Assembly (NCBI GenBank): GCA_036271555.1
Contig: DATBAK010000061.1
Coordinates: forward strand, 1-37,114
Origin: Acidimicrobiia bacterium
GTDB lineage: Bacteria; Actinomycetota; Acidimicrobiia; IMCC26256; PALSA-610
DNA: 37,114 nucleotides
Reading direction: 5' to 3'
The position numbers and the translations under genes were made by a program. The notes beneath the pieces are model-generated. The model was not told the DNA's origin, did no database searches, and saw only the letters and a program-made list of their open reading frames with translations. Below, in pieces: positions 1 through 37,114 of this stretch. Within the stretch, counting starts at the first letter, position 1. Every line of letters begins with the position of its first letter.

Positions 1-330
1 CAAGAAACGCGCGATCGTGCGCACCGCGTCGGAGCCGAGGCCGCGCCCTTGCGCGTCGTCGCGCAGCGCGAGGTCGATGCCCGCGAAGCGGTACTGCGCG
101 CTGTCTTCTTCGGAGACCTGGAGGTAGCCGACGACGTCGTCGGCGTGCTCGATCACGAACGGCTCGACGTCGGGCTCGGTGGTGTGGCGCGCGAAGTCGC
201 CGATGTCGAAGTCCCACCACCACGCCCGCACACCCGGGCTCGCCATCGCCGTCTCGAGCGCGCCATGGTCGGCGTCGGTGAGGCTGCGCACGACGACCTG
301 CTCACCCTCGAGCCGCACCATCGCCGTCAT
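1..330 (-). CDS. GNAT family N-acetyltransferase, C-terminus cut by window edge
   Basis: The minus strand reads open from ATG at 330 to the left edge, giving about 110 residues without a stop. The protein begins MTAMVRLEGEQVVVRSL. Its last visible part, DDAQGRGLGSDAVRTIARF, is the acetyl-CoA pyrophosphate-binding motif A (Q/R-x-x-G-x-G/A) of GNAT enzymes. A preceding strand reads VVGYLQVSEE. The layout resembles small-molecule acetyltransferases of the RimJ/AAC(6')-like group, but the substrate cannot be told. A GGAGG ribosome binding site lies just upstream of the ATG, and a second in-frame ATG is at 321. The gene is divergent from the phosphotransferase, with 27 bp between the start codons. 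Confidence 0.8.
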   Translation of the reverse strand, partial: MTAMVRLEGEQVVVRSLTDADHGALETAMASPGVRAWWWDFDIGDFARHTTEPDVEPFVIEHADDVVGYLQVSEEDSAQYRFAGIDLALRDDAQGRGLGSDAVRTIARFL

Positions 331-339
331 CCTGCCTCC

Positions 340-349
340 GATCTACGAT
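340..349. promoter_or_regulatory. Overlapping divergent -10 boxes between the GNAT and phosphotransferase genes
   Basis: The sequence GATCTACGAT contains TACGAT on plus (344-349), 8 nt before the TTG at 358. It also contains TAGATC on minus (345-340), upstream of the GNAT. The plus box fits the leaderless pattern seen elsewhere in this window. The minus box lacks the final T and is weaker. Confidence 0.4.
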
Positions 350-357
350 CGGGCGCC

Positions 358-1110
358 TTGGAGCTGGTGGCGACGGGCCGCATGGCCGAGGTCTTCGCCT
401 GGGGCGAGGGGCGGGTGCTGAAGCTCGACCGCGCCGAGTGGAACGGCTGCGCCGCGCTCGAGTCGGAGGTGCTCCGACGCGTGACCGAGGCCGGGATCGA
501 CGCGCCGCGCGCCTTCGAGGCCACGACCGTCGCCGGCCGCCTCGGCGTCGTGATGGAACGGGTCGACGGCCCGCTCCTGTCGGAAGTGCTCGCGCACAGC
601 GACGATGTCGACGCGCCGGCGCGCACGTTCAGCGATCTGCACGTCGCGCTGAACGCGCGCGAGGTCGACGGCCTGCCCGACCTGCTGACGAGTCTCCTCG
701 GTGGTATCGAGGCGAGCGGTCTCGACGCCGCACTCGGGCGCGAGTTGATCTCCCTCACCGCCGACCTCGACGACGGTCGCCGGCAGCTCTGCCACTTCGA
801 CCTGCATCCCCAGAACGTGATCGTCTCGGAACGGGGATGGGTCGTCATCGATTGGCTCAGCGCGTCGAGTGGCCCGCCGCTCGCCGACTTCGCGCGGACG
901 TTGCTACTCCTGAGCGGCCGCGACGACGACGCGAACGTTCGCTTCAGGACCGCGGTCCGACGCGATGGTCTCGAAGCGCGCGGGGCCGATCTCGCCGCCG
1001 TCGACGACTGGGTGCGCGTGCTCGCGGCCGCGCGCCTCTCCGAAGGCTTCACCGGCGAGTACGCGAGCTTCCTCACGGGCCTCGCCGCCGGCACGCGCCG
1101 GCTCGTCTGA
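358..1110 (+). CDS. Aminoglycoside phosphotransferase-family (APH) kinase
   Basis: This 250-residue protein has the APH / choline-kinase fold signature. The N-lobe has GRMAEVFAWGEGRVLKL, a glycine-rich loop followed by the ATP-binding lysine. The catalytic loop HFDLHPQNVI holds Asp148 and Asn153, and the metal-binding Asp165 lies in VIDW. Members phosphorylate hydroxyls of sugars, amino alcohols or antibiotics. The short form and chromosomal setting favour a metabolic kinase over a resistance enzyme. I chose TTG 358 because homologues start shortly before the glycine-rich loop and a TACGAT box sits 8 nt upstream. GTG 367 and ATG 382 are in-frame alternatives. The open frame extends further upstream, but that part runs antisense to the GNAT and is not coding. 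Confidence 0.82.
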   Translation: MELVATGRMAEVFAWGEGRVLKLDRAEWNGCAALESEVLRRVTEAGIDAPRAFEATTVAGRLGVVMERVDGPLLSEVLAHSDDVDAPARTFSDLHVALNAREVDGLPDLLTSLLGGIEASGLDAALGRELISLTADLDDGRRQLCHFDLHPQNVIVSERGWVVIDWLSASSGPPLADFARTLLLLSGRDDDANVRFRTAVRRDGLEARGADLAAVDDWVRVLAAARLSEGFTGEYASFLTGLAAGTRRLV

Positions 1111-1128
1111 CTGGACTGAGCGCCGCGG

Positions 1129-1395
1129 CTAGGCCTCGGGGTCCGCGTACAGGTCGATCTCCTCGTCGAGGATCGTCTGCGCACGCTCGAGGTCGCTGTC
1201 GAACACGAGAATCTGGTCGCCGCCGAGGAGACCGCCGCGTGGGAGGTAGCCACCGGCGTCGGCGTAGCTCGTCGACGCCGTGATGCCGTTGGCGCGCAGC
1301 TTCGCGACGATCACGTCGGCCTCGAACCGTCCCGGAACCCGGCACAGCTCGACGATCTTGTCGTGGTCGTGGTGGTTGACGCCGTCGTCCCGCAC
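1129..1395 (-). CDS. DUF2007-family small protein (putative signal-transducing protein)
   Basis: This 88-residue protein carries the pattern VELCRVPGRFEADVIVAKL, then GITAST, then a strand and a helix ending ERAQTILDEE. These features match the DUF2007 fold, a PII-like ferredoxin-type domain found in many actinobacteria with no fixed function. The start is set at GTG 1395 because a TACGCT box ends exactly 6 nt upstream and no ribosome binding site is present. TTG at 1419 is an in-frame alternative. The gene converges on the phosphotransferase with 18 bp between the stop codons. Confidence 0.72.
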   Translation of the reverse strand: MRDDGVNHHDHDKIVELCRVPGRFEADVIVAKLRANGITASTSYADAGGYLPRGGLLGGDQILVFDSDLERAQTILDEEIDLYADPEA

Positions 1396-1401
1396 GGGCG
1401 C

Positions 1402-1407
1402 AGCGTA
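1402..1407 (-). promoter_or_regulatory. -10 box TACGCT for the DUF2007 gene, leaderless type
   Basis: TACGCT on minus is followed by 6 nt and then GTG 1395. No -35 hexamer is evident. The spacing puts the transcription start on or next to the start codon. Confidence 0.45.
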
Positions 1408-1456
1408 GAACCGGTGCAAGATGCGCAGAGAGTGGCGAAATGACTGCAGTGCGCGG

Positions 1457-1462
1457 TAGTCT
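1457..1462 (+). promoter_or_regulatory. -10 box TAGTCT with an SD-containing leader for the Calx-beta gene
   Basis: TAGTCT is followed by a short leader containing GAGGGAGGG (1474-1482), a strong ribosome binding site that fixes the GTG start at 1487. This is one of the leadered starts in the window. Confidence 0.4.
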
Positions 1463-1486
1463 CGGCGCGGGGCGAGGGAGGGCGTC

Positions 1487-2275
1487 GTGGGGAGACGAGT
1501 GGGGCTGGCGGCCGCGACGGTCGTGGCGATCGTGATATCCGGCACTGCCGCGGGCGCCAAGCCGGCGCCGACGACACCGTACGTACGGGTGAGCGAATTC
1601 GCGTTCGGCATCGAATCGCACGGCGGACGGGTGCCCGCTTTGGTTCCGATCACGCTGAGCGGGCCGGCGGCCGCGCCGGTGACGCTGCACTATGCGACCG
1701 AGAACCTCGACGGCGACACCGCGACTCCGAAGGTCGACTACAAGCCCGTGTCCGGCACGATCACGATCCCGCCCGGGACGGTGCAGTCCGCGGTGCACGT
1801 GCCGGTGCTGCCCGACCACATGCAGGATCCGCAAGAGACGTTCCACGTCGTCATCAGCGATGTGGTCGGAGCGGTCCTCCTGGGCAGCGTCGCCAAGGTC
1901 GAGATCGACGACACCTATACGACGGCCGGCATGCTCGGTTCCACGACGGTGTACGACTCGGAGAGCATGGGTCGCGGCAAGACGTACATCGCCAAGGTGA
2001 CGTTCACGTTGATCGATCGGTTCGACCATGACGTCAACGCGGAGTACATCACGACGCCCAACAGCGCGACGGCCGATGTCGACTACGTCTTCAAACGGGG
2101 CACGTTCACCATCCCGGCGGGCAAGCTCTCGGCGAGCGTGACCGTGAAGCTCATCAAGCGACCGGCGGTCAGCGGGCGCGGGTTCTACGTCCGTGCGTTC
2201 CCGATCGCGGGCCTCTTCGACAGCAACGCGGAAGTCAACGCCACGATCGGCCTCCTGCCGCCTGCGGGTTCGTAG
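1487..2275 (+). CDS. Secreted Calx-beta domain protein
   Basis: This 262-residue protein starts with a Sec-type signal peptide: MGRRVGLAAATVVAIVISG, then a likely cleavage after AAGA near residue 23. Two Calx-beta-like repeats follow. The first, about residues 35-145, has VTLHYAT, KVDYKPVSGTITIPPGT and DPQETFHVVIS. The second, about 160-255, has ATADVDYVFKRGTFTIPAG. Calx-beta domains are Ig-like folds that often bind Ca2+ through acidic residues. Here they are usually adhesive or structural. There is no sortase motif or C-terminal anchor, so the protein is probably released or loosely wall-associated. The strong ribosome binding site supports GTG 1487. The stop lies 6 bp from the stop of the convergent oxidoreductase gene. 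Confidence 0.82.
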   Translation: MGRRVGLAAATVVAIVISGTAAGAKPAPTTPYVRVSEFAFGIESHGGRVPALVPITLSGPAAAPVTLHYATENLDGDTATPKVDYKPVSGTITIPPGTVQSAVHVPVLPDHMQDPQETFHVVISDVVGAVLLGSVAKVEIDDTYTTAGMLGSTTVYDSESMGRGKTYIAKVTFTLIDRFDHDVNAEYITTPNSATADVDYVFKRGTFTIPAGKLSASVTVKLIKRPAVSGRGFYVRAFPIAGLFDSNAEVNATIGLLPPAGS

Positions 2276-2281
2276 CGCGGT

Positions 2282-3199
2282 TCAGCCCAGGGCGGCGATG
2301 ATGGGCGCGGTCTGCTCGGCGTCGCGCGTCACGAAGTAGGTGAAGCCCCAACGTTCGCGTGTCGCGTGGAGCTGGGCGACGATCTCGGCGACGGTTCCGA
2401 TCAGCATGTACGGCGCGGCGAGGAGCACGTCGGGATCGGCGTCGATGCGCGCGCCGACGGTCTCGGCCGCCGCCCGCCGGTCGTCGGTGATCTCGATGTG
2501 CTGCACGAGCGCGTTGAGCTCGAGCTCGGCGAGCCGCGCACCGGCCGCGGCGCGCACGAGCGCGACCTTGGCGTCGATCTCCGCGCCCGACCACGCGATC
2601 TCGTGCTGTTGCCCGTCGGGCAGGGTTCGCCCGAGCCCGGTGAAGCCGACGATGTCGGCGACCTCGGCGCCGAGCCGCAGCACGCGGTCGCCGTTCCCGC
2701 CGACGAGCAGCGCGGGCCGGCGCGCCGGCGACAACCGATGCTCCGTGACCGAGTAGTGCGTCCCCGCCGCCGTCACGGTCTCGCCGTCGAACAACCGACG
2801 CAGCAGCCGGGCCGACTCTTCCAGCCGCGTCACCCGCACCGCGGCGCGATCGAACGGCAGCCCGATCTCCACGTACTCGGGTGCCGAATGGCCCGCGCCG
2901 ATGCCGAGCTCGAAGCGCCCGTCGGAGAGCAGGTCGATCGTCGCGGCCTCGCGCGCGAGCAGCGTGGGATGGCGGAAGTCGTTGTTGAGGACGAACGTCC
3001 CGAGCTGCACCGATGCGGTCGCGCCGGCCAGCACGGCCAGCGCGGCCATCGGCGAGAGCAGGTCGTCGGCGACGTGGTCGGCGACGAGCACGCTCGCGAA
3101 GCCGACAGCTTCGGCGCGGCGGCCGATGTCGACCCACTCGGAGCGCGATGCCGCGCGCCCGACCTGCAAGCCGAACCGGAACGGTCGCGGCGCGCTCAT
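2282..3199 (-). CDS. LLM-class F420-dependent oxidoreductase (MSMEG_2516-like)
   Basis: This 305-residue luciferase-like TIM-barrel protein has the N-terminal stretch FRFGLQVGRAASRSEW and then VLVADHVADDLLSPMAALA, GTFVLNNDFRHPTLLAREAAT and DGRFELGIGAGHSAPEY. These are the hallmarks of the F420-dependent group that TIGRFAM separates as the MSMEG_2516 family. The cofactor is inferred from family membership and the substrate is unknown. The start ATG at 3199 overlaps the stop of the GNAT upstream (ATGA, 3196-3199), so this is the third gene of a minus-strand operon led by the amidohydrolase. Confidence 0.88.
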   Translation of the reverse strand: MSAPRPFRFGLQVGRAASRSEWVDIGRRAEAVGFASVLVADHVADDLLSPMAALAVLAGATASVQLGTFVLNNDFRHPTLLAREAATIDLLSDGRFELGIGAGHSAPEYVEIGLPFDRAAVRVTRLEESARLLRRLFDGETVTAAGTHYSVTEHRLSPARRPALLVGGNGDRVLRLGAEVADIVGFTGLGRTLPDGQQHEIAWSGAEIDAKVALVRAAAGARLAELELNALVQHIEITDDRRAAAETVGARIDADPDVLLAAPYMLIGTVAEIVAQLHATRERWGFTYFVTRDAEQTAPIIAALG

Positions 3200-3651
3200 C
3201 GCTCTCCGAAGTCGAACTTCATTCCCTCGTGCGTCGCGTGGAATCCGAGCGACTCGTAGAAGCGGTGCGCGTCGGTGCGCGTCTTGTCGGTGCTGAGCTG
3301 CGCGATTCGTGCGCCCTGCCCACGCGCGCGGTCCAACGCCCATTCCATCAGCTCGTGCCCGATGCCGCGGCCGCGAAGCGAGCTCGCGACCCGCACGCTC
3401 TCGATGTGCGCGCGGATCGCGCCGCGGTGGCTGAGGTGGTGCAGGAAGGTCATCTGGAGGGTGCCGATGACCCGGTCGTCGATGCACGCGACGGCGAGCA
3501 GCTCGTTCGGGTTGGCGTCGACGGCATCGAATGCGTGCAGGTACGCGGGGTCGAGCGGCGTGTGCGCGTACTCCCGTTGCGCGCCGAGCTCGTCGTCGGC
3601 GAGCAACGCGACGATCGCGGGAACGTCGCTCGCGAGCGCGGGCCGGCACAC
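3196..3651 (-). CDS. GNAT family N-acetyltransferase
   Basis: This 151-residue single-domain acetyltransferase has motif A as SLRGRGIGHELMEWALDRA, and a C-terminal part TRTDAHRFYESLGFHATHEG typical of small GNATs that act on amines or amino acids. I chose GTG 3651 because it places CRPALASDVPAIV at the N-terminus, where GNATs usually start. The frame stays open upstream into the amidohydrolase gene, but that extension looks like shadow sequence. The gene lies between the amidohydrolase (stop at 3681) and the F420 oxidoreductase, with which it shares an ATGA overlap. Confidence 0.85.
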   Translation of the reverse strand: MCRPALASDVPAIVALLADDELGAQREYAHTPLDPAYLHAFDAVDANPNELLAVACIDDRVIGTLQMTFLHHLSHRGAIRAHIESVRVASSLRGRGIGHELMEWALDRARGQGARIAQLSTDKTRTDAHRFYESLGFHATHEGMKFDFGER

Positions 3652-3680
3652 GACGCGGGGCGTAGGGGTCGCGGTCAGTG

Positions 3681-5348
3681 TCAGCCCCGCAGGATGCGGC
3701 CCGGACGCGCCGCGAGCCCTTCGTCGTCGGTGACGCCGTCGGCGCGGATGACGACACCGTTCACGAGCGTGTGATTCATGCCGACCGGCGCGTCGGCCGT
3801 GAGCCGCTCTCCGTTCGCGGGGAAGTCGCGCACCCGTCGCAGCGGCCCCGGCGCGACCGTGTCGGGATCGAACACGGTGATGTCGGCGGCCTTGCCGACT
3901 TCGATCGTGCCGCGGTCGTCGAGCCCGTAGACGCGCGCGGGCTCGCCGGTGAGCTTGTGGATCGCGCGCTCGAGCGGCATCACCTCGCGCTCGCGCACCC
4001 AGTTGCCGAGGAAATCGGTGGAGAAGCACGCGTCGCAGAGCTGGCTGACGTGCGCGCCGGAGTCGGCGAGGCCGAGCAGGACGGTTTCCTGCGGCAGCAG
4101 CCACGCGATCGCGTCGGGGTCGTTGTTCGCGAGGACGCTCGTGAAGCGCGTCTCGAGGTCTTCCGACAGCGAGACGTCGAGCATCACGTCGAGCGCGGTA
4201 CCGCCGCGCTCGGCCGCGAGGTCCGGCAATGCCCGACCGACGAGCTCGGGATGCGTCTTCGATTCTGCGACGAAGAGCGACGTCCAGTTCGTCGGCAGCG
4301 TGCCGCGCCCGTTGAGCTCTTCCCACGCGCGCTCGCGCCACGCGGGGTCGCGGTACGCGGCGCAGCGCTCCTCGAAGCTGGCGTCCATCAGCGCCGCGAA
4401 GATCGGCCGCATGTTGAACGTGAACGGCTCGCGCAGGTTCATCTGGAACGTCAGCGGCCGGCACGACACCTGCGGCCACACCTCGACGCCCTCGGCGCGC
4501 GCGGCGACGTTCTTCTCCATGATCCGCTCGTGCCACGGGTAGTTCTTGATCGTGAGCAGCGCGGTCCACGTGAGCGGACGGTTGATCGCGCGCTGGATGT
4601 CGAACACGTCGTCGTGCTTGATCGTCTCGCCCGGCAGCAGCGCGGCGACACCGCGACCCGCGGTTCCGAGCGGCTCGAGCAGCGCGTTGAGCTCGCGCAG
4701 GTCGGCGAGGCGCGACGGAACCGGTCGACCGCGATCGCCGCTGTGCGTCGTCGACGAGCTGGTCGCGAACCCGGCCGCGCCCGCGTCGATCGCCTCGGCC
4801 ACGACGGCCTGCATCTTCGCGAGCTCGTCGTCGGTCGCGGCGCGCTCGTAGCCGTCCTCGCCCATGACCCAGAGCCGCACCGCGGTGTGGCCGACGTAGC
4901 AGCCGTAGTTGAGCGCGGTGCCCTTGCGCTCGACCGAGTCGAGGTACTCGGGGAAGGTCTCGAAGTCCCAGGGCACGCCCGCGTCGAGCGTCTCGAGGCT
5001 CATGTCCTCGACGTGTTGCAGCGTGCGGGACAGCAGCGCGCGGTGCTCGGGGTGGCAGGGCGCGATCGAGAAGCCGCAGTTGCCCGCGATCACGGACGTG
5101 ACGCCGTGGTACGACGACGGCGTCAGGGACGGGTCCCAGAACACCTGTGCGTCGTAGTGCGTGTGGATGTCGACGAAACCGGGTGTCACGGCCTGACCCG
5201 ACGCGTCGAGCTCGCGGGCGCCCGCGGGGCGTGAGACCTGCGCGCCGATCTCGGCGATCGTGCCGTCGCGTACGAGAACGTCGGCCGCGACTCCCGGCGT
5301 GCCGGTCCCGTCGACGACGGTGCCTCCGCGGATCACCACGTCACTCAT
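3681..5348 (-). CDS. Amidohydrolase of the N-acyl-D-amino-acid deacylase family
   Basis: This 555-residue metal-dependent hydrolase begins with the small beta domain SDVVIRGGTVVDGTG. The metal motif is VDIHTHYD (His62, His64). The D-aminoacylase-type GNCG motif carries Cys91, a zinc ligand in that family. The late Asp lies in GLADSGAH. The C-terminal beta domain has RGTIEVGKAADITVFD. Characterised relatives hydrolyse N-acyl-D-amino acids, and many uncharacterised actinobacterial relatives may act on other amides. The start ATG 5348 is preceded by GGGGGA at a good distance. It is the first gene of a three-gene minus-strand operon with a GNAT and an F420 oxidoreductase. An acetyl-transfer/removal theme is possible but unproven. 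Confidence 0.88.
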   Translation of the reverse strand: MSDVVIRGGTVVDGTGTPGVAADVLVRDGTIAEIGAQVSRPAGARELDASGQAVTPGFVDIHTHYDAQVFWDPSLTPSSYHGVTSVIAGNCGFSIAPCHPEHRALLSRTLQHVEDMSLETLDAGVPWDFETFPEYLDSVERKGTALNYGCYVGHTAVRLWVMGEDGYERAATDDELAKMQAVVAEAIDAGAAGFATSSSTTHSGDRGRPVPSRLADLRELNALLEPLGTAGRGVAALLPGETIKHDDVFDIQRAINRPLTWTALLTIKNYPWHERIMEKNVAARAEGVEVWPQVSCRPLTFQMNLREPFTFNMRPIFAALMDASFEERCAAYRDPAWRERAWEELNGRGTLPTNWTSLFVAESKTHPELVGRALPDLAAERGGTALDVMLDVSLSEDLETRFTSVLANNDPDAIAWLLPQETVLLGLADSGAHVSQLCDACFSTDFLGNWVREREVMPLERAIHKLTGEPARVYGLDDRGTIEVGKAADITVFDPDTVAPGPLRRVRDFPANGERLTADAPVGMNHTLVNGVVIRADGVTDDEGLAARPGRILRG

Positions 5349-5399
5349 CAGGTCCCCCGTTCTCGGCACGGCCGGGCCGAAAGGTCACGACCGCCTCAG

Positions 5400-5405
5400 T
5401 ATCCT
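5400..5405 (+). promoter_or_regulatory. -10 box TATCCT upstream of the iolB-like gene
   Basis: TATCCT ends 9 nt before ATG 5415, and no ribosome binding site lies between. The spacing is slightly longer than in the other leaderless starts of this window. Confidence 0.35.
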
Positions 5406-5414
5406 GGCACCTCC

Positions 5415-6116
5415 ATGAACCTGCTGGATCTCTCGGGCGACGGTCGGGTGGACGCGTTGCTGGAGCCCGGATCGGCGGGCCGGTTGGGCGCCGTCCGCAC
5501 CGACGGCCCGATCACCGGCACGACGGCGGGCGCGCTCGCATGGGTGCTCGTGGAGGACGGGCGCGGCCGCCTGCGCGCGGCCGACGCCGGTGTCGACGTC
5601 GACGGGCGCTCCGACGTGTTCGCGCGTGCGGGCTGGTCGGCGGTCGTCGGGCCCGCGACGACGTTCGCACTCGACGGCGACGTGCGCGCCACCATCGTGT
5701 GGCGCGCCTCCGACCGTGAGACCGCGACCCGTCTCATCGATCCCGTGACGGTCGCGGAGGAGGATCGCGGCGAGGGCACCACCGCGCGGCGCGTGCGCAC
5801 CTACGTTTCCGAGGGCGAGCTGATCGTGGGGGAGACGCTGAACCCGCCCGGCGGCTGGTCGTCGTACCCGCCGCACCGGCACGAGCACGAGGAGCTCTAC
5901 CTCTACCGCTTCGATCCGCCGAAGGGATTCGGTGTGCACGTCTCCTACGACGAGGAGCACGACGAGGCCCGCATCGTGCGCGACGGCTCCATCGAGCGCA
6001 TCACCGAGGGCTACCACCCGGTCGTCGCCGCGCCCGCCGCGGCCATGTACTACCTCTGGGCCCTCGCTGGTGATGCCGACACCGTCGACACCCGCATCGA
6101 CCCGGCGTACTCCTGA
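5415..6116 (+). CDS. iolB: 5-deoxy-glucuronate isomerase-like protein (IolB family)
   Basis: This 233-residue cupin of the KduI/IolB family has the very characteristic NPPGGWSSYPPHRHEHEELYLYRFDPP spread over residues 141-170. Its His and Glu residues are the metal ligands. A later GYHPVVAAP segment is also typical. IolB converts 5-deoxy-D-glucuronate to 2-deoxy-5-keto-D-gluconate in myo-inositol breakdown. The protein is shorter than the usual 260-300 residues, and the C-terminal APAAAMYYLWALAG differs from the common PGYDLYYLNVMAG. No iolC, iolD, iolE or iolG is nearby, so its role here is uncertain and the symbol is given by family only. Confidence 0.8.
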   Translation: MNLLDLSGDGRVDALLEPGSAGRLGAVRTDGPITGTTAGALAWVLVEDGRGRLRAADAGVDVDGRSDVFARAGWSAVVGPATTFALDGDVRATIVWRASDRETATRLIDPVTVAEEDRGEGTTARRVRTYVSEGELIVGETLNPPGGWSSYPPHRHEHEELYLYRFDPPKGFGVHVSYDEEHDEARIVRDGSIERITEGYHPVVAAPAAAMYYLWALAGDADTVDTRIDPAYS

Positions 6117-6142
6117 TGCGGTCGCCAGGTGCCGCGCCGACG

Positions 6143-6191
6143 CACTTTGCGACCGTGAATGCCCATACGGGATACCCGATGTCGCAAAGTG
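6143..6191. repeat. Perfect 11-bp inverted repeat enclosing a small second hairpin
   Basis: CACTTTGCGAC (6143-6153) and GTCGCAAAGTG (6181-6191) are exact reverse complements with 27 nt between. Inside, CGGG-ATA-CCCG (6168-6178) can pair, and CCC 6162-6164 can pair with the same GGG. There is no T run, so it is not a classical terminator. It sits in the 240-bp gap between the iolB-like gene and the dehydrogenase operon. Confidence 0.6.
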
Positions 6192-6356
6192 GGCGGCCGC
6201 CCGCGGGAACGGGCGGGTCGCTCTGCGGCCCGGCCGACGTGGGGCCTGAGGCGTCGAGGAGGGCGAAGCTTGCGAGCCCGACCAGAAGGCACAGGTTGAC
6301 GCCCGTGTCAGGTTGTTGCGAAAGTCGCGGGCTCACGGTGCGACGCGGGGGGACCG

Positions 6357-7448
6357 ATGACCACCACTGATCTGCCGGCGCTGCCGGCGACGATGCCGGC
6401 CGCGGTCTTGAAGGGTCTGCGTCACGTCGAGGTCGAGGACCGGCCCGTGCCCGAGCCCGGGCCCGACGAGGTGCTGCTCGAGGTCAGCCACTGCGGCATC
6501 TGCGGCTCCGACCTGCACTTCATGGTCGAGTGGGAGGGCGCGGCCCGCCCCGGCGCGATCGAGGGCCACGAGTTCAGCGGCACGATCGTCGCCCTCGGGT
6601 CCGAGGTGAGCGGCTGGTCACTCGGCGAAGAAGTCGTCGGTGGCCCCGCGCCGCGCTGCGGCACCTGCGAGTACTGCCTCGACGGCCGCCCGTCGCTGTG
6701 CCTCGATCGCGGCAAGGTCGGCGCGGGCGAGAAGCCGTGGCAGGGCGCGTTCGCGGGCTACAAGACCGTGCGCGCCGCGGAGATGCTGCGCGTGCCCGAC
6801 GGCCTCTCGATGCGCCACGCCGCGCTCGTCGAGCCGATGGCCGTCGCGCTCCACGGCATCACGCGCGCGGGCGGCGCCGACCCGAACAAGCGGTACCTCG
6901 TCACCGGCGGCGGACCGATCGGCTTCTTGTCGGTCGCCGCGTTGAAGGCGAACGGGGTCGACGACATCGTCGTGAGCGAACCGCACCAGGGTCGCCGCGA
7001 CCTCTGCGCGCGCCTCGGCGCACGCACGGTCGACCCGATGGAGCTCGAGACGCCGATGATGCCGCACGACCTCGTCGCCGAGCCCTTCGACGTCGTGCTC
7101 GAGTGCTCGGGCCACCGCGAGGCGATGGAAGCGGGGCTCGCGCAGCTCAAGCGCGCGGGCACGATCGTGTTCGTCGGCGCGGGCATGCGCCGGCCGCGGG
7201 TCGATCCCAACCGCATCCTGTTGAACGAGCTGACGATCACGGGCTCGTTCGTGTACGACGCCGACGGCTTCCCGCGCGCGCTCGACCTGCTCGCGTCGGG
7301 GAAGGTGCCGCTCGACCTGCTCGTGGAGCAGGACGACGTGCCGCTCGACGGATTGCTCGACGCCGCGGTCGACCTCCACGAGGGGCGGCTCGCAGCGAAG
7401 GTGATGGTCGTGCCCCGCGTCGGGGTGCGCGGGGAGGGGAAGTCATGA
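6357..7448 (+). CDS. Zinc-dependent alcohol / polyol dehydrogenase (MDR superfamily)
   Basis: This 363-residue medium-chain dehydrogenase has catalytic zinc ligands in GICGSD (Cys49) and GHEF (His71, Glu72). The structural zinc cluster is formed by Cys101, 104, 107 and 115 in CGTCEYCLDGRPSLC. The Rossmann motif GGGPIG lies at 184-189. The overall form is closest to threonine, sorbitol or butanediol dehydrogenases, and the substrate is not determined. A G-rich ribosome binding site precedes ATG 6357. It is the first gene of an operon: its stop overlaps the start of the VOC gene (ATGA, 7445-7448). Confidence 0.9.
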   Translation: MTTTDLPALPATMPAAVLKGLRHVEVEDRPVPEPGPDEVLLEVSHCGICGSDLHFMVEWEGAARPGAIEGHEFSGTIVALGSEVSGWSLGEEVVGGPAPRCGTCEYCLDGRPSLCLDRGKVGAGEKPWQGAFAGYKTVRAAEMLRVPDGLSMRHAALVEPMAVALHGITRAGGADPNKRYLVTGGGPIGFLSVAALKANGVDDIVVSEPHQGRRDLCARLGARTVDPMELETPMMPHDLVAEPFDVVLECSGHREAMEAGLAQLKRAGTIVFVGAGMRRPRVDPNRILLNELTITGSFVYDADGFPRALDLLASGKVPLDLLVEQDDVPLDGLLDAAVDLHEGRLAAKVMVVPRVGVRGEGKS

Positions 7449-7933
7449 CCAAGGTGGAAGCCGCCGTCGACGAGCCGGCGTTCAAGTCGCGCCATCCGCG
7501 CTTCAATCACGTGGCGATGAGCCTGGCGCCGGATCTGCTCGGTGCCGACGGCCGCGAGCTGCTCACGAAGTTCTACGCGCAGGTGTTCGGCTGGCACGAG
7601 CTGCCCATGCTCACGGAGGAGCGCCGCCGGCTCGTGTTCCAGGTGCATACGGTCGAGCAGTTCGTGTTCCTCATCGCCGACGAGCCGCCGATGTCGTGCC
7701 CGCGGCTCGACCACTTCGGCATCTCCGTCGGCGCCGAGTCGGAGCTCGACGACGTCCTCGCCCGCGCCCGCGCCTTCAAGGAGCACGACGACCGCGTCGA
7801 CATCATCGACAAGAAGGTCGACGACCACGGGATGATCGCGATCACCAGCATCTACGTGCGCTATCTGCTGCCGATGATGGTCGAGGTGCAGTGGTGGGAC
7901 CACAAGTGGGAGCGGGAGGCCACCACCTCGTGA
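7445..7933 (+). CDS. VOC (glyoxalase/dioxygenase) superfamily protein
   Basis: This 162-residue protein has the features of a single vicinal-oxygen-chelate unit pair: RFNHVAMSLAPD near residue 20, FYAQVFGWHEL, and then CPRLDHFGISVGAESELDDVL. The His residues in FNHVAM and LDHFGI and a Glu in VEVQWW are candidate metal ligands. Members include glyoxalases, epimerases and ring-cleaving dioxygenases. Its place between a dehydrogenase and an F420 oxidoreductase suggests a role in a small catabolic pathway. Both ends overlap the neighbouring genes by 4 bp, which indicates translational coupling. Confidence 0.82.
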   Translation: MTKVEAAVDEPAFKSRHPRFNHVAMSLAPDLLGADGRELLTKFYAQVFGWHELPMLTEERRRLVFQVHTVEQFVFLIADEPPMSCPRLDHFGISVGAESELDDVLARARAFKEHDDRVDIIDKKVDDHGMIAITSIYVRYLLPMMVEVQWWDHKWEREATTS

Positions 7934-8913
7934 CCGACGGATCGAGACTGCGGTACGGCGCGTTCGTGCCGCAGGGATGGAAGCTGGAGTACACGGGGTT
8001 CGACGCGGCCTCGGCTTGGGAGCGGTCGAAGGAGATCGCCGTCCTCGCCGAGCGCGTCGGCTACGACCACCTGTGGGTCTACGACCACGTCGAGACGGTG
8101 CCGCGGCGCGAGCCCACTCACATGTTCGAGGCGTTCACGATGCTCGCCGCGATCGCGCAGCACACGCGCACGATCCGGCTCGGGCAGATGGTCACGTGCG
8201 CGTCGTACCGCAACGCCGGTCTCCTCGCGAAGGAAGCCGCGTGCGTCGACGTGTACTCGGGTGGCCGGCTGATCCTCGGAATCGGGGCGGGTTGGTACGA
8301 GCGCGAGTACCAGGCGTACGGCTATCCGTTCCTGCGCGCGGGGGAGCGCCTCGCGGTGCTCGACGAGACGCTCGACGTCGTGAAGGCGCTCTGGACCGAC
8401 GAGACCGTCACCTACGCGGGCAAGTACCTCCAGTTCGACGGCGCGTACTGCGACCCCAAGCCGATCCAGCAGCTCCCGCCGATCTGGGTCGGTGGTGGCG
8501 GCGAGAAGAAGACGCTGCGCATCGCGGCCAAGCATGCGGACGCGACGAACTGGCAGACGGGTCTCGACAACTTCGTGCACAAGTCGCAGGTGCTGCGCGA
8601 GCACTGTGATGCGGTCGGCCGCGACTTCGACACCGTCGTCCGCACGCACGGTCCCGACTGCCGGCTGTTCGACACCGAGGCCGACCTGCGCGCGTGGGTC
8701 GACTCGCCGGGCGGCGGATCGCTCTGGGGTCGCGGCGACCCCGACGAGTACGTCCGCGACAATCTCGTCGGCACGCCCGACATGGTCGCGGAGAAGGTGC
8801 AGGGTTACGTCGACGCGGGCTGCGCGGAGTTCGTGCTCTGGTTCCGCGATTACCCGTCGTCCGAGAGCCTCGAGCGCTTCATGTCCGAGGTCGCTCCGAA
8901 GGTGAGCGGGTGA
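7930..8913 (+). CDS. LLM-class F420-dependent oxidoreductase
   Basis: This 327-residue luciferase-like protein begins LRYGAFVPQGWKLEYTGF and has HLWVYDHVETVP, RLGQMVTCASYRNAGLLAKEAA and GGRLILGIGAGWYEREY. These place it in a common actinobacterial F420-dependent group, distinct from the enzyme at 2282-3199. GTG 7930 overlaps the VOC stop (GTGA), and its own stop overlaps the GTG of the glycosyltransferase gene at 8910. It therefore connects the catabolic genes with the glycan genes. Substrate and pathway are unknown. Confidence 0.88.
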   Translation: MTDGSRLRYGAFVPQGWKLEYTGFDAASAWERSKEIAVLAERVGYDHLWVYDHVETVPRREPTHMFEAFTMLAAIAQHTRTIRLGQMVTCASYRNAGLLAKEAACVDVYSGGRLILGIGAGWYEREYQAYGYPFLRAGERLAVLDETLDVVKALWTDETVTYAGKYLQFDGAYCDPKPIQQLPPIWVGGGGEKKTLRIAAKHADATNWQTGLDNFVHKSQVLREHCDAVGRDFDTVVRTHGPDCRLFDTEADLRAWVDSPGGGSLWGRGDPDEYVRDNLVGTPDMVAEKVQGYVDAGCAEFVLWFRDYPSSESLERFMSEVAPKVSG

Positions 8914-10460
8914 CGACGACCGACGTCAGAACCGAGCCGCCGATCGAGGAGCCGGCGCCGTCGCGCGCGCACTGGGCCGTGGTGATCGGCATCGCGATCG
9001 TGGTGGTCGCCGGGGTCGGGTTCCGCTTCGCGACGCGGTCGCACATGTGGCTCGACGAGGCGCTCAGCGTCAACATCGCGCACTTGTCGACGCGCCACAT
9101 CTTCACGTGGCTCAAGCACGACGGCGCGCCGCCGCTCTACTACGTCGTCCTGCACTACTGGATGAAGGTCTTCGGCTCGTCCAATCTCGGCGCGCGCTCG
9201 CTCTCGGGGGTGGCAACGGTCGCGTCGTTCCCGCTCGCGTACTTCTGCGGCAAGCGGATCGCGGGCCGTGCGATGGGCTGGATCGCGGTCGTCGTCCTCA
9301 GCGTCAACGCGTACGTGGTCATCTACGCGACGACCGCGCGCATGTACGCGCTCGAGCAGTTCCTCGTCTTCGCGGGCATCCTCGCGGTGCGCCGCGCGTT
9401 CGAGAAGCCCACGGTCGGGCGTGTCGCGCTCGTCGGCTTTCTCGTCGCGGTGCTCATCTACACGCAGTACTGGGGCTTCTACATCACGGCCGCGTTGGTG
9501 CTGCTCCTGCTGGGCACGTTCCGATACGCGCCCGAGCACGCCGACGCGGCGAAGCGTTTGCTCGTCTCGGTGTTCGTCGGGTTGCTCACGTTCATCCCGT
9601 GGCTCCCGACGTTCCTCTACCAGGCGAAGCACACGGGCACGCCGTGGGGGAAGTCGATCCTCCCCGCCGCGCCGATCGGCATGACGTTCCAGGACTTCGC
9701 CGGCGGTCAGCAGCAAGAAGGCTGGATCCTGCTCATCGGGTTCATCGTGCTGCTGTTCCTCGGCGCGTTCGGGATCGCGTCACGCGCGGGACACATCGAC
9801 GTCGACCTGAAAGGGCAGCCCACCATCCGCTGGGAGGCCGCGATCGGCGCCGCGACGCTCGTGATCGGGACGACCCTCACGTATCTCAGCCACAACGCCT
9901 TCCAGTCGCGCTACGCGTCGGTGGTCGTGCCGTTCTTCGTGCTCGTGATCGCGCGCGGAATCCTGTGCTTCCGCGACGCGCGCGTCCGCGCGCTGTTCAT
10001 CGTCGCGATCGTCGTGCTCGGTTGGGTCGGCGACGCCCGCAACTTCCGCGTCGAGCGCACCTCGGCCACGAAGGTCGCGCCGATCATCAACCGCGAGGGC
10101 CAGCCCGGCGACGTCGTGCTCTACTGCCCCGACCAGGTCGGGCCCGCGGTTCACCGGCTGCTGCGCAAGGGCTTCGACGAGATGACGTACCCGCGGCTGC
10201 TCAAGCCCGCGCTCGTCGACTGGGTCGATTACAAGGCGGTGCTGCGGCGGCACAAGCCCGCCGACGTGGCGCAGCAGGTGCTCGACCTCGCCGGCGATCA
10301 CACCATCTGGTACGTGTCGGCGCCCGGCTACATGACCCACAAGCACTCGTGCGACGAGGTCTCGACCACGCTCGCGCAGTCGCGCAAGAAGGTCCTGCGG
10401 GTGCAATCGGATCCGAACGCGTTCGAGAAGCAGGGATTGCAAGAGTTCCCGGGCAGTTGA
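8910..10460 (+). CDS. Polytopic membrane glycosyltransferase, GT39/ArnT-like (GT-C fold)
   Basis: This 516-residue integral membrane protein has a first membrane segment at about 22-38 and then MWLDEALS, with the Asp49-Glu50 pair of the first extracytoplasmic loop that GT-C enzymes use for catalysis. GAPPLYYVVLHYWMKVFG matches the next conserved part of the PMT_2/ArnT group. About ten more hydrophobic segments follow. The soluble C-terminal domain (about 390-516) contains YCPDQVGPAVHRLL. It would use a polyprenyl-phosphate sugar and act on the outer face of the membrane. The start GTG 8910 overlaps the previous stop by 4 bp. Donor and acceptor cannot be read from sequence. Confidence 0.82.
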   Translation: MTTTDVRTEPPIEEPAPSRAHWAVVIGIAIVVVAGVGFRFATRSHMWLDEALSVNIAHLSTRHIFTWLKHDGAPPLYYVVLHYWMKVFGSSNLGARSLSGVATVASFPLAYFCGKRIAGRAMGWIAVVVLSVNAYVVIYATTARMYALEQFLVFAGILAVRRAFEKPTVGRVALVGFLVAVLIYTQYWGFYITAALVLLLLGTFRYAPEHADAAKRLLVSVFVGLLTFIPWLPTFLYQAKHTGTPWGKSILPAAPIGMTFQDFAGGQQQEGWILLIGFIVLLFLGAFGIASRAGHIDVDLKGQPTIRWEAAIGAATLVIGTTLTYLSHNAFQSRYASVVVPFFVLVIARGILCFRDARVRALFIVAIVVLGWVGDARNFRVERTSATKVAPIINREGQPGDVVLYCPDQVGPAVHRLLRKGFDEMTYPRLLKPALVDWVDYKAVLRRHKPADVAQQVLDLAGDHTIWYVSAPGYMTHKHSCDEVSTTLAQSRKKVLRVQSDPNAFEKQGLQEFPGS

Positions 10461-11605
10461 GCGTGCCGCCGGGCGCGCCTGCCGACTCGAAGTCCACCAC
10501 CGCGCGGTGGCGCGGCGACCTGATGAGCGCGGTCGTGCCGTGGTTGCTCTCGCGCGTGATCGTGCTGATGGCGCTCGTGACCGCGCGCCATCTCGTGCAC
10601 CATCTCACCGTCAAGCGCCCGATCGTGCTCCGGCAGGGGCTGCTCGGCTGGGACGCCGCGTTCTACGGCGACGTCGCGAAGGGCGGCTACACCGCGGTGA
10701 GTCGCGACGGGCTGCGGTTCTTCCCACTGCTCCCGCTGCTCGGACGCGTGGTCGGGCTGGTTCCGTTCGTGAGCGCGCGCACCGGTGTGGTGGTGATCGC
10801 GAATGCGGCCGCGCTCGTCGCCGCGCTGCTGCTCGTGCGCCTCGTGCGCGCGGAGACGGGCGACGACGCGCTCGCGCGCCGCGCCGCGTTCGTGCTGTTG
10901 CTCGCACCGCACGCCTTCGTGTTCGTGATGGGCTACGCCGAGTCGTTGCTCTGCGCGTGCGCACTCGCGGCGTTCATCGGGCTGCGCCGGGAACGCTGGC
11001 TGATCGCGGCGGTCGCGGGCTTCGCCGCGGGACTGTGCCGACCGGTCGGGGTGCTGCTCGCGGTACCCGCGTTCGTGGAGGCGCTGCGCGCGTGGCGGCT
11101 CCACGATCGCGGGCGCGATCGCGTCCTGCCCGCGATCGCGGTGGTCGCACCGGTCGCGGGGCTCGGGTCGTACCTCCTCTGGGTGCGGCATCGCACCGGC
11201 GACCTGTTCCTCGCGCTGCGGCTCCAGAACTCGAAGAACCTGCGGGGCGGCAACGAGTCGCCGCTCACGAGCGTCGGGCACGCCTTCCACGAGCTCGGGT
11301 CGGGACAGCGCGTCGGCTACGGCCTGCACGCGATCACGGCGGTCGTCATGGTCGCGCTCGTGATCGTGATGGCGCGGCGCCTGCCCGCCTCGTACACGCT
11401 GTACGCCGCGGTGTCGGCCGGTGTCGCCCTCTGCGCGCACAACCTCGACTCGATCGAGCGGTACTCGCTCGCGACGTTCCCGTTCGCGATCGCCGCGGCG
11501 ATGCTGTTGAAGCGCCCGAGCATCGAGCGCATCGTGCTGCTGCTCATCGCGGGCGGCTTGGTCGCGGCGTCGATGCTCGCGTTCACCGGCGCGCTGGTCC
11601 CGTGA
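10457..11605 (+). CDS. PIG-V-like mannosyltransferase (GT-C membrane protein)
   Basis: This 382-residue polytopic protein has the motif LLGWDAAFYGDVAKGGY (Trp65-Asp66 from the TTG start) followed by RFFPLLPLLGR. This is the signature of the GPI mannosyltransferase 2 / PIG-V group, whose bacterial members use polyprenyl-phosphate-mannose. FVMGYAESLLCACALAAF and LCRPVGVLLAVPAF are further family-like segments. TTG 10457 keeps the 4-bp overlap (TTGA) used at every earlier junction of this operon. GTG 10463, 2 nt after the stop, is an equally possible start. This is the fifth and last gene of the operon starting at 6357. Confidence 0.8.
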   Translation: MSVPPGAPADSKSTTARWRGDLMSAVVPWLLSRVIVLMALVTARHLVHHLTVKRPIVLRQGLLGWDAAFYGDVAKGGYTAVSRDGLRFFPLLPLLGRVVGLVPFVSARTGVVVIANAAALVAALLLVRLVRAETGDDALARRAAFVLLLAPHAFVFVMGYAESLLCACALAAFIGLRRERWLIAAVAGFAAGLCRPVGVLLAVPAFVEALRAWRLHDRGRDRVLPAIAVVAPVAGLGSYLLWVRHRTGDLFLALRLQNSKNLRGGNESPLTSVGHAFHELGSGQRVGYGLHAITAVVMVALVIVMARRLPASYTLYAAVSAGVALCAHNLDSIERYSLATFPFAIAAAMLLKRPSIERIVLLLIAGGLVAASMLAFTGALVP

Positions 11606-11622
11606 TCGGGGAGTGCCTGACC

Positions 11623-11628
11623 TACTCT
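11623..11628 (+). promoter_or_regulatory. -10 box TACTCT, leaderless type
   Basis: TACTCT ends 8 nt before ATG 11637 in the 31-bp gap after the PIG-V-like gene. No ribosome binding site is visible between box and start. Confidence 0.4.
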
Positions 11629-11636
11629 GCCCGCTG

Positions 11637-13049
11637 ATGGAGGCGGCGCCGGAGAGGCAGAGCCCGGTGCGGGGCCGATGGACCTTCCGTCGCTTGCTCT
11701 TCGCCGCCGTGCTCCTCGCGCTCGTCGTGCGCGTGTCGTACGTGGCGGGCGCGAAGAAGGGCCCGTGCGAGATCTCCACGAAGCCCGTGAAGTGGATCCC
11801 GACCGAGTGCGCGGTCGGCGACCAGCAGTTCTACAACGGCGAGGCGAACCGGCTCGCGCAGGGCGACGGCTTCGTGGTGTGGGGCATCCCGCGGGGCCAG
11901 CACGCACCGCCCGCGGCCGACCATCCGCCGCTCACCGTCGTGGTGCTCGCGCCGATGGCCTGGCTGTCGATGCACGCGTTCGGCTTCGTGCACGACCCGA
12001 GCAACGTCACCGAGGAGCGGTACTACATGGCCCTCCTCGGCACGCTCCTCGTGCTGCTGATCGGCCTGCTCGGACGCAAGGTCGGTGGTGCGCGCGTCGG
12101 CATCGCCGCCGCGGTGATCGCCGCGCTCTATCCGAACCTCTGGATGAGCGACGGTCTGATCATGTCGGAGACGATCACCGGCATCGTCGTCGTCCTCGCG
12201 TTATTGCTCGCATACGACCTGCGCGATCGACCGCGCCCGCGCACCGCGATCGCGTGCGGCGCGATGTGCGGGCTCGTGCTCCTCGGGCGCGCGGAGCTCG
12301 GACTGTTCATCCCGCTGCTGCTCGTGCCCGCGGCGCTCGGCGGGCGCGGGATCACCCGCCGGCAGGGTGTGGGGCTCGCCGCGCTCGCGCTGGTGGCGAC
12401 GACCGTCGTGGTCGCACCGTGGGTCGCGTACAACATGTCGCGCTTCAAGGATCCGGTGTTCGTATCGACGAACGACGGCCTCGCGCTCGCGGGTTCGAAC
12501 TGCGACCACGTGTACTACGGCACCGCGATCGGGCTCACGTACCTCGAACCGCCGTGCATCGACGTGCCGGAGCCCAAGGGCCTCGATCAATCGCAGGTGT
12601 CGTCGCTGTACCGCAAGCGGGCGTTCACCTACATGGGCAATCACGAGCAGCAGCTGCCGCTCGTCGTGCTCGCGCGCATCGGCCGCACGTGGAGCGTGTA
12701 CCGGCCGGCCGACATGCTCTACTTCAACCTCGCCGAGGGCCGCGAGCACTTCGCGATCCTCGCGGGCATCGTCGCCTTCTACCCGCTCGCCGCGCTCGCG
12801 CTCGCGGGCGGGTGGTTCCTCCGTCGCCGGCGGCAGGGGATGCTGTGGCCGCTGGTCGTGCCCGCGATCGCGGCGACGGTCGGTGTCGCGGTGACCTACG
12901 GGCAGACGCGCTTCCGTGCCGCCGCGGAACCTTCCATCGTGATCCTCGCGGCCGTCGCAGGGGTCACGTTCTGGCAGCACTTCCGCCCGAACCCGGCGCG
13001 TGCCGACGACGAGGACGACGATGCGGTCGCGGAGCCCGCGCTCACCTGA
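11637..13049 (+). CDS. GT39-like membrane glycosyltransferase
   Basis: This 470-residue polytopic protein is a clear paralogue of the gene at 33622-34962. Shared blocks are GD-x3-Y near the first loop (GDQQFYNGEANRLAQGDGF), HPPLTVVVLAP, YPNLWMSDGLIMSETI, RAELGLFIPLL, APWVAYNMSRF and an extracytoplasmic Cys motif SNCDHVYYG with a later PPC. The layout is that of ArnT/PMT_2 GT-C enzymes that take a sugar from a polyprenyl phosphate. The C-terminus is acidic (DDEDDD). ATG 11637 follows a TACTCT box directly. The 3' end overlaps the convergent lipoprotein gene by 8 bp. Confidence 0.8.
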   Translation: MEAAPERQSPVRGRWTFRRLLFAAVLLALVVRVSYVAGAKKGPCEISTKPVKWIPTECAVGDQQFYNGEANRLAQGDGFVVWGIPRGQHAPPAADHPPLTVVVLAPMAWLSMHAFGFVHDPSNVTEERYYMALLGTLLVLLIGLLGRKVGGARVGIAAAVIAALYPNLWMSDGLIMSETITGIVVVLALLLAYDLRDRPRPRTAIACGAMCGLVLLGRAELGLFIPLLLVPAALGGRGITRRQGVGLAALALVATTVVVAPWVAYNMSRFKDPVFVSTNDGLALAGSNCDHVYYGTAIGLTYLEPPCIDVPEPKGLDQSQVSSLYRKRAFTYMGNHEQQLPLVVLARIGRTWSVYRPADMLYFNLAEGREHFAILAGIVAFYPLAALALAGGWFLRRRRQGMLWPLVVPAIAATVGVAVTYGQTRFRAAAEPSIVILAAVAGVTFWQHFRPNPARADDEDDDAVAEPALT

Positions 13050-13524
13050 CGCACGGCGTCACGCCGTACACGTTGATCTGGTGCACGCCGACGTAGCCGG
13101 TCGCGACGAGCAGGTCGTCGCCGACGTGCGCGCGCAGCTTCGGGTAGTGCTGGTCGGAGAGGCCGCTGCGGTCGACCGTGTAGCCGCGTGACCTCCAGTA
13201 CGCCTCGACGCGCGGCAACAGTGAGGCGCCGTCGTCGCCGCCGGTGAACGCCATCGGGTCCGTGACCTCGGCGCGGTGCGTCGCCAGCCGGCTGATCGTG
13301 TAGCCGAGGAAGTGCTTGCGGCAGGGGACCGGGTCGGTCTTGCTCACGGCGAGGGCCTTGAAGGCGACCGGGCTGCCGATCTGCTGCGCGGTCTCGTTCA
13401 CGAGGTCGACGATCCGGTGCCGCGCCTCGGTGAGCGTGCCCGACCCCGTGGCCGGCGTCGAGCACCCGGCGACCAGCGTGATCGCGACCACCACGAGCAC
13501 GGCGCGTCGCCTCGATCCGGACAC
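13042..13524 (-). CDS. Putative lipoprotein, family not recognised
   Basis: This 160-residue protein has a lipoprotein signal: positive N-terminus SGSRRR, hydrophobic stretch, and lipobox LVAGC with Cys21. The mature part is soluble and begins STPATGSGTLTEARHRIVDLVNETAQQIG. I do not recognise a family. It is predicted to be anchored on the outer face of the membrane. Start GTG 13524 fits the signal peptide and has TAGACG 6 nt upstream, an imperfect match to the leaderless box. The gene is the only minus-strand one between 6.3 and 23 kb and converges with the GT39-like gene. Confidence 0.68.
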   Translation of the reverse strand: MSGSRRRAVLVVVAITLVAGCSTPATGSGTLTEARHRIVDLVNETAQQIGSPVAFKALAVSKTDPVPCRKHFLGYTISRLATHRAEVTDPMAFTGGDDGASLLPRVEAYWRSRGYTVDRSGLSDQHYPKLRAHVGDDLLVATGYVGVHQINVYGVTPCVR

Positions 13525-13568
13525 CGCACCCGTCTACCACGCTTTCTCGCTCGCTCCTTCACCAGCTT

Positions 13569-13625
13569 CGCTCCGCTCGCCGGCTCGCACGCTCGCGGGC
13601 GGGCCTCGACGCTCGCTCCGCTCGC
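13569..13625. repeat. Low-complexity CGCTC-rich intergenic segment with a 12-bp direct repeat
   Basis: CGCTCCGCTCGC occurs at 13569-13580 and again at 13614-13625, within a stretch of about 100 bp rich in GCTCGC words. No coding frame with sensible composition is seen. It lies in the 285-bp gap between the lipoprotein start and the flavoprotein start, the largest gene-free stretch of the window. Confidence 0.5.
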
Positions 13626-13693
13626 GGCTTCGAGGGAGTGAACCGGTGCTGCGGCTTCGGCACGCTTCGGGTCACCCCGACCACGCTCGGTAA

Positions 13694-13751
13694 GGACCCG
13701 GTCAGACGCCGCTAGACTGCCCGGTCGCTGGGCATTCGGGGGACCCGGTCC
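13694..13751 (+). promoter_or_regulatory. Promoter region of the flavoprotein gene: TAGACT box flanked by two GGACCCGGTC copies
   Basis: The -10 candidate TAGACT is at 13713-13718, about 90 nt before the ATG. GGACCCGGTC occurs at 13694-13703, just upstream of it, and again at 13741-13750, where with the next C it forms the palindrome GGACC-C-GGTCC. The copies could be operator half-sites. No -35 hexamer is clear. Confidence 0.35.
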
Positions 13752-13809
13752 GGGCGTGGGGGCCCCGGTCGTTCTACGCCCCGTGGCCGGCCGACCGATC
13801 AGGAAGACG

Positions 13810-15438
13810 ATGGCAGCCGATCACGCCGCACCCGACGCCTCCGCGACCGCGGACCGCAGCCGCGCCGGCGCGCGTCCGGCGCCCCAGGTCGTCGTCATCG
13901 GCGCGGGTCCCGCCGGCCTCACCGCGGCCTTCGAGCTGATGAAGGCGGGCCACACCTGCACGATCCTCGAGAGCGACTCGGTCGTCGGCGGCATCAGCCG
14001 TACGGTCGAGCGCGACGGCTGGCGCTTCGACATCGGCGGCCACCGCTTCTTCACGAAGGTGAAGCCGGTCGACGACCTCTGGTTCGAGATCCTCGGCACC
14101 GACGAGTTCCTGCGCCGGCCCCGGCTCAGCCACATCTACTACCAGGGCAAGCTCTACGACTACCCGATCAAGCCGCTCAACGCGCTGCGCAACCTCGGTG
14201 TCGTCGAGGCCGTGCGCTGCATGGCGTCGTACGCGTGGGTGCGCATCAAGCCGCCGAAGAACCGCGACAAGCTCGAGGGCTACATCGCGAGCCACTACGG
14301 CTGGCGCCTCTATCGACACTTCTTCAAGACGTACAACGAGAAGGTGTGGGGGATCCCCGCGTCGGAGCTGTCGGCCGACTTCGGCGCGCAGCGCATCAAG
14401 AACATGTCGATCGTCGCCGCGGTGTGGGAGCCGCTGCGCGCGCGGATGATGGGCTCGCGCGACAAGAGCAAGCAGGTCACGAGCCTCATCGAGGAGTTCA
14501 ACTACCCGAAGTACGGGCCGGGTCAGATGTGGGAGACCGCGGCGGAGAAGGTCACGGCGGCGGGTGCGGTGCTCCACTTCCGTCAGAAGGTCGTGCGCAT
14601 CCTGCACCGCGACGGGCGCGCCTACGCGGTGGTCGCGCGCAACAAGGACACCGGCGTCGAGTCGACGTATCCGTGCTCGCACGTGGTCTCGTCGATGCCG
14701 ATGAGCGCGCTGCTGCGCGCGATGGACCCGCCGGTCGACGACGTCGTGCGCGCCGCGGCCGACGGCCTCGGCTATCGCGACTTCATGACGGTCGCGCTCG
14801 TCGTGCCGCTCGAGTACTCGTTCCCCGACACGTGGATCTACATCCACGATCCCGAGGTCGAGGTCGGGCGGGTGCAGAACTTCGGCTCCTGGTCGCCGTA
14901 CATGGTGAAGGAAGGCCGGACCTGCCTCGGGCTCGAGTTCTGGGTGCAGGAGGGCGACGCGATGTGGTCGAAGTCCGACGACGAGCTGATCGCGCAGGCC
15001 AAGCGCGAGCTCGAGCACCTCGGACTCTGCGACGCGTCGAAGGTCGAGGCCGGCTACGTCGTGCGCGTGCCGAAGGCGTATCCGGTGTACGACGAGACCT
15101 ACCAGCAGAACGTCGAGGTGCTGCGGCACTGGATCGCGGCGCACGCGCCGAACGTCTTCCCGACCGGTCGCAACGGCATGCACCGCTACAACAATCAGGA
15201 CCACTCGATGCTCACCGCGATGCTGTCGGTCGAGAACATCCTCACCGGCACCGAGCACGACGTGTGGACCGTGAACGTCGACGCGGAGTACCACGAAGAG
15301 CACGCCGACGAGGCGAAGAACGGCTCGACGGGTCGCGACGCGCCGATCCTGCCGCGGGCCGCGCTCGACGCCGCCGCCGCGCAGCGGGCCCAGCGGCACG
15401 CCGCGAGCAGACCCTCCGAGACGTCGTCCCGCCCGTAG
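13810..15438 (+). CDS. FAD-dependent oxidoreductase, UDP-galactopyranose mutase / amine-oxidase-like
   Basis: This 542-residue flavoprotein has a disordered Ala-rich N-terminus of about 25 residues and then the FAD-binding motif VVVIGAGPAG (Gly31, 33, 36). DGWRFDIGGHRFFTK follows, as in UDP-galactopyranose-mutase-like enzymes and protoporphyrinogen-oxidase relatives. YNEKVWGIPASELSADFGAQRI is the conserved block of a bacterial subgroup often found in polysaccharide loci. GMHRYNNQDHSMLTAM lies near the C-terminal FAD contact. Function may be a sugar-nucleotide mutase or a redox step, and the sequence does not decide. AGGAAG at 13801-13806 supports ATG 13810. Its stop codon TAG is also the start of the -10 box of the next gene. 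Confidence 0.82.
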   Translation: MAADHAAPDASATADRSRAGARPAPQVVVIGAGPAGLTAAFELMKAGHTCTILESDSVVGGISRTVERDGWRFDIGGHRFFTKVKPVDDLWFEILGTDEFLRRPRLSHIYYQGKLYDYPIKPLNALRNLGVVEAVRCMASYAWVRIKPPKNRDKLEGYIASHYGWRLYRHFFKTYNEKVWGIPASELSADFGAQRIKNMSIVAAVWEPLRARMMGSRDKSKQVTSLIEEFNYPKYGPGQMWETAAEKVTAAGAVLHFRQKVVRILHRDGRAYAVVARNKDTGVESTYPCSHVVSSMPMSALLRAMDPPVDDVVRAAADGLGYRDFMTVALVVPLEYSFPDTWIYIHDPEVEVGRVQNFGSWSPYMVKEGRTCLGLEFWVQEGDAMWSKSDDELIAQAKRELEHLGLCDASKVEAGYVVRVPKAYPVYDETYQQNVEVLRHWIAAHAPNVFPTGRNGMHRYNNQDHSMLTAMLSVENILTGTEHDVWTVNVDAEYHEEHADEAKNGSTGRDAPILPRAALDAAAAQRAQRHAASRPSETSSRP

Positions 15439-15441
15439 GCT
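15436..15441 (+). promoter_or_regulatory. -10 box TAGGCT overlapping the flavoprotein stop codon
   Basis: TAGGCT ends 7 nt before GTG 15449 and shares its TAG with the stop of the preceding gene. It would give a leaderless mRNA for the acyltransferase operon. Confidence 0.42.
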
Positions 15442-15448
15442 GGCGCCC

Positions 15449-16750
15449 GTGAGTGACGGCGCCGACGGCCGCGTGAAGACGGGCGCTCACTCCCATGCGG
15501 CCGAAGGCGGGAGCGAGAACGCGCAGGTCGCGGCGCCCGCGCGTCCGCATTACCCGTGCTTCGACGGCCTGCGGACGATCGCGGTGCTCAGCGCGATCAT
15601 GACGCACGTCGGGTTCGTCACCGGCGCGACCGAGCAGTCGCACCACCTCGGCGAGTACCTCGCGCACCTCGAGATCGGCCCCGCGCTGTTCTTCCTGATC
15701 TCGGGGTTCCTGCTGTACCGCCCGTACATCACCGCGCACGTCGGCGATCGCGCGCCGATGCGCGCGGTCCCGTTCTGGTGGCGCCGCGCGCTCCGTATCT
15801 TCCCCGCGTACTGGCTCGCGCTCACCGCGCTGATCGTCGCGTTCGGGCTGCCGGTGCACGGGGCGCGCGACGTCGTCACGTACTACGGCCTCGTCCAGAT
15901 CTACGACACGCACCGGTTCCTCGGTGGCATCCCGCAGGCGTGGACGCTCTGCACCGAGGTGAGCTTCTACGCGTTCCTTCCCGCGTACGCGTGGGTGCTC
16001 GGGCGCGTGGTGAGGGGCCGCGAGGGGCGCACGCGACTGCGCGTCGAGGCGCTCGGCGCGGCCGCGCTGATCGCGCTCTGCTACGGGTACCGGACGATCC
16101 TCTTCGCGATCGACGGCCGGCACTCGGTCGGTCGCATCGCCGTGCACTGGCTGCCGGGTTACCTCGACGTGTTCGGTCTCGGCATGGCCCTCGCGGTCGC
16201 GAGCGTGTGGATCGCGATGCACGGCTCGAACGCGATCGTCGACTGGATCGGGCGCGTCAGCTGGCTGTGGTGGATCCTCGCCGCGGTCTGCTACTGGCTC
16301 GTGGTCGCGCACCTCGACCTGCCCCGCAGCCCGCAACCAGGGAACACGCCGATCGGCTGGCAGGCCGACGCGCAGCAGATCCTGCAGTCGCTGTTCGCGC
16401 TGTTCGTGACGTTGCCGGCCGTGTTCGGCGCGCAGGACCGCGGACTCGTGCGCCGCTTCCTTCAGTGGCGCCCGATCGCGTACACGGGCCTCGTGTCGTA
16501 CGGCGTCTACCTCTGGCACGAGGGCTGGCTCGACAAGTGGATGCAGTGGACGCATCGGCCGAACGTGCTGCAGTTCAGCGCCACCGTGCACCTCGACCGC
16601 ACCACGTACCCGCTGATCCTCGGGCTGACGGTGTTGTCGAGCGTCGCGGTCGCGAGCCTGAGCTACCACTTCGTCGAGCGGCCGGTGCTCGCGCTGAAGG
16701 ACCGCATGCCGCGCCTCGGCCTCGGTCGCCCCCGGCCGGCGCGCGCGTGA
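15449..16750 (+). CDS. Acyltransferase-3 family membrane O-acyltransferase (copy 1 of a tandem set)
   Basis: This 433-residue protein has about ten membrane segments. YPCFDGLRTIAVLSAIMTH carries the conserved Arg42 and catalytic-type His53. FFLISGFLLYRPY, RALRIFPAYWLAL, WTLCTEVSFYAFLP and SYGVYLWHEGWL follow, and together they define the OafA/NodX acyltransferase-3 family. Such enzymes move acetyl or other acyl groups across the membrane onto sugar hydroxyls of surface glycans. No SGNH domain is fused. A soluble N-terminus of about 30 residues precedes the fold. GTG 15449 fits the leaderless box. The stop overlaps the start of copy 2 (GTGA, 16747-16750). Confidence 0.9.
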   Translation: MSDGADGRVKTGAHSHAAEGGSENAQVAAPARPHYPCFDGLRTIAVLSAIMTHVGFVTGATEQSHHLGEYLAHLEIGPALFFLISGFLLYRPYITAHVGDRAPMRAVPFWWRRALRIFPAYWLALTALIVAFGLPVHGARDVVTYYGLVQIYDTHRFLGGIPQAWTLCTEVSFYAFLPAYAWVLGRVVRGREGRTRLRVEALGAAALIALCYGYRTILFAIDGRHSVGRIAVHWLPGYLDVFGLGMALAVASVWIAMHGSNAIVDWIGRVSWLWWILAAVCYWLVVAHLDLPRSPQPGNTPIGWQADAQQILQSLFALFVTLPAVFGAQDRGLVRRFLQWRPIAYTGLVSYGVYLWHEGWLDKWMQWTHRPNVLQFSATVHLDRTTYPLILGLTVLSSVAVASLSYHFVERPVLALKDRMPRLGLGRPRPARA

Positions 16751-18033
16751 AGCAAGCGGACACGGCGCCGACGACCGCGACCGTCGCCGGTGTCGACACG
16801 ACTCGGGCGGGGCGCGCCTTCGACTTCCCGTGCTTCGACGGTCTGCGCGCGATCGCGGTGATGAGCGCGATGCTCGAGCACATCGGCTTCGTGAGCGGCG
16901 CCGAGTTCTCGCACCACGAGTGGTTCGCGCCGTTGATCGCGCGGCTCGAGATCGGACCCGCGATCTTCTTCATGATCTCGGGCTTCCTGCTCTACCGCGC
17001 CTTCTGCGCGGCCGCGTTCGCGGGGCGGCAGCCGACCGGGCCGCGGGTCTTCTTCCGCCGTCGGATCCTGCGCATCTTTCCGGCCTACTGGCTCGCGCTC
17101 ACCGCGACCCTCCTGTTCGGGCACGCGACGACGGTCGCCGTGAGCGCGAACGGCGGCGGCTTCTCGGCGTTCACCTTCCCGCAGCTCGTGTCGCTCTACT
17201 CGTTGACGCAGATCTACCGCGCGAGCTGGTTCCCCGCGGGCATGTCGCAGAGTTGGACGCTCGCGGTCGAGATCACCTTCTACCTGATGCTGCCCGCGTA
17301 CGCCCTGCTCATGCGCCGGCTCGGCGCGGCACGTGACCCGGACGCGCGCCTGCGCATCGAGCTCGCGGGCGTCGCGGGCCTGTACCTGGTGAGCGTGGCG
17401 TGGCGCGCGTTCGTGTTCTACGCCGGTGTCATGCCGCTCGTGTCGCAGCACTGGTTGTTCGGCTACCTCGACGTGTTCGGCTTCGGCATGGCGCTCGCCG
17501 CGATCCACGCGTGGTCGATGCATACCGGGCGCACGCTCGCGCTCTGTGAGTGGCTCGGGCGCCACGCCGACTTCTGCTTCGTCGTCGCGCTCGGGTGCTA
17601 CCTCGTCGTGGCGCTGACGCTGCGTCTCCCGCGGTTGATCGTCGAGGTGAGCGGTGGACGCGCGTACGCGCGCAACATCCTGAACGGTCTCGTCGCGCTG
17701 TTCGTGCTGCTGCCTGCGGTGTTCGGGCCGCAGGATCAGTCGTTGTTCCGCCGCTTCCTGCGGTGGCAGCCGGTGGTGTACGTCGGCATCGTGTCGTACG
17801 GCGTGTACCTCTGGCACAACGACTTCCTCGAGCAGGCGCGCATCTGGTCGCACTATCCGGTGTTCGCCGGCAACTTCGCGATGCTGCTCGTGGTCACGCT
17901 CGCGTGGAGCCTCGCGGTCGCGTCGATCAGCTACTTCTTCGTCGAGCAGCCGATCCTGCGGCGCAAGGACCAGCCGCTCTTCCGCCGGCGCCCCCGCCCC
18001 CGCAGCGGGACCGTCGCGACGAGCGCGCCATGA
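16747..18033 (+). CDS. Acyltransferase-3 family membrane O-acyltransferase (copy 2)
   Basis: This 428-residue paralogue of copy 1 has the same blocks: FPCFDGLRAIAVMSAMLEH (Arg34, His45), FFMISGFLLYRAF, RRILRIFPAYWLAL, WTLAVEITFYLMLP and SYGVYLWHNDFLEQ. Loop regions between blocks differ strongly from copy 1, for example the longer loop with HATTVAVSANGGGFSAF, so acceptor or donor specificity may differ. GTG 16747 overlaps the previous stop, and the stop overlaps ATG 18030. The C-terminus ends in a basic Arg-Pro-rich tail. Confidence 0.9.
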   Translation: MKQADTAPTTATVAGVDTTRAGRAFDFPCFDGLRAIAVMSAMLEHIGFVSGAEFSHHEWFAPLIARLEIGPAIFFMISGFLLYRAFCAAAFAGRQPTGPRVFFRRRILRIFPAYWLALTATLLFGHATTVAVSANGGGFSAFTFPQLVSLYSLTQIYRASWFPAGMSQSWTLAVEITFYLMLPAYALLMRRLGAARDPDARLRIELAGVAGLYLVSVAWRAFVFYAGVMPLVSQHWLFGYLDVFGFGMALAAIHAWSMHTGRTLALCEWLGRHADFCFVVALGCYLVVALTLRLPRLIVEVSGGRAYARNILNGLVALFVLLPAVFGPQDQSLFRRFLRWQPVVYVGIVSYGVYLWHNDFLEQARIWSHYPVFAGNFAMLLVVTLAWSLAVASISYFFVEQPILRRKDQPLFRRRPRPRSGTVATSAP

Positions 18034-19247
18034 CGGCCGCGGCCGACAATGAGCTCGTCGTCGGTGCGTCCGGCGTGCGTGATCCCGCGACGACCTTCCC
18101 GTGCTTCGACGGCCTGCGCGCGATCGCGGCGATCGTCGTGCTGCTCCACCACGCGTCGTTCTACAGCGGACAGATGTTCCACGGGCATTTCCCGAGCTAC
18201 TTCACGCACCTCGACGTCGGCGTCGCGATCTTCTTCCTGATCTCGGGCTTCCTGCTGTACCGGCCGTTCGTCGCGGCCGCGCTCGCCGGCCGCGCGGGCC
18301 CGTCGGTACGCCGCTTCTACGTCCGCCGGCTGCTGCGCATCTATCCCGCGTACTGGCTCGCGCTCGTCGGCATCATCATCTTCTTCGGTCTCAACGTGCC
18401 GGTGCGCGGCGCGCGTAGCTACGTCGAGTACTTCACGCTCACGCAGATCTACGACACGATCGGCCGCGCGCAGGGCGGCATCTCGCAGGCGTGGACGCTC
18501 GCGCTGGAGGTGAGCTTCTACGCCTTCGTGCCGCTCTACGCCGCGTGCATGATCCGGGTGCAGCGCGGCCGCGCCGCGACGACGCGCGTCGGGGTCGAGG
18601 TCGCGGGCCTCGCAGTGCTGTACGCGACGAGTCTGGGTTTCCGTGCGATCGTGTTCTCGCTCCACACCGGCCGGGTCCACGACCTCGGCATCTACTGGCT
18701 CCCCGCGAACCTCGACTACTTCGCGCTCGGCATGGGCCTCGCGCTCGGCAGCGCCTGGTTCGCGCAGCGAGGGTCGGTGCCGCGCATCGTCGAGTACCTC
18801 GGTGCGCAACCCGCGCTGTGCTGGGCGCTGGCGATCGCCTGCTTCGTGTTCATGGCGAAGGGTCTGAACCTGCCGGTCGGGCTCGCACGCGTCGACGGCA
18901 AGCGGGCGTTCGCCCGCCAGTTCCTGTACGGCGCGACGGCCTTCTTCCTCCTGTTCCCGGCGGTGTTCGGACCGCAGGACCGCGGCTTCGTGCGGCGCCT
19001 CCTGCGCTGGCCGCCGCTCGTGTACGTGGGGCTCGTGTCGTACGGCGTGTACCTCTGGCACCAGAGCTGGCTCGAGCGTGCGGTGAAGTGGAACCACCAG
19101 CCGGACTTCCGGGCGAGCTTCCCCGCGATCGTGACCGCGGGCTTCGCGCTGGCGCTGGCCACCGCGTCGGTGAGCTGGTTCGCGGTCGAGCGGCCGCTGC
19201 TGCGCCGGCGCGACCGGATCACGCGGCCGGTGGGGGCTCGGACGTGA
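18030..19247 (+). CDS. Acyltransferase-3 family membrane O-acyltransferase (copy 3)
   Basis: This 405-residue paralogue has FPCFDGLRAIAAIVVLLHH (Arg30, His40-His41), FFLISGFLLYRPFV, RRLLRIYPAYWLAL, WTLALEVSFYAFVP and SYGVYLWHQSWLERA. The double His in the first helix matches the commonest form of the family, whereas copies 1, 2 and 4 have a single His. The protein ends with a short basic tail after WFAVERPLLRRRDR. It is coupled at both ends by 4-bp overlaps, with copy 2 at 18030-18033 and copy 4 at 19244-19247. Confidence 0.9.
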   Translation: MTAAADNELVVGASGVRDPATTFPCFDGLRAIAAIVVLLHHASFYSGQMFHGHFPSYFTHLDVGVAIFFLISGFLLYRPFVAAALAGRAGPSVRRFYVRRLLRIYPAYWLALVGIIIFFGLNVPVRGARSYVEYFTLTQIYDTIGRAQGGISQAWTLALEVSFYAFVPLYAACMIRVQRGRAATTRVGVEVAGLAVLYATSLGFRAIVFSLHTGRVHDLGIYWLPANLDYFALGMGLALGSAWFAQRGSVPRIVEYLGAQPALCWALAIACFVFMAKGLNLPVGLARVDGKRAFARQFLYGATAFFLLFPAVFGPQDRGFVRRLLRWPPLVYVGLVSYGVYLWHQSWLERAVKWNHQPDFRASFPAIVTAGFALALATASVSWFAVERPLLRRRDRITRPVGART

Positions 19248-20467
19248 CCGAGGCTCGCGTGGCCGCGCGTCCGCGGTTCCCGTGCTTCGACGGGTTGCGC
19301 GCCGTGGCCGCGATGACGATCGTCGTCTTCCACATCGCGTCGCTCTTCACGGTCAACCTGAACCAGGCGCGCTACATCGGTCCCTATTTCACGCGCCTCG
19401 ACGTCGGCGTTGCCATCTTCTTCGTGATCTCGGGGTTCTTGCTGTACCGGCCGTTTGCCGCCGCGCACTTCGGCGGCTCCGCGCCCTCGCGGTGGCGCGA
19501 CTTCTGGTGGCGGCGCGCGGTGCGCATCTACCCGGCGTACTGGATCGTGCTGACCGCGGCGATCTTCCTGTTCCGCAGCGCGCACCTGCACGGCGTCGGC
19601 GACTACACGCGCCACTACGCACTCGTGCAGATCTACGTACCTGCCTACGGGCTCGCGGGCATCGTGCCGACGTGGAGCCTCGCGGTCGAGGTGAGCTTCT
19701 ACGCCGCGCTCCCGATCTACGCGGGGATCGTCGGTGTGCTCGTCGCGCGCGCCGGGCGCTCACGTGCGCTGCTCGTCGAGGCGGGCGCCGCCGCATTCCT
19801 GTACCTGTTCGGGCTGGGAGTCCGCGTCTTCCTCTTCTACAAGGACGGTGTGGGGTCGCCCTCGGCACAGTGGCTGCCGGCCGAGTGCGACCTGTTCGCG
19901 CTCGGCATCGGGCTCGCGGTGTTCAGCGCGGCGGCGTCGGCCGGGCTCGCGGCGACGGCCACGAACGGTGTCGCGCGCGCGCTCCGCTGGCTCGGCGACA
20001 ACGCGTACGCGAGCTGGCTGCTCGCGGTCGGTGCCTTCGTGCTCGTCTGCAACATCGGCCTGTCGACGAACTTCGGCGTGGAGACGGTCGACCGCAAGGT
20101 CGAGGTGGCGCACCAGATCCTCTATGGCCTCGTCGCGCTGTTCGTCGTGCTGCCGGCGGTCTTCGGCCCGCAGGATCGCGGCGTCGGTCGGCGCGTGCTC
20201 CGAAGCCGGGTCGCGACGTCGATCGGTGTCGTCTCCTACGGCATCTTCCTGTGGCACTTCGACTGGATGAACCAGCTGAGCGATTGGAAGCTCGACCGCG
20301 GCGTCCACGCGCTGCGGTTCCCGATCCTGTTCGCGCTGACGCTCGCGTTCACGCTCGTCGTCTCGTCGTTGAGCTGGTTCCTCGTCGAGCAGCCGATCCT
20401 GCGCCGAGCGTCGCGACCCCCGTGGCGCGCCGCGCGCGCCCCCGCCGCCGAAGGCGCGCGGCCGTGA
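19244..20467 (+). CDS. Acyltransferase-3 family membrane O-acyltransferase (copy 4)
   Basis: This 407-residue paralogue is the most diverged of the four. It has FPCFDGLRAVAAMTIVVFH (Arg19, His30), FFVISGFLLYRPFA, RRAVRIYPAYWIVL and WSLAVEVSFYAALP. The late motif is SYGIFLWHFDWMNQL, where the other copies have SYGVYLWH. It has the shortest N-terminal extension. GTG 19244 overlaps the stop of copy 3, and the stop overlaps GTG 20464 of the membrane protein gene, so at least five genes are translationally coupled here. Confidence 0.9.
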   Translation: MTEARVAARPRFPCFDGLRAVAAMTIVVFHIASLFTVNLNQARYIGPYFTRLDVGVAIFFVISGFLLYRPFAAAHFGGSAPSRWRDFWWRRAVRIYPAYWIVLTAAIFLFRSAHLHGVGDYTRHYALVQIYVPAYGLAGIVPTWSLAVEVSFYAALPIYAGIVGVLVARAGRSRALLVEAGAAAFLYLFGLGVRVFLFYKDGVGSPSAQWLPAECDLFALGIGLAVFSAAASAGLAATATNGVARALRWLGDNAYASWLLAVGAFVLVCNIGLSTNFGVETVDRKVEVAHQILYGLVALFVVLPAVFGPQDRGVGRRVLRSRVATSIGVVSYGIFLWHFDWMNQLSDWKLDRGVHALRFPILFALTLAFTLVVSSLSWFLVEQPILRRASRPPWRAARAPAAEGARP

Positions 20468-21861
20468 GCGTGCCGACGGCCGACGCGACCGCGACGGAGG
20501 ACGACGCCGAACCGGCCGCCGGTGCCGTGATCCCGGGCCGGATCCCGATCGCGGTCGTGTTCGCCGCGGTCGTGATGCTCTACGCGATCTGGGCCGCGTT
20601 CACCGGGACGGGCCGCTTCCGCGCGGTTCGGGCCGGCTTCGGCGTCGACTCCGCGTACGACATGCGTGGCGCGAGCGCGCCGGTCTGGAGCCTGCGCTTC
20701 CTCGCGGCGCCCGACGCGGCCCCGTTCCTCTTCCTCCTGCTCGCCAAGGTCTGCCTGCGCAACCTGCGCGCGATCGTTCTCGTCGAGAGCGCGATCGCGG
20801 TGGGGTGCTGGCTGTTCCTCGCGCGCGCGGTCGCAGAACGCTTGCGCCACCCCGCCGTGCGCACCGGCGCGTTCGTCGCGCTGCTGCTGGTCGCGTTGAG
20901 CCCGCCGGTGTCGATGTGGAACGTCTTCGTCGCGACCGAGTCGTTGTCGCTCTCGCTGCTCGTGCTCGCGACGGGACTCTTCATCCGCATGACGGGCGGC
21001 CGCTCCGCGCGCCGCGACTACGTCGGCCTCGTCGTCGTGCTCGCGCTGCTCGCGTGCACGCGCGACTCCTACTCGACCGTCGTGCTCGTCGTGGCGGTGG
21101 TCGCGATCGTCGTCGGCATCGTGCGGCGGTCGGTGCGCGCTCGGGCCGCGGTGCTCGCGGGCGTGTGCATCGTTGCCGCGGGGCTCAACATCGCGGGATC
21201 GAACCACTCGGGCCGTTGGTTCTCGCCGCTCGACGAGACGGTCACGGTCCGGCTGCTCGGTTCGCACGAGGCCACGCGCTACTTGCTCGACCACGGCCTG
21301 CCGCTGTCGCCGCAGGTACGCGCGCTCCACCAGCCCTACGCGCAGGCGTTGACCGGTGATCGTGTGACCTTCGACCCCGCGTTCGCGGCGTACCGGGCGT
21401 GGCTCAACTCCAAGGGGCGGAGCACCTACGCGTCGTTCCTCTTGACGCACCCCGCCTCCGACATCTCAGGCCCGTTCGCCGATCGGCAGCGGCTCCTGCG
21501 CCCCGCGATCCGTGGGTACGCGCACACGTACTACGTCGACGGCGGACCGGTCTTCCGCGTGATCGGGTCGATCGGCATGCCGTCGTCGCAGGGCCTCGTC
21601 GAGATCTGGATCGTCGCCGCGTTGCTCGCGGCGATCGCGCTCGCGCGCCGTCGTCGGAACCGCGTGTTGCTCGTCACCGTCGCGCTGTCGACGCTCCTCC
21701 TCGTCGTGCACTACCTCGTCGATTGGCACGGCGACGCGCTCGAGCTCGACCGTCACGCGATCGCCGCCGCAGTCCAGCTGCGCGTCGTGCTGTGGATCGT
21801 CACCGCGCTCGTCGTCGACGAGATCGCGACCCGTCGCAGTGTCCGCGCCGGCGGCGGCTGA
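20464..21861 (+). CDS. Polytopic membrane protein, possibly a GT-C-like glycosyltransferase
   Basis: This 465-residue protein has about nine to ten hydrophobic segments and a roughly 30-residue acidic N-terminus. I do not recognise a named family. Features resembling GT-C proteins are an extracytoplasmic loop after the first helix (GVDSAYDMRGASAPVW) and a helix with NVFVATESLSLSLLVLATGL. That helix recalls the SETITGIVVVLALL segment of the GT39-like gene at 11637. A large loop (about 230-345) has DETVTVRLLGSHEATRYLLD. The GTGA overlap with acyltransferase copy 4 places it in the same operon, so a role in building or exporting the acylated glycan is likely but unproven. Confidence 0.7.
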   Translation: MSVPTADATATEDDAEPAAGAVIPGRIPIAVVFAAVVMLYAIWAAFTGTGRFRAVRAGFGVDSAYDMRGASAPVWSLRFLAAPDAAPFLFLLLAKVCLRNLRAIVLVESAIAVGCWLFLARAVAERLRHPAVRTGAFVALLLVALSPPVSMWNVFVATESLSLSLLVLATGLFIRMTGGRSARRDYVGLVVVLALLACTRDSYSTVVLVVAVVAIVVGIVRRSVRARAAVLAGVCIVAAGLNIAGSNHSGRWFSPLDETVTVRLLGSHEATRYLLDHGLPLSPQVRALHQPYAQALTGDRVTFDPAFAAYRAWLNSKGRSTYASFLLTHPASDISGPFADRQRLLRPAIRGYAHTYYVDGGPVFRVIGSIGMPSSQGLVEIWIVAALLAAIALARRRRNRVLLVTVALSTLLLVVHYLVDWHGDALELDRHAIAAAVQLRVVLWIVTALVVDEIATRRSVRAGGG

Positions 21862-21876
21862 ACCGCGGGTCACTCG

Positions 21877-21882
21877 TACACT
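21877..21882 (+). promoter_or_regulatory. -10 box TACACT, leaderless type
   Basis: TACACT is followed by 6 nt and then GTG 21889, in the 27-bp gap after the membrane protein gene. The spacing selects GTG 21889 over the adjacent in-frame GTG 21886. Confidence 0.45.
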
Positions 21883-21888
21883 GTCGTG

Positions 21889-23754
21889 GTGCGTGACGGG
21901 GGCGGGCCGACGATTCCGCACGTCGCGGCGCTCGACGGCGCGCGCGGTGTCGCGGTCGCCGGGGTCGTGGTCTTCCACGCCGGCCACCTCAAGGGTGGTT
22001 ATCTCGGCGTCGACTTCTTCTTCGTCCTGTCGGGCTACCTCATCACGTCGCTGCTGCTCGCCGAGGCAACGACCACGGGCGCGATCGGACTCGGCGGCTT
22101 CTGGTCGCGCCGCGCGCGGCGACTGCTTCCCGCACTCGCGTTGCTCCTCGTCGGCGTGCTCGCGTACTGCGTGCTGTTCGCACACTCCGACGAGCTCCGC
22201 CAGATCCGTGGCGATGCGTTCGCGACCCTCGGGTACGTCGCCAACTGGCGCCAGGTGTTCTCGCACCAGAACTACTTCGCGCTGTTCCGGTCGCCGTCGC
22301 CCCTGAACCACACGTGGAGCCTCGCGATCGAAGAGCAGTTCTACGTGGTGTGGCCGCTCGTGTTCTCGGTTCTCCTCTGGCGCTTCCGCGCTCGCACTCC
22401 GGTCGCGGTGCTCGTGACCTCGCTCGTGCTGGCCGCGGCCTCGAGCGTGCTGATGTTCGAGCTGTACTCACCCACGAGCACGACGCGCGCGTACTACGGC
22501 ACCGACACGCGCGCCGCCGCGATCTTGTTCGGTGCGGTGCTCGCCGCGTGGCGGAGCCTGCGCGGGCCGACGGCGATCCGCGCGCGCCGCGTCGCGCTCG
22601 AGCTGGTCGGGCTCACGGGTGCTGCCGTGCTGGCCGTCGCGTGGGTCGCACTCGACGGTCAGTCGCGAACGCTGTACCGGGGTGGCTTCCTCCTCTGCGG
22701 GCTCGCGGCGACGGCGGTCATCGCGGCGGCGACCCATCCGCAACGCGGTCCGATCGCGCGCGTGCTGGAGCAGCGTCCGCTCGTCGGGCTCGGACTCATC
22801 AGCTACGGCGTGTACCTGTACCACTGGCCGATCGACATCGTCGTCGACCGCGAGCGCATGGGCTTCGGCGGCTGGCCGCTCGTCCTCTTCCAGATCGCGG
22901 TGACGCTGGCGGTGTCGATCGCGTCGTTCCGCTTCGTCGAGCGGCCGATCCGTCGGGGCGCGATCCGCGCGCCGCAGTGGCGCACGTTCACACCGGTGAT
23001 CGCGGGCGGGCTGGTGCTCGCGACGTTCGCGGCGACCGCGGCGGCAGTTGAGGTCGTGGTGCCTGCGGTTGGCAAGCACCCGGTCACCAACGCGCGCCGC
23101 GCCGCGCAGAAGGCACCGGTCGGAGCAACGCGGGTGCTGTTGGTCGGAAACTCGGTGGCGTTCACGCTCGCGGACGGCTTCGGGAGTCTCGCTACGAAGG
23201 ACGGCCTTGCAATCTTCAACGCGGCCAAACCCGCGTGTGCGTTCCCGCCACAACTCGCCGACCGCATGATTCAGACGCGCAACGGACTTGTTCGCGCGAT
23301 TCCGTGCGATCCGCCGTGGGAAGCGGGAGTCGTGAAGGCCTACCGGCCCAACGTGGTCTTCTGGATTACTGCGAACCCCGGTGGCATCGGAGCGAAGTAT
23401 CACGGTCGGCAGGTTCTCCCGTGCTCCGCGACATACGACGATCTGTTCGTCGACTCGCTTCGCCAAGAGGTGACGACACTTCGGTCAACAGGCGCGAAGG
23501 TCGTCGTTGTGACGACCGCCACCACGATGACATTCGCGCTCGTCGACGCGCGGCAGACCGCGTGTGACAACGCGCTCCGACGCCAGGTCGCGAGCGAGAC
23601 CGGCGCGACCCTCGCCGACCTCGCGGCGTTCGTCTGCCCGGGTGGCACGTGTCGTGCGTTCGACCACGGCGTCAAGCTGCGGCCCGACGGCCTGCACTAC
23701 ACCGGTCCCGCGTCGGAGATCGTGGCGCGCTGGCTGCTCGCGCACTCGGGTTGA
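21889..23754 (+). CDS. OafA-like O-acyltransferase: acyltransferase-3 plus SGNH domain (copy A)
   Basis: This 621-residue protein has an acyltransferase-3 domain at about 10-350: AALDGARGVAVAGVVVFH with Arg19 and His30, GVDFFFVLSGYLITSLLL, HTWSLAIEEQFYVVWPL and SYGVYLYHWPID. A linking membrane helix leads to an extracytoplasmic SGNH domain at about 415-620. This is the architecture of OafA, where the SGNH part completes acyl transfer to the glycan. The SGNH nucleophile motif reads GNSVA (Asn421, Ser422) instead of the usual GDS. The terminal DGLH supplies Asp and His. Several Cys residues (PACAFP, IPCDP, LPCS, ACDN, VCPGGTC) are shared with copies B and C and probably form disulfides. Confidence 0.9.
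   Translation: MRDGGGPTIPHVAALDGARGVAVAGVVVFHAGHLKGGYLGVDFFFVLSGYLITSLLLAEATTTGAIGLGGFWSRRARRLLPALALLLVGVLAYCVLFAHSDELRQIRGDAFATLGYVANWRQVFSHQNYFALFRSPSPLNHTWSLAIEEQFYVVWPLVFSVLLWRFRARTPVAVLVTSLVLAAASSVLMFELYSPTSTTRAYYGTDTRAAAILFGAVLAAWRSLRGPTAIRARRVALELVGLTGAAVLAVAWVALDGQSRTLYRGGFLLCGLAATAVIAAATHPQRGPIARVLEQRPLVGLGLISYGVYLYHWPIDIVVDRERMGFGGWPLVLFQIAVTLAVSIASFRFVERPIRRGAIRAPQWRTFTPVIAGGLVLATFAATAAAVEVVVPAVGKHPVTNARRAAQKAPVGATRVLLVGNSVAFTLADGFGSLATKDGLAIFNAAKPACAFPPQLADRMIQTRNGLVRAIPCDPPWEAGVVKAYRPNVVFWITANPGGIGAKYHGRQVLPCSATYDDLFVDSLRQEVTTLRSTGAKVVVVTTATTMTFALVDARQTACDNALRRQVASETGATLADLAAFVCPGGTCRAFDHGVKLRPDGLHYTGPASEIVARWLLAHSG
22309..22365 (+). repeat. Arm of an inverted repeat formed by paralogous genes
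   Basis: This 57-bp segment of copy A, coding for HTWSLAIEEQFYVVWPLVF, matches the reverse complement of 25151-25207 in copy B with a single mismatch by eye. A third, slightly less similar version lies at 27138-27186 in copy C. The similarity is in the most conserved part of the acyltransferase domain. Confidence 0.7.
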
Positions 23755-23758
23755 CGCG

Positions 23759-25633
23759 CTACTTCACCTGATCGAGCAGCCACGACGCGACGAGTCGCCC
23801 GCCCGCGTTCTCGAAGTGCTCGCCGTCTTTGCGCAACGTCACGCCGTGCAACTTCTCGACGCATTGTCCGCCGGGACAGATGTAGCCCATGAGGTCGATC
23901 AACTGCACGTGCATCGCCGACGCGACCACGCGCCGGTAGTTGTTCTCGCAGTCGGTCGGCTTGTCCTCCTCGGCGAAGAGGTAGCGCGGGTACGGCTCGG
24001 TCGTCATGACGATCTTCGTCTTCGGCCAGCCCATGACCTTGAACGCCTGCCGCAGGCTGTTCTCGTAGAGCGTGGCGTACGCGGTCGAGCACGTGTCGAT
24101 CCACTGGCCGTTGTAGAGCACGGAGTCCGCGGGGTTGCCGGTGAGCCAGAAGACGACGGCGGGCTTGAACTTCTTCACCGCGCGCCCCTCCCACAGCGGG
24201 TCGCACGCGAACGTCTTCTTGTCGAGGTGCTGGCCGTTCGCGCTGTGATAGCGCGCCCGTTTCATCGGGGGCGGGAAACCGCAGCCCTGGACGCCGGCGC
24301 TGAACACCGCGATCGGCGGGTCGCGCTTCACCTGCTTCATCGCCTTCCCGAGGAAGTACGCGACCGAGTCGCCGACGACCATGACCCGTTCCGCGCCCGG
24401 CGGCGCGTTCGCGTACGCGACCTCGGCCGCGAGCGTCGGGTGACGGAGGCCGGGCACCGTCGACGGCAGACCGTTGGCGGTGACCGCGAACATTACGACG
24501 ACGAGCACGAGCGCGGTCGCGGGTACGAAGCGGCGCCACTCGACGGCCGACCACGCGCCGTGCCGGATGGGCTGTTCGACGAACCGGTAGCTCGCGATCG
24601 AGATCCCGAGCGTCACCGCGATCTGGAAGGTCACGAGCGGCCAACCCGAGAAGCCCATCTCCTTCGAGTCGAGCGCGACGTCGATCGGCCAGTGGTACAG
24701 GTAGACGCCGTAGCTGATGAGCCCGAGCCCGACGAGGGGTGTGAACGAGAAGGCGCGCGCGATCGGACCCGGCTGCGGATGCACGACGGCCGCGATGATG
24801 ATCGTCGCCGCGATGCCGCAGAGCAGGAACCCGCCCTGGTACAGCGTCGCCGACTGACCGTCGAGTCGGGTCCACGCGATCGCGAGGCCGATCACCGACA
24901 CGATCGCGAGCCCCTCGAGGATGTTCCGGCGCGTGCGGCTCGTCGTCGGGCCCTTGATCGCGAGCCACGCCGCCAGCGCGGCGCCGAACAGGATCGCGGC
25001 GGCGCGCGTGTCGGTGCCGTAGTACAAGCGATCCGTGTCGCTCGCCGAGTAGAGGACGATCATCAACGTGCTCGACACCGCCGCGAGCGCGAGCGACGTG
25101 ACCAGCACCGCCTTCGGCGTCGCGCGCTTGAACCGCGCGAGCAGCGCGACGAACACGAGCGGCCACACGACGTAGAACTGCTCTTCGATCGCGAGGCTCC
25201 ACGTGTGCGTGAGCGGCGACGGGCTCGCGAACAGCGCGAAGTAGCTCTGGTGCGAGAAGATCTGATGCCAGTTCGCGACGTAGGCCATCGTCGCCCACGC
25301 GTCGCCGCGGATGCCGAAGAGCGCGGTGCGATCGCCGAACAGCCAGGCGTACAGCGCGACGCCGAACAGCATGACGGCGAGCGCGGGGAGCAGGCGTCGC
25401 GCCCGGCGCGACCAGAACCCACCGAGGCCGACGCTGCCGCGCTTCGTCGACTCCGTGAGCAGGAGCGACGTGATCAGGAAGCCCGAGAGCGTGAAGAAGA
25501 AGTCGACGCCGAGATAACCGCCGAGGAGGTGGCCGGCATGGAAGAGGAGGACGCCCGCGACTGCGAGGCCTCGGGCGCCGTCGAGCGCCGAGACCCGAGG
25601 AAGCGTCGGCCCCCGCCGTCCCTCGTCCCGCAC
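23759..25633 (-). CDS. OafA-like O-acyltransferase: acyltransferase-3 plus SGNH domain (copy B)
   Basis: This 624-residue paralogue of copy A has VSALDGARGLAVAGVLLFH (Arg21, His32), GVDFFFTLSGFLITSLLL, HTWSLAIEEQFYVVWPL and SYGVYLYHWPIDVALDS. The SGNH domain has a complete VVGDSVA motif (Asp422, Ser423), a GNP element (LTGNPADS) that could supply the oxyanion Asn, and DGEH near the end. GTG 25633 is supported by a TAGGCT box 6 nt upstream and by the matching N-terminus RD-x-G of copy A. The gene is tail-to-tail with copy A, with only 4 bp between the stop codons. Confidence 0.9.
   Translation of the reverse strand: MRDEGRRGPTLPRVSALDGARGLAVAGVLLFHAGHLLGGYLGVDFFFTLSGFLITSLLLTESTKRGSVGLGGFWSRRARRLLPALAVMLFGVALYAWLFGDRTALFGIRGDAWATMAYVANWHQIFSHQSYFALFASPSPLTHTWSLAIEEQFYVVWPLVFVALLARFKRATPKAVLVTSLALAAVSSTLMIVLYSASDTDRLYYGTDTRAAAILFGAALAAWLAIKGPTTSRTRRNILEGLAIVSVIGLAIAWTRLDGQSATLYQGGFLLCGIAATIIIAAVVHPQPGPIARAFSFTPLVGLGLISYGVYLYHWPIDVALDSKEMGFSGWPLVTFQIAVTLGISIASYRFVEQPIRHGAWSAVEWRRFVPATALVLVVVMFAVTANGLPSTVPGLRHPTLAAEVAYANAPPGAERVMVVGDSVAYFLGKAMKQVKRDPPIAVFSAGVQGCGFPPPMKRARYHSANGQHLDKKTFACDPLWEGRAVKKFKPAVVFWLTGNPADSVLYNGQWIDTCSTAYATLYENSLRQAFKVMGWPKTKIVMTTEPYPRYLFAEEDKPTDCENNYRRVVASAMHVQLIDLMGYICPGGQCVEKLHGVTLRKDGEHFENAGGRLVASWLLDQVK
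25151..25207 (-). repeat. Second arm of the inverted repeat (copy B)
   Basis: On the minus strand this 57-bp segment differs from 22309-22365 at one base in my reading (GTC for GTG in a Val codon). Together with the segment around 22798-22836 and its counterpart near 24680-24720, it gives copies A and B several long inverted matches about 2-3 kb apart. Confidence 0.7.
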
Positions 25634-25639
25634 TGGGTC

Positions 25640-25645
25640 AGCCTA
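25640..25645 (-). promoter_or_regulatory. -10 box TAGGCT for copy B, leaderless type
   Basis: TAGGCT on minus is followed by 6 nt and GTG 25633. It lies in the 73-bp gap between copies B and C, so copy B need not depend on transcription from copy C. Confidence 0.45.
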
Positions 25646-25706
25646 CCAACGGCACCACGAGCCGAATCCGGCGCGCCACGGGCCGCGACCTGCGTCGATG
25701 CACGCG

Positions 25707-27605
25707 TCAGGGCGCCGTCGAGACCGTGGGCGAGGTGACCTGCGACACGATCCAGCGGGCGATGATCGTGCCGCCCGCGCCCTGGTAGTGCAGCCCGTCG
25801 GGACGCAGGACGACACCACCCTGGCGGCCGCGGCACTGGCCGTGCGGACACACGTAGTCGAAGAGGTCGACGAGCTGCGCGCCGTCCTGCTGCGCGTACA
25901 CGCGGCGCATCGTGTTGTCGCAGTCGACGTCGCGGTCGGTGTTCTTCAGGAAGGGCGCGCGGTTGTACGCGGTCGTCGTGACCACGACCTTGGCGCCGCG
26001 GTTTTGGAACATGCTGATCTCGCGATGCAGTTGCGGCCGGACCAACGCGTGGTACGGCGCGTCGCACGGCGTGACCGTCTGCCCGTGATACGTACCTTCA
26101 CGGAGGCCGGCGAGCACCAAGATGACGAGCGTGGGCCGGTACCGCGCGACGGCCGCGGCGTACCAGTTCGGCAGGCACGTGGTCGGCGGCAGCACCGCGC
26201 CGTTCGGGAAACGGATCGCGGTCTGCGTGATCCCGTCGGGAAACGCGCAACCGGGAATCGCGGCGTCGACGATCGAGAGGCGCGGCGCGGTCTTCAGGTT
26301 CTGGAACGCAGGGCCGAGCTCTCCCGCGACCGAGTCGCCGACGAGGAGCACGCGCACCGAGCCCGGCGGCGCGTCGTGGTACGCCTGGGACGCGGCCTTC
26401 AGCGGATCACGGTTCAGCGCGAGCGAAGCGAACGTCTCGGTCGCGGTGGCGCCCGCGGTGGCCGCGAAGATCGCAACGACCAGCGCGAGCGCGATCGCGG
26501 GAACGAACCGGCGCCACTCCCGCGGCGTGCGCGCGCCGTGCCGGATCGGCTGCTCGAGCACCACGTAGCTGATCGTCGCGATCGCGAGCGTGAGCGCGGT
26601 CTGGAAGCCGAACAGCGGCCAGCCCGAGAAGCCCATCCGCTTCGAGTCGAACGCGACGTCGATGGGCCAGTGGTAGAGGTACACGCCGTAGCTGATGAGC
26701 CCGAGTGCGCAGAGCGGACGGAACGACAGCACGCGCCCGAGCACACCCGGCTCGGGGTGCACCGCGGCCGCGATGACCGCGGTCGCGGCCGCGCCGTAGA
26801 GCAGGAAGCCGCCGCGGTAGAGACCGGACGACTCGCCGCCGACGCGCAGCCACGCGATCGCGAGCACCACCGCGCCCGCGATGCCGACGACCTCGAGGGC
26901 GATGCGCCGGCCGCGCGCGTTCGTCGCGGGGTGCCACGCGTTCCAGGCCGCGAGCGCAGCGCCGAGCAGGATCGCGGTCGCGCGCGTGTCGGTGCCGAAG
27001 TAGACGCGCGACGGGTTGTTCGGGTCGAAGAGCACGATCATCAACGTCGTCGAGACCGCGGCGAGCCCGAGCGCGAGCGCGAGCACCACCTGTGGTGTGC
27101 GCGTACGCGCGCGGGAGAGCACGCCGACGAACAACAGCGGCCACACGACGTAGAACTGCTCTTCGATCGCAAGGCTCCACGTGTGGTTCAGCGGCGACGG
27201 CGTGGTGAACAGGTCGAAGTAGTTCTGGTGCGCGAAGACCTCGCGCCAGTTCGCCACATAGCCGAGGGTCGCGAGCGCGTCGCCGCGGATCTGGCCGAGC
27301 TCGGTCGAGCTCGCGAGTACGAGGCAGTAGAGACCGATGCCGACGATGAGGACCGCGAGCGCGGGGAGGAGCCGGCGGGCGCGGCGCGACCAGAAGCCAC
27401 CGAGCCCGATGTGTCCGTCGCGACCGGCCTCGGCCAGCAGGAGCGACGTGATCAGGAAGCCCGACAGCGTGAAGAAGAAGTCGACGCCGAGGTAGCCGCC
27501 GGTGAGGTGGCCGGCGTGGAAGAGCAGCACGCCCGCGACGGCGAGGCCGCGTGCACCGTCGAGTGCCGCGACGTGCTTGATCCGCGCCCCCCGTCCGTCC
27601 GCCAC
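25707..27605 (-). CDS. OafA-like O-acyltransferase: acyltransferase-3 plus SGNH domain (copy C)
   Basis: This 632-residue paralogue of copies A and B has VAALDGARGLAVAGVLLFH (Arg19, His30), GVDFFFTLSGFLITSLLL, HTWSLAIEEQFYVVWPLLF and SYGVYLYHWPIDVAFDS. The SGNH domain has VGDSVAG (Asp424, Ser425) and DGLH. Where copies A and B have an Asn-Pro element, this copy reads LVLAGLREG, so the usual oxyanion Asn is not evident. The Cys pattern (PGCAFP, TTCLP, TPCDAP, DCDN, VCPHGQC) is kept. GTG 27605 follows a TAGAAT box by 6 nt. A set of 13-bp tandem repeats lies just upstream of that promoter. Confidence 0.9.
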   Translation of the reverse strand: MADGRGARIKHVAALDGARGLAVAGVLLFHAGHLTGGYLGVDFFFTLSGFLITSLLLAEAGRDGHIGLGGFWSRRARRLLPALAVLIVGIGLYCLVLASSTELGQIRGDALATLGYVANWREVFAHQNYFDLFTTPSPLNHTWSLAIEEQFYVVWPLLFVGVLSRARTRTPQVVLALALGLAAVSTTLMIVLFDPNNPSRVYFGTDTRATAILLGAALAAWNAWHPATNARGRRIALEVVGIAGAVVLAIAWLRVGGESSGLYRGGFLLYGAAATAVIAAAVHPEPGVLGRVLSFRPLCALGLISYGVYLYHWPIDVAFDSKRMGFSGWPLFGFQTALTLAIATISYVVLEQPIRHGARTPREWRRFVPAIALALVVAIFAATAGATATETFASLALNRDPLKAASQAYHDAPPGSVRVLLVGDSVAGELGPAFQNLKTAPRLSIVDAAIPGCAFPDGITQTAIRFPNGAVLPPTTCLPNWYAAAVARYRPTLVILVLAGLREGTYHGQTVTPCDAPYHALVRPQLHREISMFQNRGAKVVVTTTAYNRAPFLKNTDRDVDCDNTMRRVYAQQDGAQLVDLFDYVCPHGQCRGRQGGVVLRPDGLHYQGAGGTIIARWIVSQVTSPTVSTAP

Positions 27606-27611
27606 CAGGAA

Positions 27612-27617
27612 ATTCTA
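27612..27617 (-). promoter_or_regulatory. -10 box TAGAAT for copy C, leaderless type
   Basis: TAGAAT is the best match to the bacterial -10 consensus in the window. It is followed by 6 nt and GTG 27605. No convincing -35 hexamer is present, but tandem repeats begin at the position where one would lie. Confidence 0.5.
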
Positions 27618-27640
27618 GGAAATCCGGCCGGACCGCCGCG

Positions 27641-27680
27641 GTCAGTACAGGCGGTCGGTACGGGCGGTTCAGTACAAGTG
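27641..27680. repeat. Tandem 13-bp repeats upstream of copy C promoter
   Basis: GTCAGTACAGGCG (27641-27653) and GTCGGTACGGGCG (27654-27666) match at 11 of 13 bases. A third, looser unit GTTCAGTACAAGTG follows and overlaps the stop of the DUF2142 gene. On minus the unit reads GTACYGACCGCC. The array covers about -35 to -75 relative to the predicted transcription start, a position typical for activator or operator sites. Confidence 0.55.
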
Positions 27681-29141
27681 GATCCAGAGCGCGACGGCGA
27701 CCGCGGCGAGCACCGCACCGGAGCCGGCACCGACCATCGCGGTGCTCGTCAGGCGGTCGAACCGCGCCGACAGCTTCGGCGTCGGCAACGCGACGATCAG
27801 GAGCGGGATCAACGGCATCAAGTACCGGCCTTGGAAGGCCTCGATGCGCAGGGCGTGGACCGCGTTCCACCCGACGTATGCGAGGAACATCAGGCTCAGC
27901 AAGGTCGCGACCGCGAGGGCGAGGAGCAGCACGCGACTGCGGACGCCGACGACGGGCGCGCGGTCGCCGCCGTCGTCGGCGCGGTCGCGGGCGAGGAGCG
28001 ACACGACGAGGGGGACGACCGCCAGGATCGCGAAGATCGCGGGCAGGCCCCAGAGCGGGATCTGCGCGACCGCGTCGTGCGCGAGCTGCCCCGGGAACTT
28101 CGCGAGCGTCGTGCCGACGACGCGCACGAACGCACGCGGGTGATGCAGCACGTACTGCTCCTGCTCGTGCGGGTTCACGTGCGTGTACGCCGCGAAGCGA
28201 GCGGTGCCCGTGAGCCCGACCGGCAGCGCGGGCGTGACGTACACGTGCGAGGCGTACGCGGCCCACGCCGCCGCCGCGCCGAAACCGCCGACGACGGCGC
28301 CCGCGATCGCGCCCCGGACGCGTGCCGCGTGCCGGCGCCACGGGATCGCCAGCGCCAGCGCGACCAGGATGTAGGGCGGCTTGGCGAAGCCCAGCGCGAC
28401 GGTCGCCGCCGCGAGCTCGACGAGCTGCGCGCGCGACACATCGGCAGTGGGCGTCGCCGCGAGCCGTAACGCGAGCGCGAGCACGAGCAACGTGAGTGCG
28501 AGCGTCACGCCGTCGGCCGAGAGCATCGCCGCCTGCACGATCGTGACAGGGAGCAATGCGACGACCATGAGCGAGGTCGCGCGCGTCGGCATGCGGCGCG
28601 CCGCGAGCGTGAGCAGGCCGACCGTGCCGAGCAGGCTTCCGAGGCGACCGAGGTAGATGAGCAACATCGTCGACGCGCCGAGCGCGCGTCCGATCGCCAT
28701 CAACACCGACGCCGGCGCGTAGGGAACGGGGGAGTACACGGCGGACGTCGGGAAGTTGACGAACGCCTCGCGTCCGCGCGCGCTGCGATCGCCGAGGTGC
28801 GACAGGAAGCTCGCGGGACTCGACGGCGCGTGCGCGCGGTGCCCGATCAAGCGGTTGACGCTGATCAGCACGTTCTCGAGATCGGTGCGCATCGCGACGG
28901 GCAGGTCGCCGCCGAGCTCGTGCCCGTGGTGCGTCGCGATGAGCTGGCCCTGTGACACCTGGTACGCGCGTGCGTAGTGCACGGCCTCGTCGTAGCCCCC
29001 GAGCGGGGGCACGATCAGCACGAAGGCGAGGCCTGCGAGCAGGCCGATGGTCGCGACCATGCGCGCCGCGGACGGCCCTCGTGCCGGTCCCCGTTCGGCA
29101 GCGCCGCGTGACCCGTGGGCGCGTCGCGTACGTCCCGCCAT
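27669..29141 (-). CDS. DUF2142 family membrane protein (GT-C-like)
   Basis: This 490-residue polytopic protein has a first membrane helix at about 28-46 followed by PPLGGYDEAVHYARAYQVSQGQL. This is the Asp-Glu-x3-His pattern at the start of DUF2142 proteins. A large first extracytoplasmic loop and about ten more helices follow, with FQGRYLMPLIPLLI near the end, another family feature. DUF2142 members sit in surface polysaccharide clusters and have the general layout of GT-C glycosyltransferases, but no activity is established for the group as far as I know. The N-terminus before the first helix is Arg/Ala-rich. A shorter start at the Met before VATIGLLAG is possible. Divergent from the GT2 gene. 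Confidence 0.82.
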   Translation of the reverse strand: MAGRTRRAHGSRGAAERGPARGPSAARMVATIGLLAGLAFVLIVPPLGGYDEAVHYARAYQVSQGQLIATHHGHELGGDLPVAMRTDLENVLISVNRLIGHRAHAPSSPASFLSHLGDRSARGREAFVNFPTSAVYSPVPYAPASVLMAIGRALGASTMLLIYLGRLGSLLGTVGLLTLAARRMPTRATSLMVVALLPVTIVQAAMLSADGVTLALTLLVLALALRLAATPTADVSRAQLVELAAATVALGFAKPPYILVALALAIPWRRHAARVRGAIAGAVVGGFGAAAAWAAYASHVYVTPALPVGLTGTARFAAYTHVNPHEQEQYVLHHPRAFVRVVGTTLAKFPGQLAHDAVAQIPLWGLPAIFAILAVVPLVVSLLARDRADDGGDRAPVVGVRSRVLLLALAVATLLSLMFLAYVGWNAVHALRIEAFQGRYLMPLIPLLIVALPTPKLSARFDRLTSTAMVGAGSGAVLAAVAVALWIHLY

Positions 29142-29151
29142 GGAGGCGGGG

Positions 29152-29161
29152 ACGATACCCT
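29152..29161. promoter_or_regulatory. Bidirectional promoter: overlapping -10 boxes for the DUF2142 and GT2 genes
   Basis: Only 26 bp separate the two start codons. On plus, TACCCT (29156-29161) is followed by 6 nt and ATG 29168. On minus, TATCGT (29157-29152) is followed by 10 nt and ATG 29141. The two boxes share bases 29156-29157, so the two genes probably cannot be initiated at the same moment. Confidence 0.45.
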
Positions 29162-29167
29162 GTCGCC

Positions 29168-29992
29168 ATGCCGGCGATCACGCACGGTGGGTCGGGCGCG
29201 GCGCGGCGGCAACGGTCATCGGCGGGCGAACCACTCGGAAACGTCGTCCCCGTCGGCGCGTCGGCGCGGGCGCCGCGCACGCTCGTGATCATCCCGGCCT
29301 GGAACGAGGAAGCTGCCCTTCCGTCGACGCTCGCGGAGCTCGCGCAGGCGCGCCCCGACCTCGACGTGCTGGTGGTGTCCGACGGGTCGACCGACCGCAC
29401 GGCCGAGGTCGCGCGCGCGGCCGGCGTCGCGGTCGTCGAGCTGCCGTTCAACCTCGGCATCGGCGGCGCGCTGCAGACCGGCTTCCGGTACGCGGTCCGC
29501 CACGACTACGCGCGCGCGGTGCAGTTCGACGCCGACGGCCAGCACGACCCCGCGGAGATCGCGACGCTGCTCGGGGTGCTCGACGACGGCACCGATCTCG
29601 TCATCGGATCCCGTTTCGGGGAGGGCACCGTCGAGTACCGCGTCGGTCCCGTGCGTCACGGCGCGATGCGGGTGCTGCGCTTCTCGATGAACGCGATGAC
29701 GCGCCAGAACTTCTCCGACACGTCGTCCGGCTTCCGCGGCTTCGGCCGCGCCGCGCTCGACCTCTTCGCGACGACGTATCCCGTCGAGTTCATGGACTCG
29801 ACCGAGTCGTTGCTCCAGGCCTGCCGCGCCGGGCTCACGGTCGCGGAGACGCCGACGCGCATCCGCAAGCGCAGCGCGGGCACGCCGTCGACCCGTCGCT
29901 TCCGGCTCGTGTACCACTACCTCCGGCTGCTCGTCACCATGTTGAGCCAGGTGTCGCGCCGTACGAGCGAGACGAAGGAGCGCACGCGATGA
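29168..29992 (+). CDS. Family 2 glycosyltransferase, polyprenyl-phosphate sugar synthase (DPM1-like)
   Basis: This 274-residue soluble GT-A enzyme has an N-terminal extension of about 35 residues and then VIIPAWNEEAALPSTL. Nucleotide binding is by VVSDGSTD (Asp72, Asp76). The metal site QFDADGQHDP follows, and then GSRFGEG and SDTSSGFRGFGRAAL. The pattern is that of dolichol/polyprenyl-phosphate mannose or glucose synthases, which load a sugar onto polyprenyl phosphate at the cytoplasmic face. No membrane anchor is visible. The stop overlaps the start of the DUF2304 gene (ATGA), a pairing seen in many bacteria. The N-terminal extension could be partly artefactual, but the leaderless box supports ATG 29168. 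Confidence 0.88.
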   Translation: MPAITHGGSGAARRQRSSAGEPLGNVVPVGASARAPRTLVIIPAWNEEAALPSTLAELAQARPDLDVLVVSDGSTDRTAEVARAAGVAVVELPFNLGIGGALQTGFRYAVRHDYARAVQFDADGQHDPAEIATLLGVLDDGTDLVIGSRFGEGTVEYRVGPVRHGAMRVLRFSMNAMTRQNFSDTSSGFRGFGRAALDLFATTYPVEFMDSTESLLQACRAGLTVAETPTRIRKRSAGTPSTRRFRLVYHYLRLLVTMLSQVSRRTSETKERTR

Positions 29993-30402
29993 GCATCCTC
30001 GCGGGTCTCGGAGACCAGAAGTTCACCTCGCTCGGCCTCTCGGGTCGCGCGCACGTGCTCGCGTTCCTCGTCACGATCGCCGGCGCGTGGTTCGTGCTGC
30101 GGTTGCTGCGGCGGCGGCAGATGCGCGGCAAGTACACGCTGCTCTGGATGATCGTGTTGCTCACCGTGCTCGCGATCGTGGCGTTCCCGGCGATCCTCGA
30201 CCACTCGTCGCGCTGGCTGCACATCTACTACGCGCCGAGCACGCTGTTCCTGGCCGCGATCGGCTTCCTGCTGCTCGTGTGCGTGTACTTCTCGTACGAG
30301 CTGAGCCGGCTCGAGGAGCGGACGCGGATCCTCGCCGAGGAGCTCGCGATCCTGCGCGGCGACCGCGACTCCGCGGCGGCGGGCGAGCGTCGACCCGGAT
30401 AG
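29989..30402 (+). CDS. DUF2304 small membrane protein
   Basis: This 137-residue protein has three hydrophobic segments, about 24-42, 50-66 and 80-98. The pattern MRGKYTLLWMIVLL lies between the first and second, and YELSRLEERTRILAEELAIL lies in a C-terminal helix likely to form a coiled coil. This matches DUF2304, which regularly follows a DPM1-like GT2. It may act as the membrane partner of that enzyme, by analogy with the small DPM2/GtrA-type subunits. This is inference from gene pairing. The gene is coupled to the GT2 gene by ATGA and converges with the HpaB-like gene with 14 bp between stops. Confidence 0.85.
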   Translation: MSILAGLGDQKFTSLGLSGRAHVLAFLVTIAGAWFVLRLLRRRQMRGKYTLLWMIVLLTVLAIVAFPAILDHSSRWLHIYYAPSTLFLAAIGFLLLVCVYFSYELSRLEERTRILAEELAILRGDRDSAAAGERRPG

Positions 30403-30416
30403 CTCGTCGCGCGGCT

Positions 30417-31829
30417 TCAGTCGAGGTTCGCGAGCCGGCGCGCGAGCGCGATCGCGCGGCTCGCGTCGTAGGCGCGGAAGATCTGCATCTTCTCGGCTTC
30501 GATCGACCCTTCGGCGTGCACCGCGAGCACCGCGTGGTAGCCGCCGAAGTCGCGCACGGTCAGGTCGGAGATGAGGTTGACCATCGCGAGGCGCTCGGCC
30601 GCGGGCGCGGCGGCGCGGAGGTACTTCTCGAGCACCGGCCGCACCTCGGGGCTGTCCCAGTCCTCACCGCCGGGTCCGGTCGCGAGGATGCCTCCCGCGC
30701 AGTCCTGCACCGCGCGCACGGCCTGATGGAAGCCGGTCGCGAACGTGTACTTGGCGATGTTCGTGGTCGCGGAGTCGGGGCGGCAGAAGCCGTCGTCGCC
30801 GACGCGGCCCCGCCGCGCCGCGGCCTCGCAGAGCGTGCGCACGGTTTCCGCGTAGATCACGAGCTGGGTCAGCTTGTCGCGGATGTGGCCCGCGCCGACG
30901 ACGCCGTTCATCTGCGCGATCTGCTGCGCGCAGCCGACGAGCGCGTCGAGCAACGGCAGCTTGTAGGAGATCGCGGTGAAGCGGTGGTACTCCACGAACG
31001 CGAGCGCGATCGGTCCTGCGAGCTCCGGTCGGCGGAAGCAGAAGACGCGCTCCCACGGCACGAAGACGTCCTCGAACACGGTGAGCGTCTCGAGCATCTT
31101 GTGCTGCGACGAGACCGGGTGCTCCCACGGATGGCGCGCGCCGCCCGAGTAGGGCGACACGTACATCGACAGTCCCTCGGTCGCGGGCGGGACCGCGAAC
31201 GCGACCGCGAAGTCGGCGTCGTCGGCCTTCATCGCGCGCGTCGGGAGCACGAGCACCTCGTTGGCATTCGGGGTGAGCGACGTGTGCATCTTGGCGCCGC
31301 GTACAACGATGCCTTCGTCGCTCCGGTCGACGACGTGGACATGCAGGTCGGGGTCGTCCTGCTCGTGCGGCGCCTTCGAGCGATCGCCCTTCACGTCGGT
31401 CTGCGCGACCGCAACCGCGAGATCCTCGGCGCGGCACTGATGGTAGAAGGTCATGAGCCGTTCGAGCTCGACGTCCTGCAGCACGGTCTGCAGCGCGAAC
31501 AACGCGTCGGTGCCGACATCCTTGATCGACAGCAGCGTGCCGCCGAGCGCGGTCGTGAGCTCGACGAGTCGCATGCGGTCGAGCAGGTCGTCGGTCGAGC
31601 GCGGGATCCGGTAGTAGGTGCTGTACTCCTCGCCGGTCTCCGCGTCGACGGTGACCGCGAGGTCGCGGTGCTCGGGCGCGTGACCGACGCGGAAGTCGAG
31701 CGCGGAGTGCTCGACCGCGATCGACAGCTCCGGATCGGTCGTCACGTCGGCGACCCGCTGGCCGCGGTACCAGAGCACGCGTCCGTCGCGCAGCGAGTCG
31801 CGGTACTCGTCCGCCGTACGCAAACCCAT
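30417..31829 (-). CDS. 4-hydroxyphenylacetate 3-hydroxylase (HpaB) superfamily flavoprotein
   Basis: This 470-residue protein has the acyl-CoA-dehydrogenase-like fold of the HpaB / 4-hydroxybutyryl-CoA dehydratase superfamily. The N-terminal start is MGLRTADEYRDSLRDGRVLWYRGQRVADV spread over 1-29. Flavin-region AVAVAQTDVKGDRSK and the core HTSLTPNANEVLVLP, FVPWERVFCF and VQDCAGGILATGPGGEDW follow. The region corresponding to the iron-sulfur cysteines of the dehydratase (near 95-110, GGTLLSIKDVGTDAL) has no Cys, so a flavin-dependent oxygenase or another reaction is more likely. A GAGGAG ribosome binding site lies in the 10-nt gap after the deacetylase stop. This makes it the distal gene of a glycan operon, an unusual place for this family. 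Confidence 0.85.
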   Translation of the reverse strand: MGLRTADEYRDSLRDGRVLWYRGQRVADVTTDPELSIAVEHSALDFRVGHAPEHRDLAVTVDAETGEEYSTYYRIPRSTDDLLDRMRLVELTTALGGTLLSIKDVGTDALFALQTVLQDVELERLMTFYHQCRAEDLAVAVAQTDVKGDRSKAPHEQDDPDLHVHVVDRSDEGIVVRGAKMHTSLTPNANEVLVLPTRAMKADDADFAVAFAVPPATEGLSMYVSPYSGGARHPWEHPVSSQHKMLETLTVFEDVFVPWERVFCFRRPELAGPIALAFVEYHRFTAISYKLPLLDALVGCAQQIAQMNGVVGAGHIRDKLTQLVIYAETVRTLCEAAARRGRVGDDGFCRPDSATTNIAKYTFATGFHQAVRAVQDCAGGILATGPGGEDWDSPEVRPVLEKYLRAAAPAAERLAMVNLISDLTVRDFGGYHAVLAVHAEGSIEAEKMQIFRAYDASRAIALARRLANLD

Positions 31830-31839
31830 CAGACGCTCC

Positions 31840-32658
31840 TCATTCGGCGGGGACGACCGCGGCCCGCTCCCGCAGCGGGCGCCCGGCGCGGCCGGCGAGC
31901 ACCCGGGCGACGCGGCGCGCCATGCGCGAGCGGTTCAGCCACAGGAGCCGGTTGCCGAGCCGGCCGACGTCGCCTCGGGGCACGAACGGCTCGTCGGGAT
32001 CGAAGTCGTACGGGTGACAGTAGAGCCAGAGCACCTCGTCGGCGCGCGAGCGCGCGAGCCCGACGCGCACCGCGGTCCACGGCAGCACCCGGAAGTAAAC
32101 GCCGCCGAGGTACGGGTTCGCGAGCTGCGGGCCGATCGTCGCGACGGGGCAGGGCAGCTCGACGAGCCCTCCGGGCCAGCGGAACGGGTGCCGCGGCTGA
32201 CCGGGCCAGCCGTAGAGCGGGCTGCGCGCGGGCAACAGGCTCGACGAGTACGCGAAGCCGAGCTCGGTGAGCTCGTCGACCGCCCAGCGCGACTCGGGCA
32301 CGAGCGAGAACGTCGGCGCGCGGAAGCCCGTGACCGGCGCGCCCGCGAGGTCCTCGAGCACCGAGCGGGCGCGCGCGGTCTCGGCGCGGAACGTCGGGGC
32401 GTCGAGCTGGGGGAGCGGCACGTGGCGATAGCCGTGGAGCGCGATCTCGTGACCGGCCGCCGCGATCGAGCGCACGAGCGCGGGCTCGGCCTCCGCGAGC
32501 TCGCCGACGACGAAGAACGTGCCCGTGACCGCGTGCTCCGACAGCAGCTCGAGCACCCGCGGGACGATGCCGTTCGCGCGCGCGGTGGTTCCCGCGGGCG
32601 CGTAGTCCTCGAGGTCGAGGGTGAACGTGATCGGCGGGCGCGACGAGACCGACGGCAC
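31840..32658 (-). CDS. Polysaccharide deacetylase (NodB-homology domain)
   Basis: This 272-residue protein has TFTLDLEDY at the N-terminus (Asp15, Asp18), then GTFFVVGELAE and GHEIALHGYRH with His75 and His79 as metal ligands. GFRAPTFSLVPES and a C-terminal LWLYCHPYDFDPDEP follow. The form resembles the deacetylases of exopolysaccharide loci that start with T-x-D-x-E-D-Y. They remove N-acetyl groups from amino sugars of the polymer. There is no signal peptide. GTG 32658 lies 1 nt after the stop of the GNAT gene. The C-terminal 40 residues are Arg-rich. Confidence 0.86.
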   Translation of the reverse strand: MPSVSSRPPITFTLDLEDYAPAGTTARANGIVPRVLELLSEHAVTGTFFVVGELAEAEPALVRSIAAAGHEIALHGYRHVPLPQLDAPTFRAETARARSVLEDLAGAPVTGFRAPTFSLVPESRWAVDELTELGFAYSSSLLPARSPLYGWPGQPRHPFRWPGGLVELPCPVATIGPQLANPYLGGVYFRVLPWTAVRVGLARSRADEVLWLYCHPYDFDPDEPFVPRGDVGRLGNRLLWLNRSRMARRVARVLAGRAGRPLRERAAVVPAE

Positions 32659-32659
32659 G

Positions 32660-33613
32660 TCAGTACGCGTCCATGTCGAGGAACTCGAACGTGTCGAGGC
32701 GGAACGACGCGCTCGGAGCGCGCGATTCGTCGAGGCATTTGAAGACGAGGTTGAGCGGCGACGGTTGGAGCCGGCGCGGCGGGCGGACTCCGCGCACGCG
32801 CACGTGCGCGTTGAAGCCCGCGTACACGCACATCGCCGCGCGGTGGTACCGGCACGCGGCGGTGACGAAGGGCGCGCTGCTCACGGGCAGGGCCGCGCCC
32901 GGACGCGGGAACACCTTCAGCAACACCGCGGCGCGGATGCGCAGCCGCGCGTGCGCGAGCACGCTCACCGCCACCGCGTCGCGCGTGACGTGGAGCACGT
33001 AGCCGCCGTCGGGGCGCGACAGGCGCCAGCGCAGGAAGTCGGGTGTCCACGACTGTGCCCAGTCGCGCACCGGAACCCAGTCGAGGTCGGTCGCGATCGC
33101 CTCGAACCACCGATCGGCGAGCAGCGCGCGGTCGACGGGGCGCGACTCGAGTCGTGTGCGGCGGCCGGACGGAAGGGGCGGGCAGATGCGCACCGGGAGC
33201 GGGCCGAGCGCCTTCCAGCCGAAGCGCTCGACCACGACGATCGTCGACTCGTCGTTGCCGACGCCGACCATCCCCGGCGCGCCGGTGGCCCGCGCGCGTT
33301 CGTACACGCGCTCGGCCATCGCCCGGAAGAAGCCGCCCCGCCGCACGGTCGGGCTCGTCGCGACGTTGGTCGAGAAGATGAACGGCGTCGGGCCCGCGGG
33401 CGTTCGGTACGCGGTCGGGATCACCGCGTAGTGCGCGACGCGCATCCCGTCCTGGTCCTCGTTCTCGCCGATGACCTGACCGCGAGGGTTCTCCCGGTAG
33501 AACCAGCGGAGGTAGCCGGGATGACCGAAGCGCTCGGCGTCGAGGGTCGCCACGAGCAGCGCCGCGGTGCGCGCGTCGTCGTAGGGGTCGGTGGCGGTCG
33601 GCTCGGGAGTCAT
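32660..33613 (-). CDS. Large GNAT-fold acyltransferase of a glycan locus
   Basis: This 317-residue protein has a GNAT-type first half: HPGYLRWFYRENPRGQ, IPTAYRTPAG, STNVATSPTVRRGGFFRAMAERVYE with motif A, and then GVGNDESTIVVVERFGWKALG. A second half follows that I cannot assign and that ends ASFRLDTFEFLDMDAY. Similar proteins with this FxF-LD-DAY ending occur in polysaccharide biosynthesis clusters. The acyl group and acceptor are unknown, and the long form suggests a sugar or peptide acceptor. ATG 33613 is 8 bp after the GT39-like stop. The gene shares the operon with the deacetylase. Confidence 0.75.
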   Translation of the reverse strand: MTPEPTATDPYDDARTAALLVATLDAERFGHPGYLRWFYRENPRGQVIGENEDQDGMRVAHYAVIPTAYRTPAGPTPFIFSTNVATSPTVRRGGFFRAMAERVYERARATGAPGMVGVGNDESTIVVVERFGWKALGPLPVRICPPLPSGRRTRLESRPVDRALLADRWFEAIATDLDWVPVRDWAQSWTPDFLRWRLSRPDGGYVLHVTRDAVAVSVLAHARLRIRAAVLLKVFPRPGAALPVSSAPFVTAACRYHRAAMCVYAGFNAHVRVRGVRPPRRLQPSPLNLVFKCLDESRAPSASFRLDTFEFLDMDAY

Positions 33614-33621
33614 CGACTCGT

Positions 33622-34962
33622 TCAGGCTCCGGCCACGCCGACCGTCGGACGGGTCTCGGGCCGCGGCGCGGCCGGTTCCGTCGCCGAGACCGCACGCCGC
33701 GCCTTCCACGCGTCGATCGCCGCGAACAGCGCGACCGCGGCGAGCACGGGCATCATCGCGTCGACGGGCGCGCGGTAGCGCGTGATGCCGAACGTCGTCG
33801 CCGCGGTGAACGTGATGGTCGCCGCGATCGCGACGAACGGAAGGATCGGTTGCCGGCGTCGGCGCAGCACGAAGAGCCCCGCGATCGACGGGAGTAACAG
33901 CAGGAAGTACTGGTCGGTCGCGAGCTGCGACTGCCAGATGCCGCGGCCTTCGAGCGCACCGTCGAAGAGGATGCCCTGTTTGATGCGCGACGGTGTCCAG
34001 ATGTCCCACATGCGGGCGACGCGCGCCGCGACCACGGCCGGCTGCCGGCCCTTGTGGGCCTTGATGTAGTCGAGCCCGCGTTTGCGCCACACGACCTCGT
34101 GGTCGGACTCGTCGCCCGGCAGCGTGCCGAGACCCTTCGCGCAGTAGATCGACCAGTAGCCGAAGTAGTAGCCCGAGTAGGTCTGGTCACAGTTCGCGAC
34201 CATGACGACGCTCCCGATCCCGTTCGACATCACGACGGGGCGATCGAAGCGCGTGAGGTTGTAGCCGATCCACGGTGCGAGCACGATCGCGCCGAAGCCG
34301 AGCGAGGCGACGAGGTAGCGGATGCGCGTCCCCCAGTCGGGATGCTTGCGCGCGAGCGCGAACGGAACCGCGAGCAACGGGAAGATCAGGAACGCCTCGG
34401 CGCGCGTCAACGTCGCGAGCGCGATGCCGAAGCCCATCCACGCGGCGCGCGCGGTGCTCGGGCGCTTCCAGAAGCGGAGCGCGAGCAGCACCATGATCGC
34501 GGCGGTGAGCACGTACGCGCTCTCCGACATGAGCATCTCGTCGTTGATCCAGAGGTGCGCGTACACGACCGCGCCCGCCGCGGCCGCGAGACCGACGCGC
34601 TCGTCGACCAGCTCACGACCGATGAGCCCGATGACGTAGATCGCGGCTCCGCCGAGCAGACACGACGCGATGCGGTGCGTGAGCTGGCTCTCTCCGATGA
34701 CCTTCGACACCCCCGCGAGATACAGGAGGTACACGGGCGGGTGGCCGGCGCTCGGCGTGATGCGCCCGTACCAGTGGTACTGCCCGGGATCGATGAACCA
34801 CAGCCCGTGCGCGATGTCGTTCGACTGCCACTGGTAATAGGCGGCGTCGCCGTTCAGCGCGATCCGGCCGATCTCCCGGACCACGTACCAGATGCGGAAC
34901 GCGAGCCCGGCGAGCGCGATGAACGCGAGGCCGACGTGGAACCCTCGGATTCGCGCGCGCAT
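33622..34962 (-). CDS. GT39-like membrane glycosyltransferase
   Basis: This 446-residue GT-C protein is paralogous to the gene at 11637-13049. First-loop residues are NGDAAYYQWQSNDIAHGLWF. HPPVYLLYLAGVSKV, YAHLWINDEMLMSES, RAEAFLIFPLLAVPFAL, APWIGYNLTRFDRPVVMS and the Cys-containing VANCDQTYSGYYFGYWSIYCAK follow. About eleven membrane helices are visible. It should transfer a sugar from polyprenyl phosphate to an extracytoplasmic acceptor, and the preceding DPM1-like GT2 may supply the donor. ATG 34962 follows a TAGATT box by 7 nt. The next gene starts 8 bp after its stop. Confidence 0.83.
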   Translation of the reverse strand: MRARIRGFHVGLAFIALAGLAFRIWYVVREIGRIALNGDAAYYQWQSNDIAHGLWFIDPGQYHWYGRITPSAGHPPVYLLYLAGVSKVIGESQLTHRIASCLLGGAAIYVIGLIGRELVDERVGLAAAAGAVVYAHLWINDEMLMSESAYVLTAAIMVLLALRFWKRPSTARAAWMGFGIALATLTRAEAFLIFPLLAVPFALARKHPDWGTRIRYLVASLGFGAIVLAPWIGYNLTRFDRPVVMSNGIGSVVMVANCDQTYSGYYFGYWSIYCAKGLGTLPGDESDHEVVWRKRGLDYIKAHKGRQPAVVAARVARMWDIWTPSRIKQGILFDGALEGRGIWQSQLATDQYFLLLLPSIAGLFVLRRRRQPILPFVAIAATITFTAATTFGITRYRAPVDAMMPVLAAVALFAAIDAWKARRAVSATEPAAPRPETRPTVGVAGA

Positions 34963-34969
34963 CGTGGCG

Positions 34970-34975
34970 AATCTA
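34970..34975 (-). promoter_or_regulatory. -10 box TAGATT, leaderless type
   Basis: TAGATT on minus is followed by 7 nt and ATG 34962, in the 47-bp gap after the GT2 gene. It could start an independent transcript for the GT39-GNAT-deacetylase-HpaB genes. Confidence 0.45.
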
Positions 34976-35009
34976 CCAGCGGCCCTTCTGGAAACCGGTC
35001 ACGCCCCGG

Positions 35010-35756
35010 TCACGCGATGGGCGCGGTCGGCCGGCTCTGCTGGCGCCGCAACACCCGATCGCGCAGGCCCCACAGCGTCACGAGCGCCATCGCCTCGACG
35101 ACGATGCGACTCGACATCTTCGACGTGCCGCGCTCGCGGTCGGTGAACGTGATCGGCACCTCGGCGATCCGGCCGCCCGCCTGCACGAGCCGGTACGTCA
35201 TCTCGATCTGGAACGTGTAGCCGTTCGAGCGCGTCGTCTCGAAGTTCATCGCGCGCAATGCCGACGCGCGGTACGCGCGGTAGCCCGCGGTCGCGTCGCG
35301 CATGCCGAGCCGCAGCGCCCACGACGAGTACCGGCAACCCCAGCGCGAGAGCGCGTGCCGGTGCACCGCCCAGTTCGGCGCGGCGCCGCCCTGCACGTAG
35401 CGCGAGCCCACTGCGAGGTCGGCGCCGTCGCGCACCGCGGCGAGCAGCGCGGGGAGCGCTTCGGGCGCGTGCGACAGGTCGGCGTCGATCTGCACCATCA
35501 CGTCGTAGCCGCGCGCGAGGCCGACCGCGTGTCCGGCGCGGTACGCGGCGCCGAGCCCGAGCTTGCGGGGCCGGCGCAGCACCTCGATCTCGCCGAGCGA
35601 CGCGCCGAGCTTCTCCGCGATCTCCGCGGTGCCGTCGGTGCTGCCATCGTCGACGACGAGGATGTGCGCCTCGGGCACGGCCGCGCGCAACCGCCGCAGC
35701 AGCTCCTCGATGTTCTCCGCTTCGCGGTACGTGGGCACCGAGATGAAGGGCCGCAT
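35010..35756 (-). CDS. Polyprenol-phosphate mannosyltransferase (DPM1-like GT2)
   Basis: This 248-residue GT-A enzyme has FISVPTYREAENIEELLRRL, then ILVVDDGSTDGT (Asp36-Asp37, Asp41) and MVQIDADLSHAPEALP with the DxD metal site. GSRYVQGG and a C-terminal ITFTDRERGTSKMSSRIV follow. The RERGTSKMS motif is typical of soluble bacterial and eukaryotic dolichol-phosphate-mannose synthases such as mycobacterial Ppm1. It would make polyprenyl-phosphate-mannose on the cytoplasmic side. It overlaps the methyltransferase stop by one base (TGATG). It is a different subgroup from the GT2 at 29168, so two lipid-linked sugars may be made here. Confidence 0.9.
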   Translation of the reverse strand: MRPFISVPTYREAENIEELLRRLRAAVPEAHILVVDDGSTDGTAEIAEKLGASLGEIEVLRRPRKLGLGAAYRAGHAVGLARGYDVMVQIDADLSHAPEALPALLAAVRDGADLAVGSRYVQGGAAPNWAVHRHALSRWGCRYSSWALRLGMRDATAGYRAYRASALRAMNFETTRSNGYTFQIEMTYRLVQAGGRIAEVPITFTDRERGTSKMSSRIVVEAMALVTLWGLRDRVLRRQQSRPTAPIA

Positions 35757-36568
35757 CAACTCGCTCCCACCGGAGCGCGCGGCGAGCGCGCAATCGCGAA
35801 GAGCACGGGCGTCGTCGTGTCGATCTGCTCGGTGATGAAGAAGTGCGACGCGTCGAGTCCCGAGCCGATGCCCGTCGACTTCGACCCGAGCAGGCGGTAC
35901 ACGACCGGCAGCAGGTGCTCGTAGGCCCACACGTAGAGCCGTCTCGGCAGCCGCTGCCGCAACTTGAACACATCGAGCTTGAGCAGGCGCTCGCCGCTGG
36001 CGCGGCGGGCCGCGAAGTCGGCGTGCAGCTCGTCGTCGCCCTCGAGCCCGAGGACCTTCACGTCGGCGAAGAACAGCGAGAGCATCGACCGCAGGTGGTC
36101 GGGCTCGAACAGGTAGACGTGAAAGGGGTTCTCGAAGTCGGCCGGCGCGTTCGGCGTGATCACGTACGCGGTGCCGGTAGGCCCGAGCACGCGCGCGAGC
36201 TCGGCCACGTGGAGCGTCGGGTTCGTGAAGTGCTCGATGATGTGCGACGAGCAGACCTCGTCGACGACACCGTCGCGCAGCGCGAGGCGCGCGCCGTCCA
36301 TCGCCGCGAACCGCACCGCGGTGCCGCGCTCGCCGCCCGGTCCCCACTCCTTTGCCGCTTCGATCGCGGTCGGCGCGCTGTAGTCGACGCCGAGCACGGT
36401 GCGGCCGGGACCGTCGAGGCGCGCGGTCTCGTCGCCGACACCGCAGCCCACGTCGACCACGAGGCCGGAGCCGAGCCGGGCCTTGACCTCCCGGTACCCG
36501 GCATCGTGGAGCGCGAGGAGGGAGTCGGGCGTGGCGCCCTGCATCGGACGTTCACCCGTCAGCTTCAC
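35756..36568 (-). CDS. Class I SAM-dependent methyltransferase
   Basis: This 270-residue protein has the N-terminal element KLTGERPMQGATPDSLLALHDAGY and then motif I VVDVGCGVG (38-46). VLGVDYS (motif II region) and HIIEHFTNPTLHVAELARVLGPTGTAYVITPN, a typical methyltransf_11 core, follow. The C-terminal half is longer than the catalytic core and has RRLYVWAYEHLLPVVYRLLG. Substrate may be a sugar, a polyprenol or a lipid. GTG 36568 is chosen because the KLTGERP element is conserved in relatives, but the ribosome binding site is weak. It is the first gene of the minus-strand glycan series and is coupled to the DPM1-like GT2. Confidence 0.85.
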   Translation of the reverse strand: MKLTGERPMQGATPDSLLALHDAGYREVKARLGSGLVVDVGCGVGDETARLDGPGRTVLGVDYSAPTAIEAAKEWGPGGERGTAVRFAAMDGARLALRDGVVDEVCSSHIIEHFTNPTLHVAELARVLGPTGTAYVITPNAPADFENPFHVYLFEPDHLRSMLSLFFADVKVLGLEGDDELHADFAARRASGERLLKLDVFKLRQRLPRRLYVWAYEHLLPVVYRLLGSKSTGIGSGLDASHFFITEQIDTTTPVLFAIARSPRAPVGAS

Positions 36569-36674
36569 GGCATTCCGCCCGTCGACCTCGGCACCCCCGT
36601 CATGAGGTAGAGGAGGGTAACGCGCCGCATCGCTTGCTCCGGGCCGCCGAACCGAGTGGGGCCGGGACGGCCCG

Positions 36675-36680
36675 TAGACT
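36675..36680 (+). promoter_or_regulatory. -10 box TAGACT upstream of the GT4 gene, with SD-containing leader
   Basis: TAGACT is 46 nt before ATG 36727. The leader carries AAGGGGG at 36714-36720, 6 nt before the ATG. On minus, TACCCT at 36619-36614 is a candidate for the divergent methyltransferase gene. Confidence 0.4.
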
Positions 36681-36726
36681 CACCCGGCCTCGGTTCCACC
36701 GTGGTCGTTCGGCAAGGGGGCTCGAC

Positions 36727-37114
36727 ATGCGAGGTGGCGACGCGGACGACGTCGTCGCGAAGCTCGGCGACATCGCGGCCCGCGCGGGCCTCCACCGGGT
36801 GAGCATGCTCGCCTGGCGGGACCTCGACGACCCCGAGGCCGGCGGCTCCGAGGTCCACGCCTCGAAGGTCGCCGCCCTGTGGGGCGAGGCCGGGATCGAG
36901 GTCACGATGCGGACCTCGCACGCGCCCGGTTACCCGACGGTGTCGTGGCGCGACGGCTACCGCGTCATCCGCAAGGGCGGCCGCTACATGGTGTTCCCCC
37001 GCGCCGCCTTCAGCGAGATGATGGGCTGGCACGGCGCGAGCGATGCGCTCGTCGAGATCTGGAACGGCATGCCGTTCTTCTCGCCGGTCTGGGCGCGCCG
37101 GCCGCACGTCGTCT
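36727..37114 (+). CDS. Family 4 glycosyltransferase, N-terminal part, cut by window edge
   Basis: 129 residues are visible and open to the right edge. After a short acidic leader they read RVSMLAWRDLDDPEAGGSEVHASKVAALWGEAG spread over residues 24-56. The GGSE-x-H element is the usual GT4 N-domain loop that contacts the acceptor, preceding the first Rossmann helix. VTMRTSHAPGYP and VFPRAAFSEMM follow. The C-terminal donor-binding domain with its E-x7-E motif lies outside the window. A good ribosome binding site supports ATG 36727. It is divergent from the methyltransferase gene and probably belongs to the same envelope glycan locus. Confidence 0.85.
   Translation, partial: MRGGDADDVVAKLGDIAARAGLHRVSMLAWRDLDDPEAGGSEVHASKVAALWGEAGIEVTMRTSHAPGYPTVSWRDGYRVIRKGGRYMVFPRAAFSEMMGWHGASDALVEIWNGMPFFSPVWARRPHVV

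Follow-up and report, generated by a model that had tools for sequence, protein, structure and literature searches.

The question raised by this locus is why four acyltransferase genes of one family follow one another without a gap and whether their products do the same work. The window, i.e., the whole stretch of 37,114 nucleotides that was analyzed, comes from contig DATBAK010000061.1 of an Acidimicrobiia bacterium. The array copies 1 to 4 are named AT1 to AT4; AT3 as a gene shares its label with the AT3 family (PF01757) and is called the third copy below. All four genes are on the forward strand and encode stand-alone acyltransferases: AT1 (15449..16750, GTG start, 433 amino acids [aa], 64.5 bits to PF01757) and AT2 (16747..18033, GTG start, 428 aa, 45.1 bits), both of the alpha/beta clade, the third copy (18030..19247, ATG start, 405 aa, 84.2 bits), which is gamma, and AT4 (19244..20467, GTG start, 407 aa, 71.3 bits). 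The scores of all four (45 to 84 bits) exceed the Pfam cut-off of 31, and their GC3 of 0.93 to 0.95 agrees with genuine coding frames.

A preliminary description had proposed four tandem acyltransferase-3 paralogues with 4-bp overlaps of the form GTGA or ATGA, and the exact coordinates agree with it (GTGA three times and ATGA once). AT1 and AT2 overlap by GTGA at 16747..16750, AT2 and the third copy by ATGA at 18030..18033, and the third copy and AT4 by GTGA at 19244..19247; AT4 overlaps the next gene, which encodes a membrane protein of the GT-C fold, by GTGA at 20464..20467 (all on the forward strand). The overlaps had also been taken to imply selection for equal production, and this reading found no support. 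The exact 4-bp overlap is the commonest junction of the lineage, accounting for 120 of the 560 junctions between same-strand genes in the relatives' loci (21%; lower-GC loci such as L130, L132, and L084, whose gene content was read from six-frame open reading frames, are omitted from this statistic), so the overlaps are less striking than they first appear. In the window, it accounts for 8 of 22 same-strand junctions, the array's own four counted in. The internal starts of the array are preceded by only weak Shine-Dalgarno-like sequence, and reinitiation through coupling may be unequal.

The core motifs and the Pro-Cys-Phe-Asp-Gly-Leu-Arg (PCFDGLR) entry sequence were found in all four proteins, as first described. 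Published definitions place DxxR-x10-H in TMH1, with R and H essential, and RxxR at the cytoplasmic end of TMH3 (PMC9833829, PMC12423673). D27, R30, and H41 (third-copy numbering here and below) are present in all four copies, and R30 and H41 are invariant across 100 homologues. R100 and R103 of RxxR are invariant in 100 homologues, the four copies among them, and S72, E160, E387, and the TMH6 glycine (G234) are kept in all four copies. The TMH9 motif is SxxxY in AT1, AT2, and the third copy and SxxxF in AT4, a substitution present in 10 of 100 homologues. Judged by these residues, all four copies retain the catalytic residues of the AT3 family. The AF2 model of the third copy, the one of the four that was modeled, had a pLDDT of 92.7 and matched nine HGSNAT entries with Z scores of 13.5 to 15.3, the next, unrelated row having a Z score of 5.0. 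According to this model, the third copy has the ten-helix HGSNAT/TmAT fold. A PDB sequence search with the four-copy profile gave zero matches. None of AT1 to AT4 had an SGNH match in the profile search, and at 405 to 433 aa they have no space for a C-terminal SGNH domain; the AT3-SGNH subtype (OafA/OafB/OatA type) was excluded for them on the lack of this domain. None of them matched any NCBIfam model, the SucT equivalog NF058601 included.

The copies did not arise by recent local duplication of one gene: a single clade of all four was rejected by the AU test (p = 0.006), as was a single clade of copies 1 to 3 (p = 0.0025). Assembly by transfer from distant families was also ruled out, all four belonging to one Acidimicrobiia subfamily. 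The AT3 genes of plasmids are distant only (25 to 31% identity among the matches listed, mostly Streptomyces). The third copy is the orthologue of the third array gene in two other genera (support, 100/97). AT1 groups with array members 1 and 2 of other genera (99/96), and AT2 likewise falls in the alpha/beta clade with first and second array genes of other genera. The placement of AT1 and AT2 inside this group has a support of 83/49, with several placements left unrejected by the AU test, and their exact naming as alpha or beta gave AU p values of 0.125 and 0.137. AT4 groups with the C-terminal domain of an AT3-AT3 fusion in L134 and the second gene of L059 (98/93), which are the last copies of two-copy arrays in other families, and lies apart from the fourth gene of G010 in the tree. 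These trees indicate a duplication that is local yet old, the copies having already existed when at least three genera diverged. Of the local and recent duplication considered at first, the local part stands (one subfamily at one locus) and the recent part does not. The copies are tandem paralogues that are not split among different distant families; relatives carry arrays as well, and the four copies are free of inactivating changes. The array is old, diversified, and common to other genera, and it represents a clear, though not revolutionary, variation on an enzyme family already known.

Core motifs shared by the copies would be expected if all four did the same acetylation and the array merely lifted capacity, as in M. 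abscessus, where Atf1, Atf2, and two paralogues are highly redundant on GPL (PMC10400925). Such a redundancy or dosage effect is unlikely here: the copies are merely 43 to 49% identical to copy 1, compared with 53 to 79% for the M. abscessus paralogues, and their lineages stay distinct across genera. That alpha, beta, and gamma are kept separately in the arrays argues against pure redundancy, and the outer loops are conserved inside lineages but not between them.

The loops were indeed found to differ among the copies, as the preliminary description had stated, and most of all on the extracytoplasmic side. In the extracytoplasmic loops, the identity was 20% between paralogues and 45% between orthologues, whereas the cytoplasmic loops lacked such a gap (29% and 31%, respectively), and the gap in the helices (42% and 54%) was smaller than that in the outer loops. 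The pattern, obtained from few genomes and with predicted topology, was significant both by site permutation (none in 10,000) and by rotation with one genome per genus (p of 0.005). Outer loops that diverge between paralogues and are kept between orthologues favor a division of labor on the acceptor side. The divergence might also stem from partner contacts or acyl-chain choice. In the latter case, each copy would transfer its own acyl group (acetyl, succinyl, or a longer chain) to the same or a similar acceptor. AT3 enzymes use several acyl-CoAs (PMC9558356), and the acyl end of the donor sits towards the extracytosolic side (PMC12423673), so that outer-side changes could shift donor choice. 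However, the divergence peaks in the outer loops and not in the membrane core lining the donor tunnel, where the helices show the smaller gap, and different donors are a quite improbable explanation. Of the early suggestion of different groups or different positions on one glycan, the positions fit the loop pattern, and the different groups are the less likely part.

The gene into which AT4 runs (20464..21861, forward strand, GTG start, 465 aa) had been taken to encode an unknown membrane protein. The 4-bp overlap at 20464 to 20467 stands, and the product can now be assigned to the GT-C fold. The best 50 VIA rows for its model (pLDDT, 84.5) were all GT-C-fold proteins (Z scores of 11.0 to 19.8); the matches take in PMT, ArnT, OST, AftB, EmbB, and others, and Foldseek agreed. 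As modeled, the product is a probable polyprenyl-phosphate-sugar-dependent glycosyltransferase. Asp62 in the first extracytoplasmic loop, past the TM helix at 26 to 47, is a candidate catalytic residue, and it is invariant in 11 homologues, which would be expected of a catalytic Asp. Two other assignments were rejected with scores below the cut-off, DUF2142 (PF09913; 21.7 bits, cut-off of 30.1) and the WsfD hexose transferase (NF051875; 20.1 bits, cut-off of 80).

Four of the family's 14 genomes have homologues of this GT-C gene, and these are the four with arrays of at least three AT3-family genes; the homologues adjoin or sit near each array. Fusions of AT3 with PMT_2 (GT-C) occur in L129 (twice), L130, and L062, with another in L025 slightly under the cut-off, and AT3-AT3 fusions link array neighbors in L129 and L134. 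These fusions, along with a 4-bp overlap at every array junction, would be consistent with a hetero-oligomer, i.e., a decorating complex of the AT3 proteins and the GT-C enzyme whose assembly is served by coupling and fusion. We regard this complex as doubtful, as fusion of neighboring genes can be neutral and 4-bp overlaps are commonplace. It can be compatible with an acceptor-side division of labor.

Beyond the preliminary description, the array is part of a conserved unit with a PRK07208-type oxidoreductase gene upstream and the GT-C gene downstream, and three more AT3-family genes come after it. The FAD-dependent oxidoreductase gene of the PRK07208 family (13756..15438, forward strand; NF005548, 747 bits, cut-off of 389) ends 10 bp upstream of AT1, with an alternative start possible at 13810, and the oxidoreductase also adjoins arrays upstream in L129, L130, L132, L134, and L059. 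An AT3-SGNH acyltransferase gene (21886..23754, forward strand; PF01757, 90 bits; PF19040, 53 bits) starts 24 bp past the GT-C gene and is probably in the same operon. Two further AT3-SGNH-type genes lie on the reverse strand, at 23759..25633 (convergent) and 25707..27605, each with a PF01757 match and an SGNH-like tail recognized by eye. With these three genes beside AT1 to AT4, the window holds 7 of the 18 AT3-family genes of the genome. The SucT model NF058601 matches only the SGNH-type copies of the window, far under its cut-off. Glycosyltransferases of the locus include two of the PMT_2-type GT-C class (8904..10460 and 11613..13049, both forward, PF13231) and a GT2 enzyme (29168..29992, forward, PF00535), whose homologues come after two-copy arrays in L059, L134, L149, and L150.

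Among known systems, the stand-alone AT3 enzymes WbaK, Oac, WecH, and TmaT of the TmAT superfamily share the fold, DxxR-x10-H, RxxR, TMH6-Gly, and SxxxY with the array copies and likewise have a ten-helix domain without SGNH; WbaK also shares the glycan-locus setting. The reviewed stand-alone cases are single genes, whereas the array has four diverged overlapping copies and a GT-C gene. Mycobacterial Atf1/Atf2 and their paralogues are also several ten-TM acyltransferases acting on one actinobacterial surface glycolipid, but they form no overlapping array, are 53 to 79% identical, and are largely redundant (PMC10400925). SucT of Mycobacterium succinylates LAM and arabinogalactan, and its acyl substituent is needed by the polyprenyl-phosphomannose-dependent transferase CapA (PMC10503756). 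This is a precedent for an interplay of acylation and glycosylation on an exported glycan, although SucT is a single gene. In L. plantarum, the two AT3 paralogues OatA and OatB acetylate one polymer at two different sugars (PMC9558356), the division of labor that is proposed for the array; unlike the array copies, they are SGNH-fused, act on peptidoglycan, and are not reported as a tandem array in that review.

We consider it somewhat probable that the old, locally expanded four-copy set serves a cell-surface glycan locus as its acylation module, with the acceptor work split among the copies. Beside the observed layout, motifs, fold, orthology, synteny, fusions, and loop pattern, this model presumes expression as an operon, the acceptor, the acyl group, and the order of action. 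By analogy with the family mechanism, each copy would take an acyl group from cytosolic acyl-CoA via its ten-helix domain. On the outer side of the membrane, the acyl group would then be transferred to an exported glycan, which is probably polyprenyl linked or nascent. One type of donor would serve distinct acceptor sites; the shared CoA-handling core and the diverged outer loops suggest that, on one glycan, the copies most likely acylate sugars or positions that differ from copy to copy. The adjoining GT-C enzyme, together with the remaining GT-C and GT2 enzymes of the locus, would attach the sugars of this glycan. A modular decorating assembly, in which AT3 enzymes of differing acceptor specificity are physically bound to one another and to the GT-C glycosyltransferase, is a speculative and rather unlikely extension. 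If it were true, a single growing glycan would receive acyl groups and sugars in a coordinated manner on the outer side of the membrane, and the AT3-AT3 and AT3-GT-C fusions of the relatives would be frozen forms of the contacts.

The review of the field (PMC9558356) treats acceptor choice by stand-alone AT3 enzymes as an open question. With a common donor-side core and conserved outer loops that set the copies apart, the orthology-resolved paralogues provide, along with the natural fusions, material for finding which part of the enzyme reads the acceptor, and the AT3-AT3 and AT3-GT-C fusions also bear on whether acylation and glycosylation enzymes form a complex. The array also suggests that uncultured Acidimicrobiia bear a surface glycan with dense acylation.

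Copies 1 to 4 are open frames of 433, 428, 405 and 407 amino acids, located on the plus strand at 15449-16750, 16747-18033, 18030-19247 and 19244-20467, respectively, and copy 4 overlaps a fifth gene (20464-21861, plus strand) in the same way as the copies overlap each other. The starts of copies 2 to 4 (GTG or ATG) each share a GTGA or ATGA tetranucleotide with the stop of the preceding gene. All four matched PF01757 above the cut-off, the sole family matched. Their identity to copy 1 is 43 to 49%, and PCFDGLR and the remaining core motifs are common to all of them. Four tandem AT3 genes with 4-bp overlaps, as given in the preliminary description, were thus exact in coordinates, family matches and motifs, and the array is presumed to be a tightly packed operon. 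The overlaps had also been read as a sign of equal production, but in the gene calls of relatives' loci they are by far the commonest class of same-strand junction (120 of 560; 8 of 22 within the window). The overlap is therefore uninformative on stoichiometry, and reinitiation may be unequal. Shine-Dalgarno-like sequence is weak at the array's internal starts, which fits ribosomes reinitiating once past the stop, a process that would not require equal output. At least 12 adjoining AT3 gene pairs of relatives share the 4-bp overlap, two of these being near-identical loci. L123 and L125, contigs titled Proteobacteria, likewise carry AT3 genes in tandem, two or three of them, overlapping by 4 bp, so such tandems are not limited to Acidimicrobiia.

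The residues defining AT3 enzymes have been given as R-x10-H and RxxR (PMC9833829) and as DxxR-x10-H, TMH6-Gly and SxxxY (PMC12423673). All were found in the four copies, except that copy 4 has a Tyr-to-Phe change in SxxxY, also present in 10 of 100 homologues. Inactivating changes, named beforehand as evidence against such a set, were not found in copies 1 to 4, whose frames are intact by sequence with core motifs kept. The structure model of copy 3 (pLDDT 92.7, pTM 0.91) best matched human HGSNAT (Z 15.3), and the next unrelated protein scored Z 5.0.

The assembly (4.68 Mb, 104 contigs, the window being contig C61) has 18 AT3 genes, seven of them in the window within 12 kb. An SGNH domain is absent from copies 1 to 4 and present in three neighbouring, adjoining AT3 genes at 21886-27605 (one plus, two minus). 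The first (21886-23754, plus strand) starts 24 bp after the fifth gene on the same strand, and its SGNH block I reads GNS versus GDS in the other two.

The named relatives are mainly metagenome assemblies of Acidimicrobiia and Acidimicrobiales, and none of those compared is of the same genus. The same AT3 subfamily also appears under the titles Bacillota, Acidobacteriota, Bifidobacterium breve and Thermoanaerobacterales, which look misassigned; the loci titled B. breve (L076, L081, L087) carry Acidimicrobiia-type AT3 genes, and their titles are probably wrong. At L085:3431-4513 (the same place as L031, genome G023), a subfamily member is broken by stops into two pieces, through either decay of the copy or an error in the sequence.

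Within the family, genomes G005 and G009 of one genus have three copies each, those of G009 split over two contigs (L132 and L164), and G010 of another genus has four, two of them fused in one frame. The remaining family genomes have one or few subfamily members, mostly scattered. In a tree of 39 AT3 domains, copy 3 grouped with the third copies of G010, G009 and G005 (support 100/97), and copies 1 and 2 fell into a single group that also contains the first and second genes of those arrays (99/96). Copy 4 grouped with the C-terminal domain of an AT3-AT3 fusion in G021 and the second gene of locus L059 (98/93), each the last of a two-copy set, as copy 4 is the last of its array. A single clade was rejected for copies 1 to 4 (p-AU 0.006) and for copies 1 to 3 (p-AU 0.0025); a clade of copies 1 and 2 was not rejected (p-AU 0.337). 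These rejections and placements indicate that the set arose by tandem duplication at one locus and that the duplications are older than the divergence of at least three genera, the lineages having been retained since. On the question raised earlier, the duplication is thus local but not recent.

A PRK07208-type FAD oxidoreductase gene of the locus (NF005548 match, 747 bits) lies directly upstream of AT3 genes in L129, L130, L132, L134 and L059. PMT-type genes recur farther upstream in relatives, and GT2 and PMT_2 genes come after two-copy AT3 sets. Upstream of the GT-C genes, the window at 3681-8913 encodes an amidohydrolase, a KduI/IolB-like protein, a zinc alcohol dehydrogenase, a small protein and a luciferase-like monooxygenase; this set recurs beside the PMT gene in L151, and part of it does so in L160.

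Of 58 genomes from the order, 6 carry homologues of the fifth gene. Among 14 family genomes they were found only in the window's own genome, G005, G009 and G010, the four with at least three AT3 copies. In G005 and G009 the homologue comes immediately 3' of the array, whereas in G010 a few genes lie between them. Weaker homologues are present in two genomes belonging to one other family. The window's genome carries a further homologue elsewhere (C72:18898-20097), a distant one at 30% identity. Sequence libraries gave only sub-threshold matches, to DUF2142 and WsfD. With the structure model (pLDDT 84.5, built from 11 homologues), all 50 matches listed were GT-C-type proteins (Z 11.0 to 19.8), including PMT, ArnT, OST/PglB/AglB, ALG, AftA/AftB/AftD, EmbB, PimE, DPY19 and GPI-pathway proteins, and Foldseek also gave GT-C. 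Asp62, invariant in the homologues, is in the loop that follows helix 1, the loop in which GT-C enzymes have their acidic catalytic residue. The fifth gene most likely encodes a glycosyltransferase that acts at the outer face with a polyprenyl-phosphate sugar as its substrate, the latter being suggested by the fold class. The array does continue into a membrane-protein gene, as described, but no longer one of unknown kind.

Pfam placed two AT3 domains in one frame at L134:8191-10620 and L129:9983-12418, which come from two families within the order; these fusions join genes that elsewhere are separate neighbours. AT3 is N-terminal to PMT_2 (GT-C) in L129:3986-6589, L129:16585-19155, L130:5512-7902 and L062:8854-11418, and, just below the cut-off, in L025:1501-4206. 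An AT3 and sulfatase-family frame (L131:8586-11891) suggests acylation linked to phospho- or sulfo-group chemistry on glycans. The portions consulted of an AT3 review mention SGNH and racemase fusions and no AT3-AT3 fusion (PMC9558356). The fusions connect this group's AT3 enzymes with one another and with GT-C enzymes.

According to the copy 3 model, the N terminus is cytoplasmic, RxxR sits at the cytoplasmic end of helix 3 and His41 at the extracytoplasmic end of helix 1. With this topology, identity in extracytoplasmic loops was 45% between orthologues versus 20% between same-genome paralogues, compared with 31% versus 29% in cytoplasmic loops and 54% versus 42% in helices; genomes are few and some loop alignments are uncertain at low overall identity. 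The outer-versus-inner contrast was reached by 0 of 10,000 site permutations and by no rotation. With one genome per genus, outer loops gave 39% versus 21% and inner loops 27% versus 32% (rotation p 0.005). The same direction was seen in two-copy arrays from another family (permutation p 0.003, rotation p 0.05).

The array is a real, old and diversified AT3 set. Enzymes of this family bind acyl-CoA from the cytosol and transfer the acyl group at the outer face (PMC12423673). Because the outer loops were kept within lineages but diverged between them, the lineages probably meet different partners outside, in the simplest case different acceptor sites. A division of sites among paralogues has a precedent in L. 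plantarum OatA and OatB (PMC9558356). Against this reading, four M. abscessus acetyltransferases are largely redundant, but at 53 to 79% identity these are more alike than the array copies (PMC10400925). The layout of the diversified array is new, and the kind of enzyme is already known. For the proposed interplay of acylation and glycosylation, a precedent is found in Mycobacterium tuberculosis, where mannose capping of LAM by CapA, a decaprenyl phosphomannose-dependent transferase, needs SucT-dependent succinyl groups (PMC10503756). Taken with the fusions and the adjoining GT-C gene, the outer-loop pattern indicates that the array probably decorates a glycan that GT-C enzymes build on the outer side of the membrane.
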